This document shows positions 1 through 64,000 of a stretch of DNA of 64,000 nucleotides, piece after piece. Within the stretch, counting starts at the first letter, position 1. The number at the start of each line of letters is the position of its first letter. Source of the stretch: Deltaproteobacteria bacterium (lineage in GTDB: Bacteria > Desulfobacterota > Desulfobacteria > Desulfobacterales > SURF-15); NCBI GenBank assembly GCA_019309565.1, contig JAFDFZ010000006.1, positions 42,661-106,660 of the forward strand. The letters run 5' to 3'. The notes below the pieces were generated by a model. It did not search any database. It was not told the DNA's origin and worked only from the letters and a program-made list of their open reading frames with translations. The position numbers were made by a program, and so were the translations under genes.

Positions 1-789
1 TGTGCCACAAACTACCATGATAGGCTCTTTAGGGATTCTGGACCAGTTTTTCTTTTCAGATCGCTTCGAGCAGTGCCTGGCCACGGCCTGTCCCAGAGCC
101 TGACCACCCACAAACATCAATGGACCGGCCTGTTTTAAGAAAATATCCACTGTACGGTTAAGATCTTCCTGAAATTCCCCGTCCACAACTATAACTTCAA
201 CCCCTGAATCGAGCAATCCCTTAAGAGTCCCATTATTTTCCTCACCTCTCAATGTCTCTAAGGTTAGTAAACCAACAGGCCTGCTGTTGCCTTTTGCTGC
301 AACTTTTAAAACGTTTGATTCTGTTACGGGGTGTCTGGGGTCTTTGCTGTAAAACGACTCTGAGATAGGCTTTCCATCAAGATATTGCACGCCGTTTCGC
401 GTGACCCTGCCAAAGTCAGGAATTGCAGGGGCAATACAACATATTTTGATATGTAGTTCATCCATCACCGCTGCAATTTCATATCCGAAATTGCCACGAA
501 AGGCACTATCGGTTTTTTTAAACAGGATTCTTTTATCTTCAGTGAAAGCGGCTCTTGAGGCTCTTTTCACTTTTTCGTACGCCTCTGTTGCAGTCAGGTC
601 ACGGCTTTCCGTATTCCAGACATTCAATGCTTCCTGTGATGCCGGTTTTTTTCCAGGCGCATCCGAATCGACGATAACCGTAACCTGTCCGAGAATATCC
701 AAAAACTCAATCCCTGTATCGCATGCACCGGCAAGGTCATCTGCAAGCATACAAATGTCACTATCCGAAATTTCCATATCTATATACAT
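1..789 (-). CDS. DUF1537 four-carbon acid sugar kinase, N-terminal part (runs off the left edge)
   Basis: Reading the minus strand from an ATG at 789 (or 777) gives an open frame to the window edge, about 263 codons. The N-terminus carries ADDLAGACDTG, the hallmark of the DUF1537 sugar-acid kinase N-domain (usually ADDLTGAxDTG), and about 90 residues later KKTDSAFRGNFG, matching the family KTDSTLRGN motif. Characterised members (OtnK, DtnK) phosphorylate four-carbon sugar acids such as erythronate or threonate. The ATP-binding C-domain lies outside the window. It follows the dppC-like gene by about 70 bases on the same strand, so it is probably the last seen gene of an importer-kinase operon. 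I see no clear ribosome binding site at either ATG, so the exact start is uncertain. Confidence 0.82.
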   Translation of the reverse strand, partial: MYIDMEISDSDICMLADDLAGACDTGIEFLDILGQVTVIVDSDAPGKKPASQEALNVWNTESRDLTATEAYEKVKRASRAAFTEDKRILFKKTDSAFRGNFGYEIAAVMDELHIKICCIAPAIPDFGRVTRNGVQYLDGKPISESFYSKDPRHPVTESNVLKVAAKGNSRPVGLLTLETLRGEENNGTLKGLLDSGVEVIVVDGEFQEDLNRTVDIFLKQAGPLMFVGGQALGQAVARHCSKRSEKKNWSRIPKEPIMVVCGT

Positions 790-858
790 ATCTATATAAG
801 TATAGGCGGCGGTTATTAGCTTATAGCCTTGCCAGGCGCATGCTGTTTTGGTTTTGAC

Positions 859-1710
859 TTACCCTTGCAGTCTGGGATCCAGTGCATCCCGCAATCCGTC
901 TCCCACCATGTTAAAAGACATGACTGCCAGCATTATCGCTATGCCAGGGAAGACCGCCAGCCAGGGAGATATGATGATATTGTTTACACCGGATTTTAAC
1001 ATGAGCCCCCAGCTTGAATTTGGTGGTTGCGTACCCAGGCCCAGAAAACTGAGGCTTGCTTCGATTCTAATGGCCGTGGCCACCCAAAGTGTTGCCATCA
1101 CCGCTATGGGGCCGATTATGTTCGGCAAGATATGTTGAAGCATGATTCGAAACCCACCACTGCCGCTTGCTCGGGCTGCTTCCACATAACCGATTTCTCT
1201 TAGCGACAGAGTGGGCCCGTGAGCCAGTCGGATAAATCTTGGAGTCAGGGCAACAGATATGGCGATTATCACCTTTGAGGTGCCGGAACCCAGTGCAACT
1301 ATGACGATAAGCCCCATTAATAATGAGGGCAAAGACAGGAATGCGTCTGTCATCCGCATAATCATGTTTTCCATGAACCCTCCGTTATACCCGGCGATAA
1401 TACCAAGACACGTGCCTAATATTCCGCTGAAAACAACAGATAAGATTCCCACCGTCAGAGAGGTTCGAGAGCCCCATATTACGCGAGATAAGATATCCCT
1501 TCCGAATTCATCTGTTCCAAAAAGATGGGGCATCTGCGGAGAGGCAAAGCGATTCAAAATACTCTGCTCCCGGGGATCATAGGGGGAAAGCCAGGGGGCA
1601 AATACGGCTACAAGGCTGACCGCTATAATGAGTATCGATCCGGCTATGGCCACTTTGCTTTCTTTAAATACTGAAAATGCGGTGCGTCTTCTTTCCATAA
1701 TACTGGTCAA
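859..1710 (-). CDS. Dpp/Opp-type ABC transporter permease (DppC family)
   Basis: Inner-membrane permease of 283 residues, normal for the DppC family. An N-terminal membrane segment (about residues 20-42) is followed by the family signature SPYDP and GTDEFGRDILSRVIWG, then five more membrane segments. The EAA loop that contacts the ATPase is visible as EAARASG followed by HILPN, and the C-terminus has the typical GDGLRDALDPRLQG. It pairs with the permease at 1948-2889 and the binding protein at 3218-4846. No ATPase gene is next to this set, so it may use the DppD/DppF pair encoded at 25314-27497 or ATPases beyond the left edge. The name peptide transporter is by family only; the linked sugar-acid kinase suggests a small organic acid as a possible cargo. 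Confidence 0.93.
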   Translation of the reverse strand: MTSIMERRRTAFSVFKESKVAIAGSILIIAVSLVAVFAPWLSPYDPREQSILNRFASPQMPHLFGTDEFGRDILSRVIWGSRTSLTVGILSVVFSGILGTCLGIIAGYNGGFMENMIMRMTDAFLSLPSLLMGLIVIVALGSGTSKVIIAISVALTPRFIRLAHGPTLSLREIGYVEAARASGSGGFRIMLQHILPNIIGPIAVMATLWVATAIRIEASLSFLGLGTQPPNSSWGLMLKSGVNNIIISPWLAVFPGIAIMLAVMSFNMVGDGLRDALDPRLQG

Positions 1711-1721
1711 TCATATCTGGA

Positions 1722-1742
1722 ATTTGCTTCAAATTTGAACCA
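1722..1742 (-). repeat. Short dyad repeat upstream of the dppC-like gene
   Basis: On the minus strand this reads GGTTCAAATTTGAAGCAAA, closely similar to 30264-30289 and 53376-53402 (GGTTCAAAGTTGAA then an A-rich run then TTTCAAA). All copies are intergenic. Function unknown; it may be a degenerate member of a genome-wide repeat. Confidence 0.45.
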
Positions 1743-1835
1743 CGTTTCTTCTTATTGTATCAAGGCCTCAGCTTATACGAGCGTTCGGGGGTTCAGTGTA
1801 TGGAAAACCTTGCCCTTTTTGGGTCGGGGCTGTTT

Positions 1836-1947
1836 ACCCCGTTAGAGAAAGCCACCGACTCTTGGCGGTGGTATAGGTAATTCCTTATAGATGGTGGTTT
1901 AATGCTACCATCTATAGTCGTTAGAGAACATCGTTCTCTAACGGGGT
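1836..1947. repeat. Cluster of stem-loops between the two permease genes
   Basis: Three nested or adjacent dyads fill this gap. The perfect 11-base arms CGTTAGAGAAC and GTTCTCTAACG lie at 1919-1929 and 1933-1943 around a 3-base loop. TATAGATGGT and ACCATCTATA pair at 1886-1895 and 1907-1916. CCACCG and CGGTGG pair near 1852-1872. The direct copy CCCCGTTAGAGAA at 1837-1849 can also pair with 1934-1946, enclosing the whole cluster. It lies inside the transcribed region of a minus-strand operon, so it may process, stabilise or attenuate the mRNA. It could also be a remnant of a mobile element end. Confidence 0.7.
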
Positions 1948-2889
1948 TTACTCGTATCGTATTCTTGGATCGGTAATGCCATATGATAAATCTGTGAGAA
2001 GGTTTACCACCGCTATGAACGCTGCAAATACCACCAACGTTCCCTGGATGGTGGGATAGTCTCGGTTGTACACAGCGCCAACCAGCAATTTTCCGATGCC
2101 GGGCCTGTTGAATACGATTTCCGTCAACACTGCCGTCCCCATCGTGACCCCGATATAAACACCGATAACAGCGATGACCGGGATCAGCGCGTTTCTGAGT
2201 GCGTGTTTGTAGATCACTTTCATCTCGCGCAGCCCCTTGCTGCGTGCGGTCTGGATATAGTCTTCATTTAAGGTCTCAAGCAGGGCCGATCTTGTCATCC
2301 GCATGACCATGGATGCATTGACAAGCCCTAAGCTGAGTGCAGGTAGTATCAAATGATATAATCTGCTTCCAAGATTACCTGTTTCACCTACACCGATCAT
2401 GGGAAACAAGTCCAGCTTCAAGGAAAACAGAAGCAAAAGCAATATCCCCAGATAAAACGAAGGAGTTGAAAACCCCATAAGCGCCAGCGTTCGTCCCACA
2501 TAATCAATTAACCGGTTGCGCTTTAAAGCCGAAAGGATACCTATTGGAATACCAATACAGATGCTGATAAGAATTGCACTTAAAGAAAGCTCGATGGAAT
2601 ATGGAAGCATCCGCAGGATTAGCTGTGATACAGGTTTGTTATTGCTCAAAGAGGTGCCGAGATCTCCTTTGATCAAATTCTCCAGAAACGATATGTACTG
2701 TAATATCAGGGGACGATCTAAGCCCAACTGCTCTCTTAGCTTTGCAAGCGCTTCGGCTGTTGCATGTTCTCCAAGTATGGCGATGGCGGGGTCCCCCGGC
2801 AGTAAATGCATGGCAAAAAAGACGATGGTGACAATGAACCACAGTGTTGGAATCATCCAAAGAAATCTTCTTATGATATACTTAAGCAA
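1948..2889 (-). CDS. Dpp/Opp-type ABC transporter permease (DppB family)
   Basis: Inner-membrane permease of 313 residues with the DppB layout: one N-terminal membrane helix (MLKYIIRRFLWMIPTLWF), a long periplasmic segment with LPGDPA and LREQLGLDRP, then five helices. The cytoplasmic coupling loop is present as TARSKGLREMKVIYKHALRN. The C-terminus DLSYGITDPRIRYE is typical. The likely start is a TTG at 2889 with GGGAG about seven bases upstream. It is the second gene of the minus-strand importer operon; 237 bases with stable stem-loops separate it from dppC. It resembles the permease at 23198-24139, so the window holds two paralogous importers. Confidence 0.93.
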   Translation of the reverse strand: MLKYIIRRFLWMIPTLWFIVTIVFFAMHLLPGDPAIAILGEHATAEALAKLREQLGLDRPLILQYISFLENLIKGDLGTSLSNNKPVSQLILRMLPYSIELSLSAILISICIGIPIGILSALKRNRLIDYVGRTLALMGFSTPSFYLGILLLLLFSLKLDLFPMIGVGETGNLGSRLYHLILPALSLGLVNASMVMRMTRSALLETLNEDYIQTARSKGLREMKVIYKHALRNALIPVIAVIGVYIGVTMGTAVLTEIVFNRPGIGKLLVGAVYNRDYPTIQGTLVVFAAFIAVVNLLTDLSYGITDPRIRYE

Positions 2890-3217
2890 CTGAACGCTCC
2901 CGATAATCCTATTAGTTGAGAAATCAGGCGATTAAAATGGGTGCAGGTTTAGCATGCATGGCTTATAACTCAAGTTTCGCACCCTTAAATGCGTTGTAAA
3001 GCCTTATAATGATGGCGACTTAAGACCTATTTACAACTTTACGGTAAAATAGGGTGCGAAACCTGAGTTATAACCGAAACAACAAGCTCATTTCCCTCTC
3101 TTCTCAGCAGAGCAGCATGGAATGGGAAATTTTGTAAATGCATTTTGCCATTACGGGAAGAGAATACCGCTTCTCTTCCCGTAATGAAAGTTAAACAAAT
3201 AGTTTAGATAATAGTTG
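2890..3217. repeat. Intergenic region with a long imperfect palindrome
   Basis: Between the binding protein and permease genes. Arms of 23 bases at 2963-2985 and 3051-3073 are reverse complements with one mismatch (core TTTCGCACCCT and AGGGTGCGAAA), 65 bases apart. A GGGTGCGAAACTTGAGTAT half copy occurs at 10062-10080, so this is a repeat family, perhaps the inverted ends of a very small non-autonomous element. A second hairpin at about 3150-3185 (GGGAAGAGAA and TTCTCTTCCC) follows the palindrome and could stall transcription after the highly expressed binding protein. No gene seen. Confidence 0.65.
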
Positions 3218-4846
3218 TTAATGTTTTAAGATCCTTGTTTTCTCCGTAAGATGGTATCCATAGATCATACAATTCTCAGGTTCATATCCAAGATCAATAT
3301 AGGGTTGTCTTGCAAAAACGTAGTGTTGATTTCTTACGGGAATTGCCGGCAGATCTCTTAGCAATCGCAGTTGGGCTTCTGCATATAACTTTTTTTGAAC
3401 CTCCCGATCCATTTCATAACGGGCTTTATCCACGTATGCGTCTATGGAATTGTCGGAAATGTCGCCATCTCCATCCGCATCCACTTCTCCGTAATGGGAA
3501 AAATTGGTAATGGCTGTCTTTTTGCCAACAATGGAGGCGGAATGGAAGAACTGGGTCAGATAGACACCGGCGATGGGGGTTCGAGTAGCATTGTACCATA
3601 TCAAAGGATTGGCATCTTTGCGGATCTTGGAATGGTAGGTGGGATGATCTATGGTTTCAAGTTCGATGATGACTCCAACCTTTCGCCATTGCTCCTGCAA
3701 CACAGTCATGGGAGTCATATAGCTGCCTTTTTCGCTTACCAGCATCTTGGTTTTAAACCCGTTGGGGAAACCAGCTTCAGCAAGCAACTGCCGTGCTTTA
3801 TTGAGATCGTACTCGTATCGCAGCTCTACCGGAATGTCGCTTTTTTTCAGCGCCCCAAATGCACCCGGAGGCACATGGCTATAGAGGGGTTTCGTTATGG
3901 AAAGGCCAAAGAACTTGGCGAATTCATCCCGGTTGGTGGCATATGCAAGGGCTTTTCTTACCCTTAAGTCATCAAAAGGCTTGCGTGTCATGTTAAAATG
4001 GATCCAGCTGGCAACTCCCATTTGAAAGTCAACATCAACAATCAAACCCGCCTTTCTTGCCATAGCAACCCACTTCTCATCCAGCTTGCCCGGTGCCATA
4101 TGGATCTCGCCCTTTTGCAAGGCCATGGTCCTGCTGGCAATATCCGGCATAAACGGGACGATGATCTTTTCCAAAACCGGTTTTCCACGCCAATAATCCT
4201 CATTTCGCAACAGAATGTATCTGTCTTTGGGACGATATTCCCCAACCTGAAAGGGCCCCGTTCCAACGGGTTCTGATTTGAATTGTTTGCCAAGTTTTTC
4301 CCGGGCCTTCTTGCTAACGATGAATCCGCCATGGAAGTTGGTCAACTTTGAAAGAAAGAAAGGATCTATTTTGTTCAGGTGAAATCTCACCGTATACGGG
4401 TCAACAACCAGGATATCTTTGATGTTTTTATAATCCTTTGCCCACGGGGCGCCTTCTGTTTTAAGTCTTTCGAAAGTGAATTTTACATCTTCTGCAGTAA
4501 GCTCTCCGTATCCTTTATGGAACTTGATCCCTTTCCTCAAATAAAAGGTCCATGTTTTTCCGTCACCAGAAACATCCCACTTCTCGGCCAGATCAGGCTC
4601 GATGGCCTCCATATCTCCTTCATTTCCTGGGGGGTATCGCACCAGTCCATTAAACATGGAATAGACCATAAACAGCTCAACGGACGATGTGGCAAAGGCC
4701 GGATCCATGGATCGGATATCTCGCCCTGCACTCGCATAATAGAGCACTTGATTTTCTACCGGCTCTGCTGCGGCCAGAGCCCAATTGCTTGCAGTAGTTG
4801 CTGCCAGCAAGATCGCAAAAACACAGACTGAGAATTTCTTTATCAT
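3218..4846 (-). CDS. Periplasmic substrate-binding protein, family 5 (DppA/OppA-like), with a calcium-loop-like insert
   Basis: A 542-residue solute-binding protein starting with a Sec signal peptide (about residues 1-26, cleavage near ALA-AAEP). Family 5 signatures are visible: SMDPAF, FNGLVR, LAEKWDVSGDGKTWTFYLRK, KFHKGYGELTAEDVKFTFER and GTGPFQ. Near residue 455 the segment NFSHYGEVDADGDGDISD contains DxDxDG spacing like an EF-hand or dockerin calcium loop; the paralogue at 21568 has the same insert. The ATG is preceded by AAAGGAGG at good spacing. It is the first gene of the minus-strand importer operon. Cargo cannot be told from sequence. The upstream 412 bases hold a TTGACA hexamer on the minus strand but no convincing -10. 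Confidence 0.94.
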   Translation of the reverse strand: MIKKFSVCVFAILLAATTASNWALAAAEPVENQVLYYASAGRDIRSMDPAFATSSVELFMVYSMFNGLVRYPPGNEGDMEAIEPDLAEKWDVSGDGKTWTFYLRKGIKFHKGYGELTAEDVKFTFERLKTEGAPWAKDYKNIKDILVVDPYTVRFHLNKIDPFFLSKLTNFHGGFIVSKKAREKLGKQFKSEPVGTGPFQVGEYRPKDRYILLRNEDYWRGKPVLEKIIVPFMPDIASRTMALQKGEIHMAPGKLDEKWVAMARKAGLIVDVDFQMGVASWIHFNMTRKPFDDLRVRKALAYATNRDEFAKFFGLSITKPLYSHVPPGAFGALKKSDIPVELRYEYDLNKARQLLAEAGFPNGFKTKMLVSEKGSYMTPMTVLQEQWRKVGVIIELETIDHPTYHSKIRKDANPLIWYNATRTPIAGVYLTQFFHSASIVGKKTAITNFSHYGEVDADGDGDISDNSIDAYVDKARYEMDREVQKKLYAEAQLRLLRDLPAIPVRNQHYVFARQPYIDLGYEPENCMIYGYHLTEKTRILKH

Positions 4847-5258
4847 TTTGCCTCCTTTCCTTTTTGGTGATTAAACCCTTAAAAATGTTTCTCAGGCCAC
4901 AACCCTAACCCTTTATCACCTCCTTGTTAATCTTTGTTTTAAATAGATTGGTCTATATTTTAGATTTTCATATATCCGGGTTTTTGTCAATGCATTAAGC
5001 GGCTTCCGGCAATTGTTGGTGAACTTTGTTGAGTTGGTTTCCAAACAGCAATCGAGAAGGCCCAAGCAGCATTTGATGCAGCCAGGGAGGCTGCCGAGAA
5101 AGCTGCGGCACAATCAAAGAAGGTCATCAGGGTTGTACAGTAAGCAGTGGTTTTAAACGATAGGTTGACAAATCAAAAGGAAGCCGGTTAGGATGAAAAA
5201 AACTTTTCGGCAGCCTGCTTTTTGGAGGTCGAGATTATTAAAAACAGGGCTTTAACTG
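4847..5258. other. Intergenic region upstream of the importer operon and of the HIT gene
   Basis: Divergent gap expected to hold promoters for both sides. On the minus strand TTGACA is followed by AT-rich sequence but no clear -10. At 4915-4925 the minus strand reads AAGGAGGTGAT, a full-length match to the 16S rRNA 3' end, yet no start codon lies at usable spacing. A short open remnant is at 5045-5143. Nothing else recognised. Confidence 0.5.
5045..5143 (+). pseudogene. C-terminal remnant of an alanine-rich protein
   Basis: This frame reads TAIEKAQAAFDAAREAAEKA and continues with AAQSKKVIRVVQ before a TAA stop at 5141-5143. It has no start codon, and a TGA lies ten codons upstream, so it looks like the tail of a lost helical protein. 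The composition suggests a coiled or amphipathic helix. The parent family is not recognisable. Confidence 0.35.
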
Positions 5259-5585
5259 ATGGAACTATCCTGTCAATTTTGCAGAATCGTAAATGGAGAG
5301 ACATCCACTAAATTTTTGCATGAAGACAACAATCTTGTCGTGTTTAAAGATATTCACCCCCAGGCGCCGGTCCATCTTTTAATCGTTTCGAAAAAACATA
5401 TCCGAAGTATCAACGATCTTGAGGATGATGACCGGGAGATTGTAGCTGAAATTATTATGGCTGCAAAGCTCATGGCACAGCGGCATGGAATTTCAAAATC
5501 CGGATATCGCCTGTTTTTCAATGTGGAACGGGGAGGGGGGCAGGTGATCTTTCATCTCCATTTGCATCTTATAGGAGGCTGGTAA
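5259..5585 (+). CDS. HIT family (histidine triad) nucleotide-binding protein
   Basis: Small soluble protein of 108 residues, the usual HINT/PKCI-1 length. The N-terminus CQFCRIVNGE resembles the family CxFCKIxxGE, IHPQAPVHLLIVSKKHI is the central strand-helix, and the catalytic histidine triad is HLHLHLIGG near the C-terminus. HINT proteins hydrolyse nucleoside phosphoramidates and acyl-adenylates such as AMP-lysine; the natural substrate in bacteria is unsettled. It stands alone, convergent with larB on the other strand. Confidence 0.93.
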   Translation: MELSCQFCRIVNGETSTKFLHEDNNLVVFKDIHPQAPVHLLIVSKKHIRSINDLEDDDREIVAEIIMAAKLMAQRHGISKSGYRLFFNVERGGGQVIFHLHLHLIGGW

Positions 5586-5685
5586 ACGCATCAAGGTCCA
5601 GGTTTGCCACCGGAGAGGAGGATCGATCGCCAGAAAAAAACGGTTTTTATGAACCTGCATGTAATAGTCCAATCCGTGCAGTGAA

Positions 5686-6435
5686 TCAATCCCGATTTAT
5701 TATCGAGGCTATATATCCGGCACCGAATCCATTATCTATATTTACCACCGCTACGTTTGAGCTACAGCTATTGAGCATGGAAAACAATGCGGTCATCCCA
5801 CCGAAACTCACTCCGTAACCAATGCTTGTGGGTACAGCGATAACCGGACGGCTGACCATTCCAGCCACCACACTTGGAAGAGCGCCTTCCATTCCTGCAA
5901 CTACAATCAACACCGATGCTTCATCGATCAATTGTTTGTGCCTGAACAGCCGGTGAATACCGGATACTCCCACGTCAAACACGGATTTTACCACGTTGCC
6001 CATGACTTCTGCTGTAATCAAGGCTTCCTTGGCAACGGGAATGTCCGAGGTCCCGGCGGAAACCACCAGTATGATGCCTCTTCCCTGAACCGGGATGTCA
6101 TGTTTTTTCCAGACAACCATCTTCGCATCTTCATGAAAGACCGCATCAGGAAATCGGCGCAGCACCTGCTGTCCCTTGTGGGGATCAATTCTTGTAACCA
6201 GAACCACATTCTCCTGAACCATGATTTTTTCCATTATGCCGACGATTTGATCCGTACTCTTCCCTTGCCCAAAGATCACTTCGGGAAACCCCTTGCGCAG
6301 CGATCGGTGATGATCTATATGTGCATATTCAATGTCCTCTGAGGACAGATTAACGAGACGCTTTGTTGCCGTTTCAACGGATGTTTTTCCACTGGCTACC
6401 GATTGAAGCAATGCGCGCAGCGATTCAATATCCAT
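5686..6435 (-). CDS. larB: LarB, nickel-pincer cofactor biosynthesis carboxylase
   Basis: LarB carboxylates and hydrolyses nicotinic acid adenine dinucleotide to make pyridine-3,5-biscarboxylate mononucleotide, the first step to the nickel-pincer cofactor of LarA. The C-terminal two thirds resembles AIR carboxylase (PurE): VSAGTSDIPVAKEALITAE, a glycine-rich DVGVSGIHRL and VVAGMEGALPSVVAG, with PTSIGYG and FGGMTALFSMLNSC near the end. The N-terminal MDIESLRALLQSVASG is the usual LarB start. I place the start at 6435 because AAGGAG lies about nine bases upstream; a longer frame from 6513 adds 26 residues without family support. A LarA-type enzyme is encoded at 30336-31631; LarC and LarE are not in the window. 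Confidence 0.9.
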   Translation of the reverse strand: MDIESLRALLQSVASGKTSVETATKRLVNLSSEDIEYAHIDHHRSLRKGFPEVIFGQGKSTDQIVGIMEKIMVQENVVLVTRIDPHKGQQVLRRFPDAVFHEDAKMVVWKKHDIPVQGRGIILVVSAGTSDIPVAKEALITAEVMGNVVKSVFDVGVSGIHRLFRHKQLIDEASVLIVVAGMEGALPSVVAGMVSRPVIAVPTSIGYGVSFGGMTALFSMLNSCSSNVAVVNIDNGFGAGYIASIINRD

Positions 6436-6674
6436 GTTTTGCGACTCCTTTTGATACGGCTGTTTAATATTCGGATCATTTCCATGTACATCGAAGTGAT
6501 CCTTAACCTTCAAGGGGCCAAATAAACCAGGGGCCAGGTGAAATATATCTTATTGGAAAATAGACGAAAATTCGATAATGGTCAACAGTTCAACGTGTCT
6601 TGGCCAGTTGTTGATCAATGTGAAATATACCTTCATTCGACGGTTTATGGCGTATTGAAGCGTGGAGAGTTGAA

Positions 6675-7427
6675 ATGAAAATTGTCGTCATCATACCGGC
6701 ACGGTACGCATCGACACGGTTTGACGGAAAAGCACTTGTGTCAATCGCCGGCAAATCCATGATCCAGCGTGTTTATGAGAGATCCGTTAAGGCACAACGT
6801 GTTTCAAAAGTTGTTGTTGCAACGGACGATTTGCGCATCATCGAAGCAGTCGAAAAGTTTGGGGGCAAGGCCATCATGACCTCAGACAAGAATCGAACCG
6901 GTACAGACAGGGTTGCAGAGGCTGCTGAGAAACTGGGTCTTGAGCTCAATGACATTGTTATCAATGTACAGGGCGACCAGCCATTGCTTGATCCTCGATG
7001 CCTTGACCAGGTGGTCGATCCACTGTTAACGGAATCGAATATCGACATAAGCACCCTTGCGGTGAAGATCTTCAATGAAAGGGAAAAAACCGATCCCAAG
7101 GACATCAAGGTTACATTCGATAATAAAGGCTTTGCGCTTTACTTTTCAAGATCCACTATACCCTTTGGCCGTGATGGTTCCTTTAAATACGATGTCTTCA
7201 AACACCTGGGGGTCTATGCCTATACAAGAAGATTTCTTGAAGTATTTCGGCATCTTCCTTCTGGCAGACTGGAGGAAATCGAAAAGCTTGAGCAACTTCG
7301 GGCGCTTGAACATGGATATCGCATTCGGGTCGTACAAACACCGTATGATTCCCCCGAAGTGGATCTGCCGATCGATATCGAAAGGATTGAAAAGATATTG
7401 GAAAACATGCCGGATGCCCTCAAATAG
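6675..7427 (+). CDS. kdsB: 3-deoxy-manno-octulosonate cytidylyltransferase (CMP-Kdo synthetase)
   Basis: Cytosolic enzyme of LPS biosynthesis that activates Kdo as CMP-Kdo. The 250-residue length is normal. Motifs in order are IIPARYASTRFDGKAL (nucleotide-binding loop), ATDDLRI, RTGTDRVAEA, NVQGDQPLLDP, YFSRSTIPF and LGVYAYTRRFLEVF, with LEQLRALEHGYRIRV near the end. The loop reads RFDGK where many homologues have RLPGK. Its presence implies a Gram-negative outer membrane with Kdo-containing LPS. It is monocistronic here, convergent with the fumarase-like gene 23 bases downstream. Confidence 0.95.
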   Translation: MKIVVIIPARYASTRFDGKALVSIAGKSMIQRVYERSVKAQRVSKVVVATDDLRIIEAVEKFGGKAIMTSDKNRTGTDRVAEAAEKLGLELNDIVINVQGDQPLLDPRCLDQVVDPLLTESNIDISTLAVKIFNEREKTDPKDIKVTFDNKGFALYFSRSTIPFGRDGSFKYDVFKHLGVYAYTRRFLEVFRHLPSGRLEEIEKLEQLRALEHGYRIRVVQTPYDSPEVDLPIDIERIEKILENMPDALK

Positions 7428-7450
7428 CCAGCAGTGCAATCAGAACTTTC

Positions 7451-8323
7451 CTATTCGTTCAGCACCACCGTAGCCCGGCGAGGTTCCATGCAACAGCAAG
7501 GCCTGACGCTTACGATCCGAACACCGCTTGCTCGAAGTGCCCCTGTGTTGATAAAGGTTCCCAGGGCGGTTGTGTCGCCGCCCAGAGCCAGGGGGCCGAC
7601 ACCTTTGTTATTTATCCATTCAGTGACTTTTTTTTCCCAGTAGTTCTGTCGATTCAAGGTTCCATTTTTCATTGCCTCAAGCATAAGAGCAGAGGCCTCC
7701 GCGTGGGTTCTGCCGATTCCGATTGCTAAAACACAGGGAGTGCACCCAAGCTGTTTCACCTGTGACGCCATCCAGCCTGCGGCTTCTCTTAGGACGATTT
7801 CAATGCTTCTTTTGTGAAAGATGCGGTGAGTCATGGCTCGGATCTCCGGGCCGCCGCCAAGCAACAATATAGTAATTCGCAAACAATTTCCGGCTATGGG
7901 TTTGATAATTAAAGGCGCAGGCGCAACCCTGCCCGGATCATCAAACAGCCCCTTAGACTGCTGCACCCTCTCAACGTCATCTCCCTTTACCGCCATGGGC
8001 CTTCCAGGCATCGCCCTAAGCCCACTGATAATTCCCTCATGAACAGCCTTAAGCCAACCGGGCGCAAGTTTTGCATTTTTCCCAACCTCCAGCAACACAT
8101 GGGGTATGCCGGTATCATCACAAAGCGGAAGTCCCTTTTTCTTTGCCATGTAAGCATTTTCTAAAATCCTTTCCAATACCCATTTAGCATGGGGATTCTG
8201 TTCGGTCTCGATGGCATCTTTATATGCCTGAAATTGATCTTCCCGAAACACGGTCCCCGCCTTTATCAGACAGCGGGCAGTGGCGGTTTCTATTCTTTTT
8301 TCATCTATCATTTTTAACCTCAT
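7451..8323 (-). CDS. Class I fumarase/tartrate dehydratase-type alpha subunit (TtdA-like)
   Basis: Fe-S hydro-lyase alpha subunit, 290 residues. Cluster ligands expected for this family are visible as CDDTG (residue about 69), GCTPC (about 195) and a cysteine run RPCCCMEPRRATVV at the C-terminus. Enzymes of this type reversibly add water to fumarate, mesaconate or tartrate and need a beta subunit. No beta gene is adjacent; the only one in view is at 17935-18450 on the opposite strand. A 66-base repeat (8432-8497) just upstream also occurs at the end of that beta gene. The start may be residue 5 (MIDEKR). Substrate is not defined by sequence. Confidence 0.9.
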   Translation of the reverse strand: MRLKMIDEKRIETATARCLIKAGTVFREDQFQAYKDAIETEQNPHAKWVLERILENAYMAKKKGLPLCDDTGIPHVLLEVGKNAKLAPGWLKAVHEGIISGLRAMPGRPMAVKGDDVERVQQSKGLFDDPGRVAPAPLIIKPIAGNCLRITILLLGGGPEIRAMTHRIFHKRSIEIVLREAAGWMASQVKQLGCTPCVLAIGIGRTHAEASALMLEAMKNGTLNRQNYWEKKVTEWINNKGVGPLALGGDTTALGTFINTGALRASGVRIVSVRPCCCMEPRRATVVLNE

Positions 8324-8431
8324 TGCTCTTATGCGCTTGGTTGTAATTTTTTTGCATTATTCCAAAGTATTGCATGCAGTCACGTTATGTAGAATGTAAT
8401 GATTAACTGTTTTGTTCCCCTAAAGATCGGG

Positions 8432-8497
8432 ATTTACCCCTTGTTAGGTCGTAGCCTATGGCGAAACCCAATTGCTCCAACCGGCCTTGTCCGGGTT
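8432..8497 (-). repeat. 66-bp intergenic repeat, copy 1
   Basis: Read on the minus strand this matches 18454-18518 in about 57 of 66 aligned columns by eye. The shared core is ATAGGCTACGACC followed by AACAAGGGGTAAAT. Here it lies upstream of the alpha hydro-lyase gene; the other copy follows the beta hydro-lyase gene. Confidence 0.8.
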
Positions 8498-8576
8498 AAG
8501 AACTGAAGACATCATCAGGTTTACGAGTTCTGCCGATTACAGCAATTCTCGATGAATTTTAAAATGCCCCCATCTC

Positions 8577-9047
8577 TTATCCCACCAGATAGGTCCCGGT
8601 TCCAACTGCAACCAGCAACCCCTCATCGTTGACCAATTCCATTCTGGTGACCGTAACTCTTCTTCCTGCACGCATGATCGAGCTGGTGGATTCAAAATAC
8701 TTTCCAGCCCCCGGACGCAGATAATCAACCCTGAGATCTATGGTTCCGATCTTCGACAGCCGCCTTTCGATTTCCTCAAACGGCTCCCCCACCATTTTCA
8801 GCAACACCCCAAAGGATGCGGTAATTCCACCTGCCACATCCAGAACTGCGGATATCACCCCTCCATGCAAAACCTCTTTTACATAGTTTCCAATCAATTT
8901 CTTCTTCATTTGAAACCGTATCCGGGTATTATCTGCGCTTAAAGAGTCTATGCGAATTCCTATGATCTTATTAAACGGTATTCTTTGCTCGTAAACTTCA
9001 CATAGAGTCTTTTTGATCACATCAAGTTCAAGCTGCTTATCCATCAT
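8577..9047 (-). CDS. Hotdog-fold thioesterase (PaaI/YigI-like)
   Basis: A 156-residue soluble protein with hotdog thioesterase features: the central-helix segment EVLHGGVISAVLDVAGGITAS with the HGG motif, and C-terminal strands IDLRVDYLRPG and RRVTVTRMEL ending in VAVGTGTYLVG. Members hydrolyse acyl-CoA or aromatic-CoA thioesters. The long insertion between HGGV and DLRVDYLRP resembles the YigI-type branch. It is co-oriented with the fumarase-like gene 254 bases away but separated by the 66-base repeat, so co-transcription is doubtful. The acyl group cannot be told. Confidence 0.85.
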   Translation of the reverse strand: MMDKQLELDVIKKTLCEVYEQRIPFNKIIGIRIDSLSADNTRIRFQMKKKLIGNYVKEVLHGGVISAVLDVAGGITASFGVLLKMVGEPFEEIERRLSKIGTIDLRVDYLRPGAGKYFESTSSIMRAGRRVTVTRMELVNDEGLLVAVGTGTYLVG

Positions 9048-9105
9048 AACGAAACACTCAGGCGATTCGGGGGATTATTATGCTCCAGGAAAGATTTTGG
9101 GCCGA

Positions 9106-10008
9106 TCACCAGGCTATGAACCGGTCATCTTTCCAGTACCCTTCATACCGTTTACCATCCGGATAGATATAGACACCATATCCATGACGTTTCCCGTTGC
9201 GAAATTCACCAACGTATGTTGCGCCATCGTTATAGGTCAACGTGCCGTATCCGTGTCGTTTTCCATTTCTAAACTCTCCGATGTACTTGTCGCCTTCAGG
9301 CCAAATATAGGTGCCACGGCCATGAGGCTTTCCATCCATCCATTGGCCCACATATGTTTCGCCGTACAAGAATGTGGCTGTTCCACAACCCTGCTGTTTT
9401 CCATTAACAAATTCGCCAACGTACCTTTCTCCTGTGGGCCAAATATAAGTACCTTTACCATTTATTTCTCCATCTTTCCATTCACCGATATAGGATCCAC
9501 CATCAGCATACGTGATGGTGCCCTGTCCGTGGCGTTTCCCATCCTTAAATTGACCGACATATTTTTCTCCACTGGCCAGCAGATATGTGCCTTCTCCGTG
9601 GGGTCGGTCTTCCTTCCACTGGCCGACATACTTCCCGCCATCGGGCCAGAAATAAGTGCCATACCCGTTGCGCCTTCCATTTTGCCACTCTCCCACATAC
9701 CGGCTGCCGTCCGGCCAAAGCAGGGTGCCTTTCCCGTGACGTTTGCCCTCTTTCCACTGACCGGTGTACTGTGAACCATCCGGCCATCGGTAGGTTCCGC
9801 TGCCATGTCGCTGTCCGTTTTTCCACTCTCCCCAGTACGCAGCGCCACTTTCCCATTGATAAGTACCGATTCCGTTCATACAACTTCCCTCTGTACACCC
9901 TCTGGATACTCTGGCATGCTTTTTTGCGGTTGAAAGCTCTTTAGAGATGCAAGATGAAAACAAGCCGACGACTATCGCCATATGTAAAACAAACCGGTAA
10001 GCCATCAT
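9106..10008 (-). CDS. MORN-repeat lipoprotein
   Basis: The start at 10008 is chosen because AGGAG lies seven bases upstream; a longer frame from 10137 runs into repeat DNA. The 300-residue product has a signal peptide ending VVGLFSSC, a plausible lipobox, so it is probably a lipid-anchored envelope protein. From about residue 52 it consists of ten and a half MORN repeats of exactly 23 residues with the pattern YxGEWKxGxxHGxGTYxWPDG. In bacteria such proteins have been linked to membrane or lipid contact and surface functions, but no activity is established for most. It has no operon partner. Confidence 0.9.
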   Translation of the reverse strand: MMAYRFVLHMAIVVGLFSSCISKELSTAKKHARVSRGCTEGSCMNGIGTYQWESGAAYWGEWKNGQRHGSGTYRWPDGSQYTGQWKEGKRHGKGTLLWPDGSRYVGEWQNGRRNGYGTYFWPDGGKYVGQWKEDRPHGEGTYLLASGEKYVGQFKDGKRHGQGTITYADGGSYIGEWKDGEINGKGTYIWPTGERYVGEFVNGKQQGCGTATFLYGETYVGQWMDGKPHGRGTYIWPEGDKYIGEFRNGKRHGYGTLTYNDGATYVGEFRNGKRHGYGVYIYPDGKRYEGYWKDDRFIAW

Positions 10009-10061
10009 TTCGCTTCTCCTTAGCGAAAAAGATTCCATGCAGCCTGTCGGAACGAATTGGG

Positions 10062-10101
10062 GGGTGCGAAACTTGAGTATATAGTTTATGCAACTACGGG
10101 G
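10062..10101 (+). repeat. Half copies of two short repeat families
   Basis: GGGTGCGAAACTTGAGTAT at 10062-10080 matches one arm of the palindrome at 2963-3073. Immediately after it, TTTATGCAACTACGGGG at 10085-10101 matches the right end of the small elements at 35038-35230, 36503-36600 and 45141-45236. No left end was found nearby, so this is a solo end or deletion remnant. Confidence 0.65.
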
Positions 10102-10120
10102 GCTTAAACAAATTCGGATT

Positions 10121-10657
10121 TTACAAGAACAGTTCAAATACCTGCTCGGTAACAGTCACTCCCCATTGGTCACCCTTGTATTCTTCGCAAATCTTAAAGC
10201 CATGTTTCTCATACAGGTGTCGAGCAGCATCCAGTCCTGCAAAAGTGCTCAAATAGACCCTCTTGAACTTGGCGTTTCTGCAAAACTCTACTGCTATCCC
10301 GATGAGTCTGCTCCCGATACCTTTTCCCTGGAAATCCGGATCCACAATAAACCATCTTAGATGTGCTCCCAGATGTCTGGCATTGATGCCATCAATGGCA
10401 ATGGAACCTATGATTTTATTCTTTATTAAAGCCGTCCAGAAACCATCGTGCGCTTTATCGAAACGGTTTAAGAATTCACACATCTCAGAGGCCACTTTGG
10501 ATTCAAAAAAAAGACCGAACCCCCAGTGCTGACCATAGTAAGTTGCGTGCAATTCAGTGATTCTGCCGATAGCCCCAGGCAGATATCCGTCAATTCGAAA
10601 GTCGGTCATACGATCCATCTTGCCACAAACCCAACTATGCCCCTTTGTTTCTATCAC
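10121..10657 (-). CDS. GNAT family N-acetyltransferase
   Basis: Single-domain acetyltransferase of up to 178 residues. The acetyl-CoA binding motif A is seen as RWFIVDPDFQGKGIGSRLI, with IIGSIAIDG before it and a typical motif B region YLSTFAGLDAARHLYEKHGF after it. The substrate is unknown. The listed start is a GTG at 10657; ATG codons at 10618 or 10609 are alternatives and none has a strong ribosome binding site. The 3' end adjoins the repeat remnants at 10062-10101. Confidence 0.88.
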   Translation of the reverse strand: MIETKGHSWVCGKMDRMTDFRIDGYLPGAIGRITELHATYYGQHWGFGLFFESKVASEMCEFLNRFDKAHDGFWTALIKNKIIGSIAIDGINARHLGAHLRWFIVDPDFQGKGIGSRLIGIAVEFCRNAKFKRVYLSTFAGLDAARHLYEKHGFKICEEYKGDQWGVTVTEQVFELFL

Positions 10658-10791
10658 CGTGATAATCCACGGGAAATGTTAAGAAATCGATTGCGTACTT
10701 TTTCCTTTTTGTAAGCCGGTCGTGATTGTTGACAGCACTGGATATATTATCTATCATACCTCACAAAAAAAATCACCGAAAGGATATATCC

Positions 10792-11484
10792 ATGCAAAGA
10801 TTCGACCAGCGATTTCTTCAGGATATGAAGCAGAGACTTGAGCTTGAACTTTTAGGTGTGGCGCAACTAGGCGAATCTACAGCAGTGAAAGTGAAACAGG
10901 ATGCTGAGACGCTTCTTCCCGGTGCCACCGCTGTGATTGTACTTGGCAAGGAAATATACCAGGAGGTGGTCTCGCTGTTGAAACCATCGAAAGAAGCGGG
11001 TGAAGCGGAGGCAGGCGCACTTCTCAACCCGCATTACACGTATTTAAACGGTCGATTAACCAAAGCCATCTATGATATGGCTAAGCTTTTTCGAAACCAG
11101 GGGTTTCGTGCACTGCCGCTGCCGCCTTCGGGTATTCCCACCGACCAGCGAACATTGGTTTCCATCTTTTCTTATAAACATGCAGCCGTTTCAGCAGGGC
11201 TTGGAACGATCGGTCGAAGCGGGTTGTTGATCACCCGTAAGTTCGGCCCGAGGGTGAGGCTCTGTGCGCTTCTGACCGATGCGCCTTTGGAACAGAGTCC
11301 GGTTCCGCAAGAAAGTTATTGTAAAGACTGTCATGCATGCATTCGCGTCTGTCCTGCACATGCACTTGAAACCCCCAATGACGGCGAGTTTTATTCGATC
11401 AACAAATTTGCCTGCCGCTCTTACCGGGGTGTCGGATTTACCTGCAGCATGTGCATGAAGGTATGCCAAAGCGGACAAAATTAG
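10792..11484 (+). CDS. QueG-like 4Fe-4S protein
   Basis: The start at 10792 is favoured by AAAGGA upstream; it gives 230 residues. The protein resembles the Fe-S part of epoxyqueuosine reductase: GLGTIGRSGLLITRKFGPRVRL is the cobalamin-family motif seen in QueG, followed by two cysteine groups, CKDCHACIRVCP and a second set CRSYRGVGFTCSMCMKVC. This layout can bind two 4Fe-4S clusters. It is shorter than QueG and lacks the C-terminal HEAT region, so queuosine synthesis is not assured; many anaerobes carry such paralogues of unknown role. It is followed after 77 bases by the TPP enzyme, possibly its operon partner. Confidence 0.82.
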   Translation: MQRFDQRFLQDMKQRLELELLGVAQLGESTAVKVKQDAETLLPGATAVIVLGKEIYQEVVSLLKPSKEAGEAEAGALLNPHYTYLNGRLTKAIYDMAKLFRNQGFRALPLPPSGIPTDQRTLVSIFSYKHAAVSAGLGTIGRSGLLITRKFGPRVRLCALLTDAPLEQSPVPQESYCKDCHACIRVCPAHALETPNDGEFYSINKFACRSYRGVGFTCSMCMKVCQSGQN

Positions 11485-11561
11485 GGCTAAAATGTTACGA
11501 AGTTTTGATTGCCCCTGTTGTTGCAAAACGATTAAAAAGAAATAGTCGCAAAGGAGGTAAA

Positions 11562-13187
11562 TTGCCAAAAGCAGTCGATGTCATCGCGGAGGTGTTAAAA
11601 CAAGAAGGCATTGATAGAATATTTGGAATTCCAGGTTCCGGTGCCACCACGGATCTTATCCGCGCAGCCGGCCGTGTGGGGATCGAGACAATCCTTGTGG
11701 GTCATGAAAGTGCTGCTGCTTTGATTGCATCCGTATATGGGGAAATAAAGGAGGTTCCCGGGGTTTGTTTTGCCATCACCGGACCTGGAGCTACAAACCT
11801 TGTCAGCGGCGTTGCCTATGCTCATTTGGAAAGAGCCGCCCTTCTGGCAATCGTTGAAAAACATATATTCAAAAATTACGAAAGCATCTATAGCCAGAGA
11901 ATAGATCAGGCACCGCTCTTTGCTCCGATCACCAAGGGGCAATTTCTTCTTTCTGCAAACAGTGCCCAGCAAATTACGGAAAAGGCCCTTCGGCTTGCAA
12001 AAGAAGAAAAACCCGGACCGGTTCTTTTAGAGCTTGCCAAAGATGAGGCCAATGAAACTGCAACCTATCAGACGAGGCATTTCAGGAAAACCATTCGGTT
12101 TTCAAATCTAACACCAAAATACTCGCCGTCTGTAGAGGAAGCAGAAAAACGGATTCGGACCGCCAAATTTCCCGTTTTGGTTGCCGGAATCGGTGCAAAA
12201 CGAGACAAGGCCACACCGGAGCTTGCGCTGCTGGCCGAAAAACTCAAAGCACCTGTGATGATCACGCCAAAGGGCAGAGGAGTGTTTGATGAGACCAATC
12301 GGCTTTACGGAGGTATTTTTCTGGGTACTTTTTCCAAAGGCACATTTGAAGATGCGATCATCGGAAAAGCCGATCTTCTTATAATGATCGGGGTTGACCC
12401 CATCGAACTTCTGCCAAAGCCTTGGAAACTGAAACTGCCGGTGATACATATCGGCCGGCTTCCCAACATGGAAAACGTCTATTGCACAGATATGGAGATC
12501 GTAGGTGAAATAACGACAGTTCTTAAATCCTTATGCGAAGGAACGTTACAGACAACCGCCTGGAACACCGGCTTTATTGATGATTTTCACAACCAGGTAA
12601 TGACAGCACTTTCATTTTCCCGGGATCCTCTTCCCTTACACCGCATCATCGAGATAACCCGCGACAAACTGCCGCCAGATGGCATATTAACAACTGATAT
12701 CGGTGCCTTTAATTCTATGGTGAACTATTTATGGAAGGTGTCCTGTCCCGGCACCTATTTTGGCACGAAGGGATTGAGCACCATGGGATTTGCACTTCCC
12801 GCAGCCATAGCAGCGCAATTAGCGCTTCCGGATAAAAGAGTTGTTTGTTTTATCGGAGATGGCAGTTTTTTGATGTGTATGCACGAACTTGCTCTTTGCT
12901 CCCGGCTGAATCTACCAATTATAGTGGTTGTTTTCTCTGACGGTGAGCTGGGGCTTATAAAGATAAAACAGCAAAATGCTGGCCTTGATCCGGTGGGGGT
13001 GACGCTTAGCAATCCGCATTTTCCATTGATAGCCCGAGCCTTCGAAGGTGTTGGGTTGCGTACTGAAACCGAAGAAGAATTCGCCCATGCCATGAATCAG
13101 GCTTTAGAGGATAATCAACTGTATCTAATTGAGGCTGTTTTGAACCCGCAAACATACGGAGAGCATATCAGATTGATGCGGGGATAG
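11562..13187 (+). CDS. Thiamine-diphosphate-dependent enzyme (acetolactate synthase-like)
   Basis: A 541-residue ThDP enzyme with the three classical domains: an N-terminal PYR domain (IFGIPGSGATTDL, catalytic Glu in VGHESAAA), a middle domain, and a C-terminal PP domain with GDGSFLMCMHELALCSRLNL. In the ThDP-magnesium motif the usual NN pair is replaced by SD (FSDGELGLI); Asp can still bind magnesium but the change marks a divergent subgroup. I place the start at a TTG at 11562 with AAGGAGGT just upstream; extending to 11451 would overlap the Fe-S gene. The C-terminus lacks FAD-type ALS extras that could define a reaction; decarboxylase, lyase and ligase activities are all possible. It meets the next gene tail to tail with a 4-base gap. 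Confidence 0.88.
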   Translation: MPKAVDVIAEVLKQEGIDRIFGIPGSGATTDLIRAAGRVGIETILVGHESAAALIASVYGEIKEVPGVCFAITGPGATNLVSGVAYAHLERAALLAIVEKHIFKNYESIYSQRIDQAPLFAPITKGQFLLSANSAQQITEKALRLAKEEKPGPVLLELAKDEANETATYQTRHFRKTIRFSNLTPKYSPSVEEAEKRIRTAKFPVLVAGIGAKRDKATPELALLAEKLKAPVMITPKGRGVFDETNRLYGGIFLGTFSKGTFEDAIIGKADLLIMIGVDPIELLPKPWKLKLPVIHIGRLPNMENVYCTDMEIVGEITTVLKSLCEGTLQTTAWNTGFIDDFHNQVMTALSFSRDPLPLHRIIEITRDKLPPDGILTTDIGAFNSMVNYLWKVSCPGTYFGTKGLSTMGFALPAAIAAQLALPDKRVVCFIGDGSFLMCMHELALCSRLNLPIIVVVFSDGELGLIKIKQQNAGLDPVGVTLSNPHFPLIARAFEGVGLRTETEEEFAHAMNQALEDNQLYLIEAVLNPQTYGEHIRLMRG

Positions 13188-13191
13188 CGTA

Positions 13192-14556
13192 TCAGGTTGC
13201 ACCTGAAACAGTAATTCTTTTTCTCTCTATTTCGGCTTTCACCGCCATCCCGATTCCTGCCAGGGTGTAAGGTTTTCGCACATAGCCCCCTGCCCCCAGG
13301 CTTAGAGCTTCCCGAACACGATCTGTTTCCGCAAACCCGCTTACAATGATCGCTTTTTGATTCGGACGTTTTTCAAGAATTTTCCTGTAGGTGTCGAGTC
13401 CATCCATGCCCGGGTCCATTATCATATCCAGTACCACCAGATCCACATGGTTATCCTTAATGTATTCAACGGCCTCTTCACCGCTTCCAACCGTTTCTAC
13501 CGTGTAACCCAGGGTGTTGAGCATGGAAGAGGCAATCTCTCTTTGCTCTTTGACGTCGTCTACCACCAATATGGTTTGGCCGCCTCCCATATAATCTTTA
13601 ACATTCAGCTGCATCGTCTCTCTGAGAACTTCCTGGCGGGCTGCAGGGAAAAATAATGTGTCGGAAAAATTCAACCCGATGGTAGATTCGCCCTTCCTGT
13701 TGACGGGGGGATAGAAAGCGATGGTTGTTGCCCGCAAATCGGCGACGTGCATATTGTGAAAGTCGGGAAATCCCCGTTTGACCGCCTCTACATTTCTCTG
13801 AAGCTCTTCAGAAGGGACCATTGACGTTTGGCCGGCAAGCCGGGCCAGCTCCTTGACCGCGTGCAAATGCTGTGAATACCAGTAACCAAGATGTTTTCTG
13901 AGATCTGTTGATAAAGACGTCATGCTGCTGATAACGGTATTCTCTATTCTTTTTATCTCCTCTCTGCCGTCTAATACTGTGATCACAAGGGCAGGGATGA
14001 GCACAACGGCAACCAGCAAATTAAACAATAATTCATTGAGGGAAATTTTTCCCTCCTTGACGATCCGCATTGACATCAGTTTATGGATGCGAAGATATTC
14101 GACAGCAAAACTGGCGACCAGGGCATTGAAGATGCCGTTTATGCTCTGTTTGAGCATGATAAGCGTTGTCGCAACGGTATCCATCTGCATTACTGTATGA
14201 TAAAACAGATATATCATTGGTATGCCTGCCACAAGCCAGAATATGCCATCTACAAGAAGCAGGTTTTTTTGTTTTTGGTGTACCAGATAACCAACGAAAC
14301 CTATCTCCGATATGAAAATGAGGGCCGCATAGGGATGGCCCCATAGAAAATAGGTATAAATACTGCCTGCAATGACCGTGAGAAGCCCCCAACCGATCCC
14401 GTATATGCAGAGCACGATTAGAGCCGCTATGCTGCCGAAAAGAAAATCTACTCCATAAAAAAGTGGAATGGAATAATAATTTCCCAAAAAACCCAGCCCG
14501 ATAAACAGGATGAGGGCCCCTGTTGCCTTTTTGTTCAGATTTTTTATTTGAAACAT
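13192..14556 (-). CDS. Membrane sensor fused to a response-regulator receiver domain, kinase core missing
   Basis: The 454-residue protein starts with about five membrane helices (residues 12-121), then a helix at about 178-196 and an extracytoplasmic sensor segment reaching TIGLNFSD at 292-299, typical of the start of a Cache domain. At residue 300 it jumps to TLFFPAARQEV, which matches the end of a histidine-kinase ATPase domain (usually xLYFPATRxE), then a linker DYMGGG and a complete receiver domain with acidic pair D333/D334, phospho-acceptor D377 and K428 in RKPY. The HisKA and almost all of the HATPase domain are absent, as if removed by an in-frame deletion near position 13659. It may act as a phospho-acceptor without kinase activity or be a non-functional relic. 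Confidence 0.85.
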   Translation of the reverse strand: MFQIKNLNKKATGALILFIGLGFLGNYYSIPLFYGVDFLFGSIAALIVLCIYGIGWGLLTVIAGSIYTYFLWGHPYAALIFISEIGFVGYLVHQKQKNLLLVDGIFWLVAGIPMIYLFYHTVMQMDTVATTLIMLKQSINGIFNALVASFAVEYLRIHKLMSMRIVKEGKISLNELLFNLLVAVVLIPALVITVLDGREEIKRIENTVISSMTSLSTDLRKHLGYWYSQHLHAVKELARLAGQTSMVPSEELQRNVEAVKRGFPDFHNMHVADLRATTIAFYPPVNRKGESTIGLNFSDTLFFPAARQEVLRETMQLNVKDYMGGGQTILVVDDVKEQREIASSMLNTLGYTVETVGSGEEAVEYIKDNHVDLVVLDMIMDPGMDGLDTYRKILEKRPNQKAIIVSGFAETDRVREALSLGAGGYVRKPYTLAGIGMAVKAEIERKRITVSGAT

Positions 14557-14963
14557 AACCCCTTCTTGGTTGACATGATCATAGAGCTTATCGCCCCCAT
14601 GGGGGAATGGGAGAAAAACCCTTGCCTTTAGGCGAAGACTTCAGTTTGATTTTTTCCATTGACCCCTAAAGCTACCAGCTTCATCCGGTACGTAGTTTAC
14701 TTTTATCAACCAGTCATTACCCAATTAAATCTAGCTTGACAAGGTTTTTTGCATTAATGTATATATAGCTATACAAATTCCGTCGAGCAAGAGAATCGCT
14801 GGTTACACACGTTTCAGAATGCAATTATTGCGGCGAATTGAGATGGTTTTTACGTCCACCGAGAATTGTGGGTTTACTCCATGACCGTATGATTCCGGGC
14901 CAAAATTTTTTATTATAGTAGACCGAACATGCCTATCACGGCAGTGATCAGGGGATAGCCATA
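14557..14963. other. Promoter-bearing intergenic region upstream of gntR
   Basis: Divergent gap of 407 bases. The right half holds the promoter and operator described at 14736-14775. The left half is AT-rich upstream DNA of the receiver protein gene with no clear motif. No coding remnant recognised. Confidence 0.6.
14736..14775 (+). promoter_or_regulatory. Sigma70-type promoter with overlapping palindromic operator for gntR
   Basis: TTGACA at 14736-14741 and TATATA at 14760-14765 are 18 bases apart, a good housekeeping promoter. The -10 lies inside TGTATATATAGCTATACA (14758-14775), whose six outer bases on each side are inverted repeats. A near-identical site overlaps a promoter at 44939-44977. 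Position over the -10 suggests repression by the GntR regulator encoded just downstream. Confidence 0.75.
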
Positions 14964-15737
14964 ATGACAGCCGATCTTTTGCCTCGCTATTACCAAATAA
15001 AGCAAGCCATAAAGAAATGGATCATCGATGACGATGTGGGGAAGGGCAAAAAAATCCCATCTGAAAATGAGCTTGCCGCCCGGTTCAATGTAAGCCGGTT
15101 AACGGTTCGCCAGGCGCTGTCACAACTTGTTCAGGAAGGATTTTTGATCCGCAAAAGAGGTGACGGCACCTATGTGACCGACAACGAAAGGCTGTTAAAC
15201 AGTTACAGTCTGGAGTTCACCGGTTTTATGGATGATCTTTTCTATCAGATTTCAAGATCAAAAACCAAAACCGTTGATATTGAGCGCATTGAACTTACAA
15301 AATCGGTTAAAGACAAACTGGAACTTGCGAACAACGAAAGAGAAATTATCCGGATCAAACGTGTTCGGTTTATCGAAGAGAATCCCTTTGCCCACACCGT
15401 CAATTATCTTCCGATACATATCGGGGAGAAGATCTCCAAAAAAGAATTGCTCAGAAAGCCCCTTTTGCAGGTCATGGAAGAGGATCTCGGGGTTCGATTC
15501 TCCGAGGCGTTTCAAACCATTGAGGCTTCCTTTGCGGACCGGGAGCTTGCAGAAAAATTGAAAGTACCGCCGGGTTTACCCATCCTGTTTGTGGAAAGGA
15601 TCATGTATGACAGAGGTGGGAAACCCGTCGAGCTTGTTCAATCCTCTTACCGCGGAGATCTGTACAAGTACATTGTTCGGTTAAAGACGATAGACGGCAG
15701 ACAAGGCAGTATTTGGGTTCATAAAGGACAGTACTGA
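14964..15737 (+). CDS. GntR family transcriptional regulator, HutC subfamily
   Basis: A 257-residue regulator with an N-terminal winged helix-turn-helix (YYQIKQAIKKWI, then IPSENELAARFNVSRLTVRQ, LVQEGFLIRKRGDGTYV) and a C-terminal UTRA ligand-binding domain (about residues 90-245, with LPIHIGEKI and LPILFVERIMYDRGGKPVE). HutC-type proteins usually repress catabolic operons until a pathway metabolite binds the UTRA domain. It is the first gene of the plus-strand operon, nine bases before the CitE-type gene. The palindrome on its own promoter suggests autoregulation, and the twin site at 44958-44977 suggests a second target. Confidence 0.93.
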   Translation: MTADLLPRYYQIKQAIKKWIIDDDVGKGKKIPSENELAARFNVSRLTVRQALSQLVQEGFLIRKRGDGTYVTDNERLLNSYSLEFTGFMDDLFYQISRSKTKTVDIERIELTKSVKDKLELANNEREIIRIKRVRFIEENPFAHTVNYLPIHIGEKISKKELLRKPLLQVMEEDLGVRFSEAFQTIEASFADRELAEKLKVPPGLPILFVERIMYDRGGKPVELVQSSYRGDLYKYIVRLKTIDGRQGSIWVHKGQY

Positions 15738-15746
15738 GAGGTGGAT

Positions 15747-16700
15747 ATGCAGGACCAGCAGTTTGATACTCGAATGATCGTAAGACGATCCAAACTCTAT
15801 GTGCCGGTTAACCGTGAAAAGTACGTGGTAAAAGCATGGACACGCGGAGCGGATTGCATCATCCTGGACCTGGAAGATTCCATTGCACCTGCGGATAAAG
15901 CTCCTGCTCGCAAACTGGTAAAGGATGTGATACCGGTTGTAAAAAAGGGAGGAGCAGATGTGCTGGTGCGCATCAACCGGGAATTTGAAGAACAAGACCT
16001 GGATGCCGTCATCGAAGAGGGCTTGAGCGGCATCATGATTCCCAAGTGCGAATTTTCGGAAGACATAGAACGCATCGATGATCTGGTCACTCAACTTGAG
16101 AAAGAAAGGGCGCTTCCTGCAGGAAAGATCCAGTTTGATCTTATTTTCGAAACTGCACAGGGAATCATTAACGTAGAGCAGGTTGCCCGGGCAAGCTCTC
16201 GAATCGTATCCATTACAACCGGACAGGCGGATCTAAGCGTGGACCTTGGATTTACACGGTTCAGTGAGCTTAACTTCGAACAGTACTTCTATGCTGAAAA
16301 CAAATTACTTTATGCCGCCCGTGCTGCAAAGATCCAACCCCATGGAATCGGAGCACAGAGCAATGTGGATTTTACCAGCATTTCCATGGGGCAAGAAGCG
16401 ATGCTAAAGGCGTGTCGTCACGCCTTCTGGATGGGGTATATGGGTACAAGTGTAATTCATCCAGACTGGATACAGGCCGCAAATGAGGGGTTCACACCAC
16501 CAAGAGAAGAAGTGGAGCTGGCGCGAAAGGTAAAAGCCGCCCTTAAAGAGGCCTATGCCAGGGGTCGGGGATCCGTATCGGTCGAGGGCCGGATGTACGA
16601 TGTGGCCAACATGAAACATGTCGATTATCTGCTTGCACGCGCAGAGGCCATAGAGAAGCGGGAAGCGGAAAAAGCCGCTGCTCTGGAGGCGGTAAAATAA
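15747..16700 (+). CDS. HpcH/HpaI-CitE family CoA-ester lyase (citramalyl/malyl-CoA lyase-like)
   Basis: TIM-barrel lyase of 317 residues. Family features visible are KLYVPVNREKYVVKA, the metal-proximal DCIILDLEDSIAPADK, LVRINREF and the glutamate/aspartate segment FDLIFETAQGIINVEQVA, with IGAQSNVDF and SVIHPDWI later. Such enzymes cleave or form malyl-, methylmalyl- or citramalyl-CoA with magnesium. The ATG at 15747 follows GAGAGG; an in-frame GTG six bases earlier is an alternative. Next to a class III CoA-transferase and a fumarase-like beta subunit, a citramalyl-CoA lyase role giving acetyl-CoA and pyruvate is attractive, but this is inference from context. Confidence 0.88.
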   Translation: MQDQQFDTRMIVRRSKLYVPVNREKYVVKAWTRGADCIILDLEDSIAPADKAPARKLVKDVIPVVKKGGADVLVRINREFEEQDLDAVIEEGLSGIMIPKCEFSEDIERIDDLVTQLEKERALPAGKIQFDLIFETAQGIINVEQVARASSRIVSITTGQADLSVDLGFTRFSELNFEQYFYAENKLLYAARAAKIQPHGIGAQSNVDFTSISMGQEAMLKACRHAFWMGYMGTSVIHPDWIQAANEGFTPPREEVELARKVKAALKEAYARGRGSVSVEGRMYDVANMKHVDYLLARAEAIEKREAEKAAALEAVK

Positions 16701-16712
16701 ACAGGAGGGAAA

Positions 16713-17927
16713 ATGGAAAAAGCACTTGATGGAATCAAAGTGGTTGAAGTCGGTGCGGCGGTGGCCATGCCCATCGTCGGCATGCTCATGGGCAGTTGGG
16801 GGGCGGAGGTTATCCACGTGGAACCACCCGGCAGGGGGGATATGCAGCGTTTAATGAGCCACAGGCTAAGCGCATGGACGCAGTACAGCGAAATCAATTA
16901 TCTATGGGAGCATGTGGACCGCAACAAAAAGAGTATCTGTGTAAATCTTGCCACCCCCGAGGGGCAAACCATAATTCACCAATTGTGTGAGGATGCCGAT
17001 GTTTTTCTCAACAACTTAAGGCCCTATGAGATGGAAAAGTTCAATCTTGCCTATGAGATACTCTCAGAGAAGAACCCGAGACTTATCTATGCGAATCTTA
17101 CGGGATACGGACTGCGCGGCCCTGAGAAGAATGCCGGTGGATACGACTCTGTTGCCTTCTGGGCCCGAAGCGGAGTGATGGACCTGATGCATGACATGGA
17201 CAGTGCTCCAAACATTTCACGCTCTGCTTACGGGGACAGCATTACCGCCTTAAGTCTGCTTGCAGGTGTCATGGCGGCTCTTTTCATCCGGGAACGAACC
17301 GGGGTGGCCCAGCAGGTGGAAGTTTCTCTTTACAACACGGCGGTCTGGGTGCTTGGAGTCGATATATCGGGATGTCTTATTACCGGCAAAGATGCCATGA
17401 GACCCCAGCGAAAAACCATGTCCAATCCCATACGCAATGTTTATCCTACCAAAGATAAACGATGGATCATGCTGGGGATGACAAATGCTCAACACTACTG
17501 GCCTACCTTCTGCAAGGCAATAGGCCGCCCGGAACTGGAAAATGATCCAAAGTTCGCCACGTTCGAATCCAGACAGGAACATGCGGAAGAACTAGTAAAA
17601 ATAATTGAAGATATTTTCCTTACCAAAACTTATGATCAGTGGATTGAAATACTCAGCAAGTATAAACTGGTGTGGTCCCCCGTTAGAACACCCCTTGAGG
17701 TGATTCAAGACAAGCAAGCCATTGCCAATGATTTTTTTGTGGAATGGGACCATCCCGATTACGGTACCATAAAGGTTCTCAACAATCCTATTAGGTTGTC
17801 CAAGACCCCTGCTGAAATCAAATGCAAGGCTCCGGAGCTTGGAGAGCATACGGATGAATTACTGAAAAACCTTGGATATACGACAGATGAGATCTCAAGG
17901 TTGAAATCAGCAGGCGTGGTTGGATGA
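16713..17927 (+). CDS. CaiB/BaiF class III CoA-transferase
   Basis: A 404-residue family III CoA-transferase. The N-terminus LDGIKVVEVGAAVAMPIVG, DRNKKSICVNLATPEG, LRPYEMEKFNL and ANLTGYGLRGP are typical. The catalytic aspartate is expected in SAYGDSITALSLLAG. The enzyme moves CoA between carboxylic acids. AGGAGG precedes the ATG and the gene lies 12 bases after the CitE-type lyase, with the hydro-lyase beta subunit starting eight bases after its stop, so the three are co-transcribed. The arrangement resembles (S)-citramalate CoA-transferase and citramalyl-CoA lyase pairs. Confidence 0.92.
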   Translation: MEKALDGIKVVEVGAAVAMPIVGMLMGSWGAEVIHVEPPGRGDMQRLMSHRLSAWTQYSEINYLWEHVDRNKKSICVNLATPEGQTIIHQLCEDADVFLNNLRPYEMEKFNLAYEILSEKNPRLIYANLTGYGLRGPEKNAGGYDSVAFWARSGVMDLMHDMDSAPNISRSAYGDSITALSLLAGVMAALFIRERTGVAQQVEVSLYNTAVWVLGVDISGCLITGKDAMRPQRKTMSNPIRNVYPTKDKRWIMLGMTNAQHYWPTFCKAIGRPELENDPKFATFESRQEHAEELVKIIEDIFLTKTYDQWIEILSKYKLVWSPVRTPLEVIQDKQAIANDFFVEWDHPDYGTIKVLNNPIRLSKTPAEIKCKAPELGEHTDELLKNLGYTTDEISRLKSAGVVG

Positions 17928-17934
17928 TTTTATC

Positions 17935-18450
17935 ATGAGGACAATCAAACTTCAAACCCCTTTGGGCGACAGAGAGATAGAAGCTCTTCAAATCGGCGAT
18001 CGGATAGAAATCAACGGCAGGATATATTGCGGAAGAGATGCGGTGTTGCCCAAGATCGCCGAGTTATTGCTGAAAGATTCACTTGATGGCTTGGGTCTTG
18101 ATTTAAAGGGATCGGTGATTTTTCATACCGCTGTAAGTATTGCCGGCATTGGTCCCACAACCAGCAACAAGGTTGAAATCGAGGGAAGCATTCCTGTGCT
18201 TTCAAAGGCGGGTGTAAAAGTTCATATAGGAAAGGGATCCATTGGACCTGAAACGATCAAGGCGCTTGATACCAACAGAGCCGTGTTTGCCGTCACCCCG
18301 CCGGTCAGTGCCTTGTTTTCCGATAAAATAATCTCCCAGAGAATCGTGGCCTTTCCGGAGGAAGGCATGGAGGCGTTTTATGAAATAGAGGTAAACGGGT
18401 TGCCGGCGATTGTCGCGTGTGCCAGAGGGAAGAGTCTGTTTTCCGTCTGA
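17935..18450 (+). CDS. Class I fumarase/tartrate dehydratase-type beta subunit (TtdB-like)
   Basis: Fe-S hydro-lyase beta subunit of 171 residues. Signatures are LKGSVIFHTAVS, GIGPTTSNKVEIEGSIPVL, IGKGSIGPETIKAL and VTPPVSALF. It supplies substrate-binding residues and needs an alpha subunit carrying the cluster; the alpha-like gene in this window is 9.6 kb away at 7451-8323 on the other strand. Members hydrate fumarate, tartrate or mesaconate. A TTG at 17920 would overlap the CoA-transferase stop; I prefer the ATG at 17935. In this operon a mesaconate hydratase role would complete a route to citramalate. Confidence 0.88.
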   Translation: MRTIKLQTPLGDREIEALQIGDRIEINGRIYCGRDAVLPKIAELLLKDSLDGLGLDLKGSVIFHTAVSIAGIGPTTSNKVEIEGSIPVLSKAGVKVHIGKGSIGPETIKALDTNRAVFAVTPPVSALFSDKIISQRIVAFPEEGMEAFYEIEVNGLPAIVACARGKSLFSV

Positions 18451-18453
18451 CTT

Positions 18454-18518
18454 GACCCGGGCAAGACGGTTGGGGCGATTGGGCTTCGCTATAGGCTACG
18501 ACCCAACAAGGGGTAAAT
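18454..18518 (+). repeat. 66-bp intergenic repeat, copy 2
   Basis: Matches the minus-strand reading of 8432-8497. It occupies the whole gap between the hydro-lyase beta gene stop and the next ATG at 18523, so the repeat supplies any ribosome binding site for that gene (AAGGGG at 18508-18513). Confidence 0.8.
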
Positions 18519-18522
18519 TTCA

Positions 18523-19926
18523 ATGGATTTTGCATACGAATATGCAGAGATGCTGGTAGGTGCGAAATTTGAAGATCTCTCACCTCAGGTTGTTGAAACC
18601 ACAAAAAGGTTCATTCTCGATACACTTGGTGTGGCCTTTGCCGGATGCCGAACCAAAGAGGCGAAAAAAGCAATTCATTTCGTACAAGACATGAGAGGTA
18701 AGGAAGAAGCATCTCTTCTGTTTTCAGGAGATAAACTTCCCGCAGTAAATGCCGTGTTTGCAAACAGCGTTATGATACATGCGCTTGATTTCGACGACAC
18801 TCACGACAGAGCTGTTGTTCACTGCTATTCTACCAACCTGCCGGCAGCGCTGGCCATATGCGAACATTTGGGAGGTGTCCGTGGAAAGGATTTTCTGCTT
18901 GCCTTGAATATTGGCATCGATTTGACATGCCGGCTCGGTTTGGCGATCGGCTCAGCATCTGGCTTCGGCGCCAAAGCGGTCAATTTTATTCGCTCGGCCG
19001 TATGTGGGGGGTTTGGTGCCTGTGCGGTGGCTGCTAAATTGCTGGATTTTACCGTTGATGAAGTTGTAAACGCGTTTGGAATCATGTTAAGCCAGGTTGC
19101 TGGAACGCGGCAGGCAGTGGTGGACAGTGCAATGACGAAACGTTTTCAGCCCGCATTTGCAGCGAAAGCCGGGGTTTTGTCGGCGATGTTAGGTGGCCTG
19201 GGGATATCGGGCTGCCGGGATGTCTTTGAAGGCCCGTATGGGTTTTTCAATTCATATTGGAGCGGAGATTATTTACGCGAGGAATTGGTCAGAAATCTCG
19301 GGCGGCATTTTGAAGGGATCAATGTCAGTTTTAAACCGTATCCCTGTTGCCGCTATAATCATGGCGCCATAGAGGCTGTGTTGCAGTGTATGAAAAGCCA
19401 GCGCATCACTGAATCCGAGGTGGCGCATGTAACCGTGCACTTACCCCTGCAACCGTTTTATGATGTTGTCAGCCGGCCTTTTGAAATAAGAAATGATCCT
19501 GCTGTCGACGGTCAGTTCAATATGGCCTATACGGTTGCTTCTGCGATTATGGACGGTTTTGTATTTCTGGAAACATTTCATCCTGAAACCGTAAGACAGA
19601 CGCAACGAAAAGAGCTTGCTGATCGGGTAAAGGTTCAAATCGACCTGCCGGTGGTGGACAGGAGTTCCCTTGGGCCCGTTGTTGTGGAAATTCTTACAAA
19701 AAACGGCATCACACACTCATTTCAGGTGGAACATTTCAAAGGTAGCCCTCAAAATACGTTGAATCGTGAAGAGTGTATCGAAAAATTTGAGCGATGCATA
19801 AAGTATGAAGGGCAATCAATAAGAAAAACCGATATGAATGCAGTGATTGAAACCGTTTTCAATCTGGAGAACGTTGAAGATGTAACGGAAATCATACGGA
19901 AAACAGCCGTTTTCAATACAGGATGA
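18523..19926 (+). CDS. MmgE/PrpD family protein (first)
   Basis: A 467-residue member of the MmgE/PrpD family, which includes 2-methylcitrate dehydratase PrpD, cis-aconitate decarboxylase and iminodisuccinate epimerase. Typical segments are RFILDTLGVAFAGC, NSVMIHALDFDDTHDRAVVH, the FKPYPCCRYNHGAIEAVLQ substrate-region motif and DGQFNMAYTVASAIMDG. No metal or cofactor is used by most members. Its neighbours process branched di- and tricarboxylates, so it could dehydrate or isomerise a citrate-like acid. The exact reaction cannot be assigned. The next gene is a paralogue 111 bases downstream. Confidence 0.9.
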   Translation: MDFAYEYAEMLVGAKFEDLSPQVVETTKRFILDTLGVAFAGCRTKEAKKAIHFVQDMRGKEEASLLFSGDKLPAVNAVFANSVMIHALDFDDTHDRAVVHCYSTNLPAALAICEHLGGVRGKDFLLALNIGIDLTCRLGLAIGSASGFGAKAVNFIRSAVCGGFGACAVAAKLLDFTVDEVVNAFGIMLSQVAGTRQAVVDSAMTKRFQPAFAAKAGVLSAMLGGLGISGCRDVFEGPYGFFNSYWSGDYLREELVRNLGRHFEGINVSFKPYPCCRYNHGAIEAVLQCMKSQRITESEVAHVTVHLPLQPFYDVVSRPFEIRNDPAVDGQFNMAYTVASAIMDGFVFLETFHPETVRQTQRKELADRVKVQIDLPVVDRSSLGPVVVEILTKNGITHSFQVEHFKGSPQNTLNREECIEKFERCIKYEGQSIRKTDMNAVIETVFNLENVEDVTEIIRKTAVFNTG

Positions 19927-20037
19927 CCCGAAATTAAGCTCGACGTGATAAACGAATTTGCACATGGTTCCACGTATGCTTTGTGGATAACCAAATCTTG
20001 TATCAATCCTTAAAAGCGGTAAAGAAAGGAAAGAGCG

Positions 20038-21399
20038 ATGACGACACTGGCACGTGAATTTGCAAGGTTTTTTAATAGAATTCGGTTCGAAGACCTTCCC
20101 GCACCGGTGGTAATGCATGCAAAAAAATCCATTCTCGACCTGATCGGGGTTGCCATCGGTGGACTTGAGATGCCGTTTCCACAGATGGTGGTTGATTACC
20201 TTGTCTCCCTGGGGGGAAAACCAGAGGCCACCCTGCTGGGCACCCCTGCTGATTTAAAATTGCCAGCACTTCATACCGCACTTGGAAACGGCATTTGCGG
20301 CCATGCCTTGGACATGGACGATGGATATCGTTTCGGTGGCGTGCATCCCGGGGTATCCACAATACCTGCTGCTATCGCTGCAGGTGAGGTACATCGGGCA
20401 GACGGAAAGGCATTGATTCTCGGCACGGTGCTTGGCTCTGAAATCATCAATCGGCTGGCAAAAGCCATGAACCCTTCCCATCTAAACCGGGGATTTCACA
20501 CTACCGGAACTCTGGGTCCGTTCGGGGCGGCGGCGGCGGCGGGTAAAATTTATAATCTAGATGAAACGCAGTTTGCAAGGGCCTTTGGATTGGCCGGATT
20601 GCAGGCAGCAGGGCTGCTTGAAATTTTACATGACGGTGCCATGAGCAAACCGGTTCATCCCGGAAAAGCCGCCATGGCCGGAATTTTTTCCGTTGAACTG
20701 GCCCGCAGGGGAGCACGCGGTCCAGAGACGATTTTAGAGGGAAAAAAGGGATTTTTCACTGCCATGGCAGATGAAGTGGATCAGGAGGAATTGTTGCAAG
20801 ATCTAGGTGAGCGATATTTTATTCTTGAACAATACACCAAGTTGCATGCAGCCTGCAGACATGTGCATCCTGCGATCGATGCCATGCTGCAGCTTAAAAA
20901 AGAGCATAAGATTGCATTCGATGCCATTGAATCGGTGCATGTATCAACATATCCAATTGCGATCAGTTTCTGCGGCAGTGATCCGTGTCCGCAAACCGGT
21001 GAGGCGGCTAAATTCAGCCTGCCGTTTTCCATTGCCATGGCGGCATTTTTTGAAGATGCGGGAATGGACCGATTTGTTGAGGAAACTGTTCAAAATAAAG
21101 AAATTCAGGCCCTGGCAGCGCGGGTTACGGCATCTTCCGAAGAAAAATGGGAAAGAGAATACCCAGATAAACGAGGGGCCAGCGTGGAAATCACAACCAA
21201 AGATGGGAAGAAGTTTTGGATGGATGTGCCATTACCCAAAGGGGAGCCGGAAAATCCTCCAACGCAAGAAGAGTTAATAAGCAAGTTTTCCAGCAATGCA
21301 GCGAAAATGCCGGCTGAGGCTCGTGACAAACTAATTTCCGTCATAATGGAACTTGAAAACCATACGGTTTCGGATTTAACCGATCATTTTCATTTCTAG
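20038..21399 (+). CDS. MmgE/PrpD family protein (second)
   Basis: A 453-residue paralogue of the preceding protein. AKKSILDLIGVAIGG, NGICGHALDMDDGYRFGGVHPG, GFHTTGTLGPFGAAAAAG and TKLHAACRHVHPAIDAMLQL are family motifs. The HALDMDDGYR and HPG run corresponds to the active-site histidine/aspartate region. It is preceded by AAAGGAAAGAG. Side-by-side MmgE/PrpD genes may form a heteromer or act on two stereoisomers; nothing in the sequence decides. A partial copy of the large repeat family starts right after its stop codon. Confidence 0.9.
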   Translation: MTTLAREFARFFNRIRFEDLPAPVVMHAKKSILDLIGVAIGGLEMPFPQMVVDYLVSLGGKPEATLLGTPADLKLPALHTALGNGICGHALDMDDGYRFGGVHPGVSTIPAAIAAGEVHRADGKALILGTVLGSEIINRLAKAMNPSHLNRGFHTTGTLGPFGAAAAAGKIYNLDETQFARAFGLAGLQAAGLLEILHDGAMSKPVHPGKAAMAGIFSVELARRGARGPETILEGKKGFFTAMADEVDQEELLQDLGERYFILEQYTKLHAACRHVHPAIDAMLQLKKEHKIAFDAIESVHVSTYPIAISFCGSDPCPQTGEAAKFSLPFSIAMAAFFEDAGMDRFVEETVQNKEIQALAARVTASSEEKWEREYPDKRGASVEITTKDGKKFWMDVPLPKGEPENPPTQEELISKFSSNAAKMPAEARDKLISVIMELENHTVSDLTDHFHF

Positions 21400-21401
21400 T
21401 C

Positions 21402-21515
21402 TAGGCGCTCAAGGGCATCATATTTACAATTTGTTGTCGTTATTGAATAACATGCTGTGTTTGGAGAGAAAAATAGTGAGCTTAAGTTTGAAGTGAGCCC
21501 AATCGGGGCAATTGA
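21402..21515 (+). repeat. Large repeat family B, partial copy B4
   Basis: Shares TTTACAATTTGTTGTCG-like sequence, GAATAACATGCT and AGTTTGAAGTGAG with copies at 36405-36696 and 60717-60975. It stops after GTGAGCCC, where B3 carries the inserted A element, and lacks the distal half. Confidence 0.7.
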
Positions 21516-21567
21516 AAACGTCTCGCTGCAAGACAATCGGTATGAATAACAAAAAAAGGAGGTTAAG

Positions 21568-23196
21568 ATGAAACATTTATTTCGTTTTTGGGTCTTCATT
21601 TTTGCCATGTCGCTTATGATCTTACCCTGCAATGTTTTTTCTGCTTCAAAGCAATTGGCAAAGCAACAGGTATGGCGCTGGGGTCATCACACATCGGATC
21701 TGGATACCCTGGATCCTGCATTTGCAGTTCCGGATATGACCTATTCGGCGGGAAACAGTGTCTTCAACGGCCTTGTACGCCTGAAACCAGGAACACTTGA
21801 CTTTGATCATCTTGAAGGGGATCTTGCAGAATCCTGGGAAATATCCCCCGATGGGCGGGTTTACACTTTTCATCTTCGTCGGGGAGTTAAATGGCACAGG
21901 GGATATGGCGAGTTTACCGCCGAAGACGTTAAGTACACCTTCGATCGGCTGAAAAATCCCAAGCTGGGTACCCCTTACGCAGCAAAGTTTCTGATTATCG
22001 ACGAGGTTAAGGTCATCGACAGGTACACCGTTCAGATCATCCTTAAATCTCCCAGTACCTTTTTCCTCATGGATCAAGCCCTCGCCTATCAGGCAGGCAT
22101 GATAGTGTGTAAGAAACAGGGAGAGGAAAAGGGGATGAAAAATTTGGGGCTTGACGTTATCGGCACCGGTCCATTTATGTTCGAGGACTACAAGGCAAAA
22201 GAAAAAATCACGTTCGTTCGTAACCCGGACTACTTCAGGGGAGCACCCATACTGGAACGACTGGAGATGTATTTCATGCCCAATGTGGCATCCAGAACCA
22301 TGGCCTTTATTAAAGGAGATCTGGATGCTATTTATGGAAAACGGGATTCTTACTGGGTTGATGACGTGAAAAAGACCAAAACGGTTATTGTGGACGCTGT
22401 TCCGCTTGGCAGTGGATGTGCCATTCACTTCAATATGACAAAGAAGCCCCTTGATAACATCAAGGTTAGAAAAGCGCTTGCAATGACCGCAGACCGGCGG
22501 GTGTTTAAGGATTTCTTCGGTGACATCTGGACGGAGATGACCGCGCCGGTTCCTCCATCCTATTACGCTGCCCTGCCGAAGAACATGACCCCCAAAGAAC
22601 TGCTTTATCAGGGAACCGTTGAAGAGGCAAAGAAACTACTGGCCGAAGCCGGCTATGGAAACGGTTTCAAGATTTCGGCCTATATCACAACAAAGCCTTA
22701 TTACAAGGCGATTCTTGAAATCTGTCAGGAGCTATGGAAACCTCTGGGAGTGGAGCTTGAGATCAAGGTTGTTGACCATACCACCTATCATGCCAACATC
22801 CGTAAAGATATGAACCACGTGGTGGTTTACTACGCGGGGCGGGCTCCTGTGGCCGATTCCTACCTGACACAGTGGTACTACTCGAAATCTGCCATCGGTC
22901 AACCCACTCAGGTAACCAACTTTTCCCATTATGGCGAGGTCGATGCCGATGGCGACGGCAAGATCGACAGCGTGGATGATCTAATCGAGGCCGCCAGATC
23001 CGAGCTGGACAGGGAAAAGCAGAAGAAGATGTACTATGAGGCGCAGCTCAAGATCTTGGAAGATGTGCCATCCAAGCCGCTTCATGAGCTGACAAAGGTC
23101 TTTGCCCGACATAACTGGTTCGATCCGGGGGTTGAGATCAAAGGATCGATGATTTTCGGCTACCCCCTGGAAAAGGCGAAAATTTTAAGACACTGA
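21568..23196 (+). CDS. Periplasmic substrate-binding protein, family 5 (DppA/OppA-like), second importer
   Basis: A 542-residue binding protein of the same length as the one at 3218-4846 and clearly paralogous. Signal peptide at residues 1-26 (ending VFSASKQ). Motifs: LDTLDPAF, FNGLVRLKPG, LAESWEISPDGRVYTFHLRR, WHRGYGEFTAEDVKYTFDR, GTGPFMFEDY. Near residue 455 NFSHYGEVDADGDGKIDS carries a DxDxDG calcium-loop-like insert. AAAGGAGG lies just before the ATG. It starts a complete importer set with two permeases and two ATPases. Its position inside the organic acid cluster suggests that cargo may be an organic acid rather than a peptide. Confidence 0.94.
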   Translation: MKHLFRFWVFIFAMSLMILPCNVFSASKQLAKQQVWRWGHHTSDLDTLDPAFAVPDMTYSAGNSVFNGLVRLKPGTLDFDHLEGDLAESWEISPDGRVYTFHLRRGVKWHRGYGEFTAEDVKYTFDRLKNPKLGTPYAAKFLIIDEVKVIDRYTVQIILKSPSTFFLMDQALAYQAGMIVCKKQGEEKGMKNLGLDVIGTGPFMFEDYKAKEKITFVRNPDYFRGAPILERLEMYFMPNVASRTMAFIKGDLDAIYGKRDSYWVDDVKKTKTVIVDAVPLGSGCAIHFNMTKKPLDNIKVRKALAMTADRRVFKDFFGDIWTEMTAPVPPSYYAALPKNMTPKELLYQGTVEEAKKLLAEAGYGNGFKISAYITTKPYYKAILEICQELWKPLGVELEIKVVDHTTYHANIRKDMNHVVVYYAGRAPVADSYLTQWYYSKSAIGQPTQVTNFSHYGEVDADGDGKIDSVDDLIEAARSELDREKQKKMYYEAQLKILEDVPSKPLHELTKVFARHNWFDPGVEIKGSMIFGYPLEKAKILRH

Positions 23197-23197
23197 A

Positions 23198-24139
23198 ATG
23201 ATTAGCTTTATTATCCGAAGGTTTCTGTTAGCGATTCCCACAATCCTGGTGGTGATCACCATCGTCTTTTTCTCGGTGCGAGGTCTTGGGGGGGATCCGG
23301 CTATGGCTATCCTTGGAGACCGGGCGACCCCCCAGGCTCTCGAGGCGATGCGCGAGCGGCTTGGATTAAACCGGCCGTTATGGAAACAGTACACATCTTT
23401 TCTATGGGATCTGATGCACGGAGATCTTGGCCGGGATCTCCGGACCGATCAGCCGGTAGCTGAACTGTTCAGACGTGCGGTTCCCTACACCGTAGACCTT
23501 GCCATCTGGGCAACGGTAATCGGGATTTTGATCGGCGTTCCTGCCGGTATTCTTGCTGCACTTAAATGGAATACTGCTCTGGATTTTCTTGGAAGATTCA
23601 TGGGGATTCTCGGGTTTTCCTTCCCCACTTTCTACTTAAGCATCATTTTGCTGTTTATTTTTTCTTTGAACCTGGGGTGGTTTCCGATGATCGGCGGAGG
23701 GCAGTTAAGCAATCTGGCGGAACGTGCGCATCATCTGTTTTTGCCCGCTTTGAGTCTTGGTTTGATAAAATCCGCCTTTGTTATGAGGCTGACCCGATCC
23801 TCCATGCTCAACGTACTGCATGAAGACTATATCACAACGGCTCGCAGCAAGGGTCTGAAGGAATGGGTGGTCATATACAAACACGCCCTGAGAAACTCCC
23901 TGATCCCTGTGGTGACCATGATCTCTCTTTACCTTGCGGTGACCATTGGAGGGTCGATTGAAGTTGAGATCGTGTTCAACCGGCCGGGGCTGGGCAAGTT
24001 TCTTATCGGTGCCATACAGGAGCGGAACTACCCTGTTATTCAGTCTGGGTTGGTGGTGCTTGCGGTTTTTATCATCATTGTCAATCTGATTACCGATCTG
24101 TCCTATGCGTTCATCGATCCGCGGATCAAATACGACTGA
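23198..24139 (+). CDS. Dpp/Opp-type ABC transporter permease (DppB family), second importer
   Basis: Permease of 313 residues starting one base after the stop of the binding-protein gene. The layout is an N-terminal helix (MISFIIRRFLLAIPTILVVI), GLGGDPAMAILGDRATP, RERLGLNRPLWKQY, then five further helices. The coupling loop is TARSKGLKEWVVIYKHALRN and the end is DLSYAFIDPRIKYD. It aligns along its whole length with the permease at 1948-2889. Confidence 0.94.
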   Translation: MISFIIRRFLLAIPTILVVITIVFFSVRGLGGDPAMAILGDRATPQALEAMRERLGLNRPLWKQYTSFLWDLMHGDLGRDLRTDQPVAELFRRAVPYTVDLAIWATVIGILIGVPAGILAALKWNTALDFLGRFMGILGFSFPTFYLSIILLFIFSLNLGWFPMIGGGQLSNLAERAHHLFLPALSLGLIKSAFVMRLTRSSMLNVLHEDYITTARSKGLKEWVVIYKHALRNSLIPVVTMISLYLAVTIGGSIEVEIVFNRPGLGKFLIGAIQERNYPVIQSGLVVLAVFIIIVNLITDLSYAFIDPRIKYD

Positions 24140-24169
24140 AGAAGGCAGCTGTCGAGGAGGCATTTAGAG

Positions 24170-25003
24170 GTGCAGTTCCAGAGGTTTCTTAAGAATAAAG
24201 TGTCATGCATCGGTCTGATCCTGGTGATTCTGGTTATTTTGGTGGGGATTCTATCTCCCTTGATATCACCCCATGACCCATACAAGCAGCGAATCATCAA
24301 GCGATTTTCAAAACCAAGCCTGCAGTTTCCCGGCGGCACAGACCGGTACGGGCGAGACATTTTCTCAAGAACGCTCTGGGGGGCCAGGGTGTCCTTAAGC
24401 GTGGGGTTTACGGCAACTTTTTTAGGGGCTGTGCTGGGAACCTTTATGGGACTTGTGGCCGGTTATTCCAAAGGCCGAATCAGCAATGCCATCATGTGGC
24501 TTACCGATGTGTTTATGTCTTTTCCCACCATGGTGCTGGCCATCATCGTTGTGGTGGCCTTCGGCCCGGGTATTCGCAACGTGATTCTGGCCATAGCCCT
24601 GGCATTCACCCCTCGGTTTATCCGCCTGGCCCGCGCATCGACCCTTTCAGTATCCGAGCAGGTTTTTATCGAGGCAAGCCGAGCTTCAGGTCAATCCGAT
24701 ATGGGAATCGTTGCTAAACATGTTCTGCCCAATATTGCGGGTGAGATAATTATCATGTCCACGCTTTGGATCGCTACCGCAATTCGATTGGAGGCAAGCT
24801 TAAGTTTTTTGGGCCTGGGAACTCAGCCGCCCATACCGAGCTGGGGAAACATGATTCGTGAAGGAATGCTTTATTTTATGCGGGCTCCATGGCTGTCTCT
24901 GGTTCCTGGCACCGGGATTTTTTTCACCGTAATCGGATTTAATATGCTTGGAGACGGAATGCGGGATGCGTTGGATCCCAAATTAAGGGGTCGGCTGACG
25001 TAA
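24170..25003 (+). CDS. Dpp/Opp-type ABC transporter permease (DppC family), second importer
   Basis: Permease of 277 residues with a GTG start at 24170, supported by GAGGAGG upstream. SPHDPYKQRI and GTDRYGRDIFSRTLWGARVS are DppC signatures, EASRASGQSD and HVLPN mark the ATPase-contact loop, and GDGMRDALDPKLRG the C-terminus. Right after the stop a 250-base repeat (B1) separates it from the ATPase genes, which may lower their expression or mark a former end of the operon. Confidence 0.93.
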   Translation: MQFQRFLKNKVSCIGLILVILVILVGILSPLISPHDPYKQRIIKRFSKPSLQFPGGTDRYGRDIFSRTLWGARVSLSVGFTATFLGAVLGTFMGLVAGYSKGRISNAIMWLTDVFMSFPTMVLAIIVVVAFGPGIRNVILAIALAFTPRFIRLARASTLSVSEQVFIEASRASGQSDMGIVAKHVLPNIAGEIIIMSTLWIATAIRLEASLSFLGLGTQPPIPSWGNMIREGMLYFMRAPWLSLVPGTGIFFTVIGFNMLGDGMRDALDPKLRGRLT

Positions 25004-25008
25004 GTATC

Positions 25009-25258
25009 CTACGCTTTTCCAGAGACTTCGCTCGGAAAAAGTGGCCCCTTCGGGGCAGTTGAAATAAGAACCCAGTTGTAAGTGATCTAAAGTGCCTAAA
25101 GTTAAGGTATCGCTTCGCTCTTTTATTTTAAAAATAGACCAAATTCCTTAACTTTAGTTCACTTTAGTTCACTTTAAACTTTAGTTCACTATAAACGCTT
25201 ATCAAAAGCATGTAATTCAATAACGACAACAAATTGTCGATATGATGTCGTTAAGTTC
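25009..25258 (-). repeat. Large repeat family B, full copy B1 (inverted)
   Basis: Reverse complement of 60717-60975 over nearly its full length, with the same internal dyads: CGACAATTTGTTGTCG-type palindrome, 11-base arms TAAAGTTAAGG and CCTTAACTTTA, and a GGCCCCTTCGGGGC hairpin. It fills the gap between the permease and ATPase genes of the second importer. The rest of the gap to 25313 shows nothing else. Confidence 0.85.
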
Positions 25259-25313
25259 CTATTATTCAAGACCTTAATCACAGAACCCAGAGTGCCATGC
25301 TGGAGAGGGTATT

Positions 25314-26342
25314 GTGGCCAGATTGATTGAAGTGATAAATCTCAAGACGAATTTCTATACGGAAGCGGGAGTGGTTCGCGCGGTCAACGGGGTTGACTTT
25401 GCTATCGAGCGGGAGAAGACCCTGGGCATTGTGGGTGAGAGCGGTTGCGGGAAATCGGTGACCGCTCTTTCGATTATGGGGCTTATTCGGGCGCCAGGTA
25501 AAATTGATGAGGGCCAAATTCTCTTTCATCGAAACGGGCAGATCGTGGATTTGGTAAAGCTCGATCCCAAGGGCCCTGAGATGCGCTCCATCCGGGGAAA
25601 CGAGATCGCCATGATCTTCCAGGAACCCATGACATCCTTAAATCCGGTGTATACCATCGGAAATCAGATCATGGAAGCCATAATGCTGCATCAACGCCTG
25701 GGCAGGGCTGAGGCGCGAGACAAAGCGATTGAAATGCTGCGAGCGGTGGGAATCCCTTCCCCGGAGCAGCGAATCCGGGAATATCCACATCAACTATCCG
25801 GAGGCATGCGACAGAGGGCCATGATCGCCATGGCGCTTTCCTGCAACCCTTCTTTATTGATAGCCGATGAACCCACCACTGCACTGGATGTTACCATACA
25901 GGCACAGGTTCTTAAGCTTATGAACGATTTGCGCCAGGAATTTAACGCAGCGATCATGTTTATTACCCACGACCTGGGGGTTATCGCGCACATGGCCGAC
26001 GATGTTGTGGTGATGTACCTTGGCCGGATTGTGGAGAGCGCAGCGGTCAGAGACATTTTTCATAATCCGATCCATCCCTACACCCAGGGATTGATGAATT
26101 CCATTCCATCGCTGGTGTCAACAAAAGAGAAACGATTGGTTCCCATAAAGGGAGTGGTTCCGGATATTCTGGAATCGGAAGAATGCTGCGGGTTTGAATC
26201 GCGTTGCCCCCATGCCATGGATCTGTGTAAGACACAGTGTCCGCCATTGACCGAAGTGGCTCCCGGCCACCATGCTGCCTGCTGGTTGACCGGGGGGCAA
26301 GTGTCGGTTAATAACAGGACTGATTTTATTCATAGTTCCTAA
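25314..26342 (+). CDS. Dpp/Opp-type ABC transporter ATPase (DppD family)
   Basis: Cytoplasmic ATPase of 342 residues with a GTG start at 25314. Walker A is GESGCGKS, the Q-loop lies in MIFQEPMTSLNP, the ABC signature is LSGGMRQR, Walker B is LLIADEPTTALD and the switch histidine is in FITHDLGVI. The C-terminal oligopeptide extension has ESEECCGFESRCPHAMDLC with cysteines that in some homologues bind an Fe-S cluster. It pairs with DppF downstream and drives the permeases encoded at 23198-25003, perhaps also those at 859-2889. Confidence 0.95.
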   Translation: MARLIEVINLKTNFYTEAGVVRAVNGVDFAIEREKTLGIVGESGCGKSVTALSIMGLIRAPGKIDEGQILFHRNGQIVDLVKLDPKGPEMRSIRGNEIAMIFQEPMTSLNPVYTIGNQIMEAIMLHQRLGRAEARDKAIEMLRAVGIPSPEQRIREYPHQLSGGMRQRAMIAMALSCNPSLLIADEPTTALDVTIQAQVLKLMNDLRQEFNAAIMFITHDLGVIAHMADDVVVMYLGRIVESAAVRDIFHNPIHPYTQGLMNSIPSLVSTKEKRLVPIKGVVPDILESEECCGFESRCPHAMDLCKTQCPPLTEVAPGHHAACWLTGGQVSVNNRTDFIHSS

Positions 26343-26432
26343 AACAAATAATAAATCAGGGAATTTTTCTAACAGATCGCCCTGTGTTTCAACAACGTGG
26401 TTTACCGGGGATTGCTAGTTTGAGGATGTATT

Positions 26433-27497
26433 ATGTCCATGGAAAATGTTTTGCTTGATGTGAAGAATCTCAAGAAGTACTTTCCGGTTCGAAAAGGAAT
26501 TCTTAAAAGGGTAGTGGGACATGTCAAGGCGGTGGACGACATCGATTTCTTCATCAAAGAGGGCGAAACTCTGGGTTTGGTGGGAGAAAGCGGATGTGGT
26601 AAAACCACAACCGGCCGAGCGATTCTTCGTCTAATCGAGCCGACGTGCGGGGAAATCCGATTTCGCAGCAAAAAAATCGCCGGCACCGAAGAGAAGTATC
26701 GGGAAGTTAATATTATAACGGCATCTCCCAAATTACTTAAATCTCTTAGGCAGGACATGCAGATTATTTTTCAAGATCCCTATTCCTCTCTGGATCCAAG
26801 GATGACCGTAGGGGCGATTGTCGGAGAACCCCTTAAGGTCCACGGCATTGCAGCGGGAGGTGATTGGGAGGGCAGGGTGCAGCATCTGCTGAGTGCAGTC
26901 GGTTTGAGCCCTGAACAAATGAAGAGGTATCCTCACCAGTTTTCCGGAGGGCAACGCCAGCGAATCGGTATTGCCCGGGCGCTTGCTACTGATCCGCAGT
27001 TAATTGTGGCGGACGAACCGGTCTCCGCACTGGACGTGTCCATACAGGCGCAGGTATTGAACCTGCTTCAGGATTTACAAGAAGAATACCACCTAACCTA
27101 TCTGTTTATCGCTCATGATCTTTCGGTTGTCAAATATATCAGCGACAGGGTGGCGGTGATGTATCTGGGGAAAATCGTTGAACTGGCTGAAACCAAAGAG
27201 CTTTTTTTAAATCCAAAACATCCCTATACAGAAGCCCTCATGTCCGCAGTCCCCGTTCCGGATCCGGATTACAAGGTTGAGCAGATTCTTCTTGAAGGAG
27301 ATGTTCCCAGCCCGGTTAATCCGCCCTCCGGCTGCTATTTCCATCCCCGGTGCCGCTATGCAGAAGCGATTTGTAAGAACGAACCGCCGGAGTACCGAAA
27401 CTTGGGAAATGAGCATTTTGTTTCCTGCCATTTTGCCGACTCCTTAAGCTTACAGCCGATCCGCACGGGGTTCAGTGAAAGTTCAGATAGGGGTTGA
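26433..27497 (+). CDS. Dpp/Opp-type ABC transporter ATPase (DppF family)
   Basis: Cytoplasmic ATPase of 354 residues. The N-terminus [20 protein letters not shown] is typical for DppF. Walker [11 protein letters not shown]-loop [14 protein letters not shown], signature [15 protein letters not shown], Walker [13 protein letters not shown] and switch [11 protein letters not shown] are intact. The C-terminal [19 protein letters not shown] segment is the oligopeptide-ATPase tail. It lies 90 bases after DppD and 38 bases before the aconitase-like genes, consistent with one long operon. Confidence 0.95.
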
Positions 27498-27535
27498 GGG
27501 CCAGGCGCGGGCCTGGCGGCAGTTGAGGTGTTGAA

Positions 27536-28786
27536 ATGGGCCAAACGTTTGTTGAAAAAATTTTCTCCAAGAAACTTGGCCGTAAAGTAAAGACAGGAGA
27601 CATCGTTGAGGTCACACCGGATGTGGCCATGTCCCATGACAATACAGCGGCGATTATCGGTAAATTTAAAGAATTAGGCGAAGAGAAGGTGCATAATCCG
27701 GACCGGCATGTTATCATTCTGGATCATGCCACCCCCCCGCCCAACGAAACCTATGCAGCCAATCAAAAGATTATTCGTGAATTTGTTGCGGCCCATGGAA
27801 TCAAAAATTTCTTCGATGTAAATACGGGTATCTGCCATCAGGTCTTACCGGAGCAAGGATTTGCACTGCCGGGAAAAATAATTGTCGGAAGTGATTCTCA
27901 TACCACCACTTACGGGGCGTTTGGGGCCTTTAGCACCGGCATCGGAAGAAGCGAAATGGCCGTCATATTCGCCACCGGAAAAATATGGTTCCGGATACCG
28001 GAGAGCATGAAAATTACCGTAAACGGAACCTTGCAACAGGGGATTACGGCCAAAGATATGATGCTTCATATCATCGGGGATCTTAGCGCCGACGGAGCAT
28101 TATACAGATCTGTGGAATTTTATGGAGAGGTGATTTCCGGCCTTTCCATTGGTTCTCGAATGACTGTTGCCAACATGGTTGTGGAAATGGGAGCCAAGAA
28201 CGGGTTTTTGCAACCTGACAGGAAGCTGTTTATTTGGCTAAATAATCGGGCGCGTGGCGATTACGAAGTGATCATGGCGGATAAAGACGCCTGTTATGAA
28301 AAAACGGTTTCTTACGATGTCAGTGATCTGGAGCCACAGATTGCCTGCCCGCATTCCGTGGACAATATAAAGAGGGTTTCCGAAATTACCGGCACTAAGA
28401 TAAACCAGGCGTTTCTGGGGAGCTGTGCCAATGGTCGATTGGAAGATCTGAAAGTTGCCGCCTCCCTGATAAAGGGGAAAAGAGTTCACCCTGCGGTCCG
28501 GTTTCTTGTTTTTCCTGCTTCCATGAATATATATCGAGAAACGATGACAAAGGGATATCTGGATGTGCTGTCCAATGCCGGTGCCATCATCATGAACCCT
28601 GGCTGCGGGCCATGCCTTGGAGCGCATAGCGGTGTGCTTGCTGCCGGCGAGGTATGTATCAGTTCCTCAAATCGCAATTTCAAGGGCAGAATGGGCAGCC
28701 AGGATGCCGCCGTTTACCTTGGGAGCCCGGCCAGCGTGACAGCGTCGGCCATTGCCGGGGAGATCGTGGATTTTCGCAAGTTATGA
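27536..28786 (+). CDS. Aconitase/isopropylmalate dehydratase-type large subunit (first pair)
   Basis: A 416-residue Fe-S hydro-lyase of the LeuC/homoaconitase branch. DHATPPPNE, GSDSHTTTYGAFGAFSTGIG and DGALYRSVEF are typical. The three 4Fe-4S ligands are expected in GSCANGRLEDL and PGCGPCLGAH; SSNRNFKGRMGS binds substrate. With its small subunit it isomerises 2- and 3-hydroxy acids by dehydration and rehydration. The context (MmgE/PrpD, CitE, LarA-like) favours a catabolic di- or tricarboxylate rather than leucine synthesis; no leuA or leuB lies here. Paralogue at 53948-55219. Confidence 0.9.
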   Translation: MGQTFVEKIFSKKLGRKVKTGDIVEVTPDVAMSHDNTAAIIGKFKELGEEKVHNPDRHVIILDHATPPPNETYAANQKIIREFVAAHGIKNFFDVNTGICHQVLPEQGFALPGKIIVGSDSHTTTYGAFGAFSTGIGRSEMAVIFATGKIWFRIPESMKITVNGTLQQGITAKDMMLHIIGDLSADGALYRSVEFYGEVISGLSIGSRMTVANMVVEMGAKNGFLQPDRKLFIWLNNRARGDYEVIMADKDACYEKTVSYDVSDLEPQIACPHSVDNIKRVSEITGTKINQAFLGSCANGRLEDLKVAASLIKGKRVHPAVRFLVFPASMNIYRETMTKGYLDVLSNAGAIIMNPGCGPCLGAHSGVLAAGEVCISSSNRNFKGRMGSQDAAVYLGSPASVTASAIAGEIVDFRKL

Positions 28787-28832
28787 ATAAACATCAAGAG
28801 ACAACGACTTCAAAGATTCGGGAGGTCCTTAA

Positions 28833-29324
28833 ATGATAATTCGGGGACGTGTTTGGAAATATGGGGATGACATCAGTACCGATGTTATCTTTCCGGGAAA
28901 ATATACATACACCATCCATGATCCCCTGGAAATGGCCGCCCATTCCCTGGAGGGGCTTGATCCTGATTTTGCCGAAAAGGTACAAAAAGGAGATGTACTT
29001 GTTGGAGGAAAGAATTTTGGATGCGGCAGTTCGCGGGAACAGGCTGCCACCTGTTTGAAATTTTCAGGGATCGGTGCTGTTGTCGCCAAATCCTTTGGGC
29101 GAATCTTCTTCCGAAATGCCATCAATAACGGACTGCCCCTGGTTCAGTGTGCTCAAGCCGTTGATGTGATTGAAAACGGGGAAACCGTGTGTATCGATAT
29201 CGAAAAAGGCGAGCTGGAATGCAGCGGGGGCAAATTTACTTTTACACCGCTTCCCGGATTTATGCTGGAAATACTGGCTGACGGAGGATTAATCCCGCAT
29301 ACGAAAAAAAAGATAGGAAGATAA
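28833..29324 (+). CDS. Aconitase/isopropylmalate dehydratase-type small subunit (first pair)
   Basis: A 163-residue swivelling-domain subunit. The N-terminal WKYGDDISTDVIFPGKYTY and the substrate-loop motif GGKNFGCGSSREQAA are diagnostic, followed by AKSFGRIFFRNAINNGLPL. GGGAGG precedes the ATG. It is encoded 46 bases after the large subunit and must form the active isomerase with it. Confidence 0.93.
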   Translation: MIIRGRVWKYGDDISTDVIFPGKYTYTIHDPLEMAAHSLEGLDPDFAEKVQKGDVLVGGKNFGCGSSREQAATCLKFSGIGAVVAKSFGRIFFRNAINNGLPLVQCAQAVDVIENGETVCIDIEKGELECSGGKFTFTPLPGFMLEILADGGLIPHTKKKIGR

Positions 29325-29396
29325 GCGCTTGCATTGGCGGCTTGCGGTTATATGATGCTGCGGGGTTATGAGCTATTTTCAAAAGGAGAAACCAAT

Positions 29397-30245
29397 ATGA
29401 ATACAATGGAACTGATGAAGGGTGCGATAGATATTCATATTCACATTGGACCGGATCCAAACAGGCCTCGACGTGTAAACGGATATGAAGCAGCCGTCCA
29501 GGCAAAAGAGGTGGGCATGCGAGGGGTGGTTTTTAAAAGCCACGATTACAACACCACCCCCCTGGCCTATACGGTTCAAAAACTGGTTTCGGGCATAGAG
29601 CTTTACGGCGGGGTTTGTTTGGATGTAGAGGTGGGAGGACTGAACCCTGCAGCTGTGGAAGCAGCCGGCAAACTCGGATCGAAAATAATCTGGATGCCAA
29701 CGTTTTCATCCAAAAACGACATGGAAAAAAAGAACCTTCCCGGACAGGGGATTACAATACTGGATCAAAACGGACAGATTCTGCCCGTGGTTCGAGAAAT
29801 ACTTGAGCTGATCAAACATTATGGCATGACGCTTGCCACCGGGCATCTGTCAACACGGGAAATTTTTGAATTGTTGAAATGCACCGACAGTGTGGGGCTT
29901 GAGCGGGTGGTCATTACACATCCTCTTTCCATTGGCGTCGGTCCGACCGCTTCCATCGAAGAACAGCGACAGATGATGCGAAAAGGCGTTTTTTTTGAAC
30001 ATTGCTTTACCGCCACCATGCCGAACAGCGATCGACTCGACCCCGGAAAGATTGCCGAAGCAGTCCGTGCCATCGGGGCCGAACACTGCATTTTGTCGAC
30101 TGATTTCGGACAGATTTTTAATCCACCACCCGCCGAAGGGATGCGGATGTATATAGAAACCATGCGCCGGTTTGAAATCACGGATGATGAGATCATACTG
30201 ATGATTCGAACAAATCCCGCAAAGGCTCTTGGGCTGCCGGTTTGA
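29397..30245 (+). CDS. DUF6282-type amidohydrolase-like protein
   Basis: The start at 29397 is set by AAAAGGAG nine bases upstream, giving 282 residues. The N-terminus AIDIHIHIGPDPNRP has the metal-binding HxH of amidohydrolase-fold enzymes; VVFKSHDYNTT, WMPTFSSKND, ATGHLS and VITHPLS could supply further ligands and ILSTDFGQ the final aspartate. No substrate is established for this family. A second, damaged copy is at 63157-64000. It sits between the aconitase-like pair and the LarA-type gene, so hydrolysis of a lactone or cyclic acid is conceivable but unproven. Confidence 0.75.
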   Translation: MNTMELMKGAIDIHIHIGPDPNRPRRVNGYEAAVQAKEVGMRGVVFKSHDYNTTPLAYTVQKLVSGIELYGGVCLDVEVGGLNPAAVEAAGKLGSKIIWMPTFSSKNDMEKKNLPGQGITILDQNGQILPVVREILELIKHYGMTLATGHLSTREIFELLKCTDSVGLERVVITHPLSIGVGPTASIEEQRQMMRKGVFFEHCFTATMPNSDRLDPGKIAEAVRAIGAEHCILSTDFGQIFNPPPAEGMRMYIETMRRFEITDDEIILMIRTNPAKALGLPV

Positions 30246-30263
30246 TTCGCGATGCAAGGTTTC

Positions 30264-30289
30264 GGTTCAAAGTTGAAGCAAATTTCAAA
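30264..30289 (+). repeat. Short dyad repeat upstream of the LarA-type gene
   Basis: GGTTCAAAGTTGAAGCAAAT followed by TTCAAA. Very similar sequences are at 53376-53402 and, inverted, 1722-1742. Unknown function. Confidence 0.45.
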
Positions 30290-30335
30290 TATGTTTGGCT
30301 AAGCATCCATAGGCTTTAGGGAAGGAGAAACGACA

Positions 30336-31631
30336 ATGGGTCATGCTTACCACACGGAGCAAATCCCGTATGGAACAGGTGAATTAACTCTGAAGGTACC
30401 GGAGAAAAATTACATCGGGACACTGATTCCCTCTTACTGTCCGGCAGTGGCGGATGAACGCGCAGAGATCGTTGAAGCCATAGACAACCCAATCGGAACC
30501 CCGCCACTTGAGGAAATTGTACGGCAAAAACACGGGAAAAAAACCGTTGTCGTGGTAAATGACGGCACAAGACCCACCGCTACCTATAAACTACTTCCGC
30601 CGCTTTTGGAAAAACTCGAAAGATGCGGCATATCTGAAGGTGACATCCTAATTCTCATAGCAACAGGCACACACAGGGCCGTTGGACCCGATGAGATTGA
30701 ACCTCTTCTGGGAAAAGGAATCACCAACCGCTATCGGATCGTCAACCATGATTGCCTTGATTTGAAAAATATGGTGGATCTTGGCACCACCTCACAGGGC
30801 ATTCCAATTGTAATAAATCGCTTGTTTTGTGAGGCAGATATCAAGATATTGACGGGATCCATTCACCCCCACCAGGGTGCGGGTTTTTCTGGAGGAAGAA
30901 AAAGCATCCTGCCCGGATTGACAAGCCTTGAAACCTTGAAGCTGCATCATGGCCCCAGATATCGACCGCTTGAACCCGCTATGGGGCAGTTGGATGGAAA
31001 TCCATTTCATCTCGGGGCTCTTGAAGGCGCCAAAATGGCTGCGCCAGATTTTATCCTGAATCTGGTTCAGAACCAGAAAAAGGAGATCACCCGCGCTGTA
31101 GCGGGTGACCTTGAGCAGGCCTGGATGAAGGGAGTCGAAGCGAGCAGGGAGATCTTTGAAGCCCGGACCCCCCACGATGTCGATATCGTGATCGTTGTGC
31201 CTGGCGGGCATCCCAGGGATGTCAATCTCTATCAGAGCCAGAAATCCATGGCCGCTGCCGAGCTTGTGGTCAAACGCGGGGGGAGCATCATCCTGCCGGC
31301 GGCCTGTCCGGACGGTATCGGCTCGGAGCTTTTTTTTAAATGGCTGGCATCGGCCGGCTCTCCCGAGGATGTTATGCAGCGGTTCCAGGCAGAGGGATAT
31401 GATGTGGGAACGTCCAAGGCATGGCTTTATGCCAGGTGCCTGCTTAAAGCCGAGATGATAATCGTGTCCGAATTTCTGGAACAGTCCGTGTTAGAACAGA
31501 TGTTTACAAAGAAGGCTGCAGACATGGACACGGCGCTCAAAATGGCGTTTGAAAGCCAGGGTCAGGATGCCAGGGTATTGATCATGCGAAACGCCGCAGA
31601 CATGATTCCGGTAAGGGAAGACGGGGGTTAA
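30336..31631 (+). CDS. larA: LarA family nickel-pincer-dependent racemase/epimerase
   Basis: A 431-residue LarA-type enzyme. Lactate racemase of Lactiplantibacillus plantarum uses H108, H174, K184 (covalent cofactor anchor) and H200; here H113 (GTHRAVG), H179 (SIHPHQG), K189 (GGRKSILPG) and H205 (LHHGP) keep exactly the same spacing, so it should bind the nickel-pincer cofactor. The DGTRP loop is also present. LarA homologues racemise or epimerise 2-hydroxy acids including malate and others; the substrate here is open. GGGAAGGAG precedes the ATG. LarB for the cofactor is at 5686-6435. The next gene is a selenoprotein six bases downstream. Confidence 0.93.
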   Translation: MGHAYHTEQIPYGTGELTLKVPEKNYIGTLIPSYCPAVADERAEIVEAIDNPIGTPPLEEIVRQKHGKKTVVVVNDGTRPTATYKLLPPLLEKLERCGISEGDILILIATGTHRAVGPDEIEPLLGKGITNRYRIVNHDCLDLKNMVDLGTTSQGIPIVINRLFCEADIKILTGSIHPHQGAGFSGGRKSILPGLTSLETLKLHHGPRYRPLEPAMGQLDGNPFHLGALEGAKMAAPDFILNLVQNQKKEITRAVAGDLEQAWMKGVEASREIFEARTPHDVDIVIVVPGGHPRDVNLYQSQKSMAAAELVVKRGGSIILPAACPDGIGSELFFKWLASAGSPEDVMQRFQAEGYDVGTSKAWLYARCLLKAEMIIVSEFLEQSVLEQMFTKKAADMDTALKMAFESQGQDARVLIMRNAADMIPVREDGG

Positions 31632-31636
31632 GGATT

Positions 31637-32308
31637 ATGGTTCAATATTTGTACAATCCCAAAGGCGTATTTCACCGGGAAGAACGCTCGATCGCCCCGA
31701 GACTGGATTCCCTGAACGACAAAGTTCTTGGGCTTGTGGACAACGGAAAGGTCAATGCGGATCGCTTCCTCCAGGCCATTCAGCACTTGCTTGAGCAGAG
31801 GTTTAGGATTCGAAAAGTTCTTAAGGTCAGAAAAGCCAGGGTCGGTACTCCGGCCCTGTTTACGCCCGAGTTTGTGGAACAATGTGATTTCGCTGTCAAT
31901 GCATTCGGTGATTGAGGCTCCTGCACGTCATGGAGTATCCATGATTCGATCGAGTTGGAAAAACAGGCGATCCCCGTAGCAACGATATGTACGGAGGAGT
32001 TTTTTATGCTGGGTAAAGCCGAGGCAGAATGTCTCGGCTTTCCGGGCTTGCCCATTGCGGTGATTCCACATCCCATGGCAGACAAGACCCCCGAACAGGT
32101 CAAGGAGATCGCCGCGCGTGTTTTTCCGGAAATCGTACGCATTCTCTGTACCGAGTCGAATAAACTTAAAGAGGAATTCAGACAGAAGAGCATCGAAACA
32201 AGAAGAAAATCGACCTTAAGGTATAAATCGTTATTTGGAGACGAATCGAATATAGCCTTAAAGAGTCCGAAGATAACATTAAAGCACCGGATTCCCTTGA
32301 AGCCGTGA
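31637..32308 (+). CDS. UGSC-family selenoprotein (in-frame TGA decoded as selenocysteine)
   Basis: The frame from ATG 31637 reads 92 codons, meets TGA at 31913-31915, and continues open for 130 codons to TGA at 32306-32308. Around the TGA it reads NAFGD-U-GSCTSWSIHDSIE, the diagnostic UGSC (Sec-Gly-Ser-Cys) redox-type motif of the UGSC family, and the downstream part (ATICTEEFFMLGKAEAE, VIPHPMADKTPEQV) is clearly the same protein. A hairpin fitting the bacterial SECIS model follows (31928-31944). With Sec at position 93 the product is 223 residues. The biochemical role of UGSC proteins is not established; Sec-x-x-Cys suggests thiol/selenol redox chemistry. It lies six bases after the LarA-type gene and overlaps the next gene by four bases. 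Confidence 0.88.
31928..31944 (+). promoter_or_regulatory. Candidate bacterial SECIS element
   Basis: TCATGGA and TCCATGA form a perfect 7-bp stem closing a GTA loop. The loop G at 31935 is 20 bases after the end of the TGA, inside the 16-37 base range known for bacterial SECIS, and a G at the first loop positions is the recognised requirement for SelB binding. It lies within the coding sequence, as bacterial SECIS elements do. Confidence 0.7.
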
Positions 32309-33342
32309 ACAACCTTTTTTATCATCGAGGCTGGACGGATGGATTGCCGATAATTCCTCCTGCAAAAGATCGAGTGAACCGGATGGTGGAACATTGCGGG
32401 TTCGATGAAAACACCCTGATTGGTAATCTGCCTCCCGCAGGCGGGGCGGCTACCGTAAAGAAGATTGCGATAAATGCGGTCATGGCGGGATGTATGCCCG
32501 AGCACATGCCCGTTCTTATTGCTGCTGTAAAGGCGATGGTGCAGGAGAAGTTTAACCTCTATGCGATTCAAACAACCACCCATCCAGCTGCCGTTCTCAC
32601 TCTTATCAACGGTCCTTTGGGTCGGGAGCTGGATTTTAATTGCAGATACAATGCAATGGGGCAGGGCAGTCTTGGCAACGCAACCATCGGCAGAGCGATC
32701 AGGCTCATCCTGGTAAATATCGGGGGGGCATCGCCCGGGGTTCTCGATCGGTCAACCCAGGGAAGTCCTGCAAAGTATTCCTATTGTTTTTCTGAAAATG
32801 AAGAAGAAAACCCCTGGGAGCCTTTTCATGTGGAAAGAGGATTTTCCAGCACGACAAGTACGGTTACGGTTATGGGGGCTGAAGGACCGCACAATGTAAA
32901 TGATCACGGGGGCGAAAATGCAGAAGAAATCCTGCTGACAGTTGCCGGTGTTCTTGCAAGCCCTGGAATCAACAACGTCTATTTGAGCGGAGAACCATTG
33001 ATACTGCTTGGGCCCGAACATGCGGCCATCATAGCTAGGGATGGCTTCTCAAAGAAGGAGATAAAACAATTCCTTTTCGAAAAAGCAAAAGTGCCGTTAA
33101 CCTGGATATCCGAAGGGAATTTGAAATGGTTTAAGCGGCATAATCCGAACCGATTTTCTGGTTTGAGTACGGATGCCGCCGTGCCGATCGTCGACAGCCC
33201 GGATGAGATCATTGTGGTGGTCGCAGGGGGAATGGGAAGACATTCGGCGGTAATCCCCACTTTTGGTGGTCATGCCGGGTCGGTTACAGTTGCGATAGTG
33301 GACCAAAATGGCCAGCCAATATTGCCGGCAGCTCATGATTAA
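32305..33342 (+). CDS. Unidentified conserved-looking protein paired with the UGSC selenoprotein
   Basis: A 345-residue soluble protein starting at GTG 32305, overlapping the selenoprotein stop by four bases, so translation is coupled. No known domain is recognised. Conserved-looking segments are RGWTDGLPIIPPAKDRV at the N-terminus, LPPAGGAATVKKIAINAVMAGCMPEHM, a glycine/asparagine-rich NAMGQGSLGNATIGRAIRL, and VVAGGMGRHSAVIPTFGGHA at the C-terminus. Cysteines are at about residues 33, 64, 110 and 154. Tight coupling implies that it works with the UGSC protein, possibly as a redox partner or as the second subunit of one enzyme. No signal peptide or membrane segment is seen. Confidence 0.8.
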   Translation: MNNLFYHRGWTDGLPIIPPAKDRVNRMVEHCGFDENTLIGNLPPAGGAATVKKIAINAVMAGCMPEHMPVLIAAVKAMVQEKFNLYAIQTTTHPAAVLTLINGPLGRELDFNCRYNAMGQGSLGNATIGRAIRLILVNIGGASPGVLDRSTQGSPAKYSYCFSENEEENPWEPFHVERGFSSTTSTVTVMGAEGPHNVNDHGGENAEEILLTVAGVLASPGINNVYLSGEPLILLGPEHAAIIARDGFSKKEIKQFLFEKAKVPLTWISEGNLKWFKRHNPNRFSGLSTDAAVPIVDSPDEIIVVVAGGMGRHSAVIPTFGGHAGSVTVAIVDQNGQPILPAAHD

Positions 33343-33368
33343 CATTCCAACCTAACAGAGGATTAACA

Positions 33369-35009
33369 GTGCAAAAACTACCGAAAGTTGAAATCACAAC
33401 CGATGTGCTTGTAATAGGCGGAGGCGCTGCCGGGTTGATGGCGGCGCTTGAGGCAAAACGCGCAGGGCTGGATGTAACCATCGTGTCAAAGAGCAAGGTA
33501 GGAAAAAGCGGAAATACCATAGTTTCCGGTACCGGAATGGCCATGTTGCTTCCTGATCCGCATACTGAGGATTCCGCTGAAATTTTCAGAAATGACACCC
33601 TTGCATCAGGAAAACAGGTAAACGATAGGAAGCTGGTGGATCAATTCGTCACCGGCACCACAAAACTGGTTGATCGTCTGACTCAATACGGAGTGGCTTT
33701 CAAAAGACTTGATGGGAAATTAATGAAAAAACGAGCCCCCGGACATTCTGTGGCACGATCCTTAACATCGGATTTCAGCAAATTGCCTTTTCTCACCCGG
33801 GGGCTTTCTCTTGCCCTGCCGCTGTTGAATTCCGCCCAGAAGGCGGGGATTAGAATTATCGATTTTTCATCGGTAATCAAACTGCTGTGTGCGGAAGGCC
33901 GTATGTGCGGTGCTGTGGCCATCCAGAAGAAAACACAAACTCTTGTAGTTTTTCATGCAGGCGCCGTGATTCTGGCCTCCGGAGGTGGCGGAAGCGTGTA
34001 TTCCCGATCCAATAACACCTGGGATGTTACAGGCGACTCGTACGGTCTTGCATTTGAGGCGGGAGCAACACTTCGGGACATGGAGTTCGTTCAGTTTTAT
34101 CCGACAATGATGTTTTCTCCCATTAAGGTCACAATTTCAAGCCCGCTTTTTGGGGAGGGAGCATTTTTAAGAAATGCCGATGACGAGCGTTTCATGGAAA
34201 GATACGATCCGGCTGCAGACATGGCCACCCGCGATATCATGACCCGTGCCATATTCAGCGAAGTGATGGCGGGTCGAGGCCGTAAAGGCTGTGTCTATAT
34301 GGATTGCAGGCATCTGGATAAGAGGGTTTTGGATACCAAGTTTGCAGAGCTAGTCAAACTGCTTAAGAAGGTGAATATAGATCCGTCAAGGGATCTGATT
34401 CCCATCTCTCCTGCCACCCATTTTTTCATGGGGGGCCTTGCGGTCAACAAAGAGTGTGAAACCACGGTTTCAGGACTTTTTGCCTGCGGAGAATCTGTCG
34501 GTGGACTTCACGGGGCAAACCGCTTAAGCGGCAATGCATTGTCTGAGACATTTGTGTTCGGAACAATTGCCGGAAGATGTGCTGCGCAAAGACATCCACT
34601 TCGGTTAAAACCGCCCTTGCCCGCATTCGAGGTTTTTCCGTTACAACAGGGTGACATCTCTTTGGTAGAATTAAAAAAGAGCCTCAAGAAAACGGCCTGG
34701 AAATGTCTATCTATCGTAAGAAATCAACAATTCGGCGAAAAGGCGTGCGATGAGTTGCGGCAAATATCCGATTCCTTGAAACACACAAGAGTTAATTCGA
34801 TACACGAACTTGTAAGCCTCTATGAACTTAATCACATGATAACCACAGCTGAAATGATCATCCGCGGGGCGCTTTCAAGAAAAGAAAGCAGAGGCGCCCA
34901 TTTCCGCTCGGATTACCCTGAACCGAACGATTCAAAATTCAAGGGCAATTTCTTTTATCGAAACAGAAAAGGAGAAATAGAATTGGAGTTTCGACCGGTA
35001 GGGGATTGA
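33369..35009 (+). CDS. FAD-dependent oxidoreductase, fumarate reductase/succinate dehydrogenase flavoprotein family
   Basis: A 546-residue flavoprotein with GTG start. The dinucleotide-binding motif VLVIGGGAAGLMAALEAKRAG is at residues 13-33; VILASGGGGSVYSRS, EFVQFYPTM, a catalytic-arginine region with HFFMGGLAVN and the C-terminal FAD motif GLFACGESVGGLHGANRLSG follow. The helical end (after residue 460) resembles L-aspartate oxidase and SdhA. It likely reduces or oxidises a dicarboxylate, but no dedicated Fe-S or membrane subunit follows directly; those encoded at 47259 and 48816 could serve. It is 26 bases downstream of the UGSC partner gene, so it may share the operon. Confidence 0.9.
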   Translation: MQKLPKVEITTDVLVIGGGAAGLMAALEAKRAGLDVTIVSKSKVGKSGNTIVSGTGMAMLLPDPHTEDSAEIFRNDTLASGKQVNDRKLVDQFVTGTTKLVDRLTQYGVAFKRLDGKLMKKRAPGHSVARSLTSDFSKLPFLTRGLSLALPLLNSAQKAGIRIIDFSSVIKLLCAEGRMCGAVAIQKKTQTLVVFHAGAVILASGGGGSVYSRSNNTWDVTGDSYGLAFEAGATLRDMEFVQFYPTMMFSPIKVTISSPLFGEGAFLRNADDERFMERYDPAADMATRDIMTRAIFSEVMAGRGRKGCVYMDCRHLDKRVLDTKFAELVKLLKKVNIDPSRDLIPISPATHFFMGGLAVNKECETTVSGLFACGESVGGLHGANRLSGNALSETFVFGTIAGRCAAQRHPLRLKPPLPAFEVFPLQQGDISLVELKKSLKKTAWKCLSIVRNQQFGEKACDELRQISDSLKHTRVNSIHELVSLYELNHMITTAEMIIRGALSRKESRGAHFRSDYPEPNDSKFKGNFFYRNRKGEIELEFRPVGD

Positions 35010-35037
35010 TGAGCCGGGTAATAATCTGGCTGTTTTA

Positions 35038-35230
35038 ACCCCGTTGTTGCAAAACAACCCAAAAGGTGCAGTCGTCAGGTACTGAAAAATAATGCATAGA
35101 GGCCATTTTGCTATATGATTTCTGATTTCGCTAATTGTGGGTTTGAGAAAATACACTGGCGCCAAGAAGAATGCCGTTTCTGAAAGGGCAAAATGGCAAT
35201 TCTACTATGTAATTTATGCAACTACGGGGT
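35038..35230 (+). repeat. Small inverted-repeat element, family A, copy A1
   Basis: A 193-base element bounded by ACCCCGTTGTTGCAAAA on the left and TTATGCAACTACGGGGT on the right, inverted repeats matching at about 16 of 18 positions. It has no complete gene. Related copies are A2 (36503-36600) and A3 (45141-45236). It looks like a non-autonomous miniature element. Confidence 0.75.
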
Positions 35231-35259
35231 TAATCCAACACAGTAAAGGAGTGCGAGTT

Positions 35260-36417
35260 ATGCAAACCAGAATACCCGCTGTTTACATGCGCGGTGGTAC
35301 GAGCAAGGGAGTTATCTTTCACGAAAACCACCTTCCAGGGGATCCGGAAATCCGGGACCGTGTTATTTTGGCGGCTTACGGGAGCCCGGATCCAAATCGA
35401 CGCCAAATCGACGGGGTGGGGGGGGCAACCTCAGTCACCAGCAAAGTGGCGATCGTAGGTCCTGCAACGGATTCCGATTACGACATTGTATATAATTTCG
35501 GGCAGGTTTCGATCGACCGACCGGTGGTTGATTACAAAGGCAGCTGCGGGAATATCGCAGCGGCTGTGGGTGCGTTTGCAGTTGACGAAGCTCTGGTCAG
35601 AGTCGAGGAACCGGTAACCCGGGTGCGTATCTACTTAAAGAATACGGGAAAGAAGATTATCACCGAAGTTCCGGTAAAACATGGCATGTATGACGAGCAG
35701 GGGGATTATTCCATAGATGGCGTGCCGGGAACCGGAGGGAAGATTACCATTCGATACCTATATCCGGGCGGATCGGTCACCGGGAAGCTTTTCCCCACGG
35801 GGCATGCGACGGACTTGGTGGATGTGCCTGGAATGGGAGAGGTCTCCATAACGATCATCGATGTTGGCAACCCCTGGGTGCTTGTCCGGGCAAAAGATCT
35901 CGGGCTTAAAGGAACGGAGATTGAAGAGGTTGAGAACGACGATCGAATTCGATCCTTTCTTGAAGCGGTTCGAAGCCGCGCTGCAGTCATGATCGGTTTT
36001 GCAAAAACACCCCAAGAAGCAAGCCAGAAGAGCCAGGCGGTTCCGAAAATCGGATTTTTTTCAGAGCCGCAAACCTATCAAGCGTTAAGCAGCGCTGTAG
36101 TCTACGCAAAGGACATCGATCTTGTGGGTCGAGTGATGTCCATGGGCATGTTGCACAAATCGATGGCCGTAAGTTGCCCCATGGCTGTTGCGGCAGCGGC
36201 AGCAATCGAAGGGACCACGATATACAACATCTTAGGTTCTGGAGGGCAGAGGAAAGCGCCGTTTAAATTGGGTCACCCGGGCGGTATTTTCGATGTGCAG
36301 GCAACCGTTGAACAGAAAGGAGATCAGTTTGAACTCAAAGAAGCCGCCTATGGGCGCACCGCCCGGAGGCTCATGGAAGGCTATGTCCTGGTGCCTGAGC
36401 GGGCTTTAGGCGCTTAG
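35260..36417 (+). CDS. PrpF family isomerase (4-oxalomesaconate tautomerase/aconitate isomerase-like)
   Basis: The start at 35260 is set by AAAGGAG upstream; the frame reaching 35137 lies in repeat DNA. The 385-residue protein has the duplicated diaminopimelate-epimerase fold of PrpF: MRGGTSKGVIFHENHLP, DGVGGATSVTSKVAIVGP, YNFGQVSIDRPVVDYKGSCGNIAAA and FPTGHATDLVDVPG. Family members move a double bond in methylaconitate, aconitate or 4-oxalomesaconate (GalD). Because a GalB-like hydratase is encoded at 47974-48708, an oxalomesaconate-type substrate is possible; an aconitate isomer feeding the aconitase-like enzymes is equally possible. Its last codons and stop coincide with the first bases of repeat B3. 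Confidence 0.9.
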   Translation: MQTRIPAVYMRGGTSKGVIFHENHLPGDPEIRDRVILAAYGSPDPNRRQIDGVGGATSVTSKVAIVGPATDSDYDIVYNFGQVSIDRPVVDYKGSCGNIAAAVGAFAVDEALVRVEEPVTRVRIYLKNTGKKIITEVPVKHGMYDEQGDYSIDGVPGTGGKITIRYLYPGGSVTGKLFPTGHATDLVDVPGMGEVSITIIDVGNPWVLVRAKDLGLKGTEIEEVENDDRIRSFLEAVRSRAAVMIGFAKTPQEASQKSQAVPKIGFFSEPQTYQALSSAVVYAKDIDLVGRVMSMGMLHKSMAVSCPMAVAAAAAIEGTTIYNILGSGGQRKAPFKLGHPGGIFDVQATVEQKGDQFELKEAAYGRTARRLMEGYVLVPERALGA

Positions 36418-36696
36418 TACCATCATATTGACAATTTGTTGTCGATACTGAATAACATGCTGTGTTAGCAGAGAAAAATAGTGAGCTGAAGTTTGAAGTG
36501 AGCCCCGTTGTTGCAAAACTACTCAAAAGGCGCAGTTGTCAGGTGCTGATAAATTGTGCGTACGGAACATCTAATTATTTGATTTGAGCAACTACGGGGT
36601 AAAGTTAAGGAATTTGATCTATTTTTAAAATGAAAGAGCGAAGCGATACCTTAACTTTAGGCACTTTAGATCACTTACAATTGGTTTTTTATTTCA
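36405..36696 (+). repeat. Large repeat family B, copy B3, interrupted by element A2
   Basis: The left half (to 36502) matches 60717 to about 60810 and the right half (from 36600) matches from about 60821 onward, including TAAAGTTAAGG, GATCTATTTTTAAAAT, AGAGCGAAGCGATACC and CACTTTAGATCACTTACAA. Between them lies the complete small element A2. The first bases provide the stop codon of the PrpF gene. The gap to the next gene at 36714 contains nothing else. Confidence 0.82.
36503..36600 (+). repeat. Small inverted-repeat element, family A, copy A2 (nested in B3)
   Basis: A 98-base element with ends CCCCGTTGTTGCAAAA and GAGCAACTACGGGGT. The inner left part (CAAAAGGCGCAGTTGTCAGG) matches A1. It splits repeat B3, so it arrived later than B3. 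Confidence 0.78.
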
Positions 36697-36713
36697 ATGG
36701 AAATTATATCCTT

Positions 36714-37994
36714 TTACCAGTATACCATTGCGTCTTCAAAAATCTGTGCAAGCTCTTCGGCTCCCACCGCTCGAGGGGACAGCTTTATGACCCGATGCTG
36801 GGGAAGCGTACCTTCCACCAGCCTGGGAATGTCTTTGCGGCTGTAACCGATTCCACTCAACCCGTTCGGTAAATCGAGTTGTTTCATGATTTCGATAATC
36901 CGCTCCGAGAGAATTTTGCCGGCATCCTGGGGTTTTGCGCCAGAGATGTCCGCGCCCAGTGCTTCGGCTGCCTGGAGGTGTTTTTCCGGACACGCGGGTG
37001 CGGTGAAGCGAAAAGCAGCCGGAGCGTTTAACACCACCGCCATGCCATGCGGCACAATGGGATGATCCTGTGGATAATCCCTGGGTGTATAGCCTTTTAC
37101 CATTCCCGATACCGGGTAAGACATACCGTGGGGTAAGGTTACGCCTGCGTTTCCAAAACCTATCCCCGCAAAAGAAGCTGCAAGAAGCATCGTGCCACGC
37201 GCCTCATCGTTTGATGGGTCCTCAACGGCCTTGATGAGATTGCCGGAAAGCATTCGCAATGCCTGCAACGACCAGATATCGCTGATCGGGTTGGAGCCCT
37301 GGTAGGCCGGGCGCAGGCTGGGGCGCTCTGGTCGGGGGCGCCTGGTATACGGCATGGCAGTAAAAGATTCAATAGCATGGGTGAGCACGTCCAGCCCCGT
37401 GCAGGCAGCCACCATGGGCGGCATGGTTCTGGTGTTTTCCGGATCGACAATACCCAGTGTGGGTTTTAAGCGCCTGTTGGCGATGCCGGTTTTGGCATGC
37501 ATCTGTTCATAGTCGAAAATGGCGACACCGGTGGTTTCACTGCCGGTTCCCGCAGTTGTTGGAACCGCGAAAAGGGGTTTTAAATTCCCGGGTACCGGAA
37601 TACCTTTGCCGATGGGTGCATTTACGTAATCAAGAAAGTCATCCGGTGGATATGTATAATAGAGGTTCGCAACCTTGGCCGTATCTATGGTAGAGCCTCC
37701 TCCCACGGCAACAAAGCCATCAAAGGTTTCGGATCTGGCGAACTCAATCGCTTTTTGCAAAGATCCATCGGTGGGCTCCACTCGAACCTGGTCAAAGAGG
37801 CGGTATTCGATATTCTGTTTTGAAAGCGAATCAAGCACCGTTTCAACCGGAGGCAGCTTGCTTAAGTTCGGATCGGTTAAAACCATAACACGCTTAATTC
37901 CCATGTCTGCTAAGTCCATTCCAAGCTCCCTGGTTGTCCCCCAGCCGTATCGGATATTGGAAGTCGCCATTTCAAAAGCATAATCGTATTCCAT
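36714..37994 (-). CDS. Iron-containing alcohol dehydrogenase resembling hydroxyacid-oxoacid transhydrogenase (ADHFE1/HOT)
   Basis: A 426-residue group III dehydrogenase. The NAD loop VAVGGGSTIDTAKVANL, the phosphate/substrate motif PTTAGTGSETTGVAIFDYE, and metal ligands in GLDVLTHAIES, LPHGMSYPVSG and VPHGMAVVLN are in place. From memory, long stretches match vertebrate and bacterial HOT proteins (SNIRYG, VRVEPTD, FLDYVNAPIGKG, RPAYQGSNPISDIW, DIPRLVEGTLPQHRV), far beyond generic Fe-ADH similarity. HOT couples 4-hydroxybutyrate oxidation to 2-oxoglutarate reduction using bound NAD. Here the hydroxyacid could differ. It is transcribed towards the PrpF gene and has no operon partner. Confidence 0.9.
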   Translation of the reverse strand: MEYDYAFEMATSNIRYGWGTTRELGMDLADMGIKRVMVLTDPNLSKLPPVETVLDSLSKQNIEYRLFDQVRVEPTDGSLQKAIEFARSETFDGFVAVGGGSTIDTAKVANLYYTYPPDDFLDYVNAPIGKGIPVPGNLKPLFAVPTTAGTGSETTGVAIFDYEQMHAKTGIANRRLKPTLGIVDPENTRTMPPMVAACTGLDVLTHAIESFTAMPYTRRPRPERPSLRPAYQGSNPISDIWSLQALRMLSGNLIKAVEDPSNDEARGTMLLAASFAGIGFGNAGVTLPHGMSYPVSGMVKGYTPRDYPQDHPIVPHGMAVVLNAPAAFRFTAPACPEKHLQAAEALGADISGAKPQDAGKILSERIIEIMKQLDLPNGLSGIGYSRKDIPRLVEGTLPQHRVIKLSPRAVGAEELAQIFEDAMVYW

Positions 37995-38196
37995 ATTTCT
38001 GCTCCTTTTTATGAAATTTTGAGATCTTTCCCCAATCCTTGCCCTTGACCCTTCAGATGACCGGTGGATATTTCGAACATGACTAAAAAATAATCATATA
38101 TGTTTTTACATTGCATATCCACTTTTTTTTGATATAGAATTTTTATGTCCTGACAAAAATTATATCATTTTTCAAACCTTTGCAACCTGGTGATGA

Positions 38197-40008
38197 TTAA
38201 TGGATGAGTTTGAATATCAAAGAAACGCTTAAGTAACAGCCAGCCGCTGTTAGAAATACTTGGGTGAACCCAAAATCAATTGCAATGATAACCGTTAGTG
38301 CTGAGCCCATCACAGAGCTAATACCGTTAATCCCCCACATCAAAGGGATGAGATAATCAATTAAACGCTCTTTTAAAAACCTTATTGCCAGAGGAAAGGG
38401 GAATCCCATAGCAAACCCCAACGGGATCACTAACCCAACTGTAATTAATACCCGGTAAGCTAAATCCAGCCCTAAAAAATAACTAAAAATAGACTTTAAA
38501 GCAAAGGTGTACAGTAGAAGTAATATTGCAGTCACAAAGGCGGCAGTCGTAATTGTTTTAACAGACCTATCAGTGGCGACAGATTTGCTCCAAAAGCTTC
38601 CCATGCCTGCTCCACCCAAAATCGAAAACAACAAAACGGTCATAGACAATACAGGTCGCCCCAGAAAGAGCACAAATTTTTGTATTAAGGATATTTCAAC
38701 CATCATAAATCCCATCCCCAGCATCAAAAATATTACAACATGTAAAATAGGGTTTGTTGCCTTATCCGTTTTATTTGAATACTTCCTTATTCTATAGCGG
38801 TTATTTTGTAATAATGACGACCACACTGTAATTATAACCAGGATTGAGACAATGGAGAATACGAAAACACGGGAGACAGGTTTTGGAATGCCGTTTTCAA
38901 ATTTGTAGAAAAATGGACTGTTATCTGATACCGGGCTGATATCATGGCCCAATTTTTCAACCTCGTTTAGCACTTCATCAAAGATACGAAGGCCTCTTCC
39001 AAGAGACATCAGGGCCGGATTGAGCGTACCCCATCGTTGAATAAAAGGAAAGTATGATGATAATGGGTCATAACCGAATTTGAACATAGCGCGGTATCTT
39101 GGAAATATTTCTTCCTGTAAAAATGGTGTTTTTTTTAACACGAAGACCGGATAAAGCCTTGAGCCAACCAGATACATATGCTTCATTGCTCTTGTTGAGT
39201 CCAAGCCCCTTTTACCGAGAGTGGCTAGAGAGATGGAAAGCAGTCTTAGCATGGATAGGTCGCCATGCCCTACTATCACCAAACGTCCATTTTCGGTCAG
39301 ATGGTTTAAATAATCATTAATGGAATCGGTGGTGAGTAGATAATTTTCTGTTAATGCATAACCTTCGCGGCTTCGACTGGTGTTGGTAACCGGCAGACTT
39401 AACATGATGATATCAAAATTCTCCTTCTGGCGTCTAAGAAAATTCCTACCCTCATCAACAATGATATTTACATTGCCGAATCCATTGTAAATATGGCCGT
39501 TGTACCAGGAATAGTCACGAACCATTTCCACAAGGTCTTTATTGACCTCAACAGCAGTAATTTTTTTAACTCCTCCCATGGCTGCCAAAAGAATGTCTCT
39601 TCCGCCACCGGGGCCGATGATAAGAGCCGAATCTTTTTCACCGTCTTTTAAAAACATAAAGGGAAAATATCCTGGAAATTCAATCTTTAACCTGTTTACC
39701 ACTGAATCTGGATTGCTTAAATCCCCGTTGAATTTGAACATTGGAGTTCCAGCGGTTCCATCAACATAGATATCCATATATTCAGGGCTGTTGTCATACC
39801 GCACTAAATCTGTTTGACCAAAGGCACTCCATCGCGTTTCGATAATTTTTCCCTGTTGAGGACCGTATAAAGCATGGTGAATTTCCTTTTCAGGATTCTT
39901 TCCTATGGCAGGTTTCGGTCTATACAAACCGGAGAGGTTTAGGCAAAACAAGGTGGAAGAAATCAGTAAACTGACAATACTTAATATCTTCACACAATTT
40001 ATCCTCAT
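38197..40008 (-). CDS. Polytopic spermidine-synthase-like methyltransferase-fold protein, main part
   Basis: A 603-residue membrane protein. After one N-terminal helix (residues 7-25) comes a soluble Rossmann domain resembling aminopropyltransferases and methyltransferases (SALIIGPGGGRDILLAAMGG, ITAVEVNKDLVEM, NVNIIVDEGRNFL), then about seven membrane helices from residue 375 to the end. Full-length relatives begin with six more helices; those are encoded separately at 40105-40743. AAAAGG precedes the ATG. The function of these fused proteins is not established; polyamine synthesis is doubtful. Sequence in this part of the window is more AT-rich than the catabolic clusters around it. Confidence 0.8.
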   Translation of the reverse strand: MRINCVKILSIVSLLISSTLFCLNLSGLYRPKPAIGKNPEKEIHHALYGPQQGKIIETRWSAFGQTDLVRYDNSPEYMDIYVDGTAGTPMFKFNGDLSNPDSVVNRLKIEFPGYFPFMFLKDGEKDSALIIGPGGGRDILLAAMGGVKKITAVEVNKDLVEMVRDYSWYNGHIYNGFGNVNIIVDEGRNFLRRQKENFDIIMLSLPVTNTSRSREGYALTENYLLTTDSINDYLNHLTENGRLVIVGHGDLSMLRLLSISLATLGKRGLDSTRAMKHMYLVGSRLYPVFVLKKTPFLQEEIFPRYRAMFKFGYDPLSSYFPFIQRWGTLNPALMSLGRGLRIFDEVLNEVEKLGHDISPVSDNSPFFYKFENGIPKPVSRVFVFSIVSILVIITVWSSLLQNNRYRIRKYSNKTDKATNPILHVVIFLMLGMGFMMVEISLIQKFVLFLGRPVLSMTVLLFSILGGAGMGSFWSKSVATDRSVKTITTAAFVTAILLLLYTFALKSIFSYFLGLDLAYRVLITVGLVIPLGFAMGFPFPLAIRFLKERLIDYLIPLMWGINGISSVMGSALTVIIAIDFGFTQVFLTAAGCYLSVSLIFKLIH

Positions 40009-40104
40009 TAACCTTTTCCTTAAATGCTTCGCTACAATAAGCCAAAATCAAAGTTGTTTGATTGAACCTTGATTAAAAAGAAAGACCCATATTTTCAAAA
40101 CCTA

Positions 40105-40743
40105 TTAAGCAGTATTTCGGTTAAAAGAAAATAAAACGCTTGATATGGATGTCACCCCAGCAAAGAAGAAAATTGCGCAAACAGGACTGAAAATGTTCAA
40201 GGCAAGAACAACCCCAAGGCAAGCCGAGGCCGCACCAATCAAGTCTGAACCATAGATCATAGAACCTAATGCAGGAAAGGAGCTAAAAACCTTTGCCAGA
40301 AACATGCCTCCAAAAACAAACGGGAAAATAAAGATGACCCAATATAAAAAGATGTTGGTGCCCACAGTCTCTAAATGACCAACCTGGATGGCGACCAAAG
40401 GCGACAAAGTCATCGCTAAGGAACAAAAGCCGGAAAACAAAGATAGAGAATGAAATAACTGGGCTTTATCCGGTGTCTTCTTCTGAGAGAAATGAATAAA
40501 AATACCACCAATCCCTATTCCAAACAAAGATAATGAAACCACGGCAAACACATAATGATAAGACAATATCACAGACAATAAACGCGCCAATGCGATCTCG
40601 AAAGCCAGCAAGCTGAACGATACAAGGAAAACACCGACTAATAATGTTGATAATCGGCTCTGGGTGATGTGATGTTCCATTCTAACCATCATTTTTGACT
40701 TCATTTGGAATGATTTAAGCACAACGTCATTTGGGCACAACAA
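40105..40743 (-). CDS. N-terminal membrane part of the spermidine-synthase-like protein, split off
   Basis: A 212-residue protein with about six membrane helices starting near STLLVGVFLVSFSLLAFEIA; the FEIALARLLSVILSYHYVF stretch is the typical first-helix motif of membrane-embedded spermidine-synthase-like proteins. It ends at TAA just after SFNRNTA. The rest of the fused protein starts 96 bases downstream in another frame. This is either a natural gene split or a frameshifted gene. The start could be residue 22 (MEHHITQSR) instead of 1. Confidence 0.7.
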   Translation of the reverse strand: MLCPNDVVLKSFQMKSKMMVRMEHHITQSRLSTLLVGVFLVSFSLLAFEIALARLLSVILSYHYVFAVVSLSLFGIGIGGIFIHFSQKKTPDKAQLFHSLSLFSGFCSLAMTLSPLVAIQVGHLETVGTNIFLYWVIFIFPFVFGGMFLAKVFSSFPALGSMIYGSDLIGAASACLGVVLALNIFSPVCAIFFFAGVTSISSVLFSFNRNTA

Positions 40744-41037
40744 GAATTATAACAATTTTCTCCATTTTCATTGCGATGGATTCCGTTTTTTCGTTACCAA
40801 TTTTGCTGTTTGAAAAGATGTTCCGTATCCGTTGAAATTACTTTTGTTTCAGCTGGAAAAACTCGAAAATAAGGACTGACCCTAATTTTCTCCAACAGTT
40901 TCCCGGTTCCAAAAGTGAATTTCACCGGTTACGGGACCGGGCAATCCATAACTCTAGTTCTTCAAAGGGCTAAAATGTTACTTTTTTAAAATCTTTAGGT
41001 GTTCTATAGTTTCGCCTTAATAGCTAAACCGTTATCT

Positions 41038-42372
41038 TCACTCTATTATTACACTGGGTAAGTAAGTTGCGAACTGAGGATAAATCCAGAGGATTCCAAG
41101 CCCTATTAATTGGATGATAATAAAAGGAATAACAGATTTGTAAATATCTATCAATTTTATTCCAGGGGGAACCGTTGTCTTCATGTAGAATAAGGCGTAA
41201 CCAAATGGCGGGGACAGAAAAGACACCTGTAGGTTGACTGCAATCATGATAATAAACCAAATTTTATTGAATCCTAGCTCACTGGCAATCGGCAAAAAAA
41301 TCGGAAAAGTAATATATACAATTGCAATCCAGTCTATAAGAAAACCCATGATGAAGACAATGAACATCATAATACCGAGCATTCCCCATTTTCCTAAAAA
41401 ACTGAAGCCATATATAGCATCCGTTACCACATCCCCTCCGCCCAGACCAAGGAATACAGCTGTAAAGACCGAAGCCCCAATAATGATTGTCATGACCATA
41501 CAATTGGTTTTCGCTGCAGACCAGATACAATCCAGAAACACTTTCCAGTTAAAACCTTCATAGATGATCATAAAAATAAAAGAGATAAAGGCTCCTACGC
41601 CCGAAGCCTCTGTTGGTGTGGCAATCCCGGTCCATATTGAACCCAGAACACCAAGAACAAGAATACCTGCTGGAACTAGATTCACAAGAATATATCGGAT
41701 CTTTTGTCCGATTGTGAGCGCTGCCCTTTCTTCCAGCGGAAGTGCAGGACCTTTTTTAGGATTCAGGTTTGTTATCAGCACAATATATATAAAAAATAAG
41801 AGCGCTAAAATAACACCCGGAAGGACACCCCCAGCAAACAATTTTCCCACCGATACGCCAGACTGATCTGACATCATTACTAACATTATACTTGGAGGGA
41901 TAAGAATACTTAGCGAGCCTCCCGCAGCAATGGAGCCACAAGAAAGATATTTGTCATAATGGTACTTCAGCATGACAGGCATGGCCAGAATCGTCATGCT
42001 GACCACGCTAGCCCCAATGACTCCTGTGCAGGCAGCCTCAAGCGCGCACCAGACGATAGCTGCCAATGCTATCGCTCCATTCATCGGACCGAATAGATAC
42101 ATCATAGAGCGAAATATTCGTTCAGAAATACCGGATTTACCCAGAAAGGATGCCATGAGAATAAAATTGGCGATAGCAATAAGAATATGATTGGTTACCG
42201 CATCGAATACCCTGCCCGTAAAAAGATACAAGGATTCAGGCCCCCATCCTACAAATCCAAATATCGCTGCAACTCCTCCCAGGATAAATGCAATCGGATG
42301 CCCCAATGCAAGCCCCACGATAATTCCACCAAACATTAGAATTGTTACAACTACAGGGTTTATATCGATCAT
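41038..42372 (-). CDS. dctM: TRAP transporter large permease (DctM)
   Basis: A 444-residue inner-membrane protein with about 12 hydrophobic segments. FMASFLGKSGISERIFR-like and GVIGASVVSMTILAMPVML, AAGGSLSILIPPSIMLV and TEASGVGAF are TRAP large-subunit signatures (the IPPS and TPTEA motifs). It forms the ion-coupled transport channel with DctQ and receives substrate from the DctP protein. Its ATG overlaps the end of dctQ by four bases. The substrate is probably an organic acid. Confidence 0.94.
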   Translation of the reverse strand: MIDINPVVVTILMFGGIIVGLALGHPIAFILGGVAAIFGFVGWGPESLYLFTGRVFDAVTNHILIAIANFILMASFLGKSGISERIFRSMMYLFGPMNGAIALAAIVWCALEAACTGVIGASVVSMTILAMPVMLKYHYDKYLSCGSIAAGGSLSILIPPSIMLVMMSDQSGVSVGKLFAGGVLPGVILALLFFIYIVLITNLNPKKGPALPLEERAALTIGQKIRYILVNLVPAGILVLGVLGSIWTGIATPTEASGVGAFISFIFMIIYEGFNWKVFLDCIWSAAKTNCMVMTIIIGASVFTAVFLGLGGGDVVTDAIYGFSFLGKWGMLGIMMFIVFIMGFLIDWIAIVYITFPIFLPIASELGFNKIWFIIMIAVNLQVSFLSPPFGYALFYMKTTVPPGIKLIDIYKSVIPFIIIQLIGLGILWIYPQFATYLPSVIIE

Positions 42373-42881
42373 AAGCGCTCTCCTTTAAGCAAAAAAACGA
42401 CTTTTTTAATGATATCTGAGGTCATTTGAAGAGCCAACAAAAAAAATCCGACAGGTAGCAGGGTTTTTGCGGGGAAGATATAAAAATTAAAAGCACTCGG
42501 GGTTCTTTCCAGCATTGCCCAAGAGGTGGCGGCAAATTTTACTCCTTCATATAGTAAAACGACAGTAAAGATGCCAAGAAAAACAGTGTAGGTAATAAGG
42601 TCTAAAATCGCTTGTGTCTTGGGAGATAAATTCTCGTAAATAATGTCCACATTGGCGTGTGCTCTGTATTTCAAAGTATAGCCAATTGTAAGCAGAACTG
42701 CCCCACAAAAACAATAAGCGATTATCTCGTGGGTCCAGATAGTGGGCCTGCCCAACAGCCTTCTGGTGAACACCTCATAGAGCGACAAAGCAATAATGGT
42801 GATGATGAACCAGCTGAAAACTTTACCACTCCATTCGGAGATGTTATCAAGAATCTTGACAATTGCCTTGATTTCTTTCAC
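42369..42881 (-). CDS. dctQ: TRAP transporter small permease (DctQ)
   Basis: A 170-residue protein with four membrane helices. WTHEIIAYCFCGAVLLTIGYTLKYRAHANVDI contains the typical WTEE/E-type and HV(N)VD motifs of DctQ. It scaffolds the large permease. Translationally coupled to dctM through a four-base overlap. The gap to the upstream binding-protein gene is 110 bases. Confidence 0.92.
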   Translation of the reverse strand: MKEIKAIVKILDNISEWSGKVFSWFIITIIALSLYEVFTRRLLGRPTIWTHEIIAYCFCGAVLLTIGYTLKYRAHANVDIIYENLSPKTQAILDLITYTVFLGIFTVVLLYEGVKFAATSWAMLERTPSAFNFYIFPAKTLLPVGFFLLALQMTSDIIKKVVFLLKGERL

Positions 42882-42991
42882 AATAAACCTCCCTGCTTGA
42901 AGCTCTCAGAAGGCAAATATCCTTCTGAGAGCTTCATACAACGCAGTAAAATTTCATGGGATTTGTTTCAATGCTCCCATGAATCATTAAT

Positions 42992-44233
42992 TTATTTTTT
43001 TGGGGTAACGGGATTTTCTATGTACGGTGTTCCGAGCTTCCAGAACTCCTGGTTTTCCATTCTTTTGCGAACAGCTCTTTCAAGTTTTATCACGGAGTCA
43101 TACACGCCGTGTTTTTTGGCAATAGCTTCCAGTTTCGCATAGAGCTCGTCTATTTTAGGTGGTGTGCGGCCCCATGTGAATGGCGACTGGATGGTCCTCC
43201 ACTCTTCAATATCCTTGAAGTACTTTGCTTGCGAGAAAGCGATCTTTGCATAATCGGGGTTTTTCTCGGCATCCTCAAGCATATATTTGTAAGCGAGTTC
43301 ATGGATTTTGTCGACAGTGGCTTTGTCTAATATGGTATATTTAATCCCCGCCTCCTTGAATTTTCTAGTATACTCTCCAGCGCTGTATTCAAAATAGGTC
43401 CAGCTCCACATCATGGTCGCCATTGCCGCTTCTTTAAATAGGAACTTGATTCTATCCGGAAGTTTGTCAAAGGCTTTCTTGTTGATCATAACCCCGGAAA
43501 CCGGGCCCGGTTGATGCCAACCTGGGAGAACCCAGTACTTGGTGACTTCATGGAAACCCATTGACCAGTCACATTCTGGCACGGAAAACTCACCAGCATC
43601 TATCGTACCCCTGGAAAGAGCCAGATATATTTCTGCTCCAGGCATGAAAATTGCGGCACCGCCAAGATCTCTGAGGATCTGGGCTTGGACTCGACCACAC
43701 TGCCTCATTTTCACACCTCTATAATCATCGCCCGTGTAAATAGGCTTGTTAGAACGCTGACCCGACTCCGGACCGGTTACTGAATGGGGATACCAGACGA
43801 GACCATACTTGGCATACAATTCTTGAGCCAATTCAAGACCACCCCCCTGCCAGAACCAGAGCATGTAATCGCCGGGGGTTAGCCACACAGGGGTAGACGT
43901 GATGAGGCCGAAAGCTGTATTTTTACCCTCCCAATAACTCGGCCAGTCGGTAGCCATCTGCAAGCTTCCCTTTTGTACAGCGTCAAATATTTCATTGGAG
44001 GTTTTTACCAGTGTACCACCAGGGAAGTATTTGATTTTAAGCTCACCGGCTGCCAGGATGTTCAATAGATCACCAAAGTACTTATCCCCCCTCCAAAGCG
44101 TAATGGAGGGAACCCACATAGATTGATATTTCCATCTAATTTCCGCACTGGCCGGTGCTATCCATCCTGAAATCCCTGCTATGATAGAGATGAACAAAGC
44201 CACACTTAGTATAAAAAATACACTTTTTTTCAT
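42992..44233 (-). CDS. dctP: TRAP transporter periplasmic binding protein (DctP family)
   Basis: A 413-residue binding protein with a signal peptide (residues 1-30, ending ASA-EIRW). It resembles the TakP-type branch: MWVPSITLWRGDKYF, FPGGTLVKTSNEIFDAVQKG, GVKMRQCGRVQAQILRDLGGAA with the conserved arginine, and GTIDAGEFSVPECDWSMGFHE. The C-terminal extension after about residue 340 is longer than usual. AGGGAGGTG lies seven bases before the ATG. It is the first gene of the TRAP operon; the preceding 1 kb is non-coding. Confidence 0.93.
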   Translation of the reverse strand: MKKSVFFILSVALFISIIAGISGWIAPASAEIRWKYQSMWVPSITLWRGDKYFGDLLNILAAGELKIKYFPGGTLVKTSNEIFDAVQKGSLQMATDWPSYWEGKNTAFGLITSTPVWLTPGDYMLWFWQGGGLELAQELYAKYGLVWYPHSVTGPESGQRSNKPIYTGDDYRGVKMRQCGRVQAQILRDLGGAAIFMPGAEIYLALSRGTIDAGEFSVPECDWSMGFHEVTKYWVLPGWHQPGPVSGVMINKKAFDKLPDRIKFLFKEAAMATMMWSWTYFEYSAGEYTRKFKEAGIKYTILDKATVDKIHELAYKYMLEDAEKNPDYAKIAFSQAKYFKDIEEWRTIQSPFTWGRTPPKIDELYAKLEAIAKKHGVYDSVIKLERAVRKRMENQEFWKLGTPYIENPVTPKK

Positions 44234-44938
44234 CGCTGCACCTCCCTTAAGATCTGGGATTCGTTCAGTTAACGTTTAAGCCAAACCAAAGCCAATTTTC
44301 CAAAACAATTTTTTTATTATCACCCCCTTTCTCTTAACCCTGTCCTCAAAAAGTTAATTTCTTTTTCTTGTCTGTACGCTTGCGTTCGATAACATTCAAC
44401 CTCCATGGCAACTGGTTTATATTTGCTAATTAAAAAACATGCTTTGTGCTGACGTCCGTGGAATTTAACTAAAATCGAAAGTTTAATTGAATTTGACCTG
44501 TATTGGCTATTTCCTGTACTCGGGGGTTATTACACCATGATACTGATAGCAATACGCTCCATGGGCTCTTAATCTGATTTCCATGTTCTGCCCATATCAT
44601 ATTTTATCAACTGCTATATTGGAATGCCAAGCTTTACACTTTTATCAATAGGCTTGTGAACGGAGAGTTTAGTTGATTTTTTGTTATCAAATTTTCAATC
44701 AGAATGACAAAACCAATTTATTAAAAATGCGTAAATTGTCAACCAAAAATTTCAATACTGCTTCTATTTCTGATGCTCCGCAATTCACAAATGGTAATAT
44801 CCAAAAATCACATAACAATGTCTCTATCACACGAGGCAGGACTGTTTATAGGCTTCAGACGGAACTTGATATGGAAAAACGGTGTTTTTATGAAAAAATC
44901 AGACATCCTGTTTGCGTATTGAAATATTTTCTATGGTC

Positions 44939-44977
44939 TTGACAGCCTCTTTGTTACTTGTATATATAACTATACAA
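44939..44977 (+). promoter_or_regulatory. Promoter with palindromic operator for the flavoprotein operon
   Basis: TTGACA at 44939-44944 is followed at 16-18 bases by TATATA, inside the palindrome TTGTATATATAACTATACAA (44958-44977, seven-base perfect arms). This is nearly the same operator as at 14758-14775 upstream of gntR. It faces the flavoprotein gene 320 bases downstream, with element A3 in between. Confidence 0.72.
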
Positions 44978-45140
44978 AATAAGCTACGTACCGGTTTCAA
45001 GCAGGTTGTCTTAGGGTTCAATGGGTCGAGGATTCCAGGGGTCAAGCGAAACAGATCGTCATACGTACAACCCCTGACCCCCTGAATCCTTGAATTCTCG
45101 TATCCTGTATGGAAGAAATCAAACTGAAGTCTTTGCAAAA

Positions 45141-45236
45141 CCCCGTTGTTGAATAACAGCTTTTGTCTGAAACCTGTAAGCTGGGTTTGATCGTGTTCCA
45201 GGCGCATTTTGCCATGTATTTTATGCAACTACGGGG
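45141..45236 (+). repeat. Small inverted-repeat element, family A, copy A3
   Basis: A 96-base element with ends CCCCGTTGTTGAATAA and TTTTATGCAACTACGGGG. It lies between the operator-promoter and the flavoprotein start, inside the presumed 5' leader. Confidence 0.7.
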
Positions 45237-45298
45237 TAAAGGCAAGGGTTTTTCTCCCATTCCCGATGGGGACAACAAATTTAAATGGAGGTGATGAT

Positions 45299-46927
45299 GT
45301 GCCTTATCCCATGGAAATGCAAGAATCTTTAAAGAAAGTGGAGGCTACCCGAAAAGCTCGCCTGGGCAAGGAATTTAGAAGATTGGATTTCGACGAAAAA
45401 GACGAAATCCTGAGGAACTATCATCCGGATTTCCGGCAGGGGGGAAAACGGGAAATTCCTTTGGGTCCAAACAAAGGGGATTTGGTGCCCAATGAACTGG
45501 CCGATCTGCTCTCATCTCCAAGTCGCCTGAATGCTGGGGATATTGATCTGAAAAAGATCGATTTTGAAACCGATGTGCTGGTAATCGGCGGCGGCGGCGG
45601 CGGGGCCACCGCGGCGTTAACGGCAAGAGAAAAAGGGGCCGGTGTACTGCTTGCAACGAAACTCAGGCTTGCAGATTCCAACACCATTATGGCCGAAGGC
45701 GGTATCGGGGCGGCCACAATGCCGGAGGACTCTCCGGATATCCACTGGATCGACACGATGATGGGAGGGCGTTTTTCAAACAAACCGGACCTGGTGGAAG
45801 CGCTGGTGACCGATGCGCCATTCATTGTCGACTGGCTTACGAGCCTGGGAGTAAATTTCGATCGGCTATCCGATGGTTCATATGAAACACACATGCCGGG
45901 CGGACATTCCCGGAAGCGATCCCACTCCGTCAAGGACCTGACAGGGCTTGAAATTATGCGTGTTCTGGCAGATGAGATTCAAAACAAGGAAATCCAGGTG
46001 CAGGAATTCAGCCCCGCAGTAGAATTGATTTTAGACGACAACGGACAATGCGCCGGAGCGGTTCTGCTCAATCTGGATACCGGACAATATCATGTGGTGA
46101 AAGCCAGAGCAACCATTCTGGCCACCGGAGGAATCGGCCGGATTCACCCTCAGGGTTTTCCAACGTCCAATCATTATGGTGCAACCGCCGACGGCATCAT
46201 AATGGCATATCGAGCCGGTGCAAGGCTTCTGTATGCGGGTTACATTCAATATCATCCCACCGGTGCCGCCTGGCCGGAACAGATGCTGGGGTTGCTTATA
46301 TCCGAGGCCCTGAGATCCCAGGGAGCCCAGCTGGTGAATGCAGAAGGCGAGATGTTCGTTTACCGGCTTGAAACAAGAGATGCAGTTGCTTCCTGCATTA
46401 TACGTGAATGCGGAGAAAGGGGCAAAGGGGTGGTCACTCCCACCGGAATGACTGGTGCGTGGCTGGATACCCCTCTGATAGACATGACTTGCGGTGCGGG
46501 TACGTTTATGCGGCGTTTTGCGGGCATCCATGGACGGTATCAAAAATACAATATTAATCCGATTGTGGAACCCATCCTGGTGTATCCCACACAGCACTAT
46601 CAAAACGGCGGCGTTGAAATCAATGTAAATTGTGAAACCGGGGTTCCGAACCTGCTGGCCGCAGGCGAAGTTACCGGCGGAGTTCACGGCTACAACCGGT
46701 TGGGGTCCAACTCGCTTGTGGATATTTTTGTGTTCGGTCGCAGAGCAGGAAATCACGCTGCGGAAAAGGTCGCCAGTATCCGCATCGGTCGGTTGACACT
46801 GGCGCATCTGGACGATTATAACCATCGGCTAAGGGAGACGAGGTGTATGACTGAAAAGACTTCTCCACTGATTCTTCCGGACTATCGGTTTGAAAAGGCG
46901 CTTACCACCGTACAACACATTACCTGA
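45299..46927 (+). CDS. FAD-dependent fumarate reductase/succinate dehydrogenase-type flavoprotein
   Basis: The start GTG at 45299 is supported by GGAGGT six bases upstream, giving 542 residues. After a helical N-terminal extension the FAD motif VLVIGGGGGGATAALTAREKG lies near residue 90. MPGGHSRKRSHS, ATGGIGRIHPQGF, QYHPTGAAWPEQ and the C-terminal LLAAGEVTGGVHGYNRLGSN follow, as in fumarate reductase and AprA-type flavoproteins. The next genes encode an Fe-S protein and a membrane Fe-S/cytochrome b protein, so the set may form a membrane-bound complex passing electrons between quinones and an unsaturated acid. The operator at 44958 suggests control by the GntR regulator. Confidence 0.9.
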   Translation: MPYPMEMQESLKKVEATRKARLGKEFRRLDFDEKDEILRNYHPDFRQGGKREIPLGPNKGDLVPNELADLLSSPSRLNAGDIDLKKIDFETDVLVIGGGGGGATAALTAREKGAGVLLATKLRLADSNTIMAEGGIGAATMPEDSPDIHWIDTMMGGRFSNKPDLVEALVTDAPFIVDWLTSLGVNFDRLSDGSYETHMPGGHSRKRSHSVKDLTGLEIMRVLADEIQNKEIQVQEFSPAVELILDDNGQCAGAVLLNLDTGQYHVVKARATILATGGIGRIHPQGFPTSNHYGATADGIIMAYRAGARLLYAGYIQYHPTGAAWPEQMLGLLISEALRSQGAQLVNAEGEMFVYRLETRDAVASCIIRECGERGKGVVTPTGMTGAWLDTPLIDMTCGAGTFMRRFAGIHGRYQKYNINPIVEPILVYPTQHYQNGGVEINVNCETGVPNLLAAGEVTGGVHGYNRLGSNSLVDIFVFGRRAGNHAAEKVASIRIGRLTLAHLDDYNHRLRETRCMTEKTSPLILPDYRFEKALTTVQHIT

Positions 46928-47022
46928 ACCGAAACAGCGAGCCCTATTGAATTGCGCTTTGCGCAGCCCTTCGGGGATTCAACAGGGCGAGCGCATTCCC
47001 CGCAGCTCGCTGTTTCGGTTCA
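46925..47022. repeat. Long inverted repeat overlapping the flavoprotein stop codon
   Basis: TGAACCGAAACAGCGAG (46925-46941, including the stop codon) is the perfect reverse complement of 47006-47022. Inside it a second pair, CCCTATTGAAT and ATTCAACAGGG, matches with one mismatch around a GCGCTTTGCGC hairpin. In RNA this could act as an attenuator or a stabiliser between the flavoprotein and Fe-S genes. Confidence 0.75.
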
Positions 47023-47056
47023 AAGATCTAATTAACGTCCGCGCCATATGCGGCAA

Positions 47057-47189
47057 GATGCTGGATATTTGATGCTTGATACTGGATAAAATAAGGATAG
47101 TTACCTTTTAAAATCCAGTATCTCTCAGAGGCGTAGGCTTATCCCTACGAGCCCTACGAACTGGAGGCCAGAAACCAGCATCCAGCATC
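47057..47189. repeat. Nested GATGCTGGAT / GATACTGGAT inverted repeats
   Basis: GATGCTGGAT at 47057-47066 pairs perfectly with ATCCAGCATC at 47180-47189, and GATACTGGAT at 47078-47087 with ATCCAGTATC at 47113-47122. With 46925-47022 this makes the 331-base gap almost entirely dyad sequence. Confidence 0.7.
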
Positions 47190-47209
47190 ATTCCAATAAG
47201 GAGATCATA

Positions 47210-47245
47210 ATGTCTTATTTGCTTATAAAGAAGATGGTCCAGTAA
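47210..47245 (+). other. Possible 11-codon leader peptide MSYLLIKKMVQ
   Basis: ATG at 47210 is preceded by AAGGAG at ideal spacing and reaches TAA after 11 codons, 14 bases before the Fe-S gene. It may be a translated leader that keeps the downstream start accessible, or a chance frame in repeat DNA. Confidence 0.3.
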
Positions 47246-47258
47246 AAAGGGGGGGGCT

Positions 47259-47963
47259 GTGAACATGAAGGATGGCATTATTAAATTGATTCCCATCTAC
47301 ATTATGGGAAAACGCTATGAGGTTCCAAATGGGCTGACCATTCAAAAGGCGCTTGAATATTCCGGATATAAACTTACAAGAGGTTGTGGTTGCCGGGGCG
47401 GAGTATGTGGAGCCTGCGCCACCATTTACCGAAGAAAAGGAGAGTTTCGACTGAACGTCGGTCTTGCTTGCCAGACAGTGGTTGAGCCGGAGATCTATCT
47501 GGTGCAACTGCCTTATACACCGGCAAATAAGGCACTATATACTCTAAAAGACCTTCCCCCGGATGATCTGAACATTGCACTTATCTATCCTGAACTGCTC
47601 AGATGCATGGGTTGTAATACATGCACCAAGTCTTGCCCCATGAACCTGGAGGTAATGAATTATATATCGGCTACTATCAGAGGGGATTTTAAAGCGGTGG
47701 TGGAGCTTTCAATTGAATGTGTGCAATGCGGCCTGTGCGCAGCCCGTTGTCCTGCGGAATTGGCTCCCTTTAACATCGCACTGCTTATTAGGCGGCTGTA
47801 CGGCAGACATATAGTGGGGGAGTCACCTCAATTAAAGCAAAGGCTTGAGGAGATTCGTGCCGGAAAATATAAAGAGAAAATCGACAAATTGATGAAAATG
47901 GATAAATCTGAGGTTGAAAATATATACAAGGAATTACAGGCAACCAAAGGAGCGGCAGTATAA
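47259..47963 (+). CDS. Fe-S subunit with 2Fe-2S and two 4Fe-4S sites (SdhB/HdrC-like)
   Basis: A 234-residue electron-transfer protein (GTG 47259 or ATG 47265). The N-terminal ferredoxin-like domain has RGCGCRGGVCGACATI plus a later cysteine (VGLACQ), fitting a 2Fe-2S cluster, though with an unusually crowded CGCRGGVCGAC. The C-terminal part has two CxxCxxCxxxCP sets, CMGCNTCTKSCP and CVQCGLCAARCP. This is the layout of succinate dehydrogenase Fe-S subunits and of HdrC-linked proteins. It should carry electrons between the flavoprotein upstream and the membrane protein at 48816-49799. Confidence 0.87.
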   Translation: MNMKDGIIKLIPIYIMGKRYEVPNGLTIQKALEYSGYKLTRGCGCRGGVCGACATIYRRKGEFRLNVGLACQTVVEPEIYLVQLPYTPANKALYTLKDLPPDDLNIALIYPELLRCMGCNTCTKSCPMNLEVMNYISATIRGDFKAVVELSIECVQCGLCAARCPAELAPFNIALLIRRLYGRHIVGESPQLKQRLEEIRAGKYKEKIDKLMKMDKSEVENIYKELQATKGAAV

Positions 47964-47973
47964 AGGAGGGATT

Positions 47974-48708
47974 ATGGCTCATCAACCAAGCATGCTAGTT
48001 GTAAGTGCCCATGCCGCGGATTTCGTATGGCGAGCAGGTGGTGCGATTGCTCTTTACGCAAACAAGGGTTACCGGGTTCGGGTAATTTGCCTCTCGTATG
48101 GAGAGCGAGGGGAATCGGCCCGGTTGTGGAAAAAAGAAGGCGCAACACTTGAAAGCATCAAAGAAGCACGCCGGCAGGAGGCGATACGAGCTGCAGAGAT
48201 TCTTGGTGCGGATATTCATTTCCTTGATGCGGGGGATTATCCTTTGAAAGTTACCGATGATCTAATAGATGCTGTGGTCGGTGAATTCCGGGAATATCAA
48301 CCCGATTTTGTTTTAACCCACGCCATGGCAGATCCCTATAACTTCGATCATCCTGCTGCGGCGGAAATTACGCTGAAATGCAGGGTATATGCCCAGGCAC
48401 TTGGCTATCCTGCATCCGGAAATGTGATCGGAGCACCGCCTGTTTTTCTCTTTGAGCCTCATCAACCCGAGCAGTGCGATTTCAAGGTGGATTTACTTCT
48501 TGATATCACCCCTGTATTCGAACGAAAAAAAGAGGCCATGGAAAGCATGGGAGCCCAGGAGCATCTCGTTCAGTACTATTTGGATCTGGCGCGAAGACGA
48601 GGGGTGCAGGCAAAAAGAAACTCGGGTCCCAACATCGGATTGAAAACAGAAGCTTATGCCGAGGCCTACCAGCGGCTGTATCCCCAGGTTACAACCGAGT
48701 TCAGTTAA
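47974..48708 (+). CDS. PIG-L family protein resembling 4-oxalomesaconate hydratase (GalB)
   Basis: The start at 47974 follows AAAGGAGGG; the product has 244 residues. The N-terminus reads VVSAHAADFVWRAGGAIALY; ordinary PIG-L deacetylases have AHPDDE there, and the AHAADFVWRAGG version is typical of the GalB-like branch. CLSYGERGES, YNFDHPAA (metal histidine), GAPPVFLFEPHQPEQC and AEAYQRLYPQV also fit GalB as I remember it. GalB hydrates 4-oxalomesaconate in gallate degradation by Pseudomonas. Together with the PrpF/GalD-like isomerase this hints at a related branched tricarboxylate. It sits 10 bases after the Fe-S gene, interrupting the electron-transfer set. Confidence 0.82.
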   Translation: MAHQPSMLVVSAHAADFVWRAGGAIALYANKGYRVRVICLSYGERGESARLWKKEGATLESIKEARRQEAIRAAEILGADIHFLDAGDYPLKVTDDLIDAVVGEFREYQPDFVLTHAMADPYNFDHPAAAEITLKCRVYAQALGYPASGNVIGAPPVFLFEPHQPEQCDFKVDLLLDITPVFERKKEAMESMGAQEHLVQYYLDLARRRGVQAKRNSGPNIGLKTEAYAEAYQRLYPQVTTEFS

Positions 48709-48815
48709 ATGTCTCGGAAGTTTTTCAATTAATTGAGAGGTTGGTGAAATTTTTAAGATTTATCGTTCCATGAGTCATCATTTGGAGTTAACCCTTTTCA
48801 TACAAGGTAATAAAA

Positions 48816-49799
48816 ATGCCCAACAAACCGCAGCCGGGAAGTAGTTTAAGAGATTTAATACTGGATTTGAACCAGACACCTGTGGCACGGATGCGCCTTT
48901 TCTCAGAGGGTGTCAATAAAAATACGAGACTTTTCTTTTACGAGACAGCCGTTGGGGATCGAGCGTGCCTTGCCTGTGGCAACTGTGTGGATGCATGTCC
49001 GGTGGTAAGAGACAAACAACGGTTTGTGTTCATACAAAATCAGCGGACCTCCATGGCACTGGAAAATATCGTTGGGCTCGAATGCAGACGATGTTACAAC
49101 TGTATTCAAGCCTGCCCGCAGGTAACAAAAGAAAACAAAGACTATGCGAACAGTTACAGAAGAGGCGAAAAAGCGGTTCACCTGCTGCTTGCCTGTACTA
49201 TTTTTTTACTGGCAGCAACGGGAATAATCACATCACACTATCGAAATTTTCTACCGCTATTTGAAGTATCCCTGCTGGATGTTGTTCACAGAGCACTTGG
49301 CATGGTTCTTATTTTTCTTCCGGTTCTATATTACATGATCGACCGGCACCATTTTTTCCGCCTGTTCCGCAAGATCTTTTCATGGAACAGGAACGATTTA
49401 AAATGGGTAAAGGAACTTATCGAGCATCTGCGGGATCATCGGAAAAACCCTATGCCATATACCGGTGAATTCAATACGGCTCAGAAAGCCTGGTATTTAT
49501 ATGTCGTTTGCATGCTGCCCCTGATGGCCGTTACCGGTATGTTGATGGCATTGGAATTTTACGATACGACGGAGCCTGCCTATTTTAATTTGCTTCTGAT
49601 CCATATGGTTGTGGCACTTATAACGGACTTGCTCCTTTTTGTTCATATCTACATAAAATATCTTCGAAAATGGGCAATAACCGTATATGATCTGGTTCGG
49701 GTTTTTATCAAGAGACACCATTTAAACTATGCAGACTTGTATGAAAAAGGGGATTACGCTTTTGCCCGATACTTCACCCTGGAAAAGCGGCCCTTTTAA
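48816..49799 (+). CDS. Membrane protein with two 4Fe-4S sites and a cytochrome b561-like domain
   Basis: A 327-residue protein. The soluble N-terminus carries CLACGNCVDACPVV and CRRCYNCIQACP, enough for two 4Fe-4S clusters on the cytoplasmic side. From residue about 127 four membrane helices follow, with histidines (DVVHRALG, IDRHHFF, LLIHMVV, FVHIYIKY) placed as in formate dehydrogenase/FdnI or b561-type diheme anchors. It probably links quinone/menaquinone to the soluble Fe-S and flavin subunits at 45299-47963. The fusion of the ferredoxin part directly to the cytochrome b part recalls HdrE/DsrM-type modules but with domain order reversed. Confidence 0.85.
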   Translation: MPNKPQPGSSLRDLILDLNQTPVARMRLFSEGVNKNTRLFFYETAVGDRACLACGNCVDACPVVRDKQRFVFIQNQRTSMALENIVGLECRRCYNCIQACPQVTKENKDYANSYRRGEKAVHLLLACTIFLLAATGIITSHYRNFLPLFEVSLLDVVHRALGMVLIFLPVLYYMIDRHHFFRLFRKIFSWNRNDLKWVKELIEHLRDHRKNPMPYTGEFNTAQKAWYLYVVCMLPLMAVTGMLMALEFYDTTEPAYFNLLLIHMVVALITDLLLFVHIYIKYLRKWAITVYDLVRVFIKRHHLNYADLYEKGDYAFARYFTLEKRPF

Positions 49800-49842
49800 C
49801 GGCAGTTGGAATTAACACCTGACGAAAAGGAGGCTGGTCTGA

Positions 49843-49983
49843 ATGGAACACAGGGATTGTCCCCATCGCTATAGAATGGGGATCGATATCGGAGGAACGT
49901 TTACGGATGTGGTTTTGCACTCGGAGCCGGTGTTTTCATTGGTTTGCTTATCTGGAAAAACAAACAAAAATCACTTTCTATAG
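49843..49983 (+). pseudogene. N-terminal remnant of a hydantoinase A (HyuA)-type gene
   Basis: ATG 49843 with AAAAGGAGG upstream starts a frame reading MGIDIGGTFTDVVLHSE at residues 12-28, the classic N-terminus of HyuA/oxoprolinase ATP-binding subunits. After residue 30 similarity ends and a stop follows at 49981-49983, giving 46 codons instead of about 700. The intact start signals suggest that the gene was cut by a recent deletion. Confidence 0.75.
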
Positions 49984-50009
49984 CCGACACCAATCCTTAC
50001 AAAGCATAA
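49923..50009 (+). pseudogene. C-terminal remnant of a membrane protein joined to the HyuA remnant
   Basis: In the next frame the sequence reads GAGVFIGLLIWKNKQKSLSI then ADTNPYKA and a stop: one hydrophobic helix and a basic tail, like the end of a transporter. It starts where HyuA similarity ends, so two broken genes seem fused at about 49920. The parent family is not recognised. Confidence 0.4.
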
Positions 50010-50036
50010 CAGCGGAAAAGAGACAGGAGGCAGAAC

Positions 50037-51179
50037 ATGTTACAAGTATCTGAAAGAGTGAAACAGATTTCCAGCTCAGAGCGTTCACAGAGGAAGATCG
50101 TCATACCGCAGGGAGCCATCCGCATGGATATTGGGGAGCCGGATTTTTCGACACCGGAACACATCCAGGAGGCCGCTTTCAAGGCCATGCGCGATAACCA
50201 CACGCATTATGGAAACGCCTTCGGGGACGAAGAGCTCAGAGAAGCAATTTGTTTTGCACTGAAGCGAGATTACGGTGTTGATCGAACAATAGACAATGTA
50301 CTGATTACCACCGGTGGTATCGAAGCGATTAACACTATTGCGGCCACCTATCTCAATCAAGGAGATGAAGCGTTGATCCTGGATCCGGACTATTCCGGGT
50401 ACGCCGATGCGGTGACCCTGTTTGGCGGAAAACCGGTATATGTCTCGTTGACTTCAGAGCTGCGTCCTGATTTGAGTGCCATTGCAGAGAAGATCACAGA
50501 ACACACCAAGATGATATTTCTGTCCAACCCTTGCAATCCAACCGGTACGGTCCTCAGTGAAACGGAACTACGAGCCCTTGCCGGTGTCGCCCATTACCAT
50601 AACCTGTTTTTGATCGTCGACGAAGTTTATCACAAGTTGCTTTTCGGAAACACCGCCCATTTTTCCATCTGCCAGGTGGATGAAATCCAGGATCGTGCCA
50701 TAATGCTGAACAGTTTTTCAAAAACATACGCAATGACCGGCTGGAGAGTGGGATACCTTGTGGCAGATGCAAGCGTTATCAGGCAGATGGTGGTATTCCA
50801 CCGGGCAATCGTAAGCTGTGTGAACACACCCTCTCAAAAAGCCTGCGTGGCAGCCCTTACAGGACCGCAGGACTGCGTTGAATCGATGAGAAGCGCTTAC
50901 GATGAGAGAAGGCAGATGGTTGAACAGAAGCTTCAAGAAATTGAGACACTGTCTTCAACCCCGTGTCAGGGAGCCTTTTATTCATTCCCAAGGTTCAGCC
51001 AATCGATGACAAGCAAACAGATGCTGGCCTATTTGTCTGACAGGGGCGTTTTGGTAAGAAGCGGATCGGAATTCGGACGCAATGGAGAAGGGCATATTCG
51101 ACTCGCGTTCACCCGCTCTAAGGAAGAACTTGAGGAGGGGATGACCCGGATTAAGAAAGCCCTTGAGGATCTTGATTAA
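50037..51179 (+). CDS. PLP-dependent aminotransferase class I/II
   Basis: A 380-residue fold-type I aminotransferase. MDIGEPDFSTPEHI is the N-terminal substrate loop, TTGGIEAINTIAATYLNQGDE the cofactor phosphate helix, LSNPCNPTG the family motif, IVDEVYHKL the Asp that contacts the PLP nitrogen, and NSFSKTYAMTGWRVGYL contains the Schiff-base lysine. EGHIRLAFTRS holds the carboxylate-binding arginine. Resembles aspartate/aromatic aminotransferases; the amino acid cannot be fixed. AGGAGG precedes the ATG. Its end overlaps the convergent nucleotidyltransferase gene by 29 bases. Confidence 0.93.
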   Translation: MLQVSERVKQISSSERSQRKIVIPQGAIRMDIGEPDFSTPEHIQEAAFKAMRDNHTHYGNAFGDEELREAICFALKRDYGVDRTIDNVLITTGGIEAINTIAATYLNQGDEALILDPDYSGYADAVTLFGGKPVYVSLTSELRPDLSAIAEKITEHTKMIFLSNPCNPTGTVLSETELRALAGVAHYHNLFLIVDEVYHKLLFGNTAHFSICQVDEIQDRAIMLNSFSKTYAMTGWRVGYLVADASVIRQMVVFHRAIVSCVNTPSQKACVAALTGPQDCVESMRSAYDERRQMVEQKLQEIETLSSTPCQGAFYSFPRFSQSMTSKQMLAYLSDRGVLVRSGSEFGRNGEGHIRLAFTRSKEELEEGMTRIKKALEDLD

Positions 51180-51546
51180 CATGTGATTCATTATAAACCC
51201 AGACCACCTGTTTTTCCAGGCTTTCAATAAATCGTCCACCTTTTTCTTGCATACGCTCCCACTCCCTTAGGGTATATATCAATAGATCGGCCGGCACCGG
51301 AAGCGAGGATAGATCCCATTTCACTGAACGCCGCAGAAATGGCTCGGTGGACTCTTTTACAATGGCTACTATATCAAGATCGCTGCCCACACCCCAATGC
51401 TCTGTCGCATAGGAGCCGAAATAGCCAAGCCGTATCAGTTCGGGATGGCTCAGGGCGACCTGTTTCACCCATTGGCGGACGCTAGCGTCGACGGTTTTGC
51501 GATCCGGCCATTTGAGAACGGACGAATTCAAGGATCTCACCGGCAT
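51151..51546 (-). CDS. MNT-type minimal nucleotidyltransferase
   Basis: A 131-residue nucleotidyltransferase with the active-site motif GSYATEHWGVGSDLDI (GSx10DxD) and a third acidic position around VPADLLIY. It forms a pair with the HEPN protein encoded just upstream, overlapping it by 65 bases. In characterised HEPN/MNT toxin-antitoxin systems the MNT enzyme AMPylates the HEPN RNase to silence it. Its 3' end overlaps the aminotransferase gene. Confidence 0.87.
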   Translation of the reverse strand: MPVRSLNSSVLKWPDRKTVDASVRQWVKQVALSHPELIRLGYFGSYATEHWGVGSDLDIVAIVKESTEPFLRRSVKWDLSSLPVPADLLIYTLREWERMQEKGGRFIESLEKQVVWVYNESHVNQDPQGLS

Positions 51547-51886
51547 ACTTTATCGCTTCTGCGCTTTGAATTGTTCCGTAATGTTCAAAAGGTGCACCTT
51601 CCGGATGACCATTCGGATAACGGGTTGGAACATAAAAATTGTCAAGAACTTTTGCCTTTTCAATCAAATCGTTCGGCACCGATAGGGGAAGTTCGCTTAG
51701 AAGACGCGCCACTACATGGCCCCAGGCCTCCTGATGGCAGCTCAAATGAAGGGCTTTCAGAGCTTTTTCCGCTGACTGCTGAGCGGCAAAACATGCCCAT
51801 TCGTGACGGCCCGCTTTCTTTGAATCAACGGCCTGCTTAAGATCTCTTTCAGCCTGAGAAAACCAGTCTTTCGCCCGATTCGGCAT
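51482..51886 (-). CDS. HEPN domain protein (partner of MNT)
   Basis: A 134-residue all-helical HEPN protein. WFSQAERDLKQAV and WACFAAQQSAEKALKALHL are typical helices, and NFYVPTRYPNGHPEG contains the R-x4-H candidate RNase motif (RYPNGH). With the MNT gene it makes a two-gene unit that may be a toxin-antitoxin module. The large overlap (65 bases) with the MNT frame is unusual; a later MNT start is possible. Confidence 0.85.
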   Translation of the reverse strand: MPNRAKDWFSQAERDLKQAVDSKKAGRHEWACFAAQQSAEKALKALHLSCHQEAWGHVVARLLSELPLSVPNDLIEKAKVLDNFYVPTRYPNGHPEGAPFEHYGTIQSAEAIKYAGEILEFVRSQMAGSQNRRR

Positions 51887-52373
51887 GGTTAAATAACCTC
51901 AAACTTTAAATATTTTCTTTTTTATCACAACCATTGCGGCAGGACAAGCCAGATAATGTGTCTGGACATTTCTCAAAGTCTAAGCATAAAATTCTTGACA
52001 TTTATCTGATTATGTCCTTGATTTAAATCATACATTAATTGGATTTATACCGTTTGAAACAGCCGTTCATCTAATCGAAGAACGATTTCCATCAGATCTG
52101 CAACAGCTATGAAAGCATAAACAGCTTTGCGCTTCAAACTGACCAATCCTCAGGGATTTGGCAATGGATCTTTGGAAGGTATTGCGCAGCAGAGGCGGGT
52201 AACAATGCAGTGAACGATGCAACCCTTTTTCTATGTACTCACAATCCTGGCCATTATTTCTTTAACAAAAGGCATGTTTCGAGAAAAAAGATAATCGACT
52301 CATTCGCTCTGGAAAATGCCTGTACAGGGTAGGCCCAGAGCGGATAAATTCAAGAAAGTGAGGAAACCAGGGA
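51887..52373. other. Intergenic region with a TctA-like gene remnant
   Basis: Upstream of the HEPN/MNT pair (minus) and of the BKACE gene (plus). The middle contains the TctA fragment listed at 52100-52245. The remainder is AT-rich with no clear promoter hexamers. Confidence 0.5.
52100..52245 (+). pseudogene. Fragment of a tripartite tricarboxylate transporter TctA gene
   Basis: One frame reads GFGNGSLEGIA and the next frame, one base shifted, AAEAGNNAVNDATLF. TctA proteins have FGxGxxEGVAAxEAxNNA at this place, and the intact TctA in this window has GEPEGIVAAETANNASEGG. The match across a single frameshift indicates a decayed tctA. Boundaries are approximate. Confidence 0.5.
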
Positions 52374-53201
52374 ATGGAAAAACTCATCATTACAGCAGCG
52401 ATCACCGGAAGCCGTATTACACGAGACATTGCACCGTACATTCCGTACACCCCTGAAGAAATTACTCGGTCATGTATTGAATGCTGGAACGCCGGGGCTG
52501 CCATCGTCCATATTCATGTGCGGGACCCGAAAACCGGATTGGGAACTCAAAACTACGATCTCTTTCAACAGGTGGTCACCCCCTTGCGGGAAAAAACCGA
52601 TCTCATCCTCTGTTTGACCACCTCGGGGATTGCGGGGCTAAACCTCCCCATTGAAGATCGGTTGATTTCTCTTGAGCTTGAACCGGAGCTGGCTTCACTT
52701 GATGCCGGATCGATCAATTTGGGAGGAGGGGTTTTCATAAATCCTCCGGAGTTTCTAGATGCAGCGGCCAAAAGGATGAAAGAGAAGGGGGTTAAACCTG
52801 AAATCGAAATATTTGATTCAGGGATGATCATCACAGCTCTTCGGATGCGAGATGAAGGGAAACTTGATGAGCCGCTTCACTTTCAATTTGTTTTGGGCAC
52901 CCCATGGGGGGCGCCTGCAACACCCAAATCTCTATTGTTTTTGCACGAACACATCCCGCAGAACGCAACCTGGTCTGTCATCGGGATTGGCAGGGGTCAT
53001 TTACCGATGTCCATGATGGGTCTTATCATGGGTGGCCATATTCGTGTGGGAATGGAGGATAACATCTATTACAGACGCGGGGAGCTGGCTAAAACAAATG
53101 CTCAGTTTGTTGAACGTATCGTTCGCATCGCTCGTGAATATGACCGCGATATTGCCAGCCCGAAAGAGGCCAGGGCCATATTGGGTTTGAAAGAACGGTA
53201 A
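52374..53201 (+). CDS. BKACE family enzyme (beta-keto acid cleavage enzyme)
   Basis: A 275-residue TIM-barrel of the DUF849/BKACE family, typified by 3-keto-5-aminohexanoate cleavage enzyme, which condenses a beta-keto acid with acetyl-CoA to give acetoacetate and a new CoA ester. The zinc histidines are in VHIHVRDPKTG; LEPELASLDAGSINLGGG, EIEIFDSGMI and VIGIGRGHLPMSMMGLIMGGHIRVGMEDN are diagnostic. ACCAGGGA precedes the ATG. The keto acid is unknown; dicarboxylic beta-keto acids are among known BKACE substrates. Confidence 0.93.
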   Translation: MEKLIITAAITGSRITRDIAPYIPYTPEEITRSCIECWNAGAAIVHIHVRDPKTGLGTQNYDLFQQVVTPLREKTDLILCLTTSGIAGLNLPIEDRLISLELEPELASLDAGSINLGGGVFINPPEFLDAAAKRMKEKGVKPEIEIFDSGMIITALRMRDEGKLDEPLHFQFVLGTPWGAPATPKSLLFLHEHIPQNATWSVIGIGRGHLPMSMMGLIMGGHIRVGMEDNIYYRRGELAKTNAQFVERIVRIAREYDRDIASPKEARAILGLKER

Positions 53202-53214
53202 GGGAATCGGGAAC

Positions 53215-53319
53215 ATGGCAATGGCATCGGAGATGTTTGCCGGGGTGGGAGGCATGGTGCGATTTTTACAGGATCGTAAGTATGGCATGGATTTGCATAT
53301 GGATGATTATCGGTACTGA
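53215..53319 (+). CDS. Small open frame of 34 codons after the BKACE gene
   Basis: MAMASEMFAGVGGMVRFLQD continues RKYGMDLHMDDYRY to TGA at 53317. AAGGGA lies upstream, 13 bases after the BKACE stop. It may be a real microprotein or the tail of a lost gene. No family recognised. The stop abuts a TGAACGCTGAACCCCTGAAC repeat. Confidence 0.3.
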   Translation: MAMASEMFAGVGGMVRFLQDRKYGMDLHMDDYRY

Positions 53320-53343
53320 ACGCTGAACCCCTGAACACTCGCT
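53314..53343 (+). repeat. Short TGAACxCTGAAC repeat array
   Basis: TACTGAACGCTGAACCCCTG then AACACTCGCT. The same words form the ends of the element at 61027-61358 and occur degenerately, inverted, at about 1777-1799. A dispersed intergenic repeat family. Confidence 0.6.
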
Positions 53344-53375
53344 TTACCTGAGAAATCGAAACAATGATCAATGTT

Positions 53376-53402
53376 GGTTCAAAGTTGAAAAAAAATTTCA
53401 AA
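53376..53402 (+). repeat. Short dyad repeat between convergent genes
   Basis: GGTTCAAAGTTGAA, an A run, then TTTCAAA. It matches 30264-30289 and the inverted copy at 1722-1742. Here it lies between two gene ends, which argues against a promoter role. Confidence 0.45.
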
Positions 53403-53430
53403 GGCGGATATCCCAGGGAAACCTTAGTTG

Positions 53431-53931
53431 TTAAACTTCAAACTTAGAATGAAGTTTAAAATAGTTTTCCATACCCCCGGCGTCAAGTATTTTTTGAATG
53501 AAAGGAGGCAGCGGCTGGCAGGTTAGCGCTTCGTCCCTTGTCAGGTTTTCGATCTTCCCCTTGTTCAAGTCGATTCGCAACCGATCACCCTGGTGAATAG
53601 ATCTGGTATCGACGCGAAGAGCAGGAAGACCAATGTTTATGGCATTCCGGAAAAATATTCTGGCAAACCCTTTGGCAAGAACAGCGGAAATGCCTGCTTC
53701 CTTGATCACCCATGCCGCGGTTTCCCTGGAAGAACCGCATCCGAAATTGATCCCTGCAACGATAAAGTCTCCCGGTTGAATTTCGCTAAAAAACCCGGCA
53801 CGGATATCTTCCATAAGGTATTGAACCATCTGTTTGATGTCTGTCAGCCGGGATTTGTGTTTCCCCGAAATAATGTAATCCGTATTTATATGATCTCCGA
53901 AAACATGCGCGATTCCTTCTACTATGTTCAT
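53431..53931 (-). CDS. Aconitase/isopropylmalate dehydratase-type small subunit (second pair)
   Basis: A 166-residue small subunit. HVFGDHINTDYIISGKHK is the N-terminal motif and AGINFGCGSSRETAAW the substrate loop, followed by AKGFARIFFRNAINIGLPAL. It is the last gene of the minus-strand tct operon and pairs with the large subunit 16 bases upstream. Clearly paralogous with 28833-29324. Confidence 0.93.
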   Translation of the reverse strand: MNIVEGIAHVFGDHINTDYIISGKHKSRLTDIKQMVQYLMEDIRAGFFSEIQPGDFIVAGINFGCGSSRETAAWVIKEAGISAVLAKGFARIFFRNAINIGLPALRVDTRSIHQGDRLRIDLNKGKIENLTRDEALTCQPLPPFIQKILDAGGMENYFKLHSKFEV

Positions 53932-53947
53932 TTCCTGATTCCCTTCT

Positions 53948-55219
53948 TTAAAATGAGCCGGTGCGGATATAATGACGCGGGTCCGCTATGCGTCCTTCCA
54001 ACATGCTTGCTGCCACCGTTGCCGGGGAGGCCAGATATATAAAAGCATTCGGGTTGCCCAGACGGCCCTTGAAGTTTCGGTTGGCTGTTGAGATAACCAC
54101 ATCACCGTCTGCTGGCACGCCAAACGCACCTCCGCCGGAACATCCGCTGCAACTGGGGGTGCGGAAACAGGCGCCGGCATCCACAAAAATGCTGATAAGC
54201 CCTTCGTCTAAAGCTCTCTTTAGTACTTCTCGAGAGCCTGGTACCACGATAAACCGCAGTCCGGATGCGATTTTGCGTCCCTTTAGAATGTTTGCAGCGA
54301 TGCGTAAATCTTCAATTCGAGCCGCCGTACAAGAACATAAGTTTCCCTGGGTAATGGGAGTTCCAATAACTTCTTCTATGGGAACTCCGTTATCGACATA
54401 ATGTGGTTTTGCAACATAAGGCGACAGCGAAGACACATCAAACGTTATTTCTTCCGAATATTCGGCATCCGGATCAGGCAGTACCGGTTCAAACGAACGA
54501 GTCGTGTTTCGTTGGTCCACCCACTGAAGTGTTTTGCGGTCCGGTGCGATCATGCCGGTCTTAGCTCCCATTTCCACCACCATGTTGGTGAGCGTAAACC
54601 GGCCGTCCATAGAAAGGGCGTCGATGATCGGTCCGGTAAACTCTACGGCCTTGTAAGTGGCGCCATCGGCAGTCATAGATGCAATGATATGAAGAATAAT
54701 GTCTTTTGCAAACACCCCGGAGGGAAGGGTGCCGACAACATTGATTTTAATAGTCTCCGGTACCATGAACCATAGTGTACCGGTGATCAAAGCTACTCCC
54801 ATGTCGGTTGATCCCACTCCCGTAGAAAATGCACCGAGCGCACCGTATGTACAGGTGTGAGAATCGGTTCCAATGACCACTTCTCCGGGGAGCACATGAG
54901 CTTTTTCCGGCATTACCACATGGCAAATCCCTTCTCCTTCATACAGTGAGCATCCTAGCTGTAAGGTGTATTCGCGCAATTTTTTATGAACGGCCGCATT
55001 TGCCTCCGAGGGCGCCGGGTAATGGTGATCGATGATCTGAAAGACCCTTTGGGGGTCAAAAAGTTTCTTGCCGTTCATTTTAAAGAACATCTCTAAAGCA
55101 AGTGGGCGATTGGCGTCATGAGATACCGCGGCATCGATACGCGATACGACGATTTCCCCGGCCTTGACCTGTCTGCCGATATGGTTAGATAATATTTTTT
55201 CAGCAAGCGTCATCCCCAT
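53948..55219 (-). CDS. Aconitase/isopropylmalate dehydratase-type large subunit (second pair)
   Basis: I start it at 55219, where AAGGAG precedes the ATG; the longer frame to 55267 would overlap the previous gene. The 423-residue protein has IDHHYPAPSEANA, IGTDSHTCTYGALGAFSTGVG, and cluster cysteines in LCSCTAARIEDL and RTPSCSGCSGG. The last motif is more like bacterial homoaconitase/methylthioalkylmalate branches than standard LeuC (PGCxxC). With a DRE-TIM condensing enzyme directly upstream and a tricarboxylate transporter, it may isomerise the product or substrate of that enzyme. Confidence 0.9.
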   Translation of the reverse strand: MGMTLAEKILSNHIGRQVKAGEIVVSRIDAAVSHDANRPLALEMFFKMNGKKLFDPQRVFQIIDHHYPAPSEANAAVHKKLREYTLQLGCSLYEGEGICHVVMPEKAHVLPGEVVIGTDSHTCTYGALGAFSTGVGSTDMGVALITGTLWFMVPETIKINVVGTLPSGVFAKDIILHIIASMTADGATYKAVEFTGPIIDALSMDGRFTLTNMVVEMGAKTGMIAPDRKTLQWVDQRNTTRSFEPVLPDPDAEYSEEITFDVSSLSPYVAKPHYVDNGVPIEEVIGTPITQGNLCSCTAARIEDLRIAANILKGRKIASGLRFIVVPGSREVLKRALDEGLISIFVDAGACFRTPSCSGCSGGGAFGVPADGDVVISTANRNFKGRLGNPNAFIYLASPATVAASMLEGRIADPRHYIRTGSF

Positions 55220-55244
55220 AAACGATTTCTCCTTCTCTATCTCC

Positions 55245-56471
55245 TTACCCAAGTTTTTTCCGCGCAATGCAAACCATTTCCTTATCTGTTACAAATCTGG
55301 CTTCTTTTTCAGAAAGTGCTCTGATTTCCTCTGTAATCTGTTTAACGGTTTCATCATTCAGGTCAAAAAACCCGGCTTCTCGAAGTTTATCTCGGACAAG
55401 TAAATGATGGGTCAGGCGCCCGAGCGGCAATCGTCGTATATTGCCCACCGCTTCGGCCCGCACCGGCTCATAGGTAAACCATGCCTGCCTCACCCCCCAC
55501 TGATGAGCACCCAGGGTATGGGTGAAAGCATTATCCCCAACCAAAGGTTTAGTCGATGGTACCGGAATACCACTCAGTTCAGCCACCTTTTCAGAAAGTA
55601 CTTTCATCTTTCTAAGGTCCAAGCCCAGATCATATCCATATACATGGGTGAGCACGGTGGCCACTTCATCTAGGGATGCATTCCCTGCACGTTCTCCGAT
55701 TCCGTTTACGGTCACATCCACCAGGGATGCGCCGGCCTCGATTGCAGCAATGGCATTTGCCATCGCCAGTCCAAGGTCATTGTGAGTGTGCACCCCAACC
55801 GGAACATCTAAGGTGTCTATCAATTTACGCACCAAATATCGCATGGCAGTAGGTCCCATCGCACCTGCAGTATCTGAAACACTGACCATGGACGCGCCGG
55901 CATCGACGGCTCTTCGATAGAGATCGAGCAGTGTATCCAGTGGCGTACGCGTAGTATCGGTGGCGCTGAACTGCACATGCAGTCCTTTGCGGGCGGCGCA
56001 CTCGGTGGCATTCAGGATCCTGTCAACTGCTTCCTGCAAGGGAACCTTCATCATATGTTGCAAGCGCACCGGTGAAAGCCCGTATGCAACTGAAATCCAG
56101 GAAATACCCGTATCAAGAGCCTGTTCGATTTGCTCTTTCCATTCAGGCAGGTAGACCAGTGCAATGCCTCCGACTTTGGTTTTCAATCCGAGACCGGCAA
56201 TTGTTTTTATCATCCGGTTTTCGGATTCCGAAAGCCCTGGATATCCTACCTGAATGTAATGAACTCCTACATCATCGAGCATTCGGGCGATATCGATCTT
56301 ATTCTGCAGACTGAAACCGCTCATCGCAGCCTGCTCTCCTTCCCGCAAGGTTTGGTCTTTAAGAAATACCTTCTCGGGAAATTGAAAACCATGGCGAATT
56401 TCCTCAAGAAGGTTGTAATGGCTGACACAAGAATCCTCCTTTAAAGATGGATATTGCTTTAACTGGCTCAT
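55245..56471 (-). CDS. DRE-TIM metallolyase family enzyme (homocitrate/isopropylmalate/citramalate synthase-like)
   Basis: A 408-residue protein with the metal and acetyl-CoA chemistry motifs of the family: KDQTLREGEQAA near residue 38, VSVSDTAGAMGPTA, GVHTHNDLGLAMAN (metal HxH and ND) and NGIGERAGNASLDEV. These enzymes condense a 2-oxo acid with acetyl-CoA; some relatives run as lyases. It lacks a LeuA regulatory domain, so leucine feedback is unlikely. Placed between tctA and an aconitase-like pair, it may make or cleave a homocitrate-like tricarboxylate. Substrate is not decidable from sequence. Confidence 0.9.
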   Translation of the reverse strand: MSQLKQYPSLKEDSCVSHYNLLEEIRHGFQFPEKVFLKDQTLREGEQAAMSGFSLQNKIDIARMLDDVGVHYIQVGYPGLSESENRMIKTIAGLGLKTKVGGIALVYLPEWKEQIEQALDTGISWISVAYGLSPVRLQHMMKVPLQEAVDRILNATECAARKGLHVQFSATDTTRTPLDTLLDLYRRAVDAGASMVSVSDTAGAMGPTAMRYLVRKLIDTLDVPVGVHTHNDLGLAMANAIAAIEAGASLVDVTVNGIGERAGNASLDEVATVLTHVYGYDLGLDLRKMKVLSEKVAELSGIPVPSTKPLVGDNAFTHTLGAHQWGVRQAWFTYEPVRAEAVGNIRRLPLGRLTHHLLVRDKLREAGFFDLNDETVKQITEEIRALSEKEARFVTDKEMVCIARKKLG

Positions 56472-56534
56472 CGCGTCTTCACCTCTGTTTTTTGTGACCT
56501 GTCGGTTTTAGGGATAAATCCTTTTTCAAGGTTT

Positions 56535-58028
56535 TTATGAATCACTCTTTCGGTATCGATGGATCTGAAGAGCAACAGTCAGTAAAGTCATAAAAAACAA
56601 AACAGCAGAAATCGGACGCTTCAAAAATACGGTAATATCGGATCCGAAAAGGCTGGCATAGCGGTAAAATTCCATGTCCAAATTTTTTCCCAAGATGTAA
56701 CCTATAATAAAACTTGTAGTCGGAAAGTCGTACCGCCGAAAAAACCATCCCAGAATTCCAACAAAAAACAGCAGATAGACATCAAAAAACATGTTTCGAA
56801 CGCTGTAAGCTCCCATTGCCATCACTATCATCAGACAAGGGGCCAGGATGCGGGTTGGTACAAACACCACTCGGGCCAGGTAGAATGCTACAAATAACGC
56901 TGCAAATCCTAAAATTAGCATTTGAAATAGGTTTGCCGCGATTAACCCATAGACCATTGCGGCGTTATCCTGAAAAAGCCGGGGGCCGGGTACCAGGCCA
57001 TGCAACGTAAATGCCGCTATTAGAACTGCTGTAGAACCACTGCCGGGAATACCAAGCGCCAGCAAAATGGCCATTGCTCCTCCTTCCGAAGCGTTATTGG
57101 CCGTTTCGGCAGCAACGATCCCTTCGGGTTCCCCTTCGCCGAAGTGCTGGTTTTTTTTGGCTGCTCGTTTGGCCTGAGAATAGCTTAGCAGGCAAGATAC
57201 TGTGGAACCCGCCGCCGGAAGCGTTCCGATCGAAATACCGATCAGAGCTCCCCTAATAATGGTTTTTATATACCGAAAGGTGTCTTGTACGCCCCTCAGC
57301 AGTTTTCGGATATCCTGTGCCCTTGCAACGTTGATGTCGGCAATGAATCCCCTTGTGATAAGGTTCAGCATTTCTGGAACTGCAAAGAGTCCCACAATGC
57401 ATATAACCCTGGGAATCCCATCCTCAAGGCCATCAAAGCCCATAGCACCCCGTACGATACCGGTTACCTCGCTTGTTCCGATCGTTCCAACCAGAAGTCC
57501 GAAAATCCCGATAAAAAGGGTTCGCGCAAGGCTTCTGCCCCTGACTGCTCCGATCACTATCAGGACGAACACGGTTAAAAAAATCATTTCAGAAGGACCG
57601 AACTGCAGGGCAAAACGAACCATTGCATGGATGAAAAAAAGGAGAAAAATGTAACCGGAAAACCCACCAATCACCGAAGATGTTATTTGAAGACCCAACG
57701 CCTCGTTCTGAAATCCCTTCTGGGTCATGGGATAACCGTCAAAGGTGGTGGCGATGGCGCCGGGAGCTCCCGGTGTATTGATAAGAATTGCAGTGATTCC
57801 GCCGCCGGTCAGACCTCCCGTATAGACCGAAGTAAGCAGTACTAAGGCATCGATGGGTTCCATCAGGAAGGTAACCGGCAGAATGATTGCGATCCCAATG
57901 GAACTTGTCAGCCCGGGAATCACCCCGAAAATCAGACCCGTCATCATACCTGCAAAAACCAACACGGGTGTTTTCCATGTGGCGATAAGCTGAAGCCCTC
58001 CGGCAAATGCTTCCCAATCTACCATCAT
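56535..58028 (-). CDS. tctA: Tripartite tricarboxylate transporter large permease TctA
   Basis: A 497-residue membrane protein with about 12 helices. The family motifs GVIPGLTSSIGIAIILPVTF, TAILINTPGAPGAIATTFDGYPM and AAETANNASEGGAMAILLALGIPGSGST are complete. It transports the acid delivered by TctC, together with TctB, using an ion gradient. Encoded 40 bases after tctB. A fragment of a second tctA is at about 52100-52245. Confidence 0.95.
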   Translation of the reverse strand: MMVDWEAFAGGLQLIATWKTPVLVFAGMMTGLIFGVIPGLTSSIGIAIILPVTFLMEPIDALVLLTSVYTGGLTGGGITAILINTPGAPGAIATTFDGYPMTQKGFQNEALGLQITSSVIGGFSGYIFLLFFIHAMVRFALQFGPSEMIFLTVFVLIVIGAVRGRSLARTLFIGIFGLLVGTIGTSEVTGIVRGAMGFDGLEDGIPRVICIVGLFAVPEMLNLITRGFIADINVARAQDIRKLLRGVQDTFRYIKTIIRGALIGISIGTLPAAGSTVSCLLSYSQAKRAAKKNQHFGEGEPEGIVAAETANNASEGGAMAILLALGIPGSGSTAVLIAAFTLHGLVPGPRLFQDNAAMVYGLIAANLFQMLILGFAALFVAFYLARVVFVPTRILAPCLMIVMAMGAYSVRNMFFDVYLLFFVGILGWFFRRYDFPTTSFIIGYILGKNLDMEFYRYASLFGSDITVFLKRPISAVLFFMTLLTVALQIHRYRKSDS

Positions 58029-58068
58029 ATTCTTCCCTGTGGATTTATGGTATCCAATAATCCTGGTC

Positions 58069-58572
58069 TCACCATGGCCAGATGGGGACAGGCACGTGGA
58101 TTAGCCCTTTAAATACCACAGAAACAAATGCTGCAAGGAAGATAGGCAATCCGATGAGCAGCCATAGGTTACGAACTCCAAGGTAAAAACATACTGAGGA
58201 TACAAATAGGACCGATGGAATAAAATACCCCAAAAAAGTGAGACCTATCGTGTAAACGAACAATGAAAGAGTAAAAAATAACCTGCGCTTATCCAAGAAT
58301 CCGCGATCCTTGTCATTTTTATCAGCCTGCGGCTTTGTTTCTATAATCACTTTATCGTGGACGATCACCCTGATACAACCTCGAACGACAAATGGAAAAC
58401 ACACCGCCAGAAAAATCGTAAGAGGGCGAATAAAAAGGACGGACTCAGCCCCTCCATCCGGAGTGCGCACCGTTGAAAAATAATAGTAAAGTGCCCAAAT
58501 AAGAATACCCGTTGACAGCAAAAGCGGCGAAAGGTCTATCTCGATACGGCCTTTTCGTGTCTTGAAATACAC
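58069..58572 (-). CDS. tctB: Tripartite tricarboxylate transporter small permease TctB
   Basis: A 167-residue protein with four hydrophobic segments at about 15-33, 49-67, 95-115 and 118-160 and a charged loop (residues 75-92, KPQADKNDKDRG). Size, topology and location between tctC and tctA identify it as TctB; this family is poorly conserved, so context is the main evidence. Confidence 0.87.
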   Translation of the reverse strand: MYFKTRKGRIEIDLSPLLLSTGILIWALYYYFSTVRTPDGGAESVLFIRPLTIFLAVCFPFVVRGCIRVIVHDKVIIETKPQADKNDKDRGFLDKRRLFFTLSLFVYTIGLTFLGYFIPSVLFVSSVCFYLGVRNLWLLIGLPIFLAAFVSVVFKGLIHVPVPIWPW

Positions 58573-58648
58573 GGGTTTCCTCCAAACAAATATTAGCGGG
58601 ATCGGCCTTCGAACCCTAAAGAGGCACGATCCCGGCAGTTTGAAACGG

Positions 58649-59629
58649 CTACTTAGGAAGTTTGATCTTTAAGAACGCTTCATCCACCTCTTTTACGATT
58701 TCCAGTGTCTTTTCCGGGCCAAACCAATCTCTTCCAATGGCGCCTTTATCACAGAATTCCTGAAATCCTTTGTGCTCTAAAATCAGCTTTTTAAACCCAT
58801 CGACAAGAATCTTCCACCGATCAGGATATGTCTCTTTAAATTTTCTATGAACCGCAAAGAATCTGTAAGAGCCTGCATTGGGCATTCTGATATTGTATTT
58901 GGCAAGAGATTCGTTGATAGGCACAGCATCCGGCCATGAAGCAATTCTTTTATCGGAAAACACCCCTAACGGCACAGCGACCTTCTCCACCGCCAGCATG
59001 CCTGCTGCGCCCCCGGCGGTCATATCGGTATGATGGCCCATAAGTGAGGCACGCGCGGATCCCCCGCCTCCGTAAGCTACGATACGAATATCTAGGCCCA
59101 ATTTGTTGAACAACATCTGTGGCATAATAGCGCCCGCCGAGCTTGCGCCGGGAGCAGCAAAACTGTATTTTCCGGGGTTTTTCTTTGCATCCTTAATGAA
59201 ATCGTCAAGTGATTTCCAACCCATATCCTTATGTGCCGCAAGAAGAGTGGGATCGATCCAGTTAATATTGATGAATGCGAGATCATCCAGGTTCGCAAGC
59301 CCCGGGTTCTTTTTGATCATATTGGTGAAACCCGGTTGATGGTAAGCCCAGATGGTGTATCCATCCGGCGGCTGTTTCATCACGTACTTGAATCCAATTT
59401 TGCCTCCCGCACCCTTTCTGTTCTCAACAAGCACAGAAACTCCCAGGATATCAGGTAAAAATCTCTGAACCGATCGAGCCATTCTATCAACCCCACCGCC
59501 TGGGCCTGTGGAGGTGATGATTCGGATTTCCTTTTCAGGATATCCGGCGCTAACCTCTTGTGCTCCATTGATAAAGCAAAAAAGGAAAAGAACCAAAAAA
59601 CTTGTAATAAAAGTTCGATAATTCAACAT
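58649..59629 (-). CDS. tctC: Tripartite tricarboxylate transporter binding protein TctC (Bug family)
   Basis: AAAGGAGG before the ATG at 59629 sets the start (326 residues). Signal peptide at residues 1-28, then YPEKEIRIITSTGPGGGVDRMARSVQ, the typical Bug N-terminus that caps the ligand carboxylate, VLVENRKGAGGKIG, and GASSAGAIMPQM. These periplasmic proteins bind small carboxylates. It is the first gene of the tctCBA-condensing enzyme-aconitase operon. Upstream lie a regulator remnant and a palindromic operator-like site. Confidence 0.93.
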   Translation of the reverse strand: MLNYRTFITSFLVLFLFCFINGAQEVSAGYPEKEIRIITSTGPGGGVDRMARSVQRFLPDILGVSVLVENRKGAGGKIGFKYVMKQPPDGYTIWAYHQPGFTNMIKKNPGLANLDDLAFININWIDPTLLAAHKDMGWKSLDDFIKDAKKNPGKYSFAAPGASSAGAIMPQMLFNKLGLDIRIVAYGGGGSARASLMGHHTDMTAGGAAGMLAVEKVAVPLGVFSDKRIASWPDAVPINESLAKYNIRMPNAGSYRFFAVHRKFKETYPDRWKILVDGFKKLILEHKGFQEFCDKGAIGRDWFGPEKTLEIVKEVDEAFLKIKLPK

Positions 59630-59732
59630 GGCTACCTCCTTTCTTAAAAGAGAGTTCATTTTGAAAAACGGCTTTCTTCAATGTTTTGATGTAGTTTTTC
59701 TACAAAGCGCTTGTTATCATTATTTACTCTGC

Positions 59733-59903
59733 TTATGGAAACAAGCCTGAGGAAAATCCGGTATCGAGCGTTTGATGTGGATGCGAAAGCATCTGCATGG
59801 TCTCTTCAGTTTGGTTCTGGCAAATGCTTGGGAGAATCTTTTTATGTTTTTTGAGAGCCTCAATGAACCGTTCCCCGGCCATTGCCGGGCAGACCCGTAC
59901 CAT
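59733..59903 (-). pseudogene. C-terminal remnant of an FCD-type GntR regulator (or a small protein)
   Basis: A 56-codon frame starting at ATG 59903: after an N-terminal MVRVCPAMAGE it reads RFIEALKKHKKILPSICQNQ then TEETMQMLSHPHQTL. FadR/FCD regulators end with a helix pair of the form EHxxILxAIxxxDxxxAxxxMxxH, which this resembles. The DNA-binding half is missing. It sits where a regulator of the tct operon would be expected. Confidence 0.38.
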
Positions 59904-59910
59904 TTGAAGT

Positions 59911-59961
59911 ATTGTAAATAAGCTATATGTTCTGTTTACAATTTAAGATTTGGGAAGTCAA
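59911..59961 (-). promoter_or_regulatory. Possible promoter and palindromic operator upstream of the tct operon
   Basis: ATTGTAAA (59911-59918) and TTTACAAT (59935-59942) are perfect inverted 8-base arms, 16 bases apart. On the minus strand TTGACT (59956-59961) could be a -35 with a weak -10 (TAAACA) 17 bases on, inside the palindrome. The layout, operator over the -10, resembles the two GntR sites, but the arms differ. Confidence 0.45.
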
Positions 59962-60392
59962 CACATCGATCATATGTTTTTCGAAAACAGTTGATAAACC
60001 CTGGTGTAAAAAATTTTTTTCTTATAGAGCCAATTTCAAAACATCCCAGGTTGAGCGGTTCATCGTTCCGCGTTCAGGGCTAAAATCCACAAATACCGCG
60101 TATTAAACGGATACCTATGGGTTGTGGTATAAATTCATTTAACCCATCTGGTTAGGATGAATTTTCTAAATTCCGTTAACTGGAATGCCCTTTCCAACGA
60201 ATGTAAAAAAACATCTTGATTTATCGCATTTTTAGCTTGATTTTATCTCAAAAGATGTTATTATACCCATAATCAACAAAGGCCTGCCTTTTATGGCAAG
60301 CCGGTTTCGTTCTTAAGGAATCGATCCATTAACAAAGTGGCGACCTGAAGTTTGAAACCATGAGAATTTTTTTAAGAAAGGAGGGTCCCACG

Positions 60393-60593
60393 ATGGCTAA
60401 TGGAATCGTAAAATGGTTTAATAGCACTAAAGGCTATGGCTTCATCGAGCAGGAAGATGGTCCGGATGTGTTCGTTCATCATTCAGGAATCAATGCAACC
60501 GGTTTCAAGGCGCTTTATGAAGGTGAAAGAGTAAGCTTTGACATCGAGCAGGGCAAAAAAGGTCCGGCTGCAGTGAATGTTAAAGTGGTCTAG
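60393..60593 (+). CDS. Cold-shock domain protein (CspA family)
   Basis: AAAGGAGGG precedes ATG 60393; the product has 66 residues. [17 protein letters not shown] contains RNP1 and VFVHHSGI contains RNP2, the RNA-binding faces of the OB-fold. It binds single-stranded RNA and DNA and melts mRNA structure. The spacing of basic and aromatic residues is standard. A rho-independent terminator follows, so it is a single-gene unit. Confidence 0.96.
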
Positions 60594-60610
60594 TTGCTAT
60601 CCATCAAGTA

Positions 60611-60654
60611 AAAAGGGCCTCTCTTCAAAGTTGGAGGAGATGCCCTTTTTTTTT
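60611..60654 (+). terminator. Rho-independent terminator after the cold-shock gene
   Basis: AAAGGGC, TCTC pairs with GAGA and GCCCTTT across one mismatch, with a loop TTCAAAGTTGGAG and a run of nine T residues at 60646-60654. Confidence 0.9.
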
Positions 60655-60716
60655 CACTCCTTCCTTGCCTTTGGCTTTCCTGACCATTTGAAAGGCTTAC
60701 ACCTGGCAGTATCCAT

Positions 60717-60975
60717 TTAGGCGCTTAACGACATCTATCGACAATTTGTTGTCGTTATCGAATAACATGCTTTTGATAAGCGTTTATAGTGAACTAAAGT
60801 TTAAAGTGAGCTAAAGTGAACTAAAGTTAAGGAATTTGATCTATTTTTAAAATGGAAGAGCGAAGCGATACCTTAACTTTAGGCACTTTAGATCACTTAC
60901 AACTGGGTTTTTATTTCAACTGCCCCAAAGGGGCCATTTTTTCCGAGCAAACTCTCGGGAAAAGCGTAGCTTCTT
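60717..60975 (+). repeat. Large repeat family B, full copy B2
   Basis: About 259 bases. Contains the perfect palindrome CGACAATTTGTTGTCG (60739-60754), 11-base arms TAAAGTTAAGG (60822-60832) and CCTTAACTTTA (60871-60881), and hairpin GCCCCAAAGGGGC (60922-60934). B1 at 25009-25258 is an inverted copy, B3 at 36405-36696 and B4 at 21402-21515 are interrupted or partial. All four follow gene 3' ends. No coding potential. Confidence 0.85.
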
Positions 60976-61026
60976 AGGCTTGGTTTTTTTGAGTAGATGA
61001 GTTAAAGAAGTTTCGCGGCGGATTGC

Positions 61027-61358
61027 AGTGTTCAGGGGTTGTGTGTGTTCAGTGTTCAGGGGTTCAGAGTTCAGGAACGAAAGAGGATTTATCGCGGCTG
61101 CTGGTGGACGCGGATTGATACTCTCGGCGGTGGTCTTCAAAGCGTGGGGATCGGCGATCGAGACGAAGGCGTTTTCCTTTTCATCACCAGGCTCAAGAGC
61201 ACATCGATCAGCCCGTCTACAGCTCGTATAGCAGCCTATACAAGGAGTGTATCCACCACATGTTCAACGGGCTGGAAAAGTCACTTGAGAAGCAAGTGAC
61301 GGAGCCAGAGCGGAGGTAGCCCGCTGAACACTGAACACACACACAACCCCTGAACACT
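61027..61358. repeat. Element with 33-35 bp near-perfect inverted ends built of TGAACACTGAAC words
   Basis: The left arm (61027-61059) reads AGTGTTCAGGGGTTGTGTGT and on to TTCAGTGTTCAG; the right arm (61324-61358) is its reverse complement except for one extra GT unit. The 264 bases inside have no intact gene, but a frame ending at TAG 61317-61319 reads EHIDQPVYSSYSSLYKECIH and looks like a C-terminal protein fragment. It may be a miniature mobile element or captured gene tail. Together with copy B2 it fills the 872 bases between the cold-shock gene and the TPP gene. Confidence 0.65.
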
Positions 61359-61465
61359 CGCACAACCTCAGACGTCCGGACACCGACCAGCGTAGCATCG
61401 AATTGACGCAAATTTCAAACCATCTTTATGTGTATGGCCGCCGAATATCGAAAGGAGGAATGCCC

Positions 61466-63175
61466 ATGAAAACCACACCTTGGAACTCGGTTGTTCAGGC
61501 CCTTCAGGCCGAAGGTGTTGAGTATATATTTGGTTTGCCCGGCGATACCCGCCAATTGCTCCCGGAACTGGCCTCTCAGTCTAAAATCAAATTTGTGCTG
61601 GTCCGCCACGAGGCTTCTGCTGTTGCCTGTGCGTATGCATATGCGCGTGTTACCGGCAAGATCGGCATCTGTTATGCCAGCCCTGGACCGGGCACGGGGA
61701 ATCTTGTCACGGGATTGCTGGAGGCCACCACGGGTTGCTTTCCCATCATTGCTTTGGCAAGCGGTACAGAGAATAAAAGCGAGGGTATGGGTGCTTTCCA
61801 GGAACTGGATGCACAAAATCTCATGCGTCCTGTTACCAAATGGGCAGTACGTGTTACAGATCCTGCCAGGGTCCCCTGGGTTATGCAGCGGGCGTTTGCG
61901 CTTGCGGTTAACGGAAAACCGGGCGCTGTTTTCATCGAGATTCTGTCGGATATTGGGTTAAGAGTAACTGAAATCGACGATTATAAGACCTTTCTCGGCC
62001 GGCATCGAATGCGTCCGGATGCCGGGTCCGTTCGGGCCGCCGCCAGGGTATTGAGCCAATCGGAGCGGCCGCTTATGCTTTGCGGCAGTGGTGCGATTTT
62101 ATCAAAAGCTGCCAATCAGGTAAAGGCGCTCAGTGAGGCAGGTGGCATCCCTGTTTTTACAACACCGGGTTGAAGAGGGATTGTTTCCGAAGCGCACGAT
62201 CTGGCTTTGGGGCAGGTGGGGCTTTATTTCACTGATGTTGGCAAAAGTTATTATGATAAAGCCGATGTGATTTTCTCGATAGGATCCCGGTTGGAAGCAT
62301 TTTCCACAGGATCATGGCAATTATTCCCGCAGGGTGCTAAACTTATCCAGCTGGATATCGACCCCAACACCATAGCCATGAATTGGCGGCCGGATGTTGC
62401 TTTGGTTGGAGATGCTGCACTTGCTCTTTCTGATATCTTCAATGAATTAGAACCTATTGTTGAGCCTGTTCGACGCAAGGTTCGCATTGAGCAAATAAAG
62501 ACTGCAAAGAGCCGGTATTTTAAAGCGATCGAACAAGAAATCAAGCAGAAACAAAAACCCATTCGCCCGCCCCAGGTTGTTGCTGCTATCAACAAAGTAT
62601 TTGGCCGTGATACCATTCTTGTAAAGGAAAACGGCGGCACCGATCTCTGGTGTTATTACTGGCCATATTATAAAGTGCTGGATGTGGGGGATTGTGTCCC
62701 TATGGCCGAGCAAACCGCCATGGGGTTTGGAGTTGCCGGAACCATCGGGGCTAAGCTTGGCCGACCGGACAAAAAGGTGGTGTGCGTTACCGGAGACGGT
62801 GCCTTGCAGATGGCCATGATGGAATTGGCAACGGCAGCGGAATGCAACTGCGGCATTACCTGGGTGGTAATGAATAATCAGTGCCTGGGATGGCCTCAGT
62901 ATCACCAGGTGCTGACAGATCAGCCCAGGCTGGGAACCGATTTCAAGGTTTCTCCGGATTTCTCGGCACTGGCTGAAACTCAGGGGTGTAAGGGAATACG
63001 TGTAACAGAACCCGAGCAGGTAGAGCCCGCTTTAACCGAAGCGCTGCATGCCAACGAAAAAGGGATACCGGTGCTGGTCGATTTTCATACCGCAAGACAC
63101 GATTACCCGAAGCATTTTGTTCAGCTTCACGAGCAGAGCACCCGTAAGGAGGTTCAATGTTTAGAGAAGAGATGA
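61466..63175 (+). CDS. Thiamine-diphosphate-dependent enzyme interrupted by an in-frame TGA
   Basis: Starting at ATG 61466 (AAAGGAGG upstream) the frame encodes an acetolactate synthase-like ThDP enzyme, but TGA at 62171-62173 splits it after residue 235; the same frame then continues to 63175 (569 codons in all). N-half: IFGLPGDTRQ, catalytic Glu in VRHEASAVA, YASPGPGTGN. C-half: GDGALQMAMMELATAAE with VVMNNQCLGW completing the ThDP motif. At the TGA the text reads FTTPG-stop-RGIVSEAH, where relatives usually have glycine. A nonsense mutation is the simplest reading. A hairpin 14 bases downstream (62187-62210) leaves a selenocysteine reading possible. The reaction is unknown. Confidence 0.78.
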
Positions 63176-64000
63176 CATTAGAGGACATACTGAAAATAGA
63201 AGTAGACGAGGACCGGATTCAAAGGCTTAGAAAACTGGTTAAGTTTGATATTCCCGGTATAAACGAGGAAGTGGAACGGTTTCTGATCAGGCAGCAGATC
63301 CAGTTCGTAAACATCCAATATGCACGGTTTTTAGCTGGGGTGACATTTACGGAAAGCGATGTGGACGCGCTTGTAAGAAACGCCGTCGACTGTCATGCCC
63401 ACGGCGGCTCGGATCCGTTTGACAGGCTAATGCTTGAAGATGAAATCGCTTTTGATTACAGCAAAGCCGGCATGCGGGCGGTGGTTTTCAAAACGTGGTT
63501 CACCCCCTCGGCATCAAGAATTCAACTCGTTCGGAAATACCTTGATAAATGGGCCGAAGAGAATGATATTCAACCCGTGAAAATATTTGGCGGCATTACC
63601 TTGAACAAGTCTGTTGGTGGAATCAATCCCGATGCGGTCAGGCGATGCTTGGGGTTTCCCGGTTTCAAATATGTCTGGATGCCCATGGTGGACTCATACC
63701 ATCATCGGCGGGTGGTCTTGCTTGGGGTTTCCCGGTTTCAAATATGTCTGGATGCCCATGGTGGACTCATACCATCATCGGCGGGTGGTCTTCGACGACT
63801 GGTCGGGGCAGGGATTGCGGTTGCTGGACGAAAACGGAAAAGTGCTTCCGGAGCTGACAGAAGTTCTTAGAATAGCGGCTGATAACGACCTTGTTGTAGC
63901 CACAGGACATTTCCCTTACGATCCGGATCACAAAGCCATGCTGGAGCAAGCCAAGCGTCTGGGAGTGAAGCGGCTGGAGATCATACACCCCGCTCACATT
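63157..64000 (+). pseudogene. DUF6282-type amidohydrolase-like gene, frameshifted by a 73-bp duplication and cut by the window edge
   Basis: AAGGAGG precedes ATG 63157, overlapping the ThDP gene end by 19 bases. The protein resembles that at 29397-30245: AVDCHAHGGSDPFDRL with the metal HxH, MRAVVFKTWFT, GGITLNKSVGGINPDAV, KYVWMPMVDSYHH. At 63647-63792 a 73-base unit is tandemly duplicated, which shifts the frame; translation then ends at 63870. If one unit is removed the frame runs on as RRVVFDDWSGQGLRLLDENG, DLVVATGHFPYDPDHKAM and beyond the window edge. It could be a real recent mutation or an assembly error. Confidence 0.82.
63647..63792 (+). repeat. Exact 73-bp tandem duplication inside the DUF6282 gene
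   Basis: 63647-63719 and 63720-63792 are identical by eye; each starts GCTTGGGGTTTCCCGG and ends GCGGGTGGTCTT. The length is not a multiple of three, so the downstream frame is lost. Confidence 0.95.

Follow-up and report, generated by a model that had tools for sequence, protein, structure and literature searches.

The window, by which we mean the whole stretch of 64,000 nucleotides that was analysed, stems from a deltaproteobacterial draft genome of 5.47 Mb (97% complete, 7.9% contamination). It contains a gene of the UGSC family that is overlapped by the open frame of a partner domain. The features of the locus are as follows:

29334..30245, plus strand: gene of a DUF6282 protein (PF19799, 212.4 bits)
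30336..31631, plus strand: LarA-type racemase homologue, context gene (Lar_N 210.8 bits, LarA_C 108.8 bits)
31637..32308 (stop included), plus strand: frame of a UGSC-family selenoprotein (PF24696, 165.7 bits, cut-off 25; NF041046, 135.2 bits, cut-off 125)
31913..31915, plus strand: TGA, predicted selenocysteine, residue 93, in frame at the U of GD-U-GSC
31922..31924, plus strand: TGC, Cys96, second residue of the U-x-x-C pair (Cys in 95 of 96 aligned UGSC domains)
31927..31945, plus strand: SECIS-like hairpin with seven Watson-Crick pairs, a G-U closing pair and a GUA loop (register pairing, covariation and fold)
32227..33342, plus strand: partner domain or gene, open frame; possible starts are ATT 32278 (as in the database protein P0014) or GTG 32305
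32246..32250, plus strand: site at which the UGSC and partner frames diverge relative to fused relatives, by a frameshift or a natural split (protein and DNA alignments)
33369..35009, plus strand: FAD-binding fumarate-reductase-like flavoprotein, context gene (PF00890, 263.1 bits)

The UGSC frame starts with ATG 31637, reaches an in-frame TGA at 31913-31915 and continues over 130 sense codons to the stop TGA 32306-32308. Direct reading confirmed what an earlier sequence-only reading had stated, namely a frame that stays open for 130 codons and a TGA falling exactly at the U of a GD-U-GSC motif. The surroundings of the TGA read F-G-D-U-G-S-C-T-S-W, with Trp99 at the end of UGSCTSW. Taken alone, an open frame past a TGA is weak evidence, because a scan of the whole window for at least 80 codons, a TGA and then at least 120 open codons yielded five TGA-interrupted frames, the UGSC case included. 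The point is carried by the family match: the read-through protein exceeded the UGSC cut-offs of both Pfam and NCBIfam, and the position of residue 93 is occupied by Sec or Cys in 94 of the 96 aligned UGSC domains. According to a protein alignment with fused relatives, the homology extends from 31637 to approximately 32245. The window gene adds an ordinary new member to a known family (PF24696, NF041046; first described in PMC2398784), with which it shares the Sec/Cys site, the existence of Sec- and Cys-forms and the fusion to a second domain. Its UGSC half did not reveal any difference from the family, while the two domains of the window copy reside in different frames.

Predicted decoding of the TGA and the hairpin behind it

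The prediction that the TGA of the UGSC gene is decoded as selenocysteine, already made from the sequence and family knowledge, is supported by the Sec or Cys residues of the homologues and by the Sec genes of the host. The host genome contains selA (627.3 bits), selB (392.7 bits, cut-off 242), selD (349.9 bits) and a tRNA-Sec gene above the Rfam cut-off with the anticodon TCA. The selD gene has an in-frame TGA of its own, within RSCGUAAKIG. Three UGSC genes were identified in this genome, each with one TGA, at UGSC, UGSC and UGTC, respectively. The second gene (L031) is fused to the partner domain. In the third (G000:C276:2374-2907; L032, L177), the one with the UGTC motif, the partner domain is reduced to a stub; a homologue of the tricarboxylate transporter TctA lies within the same stretch. 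Besides SelD and the three UGSC genes, the host genome harbors a candidate for a PrdB-like selenoprotein containing TPAUGLCNQ (L134, G000:C132:51861-52238).

In the phylum of the window, to judge by named homologues (e.g., P0053 and P0104) the Desulfobacterota, UGSC was present in 38 out of 395 genomes, with at least 86 matches on scoring up to eight candidates in each genome. Counted by eye, 78 of these 86 matches have a single stop, a TGA, seven have none and one has three. A selB gene above the cut-off was found in 32 of the 38 UGSC genomes and in 350 of all 395 genomes, so that the co-occurrence of selB and UGSC is uninformative in this phylum. Five genomes with a TGA-type UGSC gene (G009, G033, G093, G113 and G198) gave no selB above the cut-off. 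One of them, G198, is rated 100% complete and has eight scored UGSC matches with one TGA each. In a sixth UGSC genome lacking selB above the cut-off (G092), the sole UGSC match is a Cys form.

A 7-bp stem with a GUA loop had been described 20 bases downstream of the TGA. The stem (TCATGGA/TCCATGA with a GTA loop) indeed exists at 31928-31944; it starts 12 bases after the TGA, and the value of 20 is approximately the distance to the loop, which is 19 bases. The window hairpin itself was no better than shuffles (z -0.74), 43 out of 200 of which folded at least equally well. Among the genes of the fetched loci, the mean energy z computed against synonymous-codon shuffles was -1.33 in 45 Sec-type versus -0.29 in 48 Cys-type genes (Mann-Whitney p 7e-8).

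Removal of identical sequences left 44 Sec and 47 Cys tails. At least seven of the eight pairs in the register of the window were formed in 30 of the 44 distinct Sec tails versus three of the 47 Cys tails; the remaining 14 Sec tails did not fit this register. A GTN loop is present in 28 of the 30 fitting tails. At offsets 17 and 29 from the TGA, the pair joins two third-codon positions and is G-C in 25 and A-T in five of these 30 tails, a 30/30 that is biased because the set was chosen by pairing; the permutation figures for the wobble pairs are therefore based on all 44. The downstream codon of this pair encodes His in 25 of the 30 tails, 20 of them with G-C and five with A-T, indicating that both sides of the pair change together while His is kept. 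In statistics that ignore relatedness among the sequences, the 17-29 pair was Watson-Crick in 36 of the 44 Sec tails (synonymous-permutation mean 27.2, maximum 35) and the likewise wobble-wobble pair 20-26 in 40 (mean 28.0, maximum 38); none of 3000 permutations reached either count. The outermost pair 14-32 was Watson-Crick in 22 of the 44 (mean 14.8, maximum 22). The 47 Cys tails disclosed no pairing excess (17-29: 12, mean 19.3; 20-26: 24, mean 22.0; 14-32: 9). Covariation in the Sec-type relatives, absent in the Cys-type ones, thus substantiates the proposed SECIS element and supports selection on the hairpin behind the TGA, the support coming from the family rather than from the single sequence.

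It is highly improbable that translation ends at the TGA and that the frame behind it is a separate protein started at TTG 31955. This TTG does lie less than 40 bases after the TGA, but the UGSC motif, the Cys at the equivalent site in relatives, the covariation of the hairpin and the complete Sec gene set all argue against a stop.

The partner domain and the split frame

The frame 32227-33342 did not match any family in Pfam or NCBIfam; 7978 out of 7999 scored candidates matched the partner frame. Its best fold matches, which were weak, were fumarate hydratases (Foldseek E 7e-4, TM 0.24). A partner profile detected the partner alongside UGSC at 82 of the 86 loci fetched, namely at 44 of the 46 of Cys type and at 38 of the 40 from the phylum; it lay downstream of UGSC, upstream of it or fused to it. 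The 40 phylum loci are a non-random choice from the 86 survey matches, as a rule the best match of each genome, supplemented with the two further copies of the host. The 46 Cys-type loci originate from 54 matches to a Cys-motif pattern, the other eight being without confirmation as relatives; since the Cys motif served as query, these loci are Cys-type by design. No match to the profile was obtained at L061, L062, L155 and L172. Two of these (L061 and L062) are Microbacterium loci (BR1 and SDZm4) with a Cys-type UGSC gene and no partner in the fetched stretch. Furthermore, the partner is damaged or cut in L177 (the stub mentioned above) and L151 (two pieces).

The nearest relatives of the partner start within the UGSC domain and continue straight into the partner, and so do L031 and L103-L105. 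The nearest aligned proteins, P0015, P0016 and P0018 (71-73% identical), are UGSC-partner fusions. Compared with the fused relatives, the window shows a length change at 32246-32250, as located by protein alignments with P0015, P0016, P0018, P0022, P0023 and P0025 and by DNA alignments with L143 and L147. As the two frames correspond to one protein there, the UGSC frame ends in approximately 20 residues that are read in another frame than in the relatives. The partner had been regarded as a translationally coupled neighbor of UGSC. The GTG 32305 indeed overlaps the UGSC stop (GTGA), but the partner is more than a mere neighbor, being the second domain of one protein in the nearest relatives. 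A fusion of UGSC to a domain named 'Unknown_1' was reported in 2008 (PMC2398784); this domain is presumably identical with the partner domain.

Since the partner frame is shifted, the window copy may be damaged. We regard it as rather improbable that it is a decaying gene, whose UGSC half is perhaps still made while the frameshift severs the partner and leaves the enzyme non-functional here. Decay would agree with the fused state of the nearest aligned relatives, with the divergence of the frames at a site where no slippery heptamer occurs (none within 32200-32306) and with the second, fused copy in the host genome. On the other hand, the two frames are open apart from this site, the relatives often have separate genes, and the GTG overlaps the stop. 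Moreover, the split partner protein P0014 stands for a database cluster in which one contig, at 170 kb, exceeds the 107-kb contig studied here in length. Another assembly of the same or a close strain may therefore carry the split, which may be real.

Probable relationship to GrdB and predicted fold of the UGSC domain

Approximately 100 residues of GrdB (PF07355, TIGR01917/TIGR01918) can be aligned with UGSC, motif on motif. Both share U-G-[ST]-C-T, which is followed by E-[IL]-E...[GA]-I-P, as well as a turn with H-P-[LM]. By eye, the UGSC sequence U-G-S-C-T ... E-L-E-K-Q-A-I-P-V-A-T-I-C-T ... I-P-H-P-M has its counterpart in U-G-T-C-T ... E-I-E-K-A-G-I-P-T-V-H-I-C-T ... I-P-H-P-L of GrdB. Using hhalign, UGSC gave 96.3-96.8% with four GrdB sequences of the same phylum and still about 90% when the motif was masked in both, compared to at most 1.5% in 200 column shuffles and 9.9% with the reversed control. 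With 53 further GrdB sequences, i.e., those possessing the anchor motif among 81 long enough out of 120 homologues listed, 96.9-97.2% was obtained (60 shuffles did not exceed 2.7%, the reversed control gave 4.4%). In the database stretches of GrdB (P0134-P0253), 44 of the 53 sequences read Trp before GTCTRC, at the Sec position, apparently because gene callers translate TGA as Trp.

Evidence independent of our GrdB alignments was provided by NCBIfam. In 48 UGSC members, the commonest matches at E ≤ 5 after the family's own model were four models of glycine, sarcosine and proline reductases (TIGR01917 in 22, the PrdB model TIGR04483 in 18, NF040794 in 13 and TIGR01918 in 11), with a best E value of 1.3e-4 and a value of 0.0018 for the window. 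The Pfam model GRDB (PF07355) gave no match in these 48 members up to E 5. The window UGSC reached 17.3 bits with TIGR01917, far below the cut-off of 602.2. It also differs from GrdB in its motif, which is given as UxxCxxC in a 2026 review (PMC13188914): the third Cys is replaced by Trp99 in the window, and U-x-x-C-x-x-C is kept in 14 of the 45 Sec-type UGSC genes. Finally, the N-terminal half of GrdB is missing; it gave 3.5% in the comparison with UGSC. Nor did the partner exhibit similarity to the N-terminal half of GrdB (0.09%) or to one single GrdE sequence (0.16%). Failing the GrdB cut-off and lacking the third Cys and the N-terminal half, UGSC is GrdB-like, not GrdB. GrdA (PF04723) gave no match in the host genome, in a search that did not detect it in any control genome either. 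Short PrdB-like selenoproteins of the same phylum reached 90-93% in hhalign with one set of seven sequences, whereas a stricter set of seven (UPxCTR) gave only 4.6-5.6%, and their N-terminal part differs from that of UGSC. Judged by these alignments, UGSC and the glycine and D-proline reductases likely have distantly related selenocysteine domains.

An AlphaFold2 model of UGSC (pLDDT 87.6) comprises a strand at 85-91, residue 93 and then a helix at 94-109. The domain is thus predicted to be of the alpha/beta type, residue 93 being placed at the N-terminus of a helix. Among the matches listed for the model, receiver, flavodoxin-like and Rossmann-like chains prevailed. A credible sequence match of UGSC to a solved structure was not obtained, and no solved structure turned up in a search for the GrdB or PrdB selenocysteine domain. 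A thioredoxin-like fold was the published guess for UGSC (PMC2398784), but the model is not obviously thioredoxin-like. That UGSC is, as the literature supposes, a thiol oxidoreductase of this fold, similar to peroxiredoxins or disulfide reductases, and resembles GrdB solely in the U-G-x-C loop, is in our opinion doubtful, even though U-x-x-C is common among redox motifs.

Gene neighborhood and proposed function

Pfam and NCBIfam corroborated that UGSC follows a LarA-type gene, for which the best NCBIfam model, LarAH6, gave 449.8 bits (below its cut-off of 500). LarA is not conserved beside UGSC (none of 40 phylum and none of 46 Cys-type loci). The operon had been considered a route to the function of UGSC. 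Since LarA and most of the other neighbors are not conserved, the whole operon is a weaker guide than hoped. Further genes near UGSC in the window encode PrpF, an aconitase of the LeuC/LeuD type, a peptide-type ABC transporter, two MmgE/PrpD proteins, a CoA-transferase III, an HpcH/HpaI protein and a GntR regulator. LarA, LeuC, LeuD and PrpF never recurred, and in the phylum set none of the tested neighbors showed significant enrichment next to UGSC versus 40 control stretches. These stretches, taken from 17 of the genomes, provide no matched control for the Cys-type loci. The FAD flavoprotein occurred in two of the 40 phylum and in none of the 46 Cys-type loci. DUF6282 was found in three of the 40 phylum and four of the 46 Cys-type loci (7/86) and in none of the 40 control stretches. 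It is present in all four haloarchaeal loci and is, besides the partner, the window neighbor that recurs in haloarchaea and in the phylum of the window.

Within the window, a long run of genes on one strand (14964-29324) comprises those for GntR, HpcH/HpaI aldolase, CoA-transferase III, the two MmgE/PrpD proteins, the ABC transporter and the LeuC/LeuD-type aconitase, and suggests polycarboxylate catabolism. On the minus strand, two long open frames (38200-40008 and 40108-40743) without a Pfam family at E 0.001 adjoin a gene of a DctM-type transporter on the same strand.

A TrxB-like gene was detected in 13 of the 86 UGSC loci versus none of the 40 control stretches, on the UGSC strand in 11 cases and on the opposite strand in two; of seven that were checked, four passed the TrxB cut-off and three were below it. 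With matched controls the enrichment was not significant (3/40 versus 0/40, p 0.24), and no TrxB is among the annotated neighbors in the window. In the Cys-type locus L074 of Microbacterium aoyamense, a TrxB-TrxA fusion directly follows UGSC and the partner.

According to the sequence comparisons, UGSC is likely one half of a near-constant two-part enzyme and seems to be related to the GrdB selenocysteine domain. We lean towards the view that UGSC and the product of the next frame constitute one two-part, thioredoxin-driven reductase, whose predicted selenocysteine is encoded by the TGA and whose selenocysteine domain is likely distantly related to that of glycine and D-proline reductase. In such an enzyme, Sec93 would act as the nucleophile attacking the substrate. 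Cys96 may have a resolving role by converting Sec93 to a selenenyl-sulfide, which would be reduced again by thioredoxin and thioredoxin reductase. The partner domain would supply the substrate pocket, replacing GrdE and the N-terminal half of GrdB, to neither of which similarity was found. The reaction, the weakest step of this scheme, might be the reductive cleavage of a carbon-heteroatom bond next to a carboxylate, by analogy with glycine and proline reduction (PMC13188914) and with fluoroacetate cleavage (PMC10838667). The latter has been attributed to GrdB-related proteins of a Cloacibacillus operon (PMC10838667). For this operon, a role of GrdB-related proteins outside amino-acid reduction has been proposed, which suggests that other carboxylate substrates are open to the class; the abstract of that paper does not mention UGSC or the partner.

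It is unlikely, though less so than decay of the window copy or a thioredoxin fold of UGSC, that UGSC and the partner form a selenocysteine enzyme that does not reduce an organic substrate, e.g., a lyase, an isomerase or a selenium or sulfur transferase in polycarboxylate breakdown. The abundance of polycarboxylate enzymes in the window operon (LeuC/LeuD-type aconitase, two MmgE/PrpD, PrpF, HpcH/HpaI and CoA-transferase III) would fit such an activity, as would the weak fold matches of the partner to fumarate hydratases. The same applies to an AcnX gene, located at most about 4.4 kb from UGSC in eight loci of the Microbacterium or Agromyces type (Pfam identity tested in one, L046).

Returning to the thioredoxin-driven reductase, a wider and more tentative proposal, to which we give somewhat less credence than to the two-part reductase itself, is that UGSC and the partner make up a further class of GrdB-type selenoenzymes. 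These would operate without GrdA and GrdE, be driven by thioredoxin and cleave a carbon-heteroatom bond of carboxylate nutrients. They may have spread as a Sec form in the phylum of the window and as a Cys form in haloarchaea, actinobacteria and proteobacteria. What is new here is the class proposed for UGSC and its near-constant pairing with the partner. In the literature as far as consulted, no statement of either was found, apart from the 'Unknown_1' fusion of 2008 (PMC2398784). Together, the near-constant partner, the TrxB-TrxA fusion of L074 and the remote link to GrdB allow the description 'unknown, probably thioredoxin-like' to be replaced by a specific assay, the target of which is a two-component, thioredoxin-coupled reductase that can be produced as a Cys form in ordinary E. 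coli. The UGSC selenoprotein family would thereby gain its first testable role.
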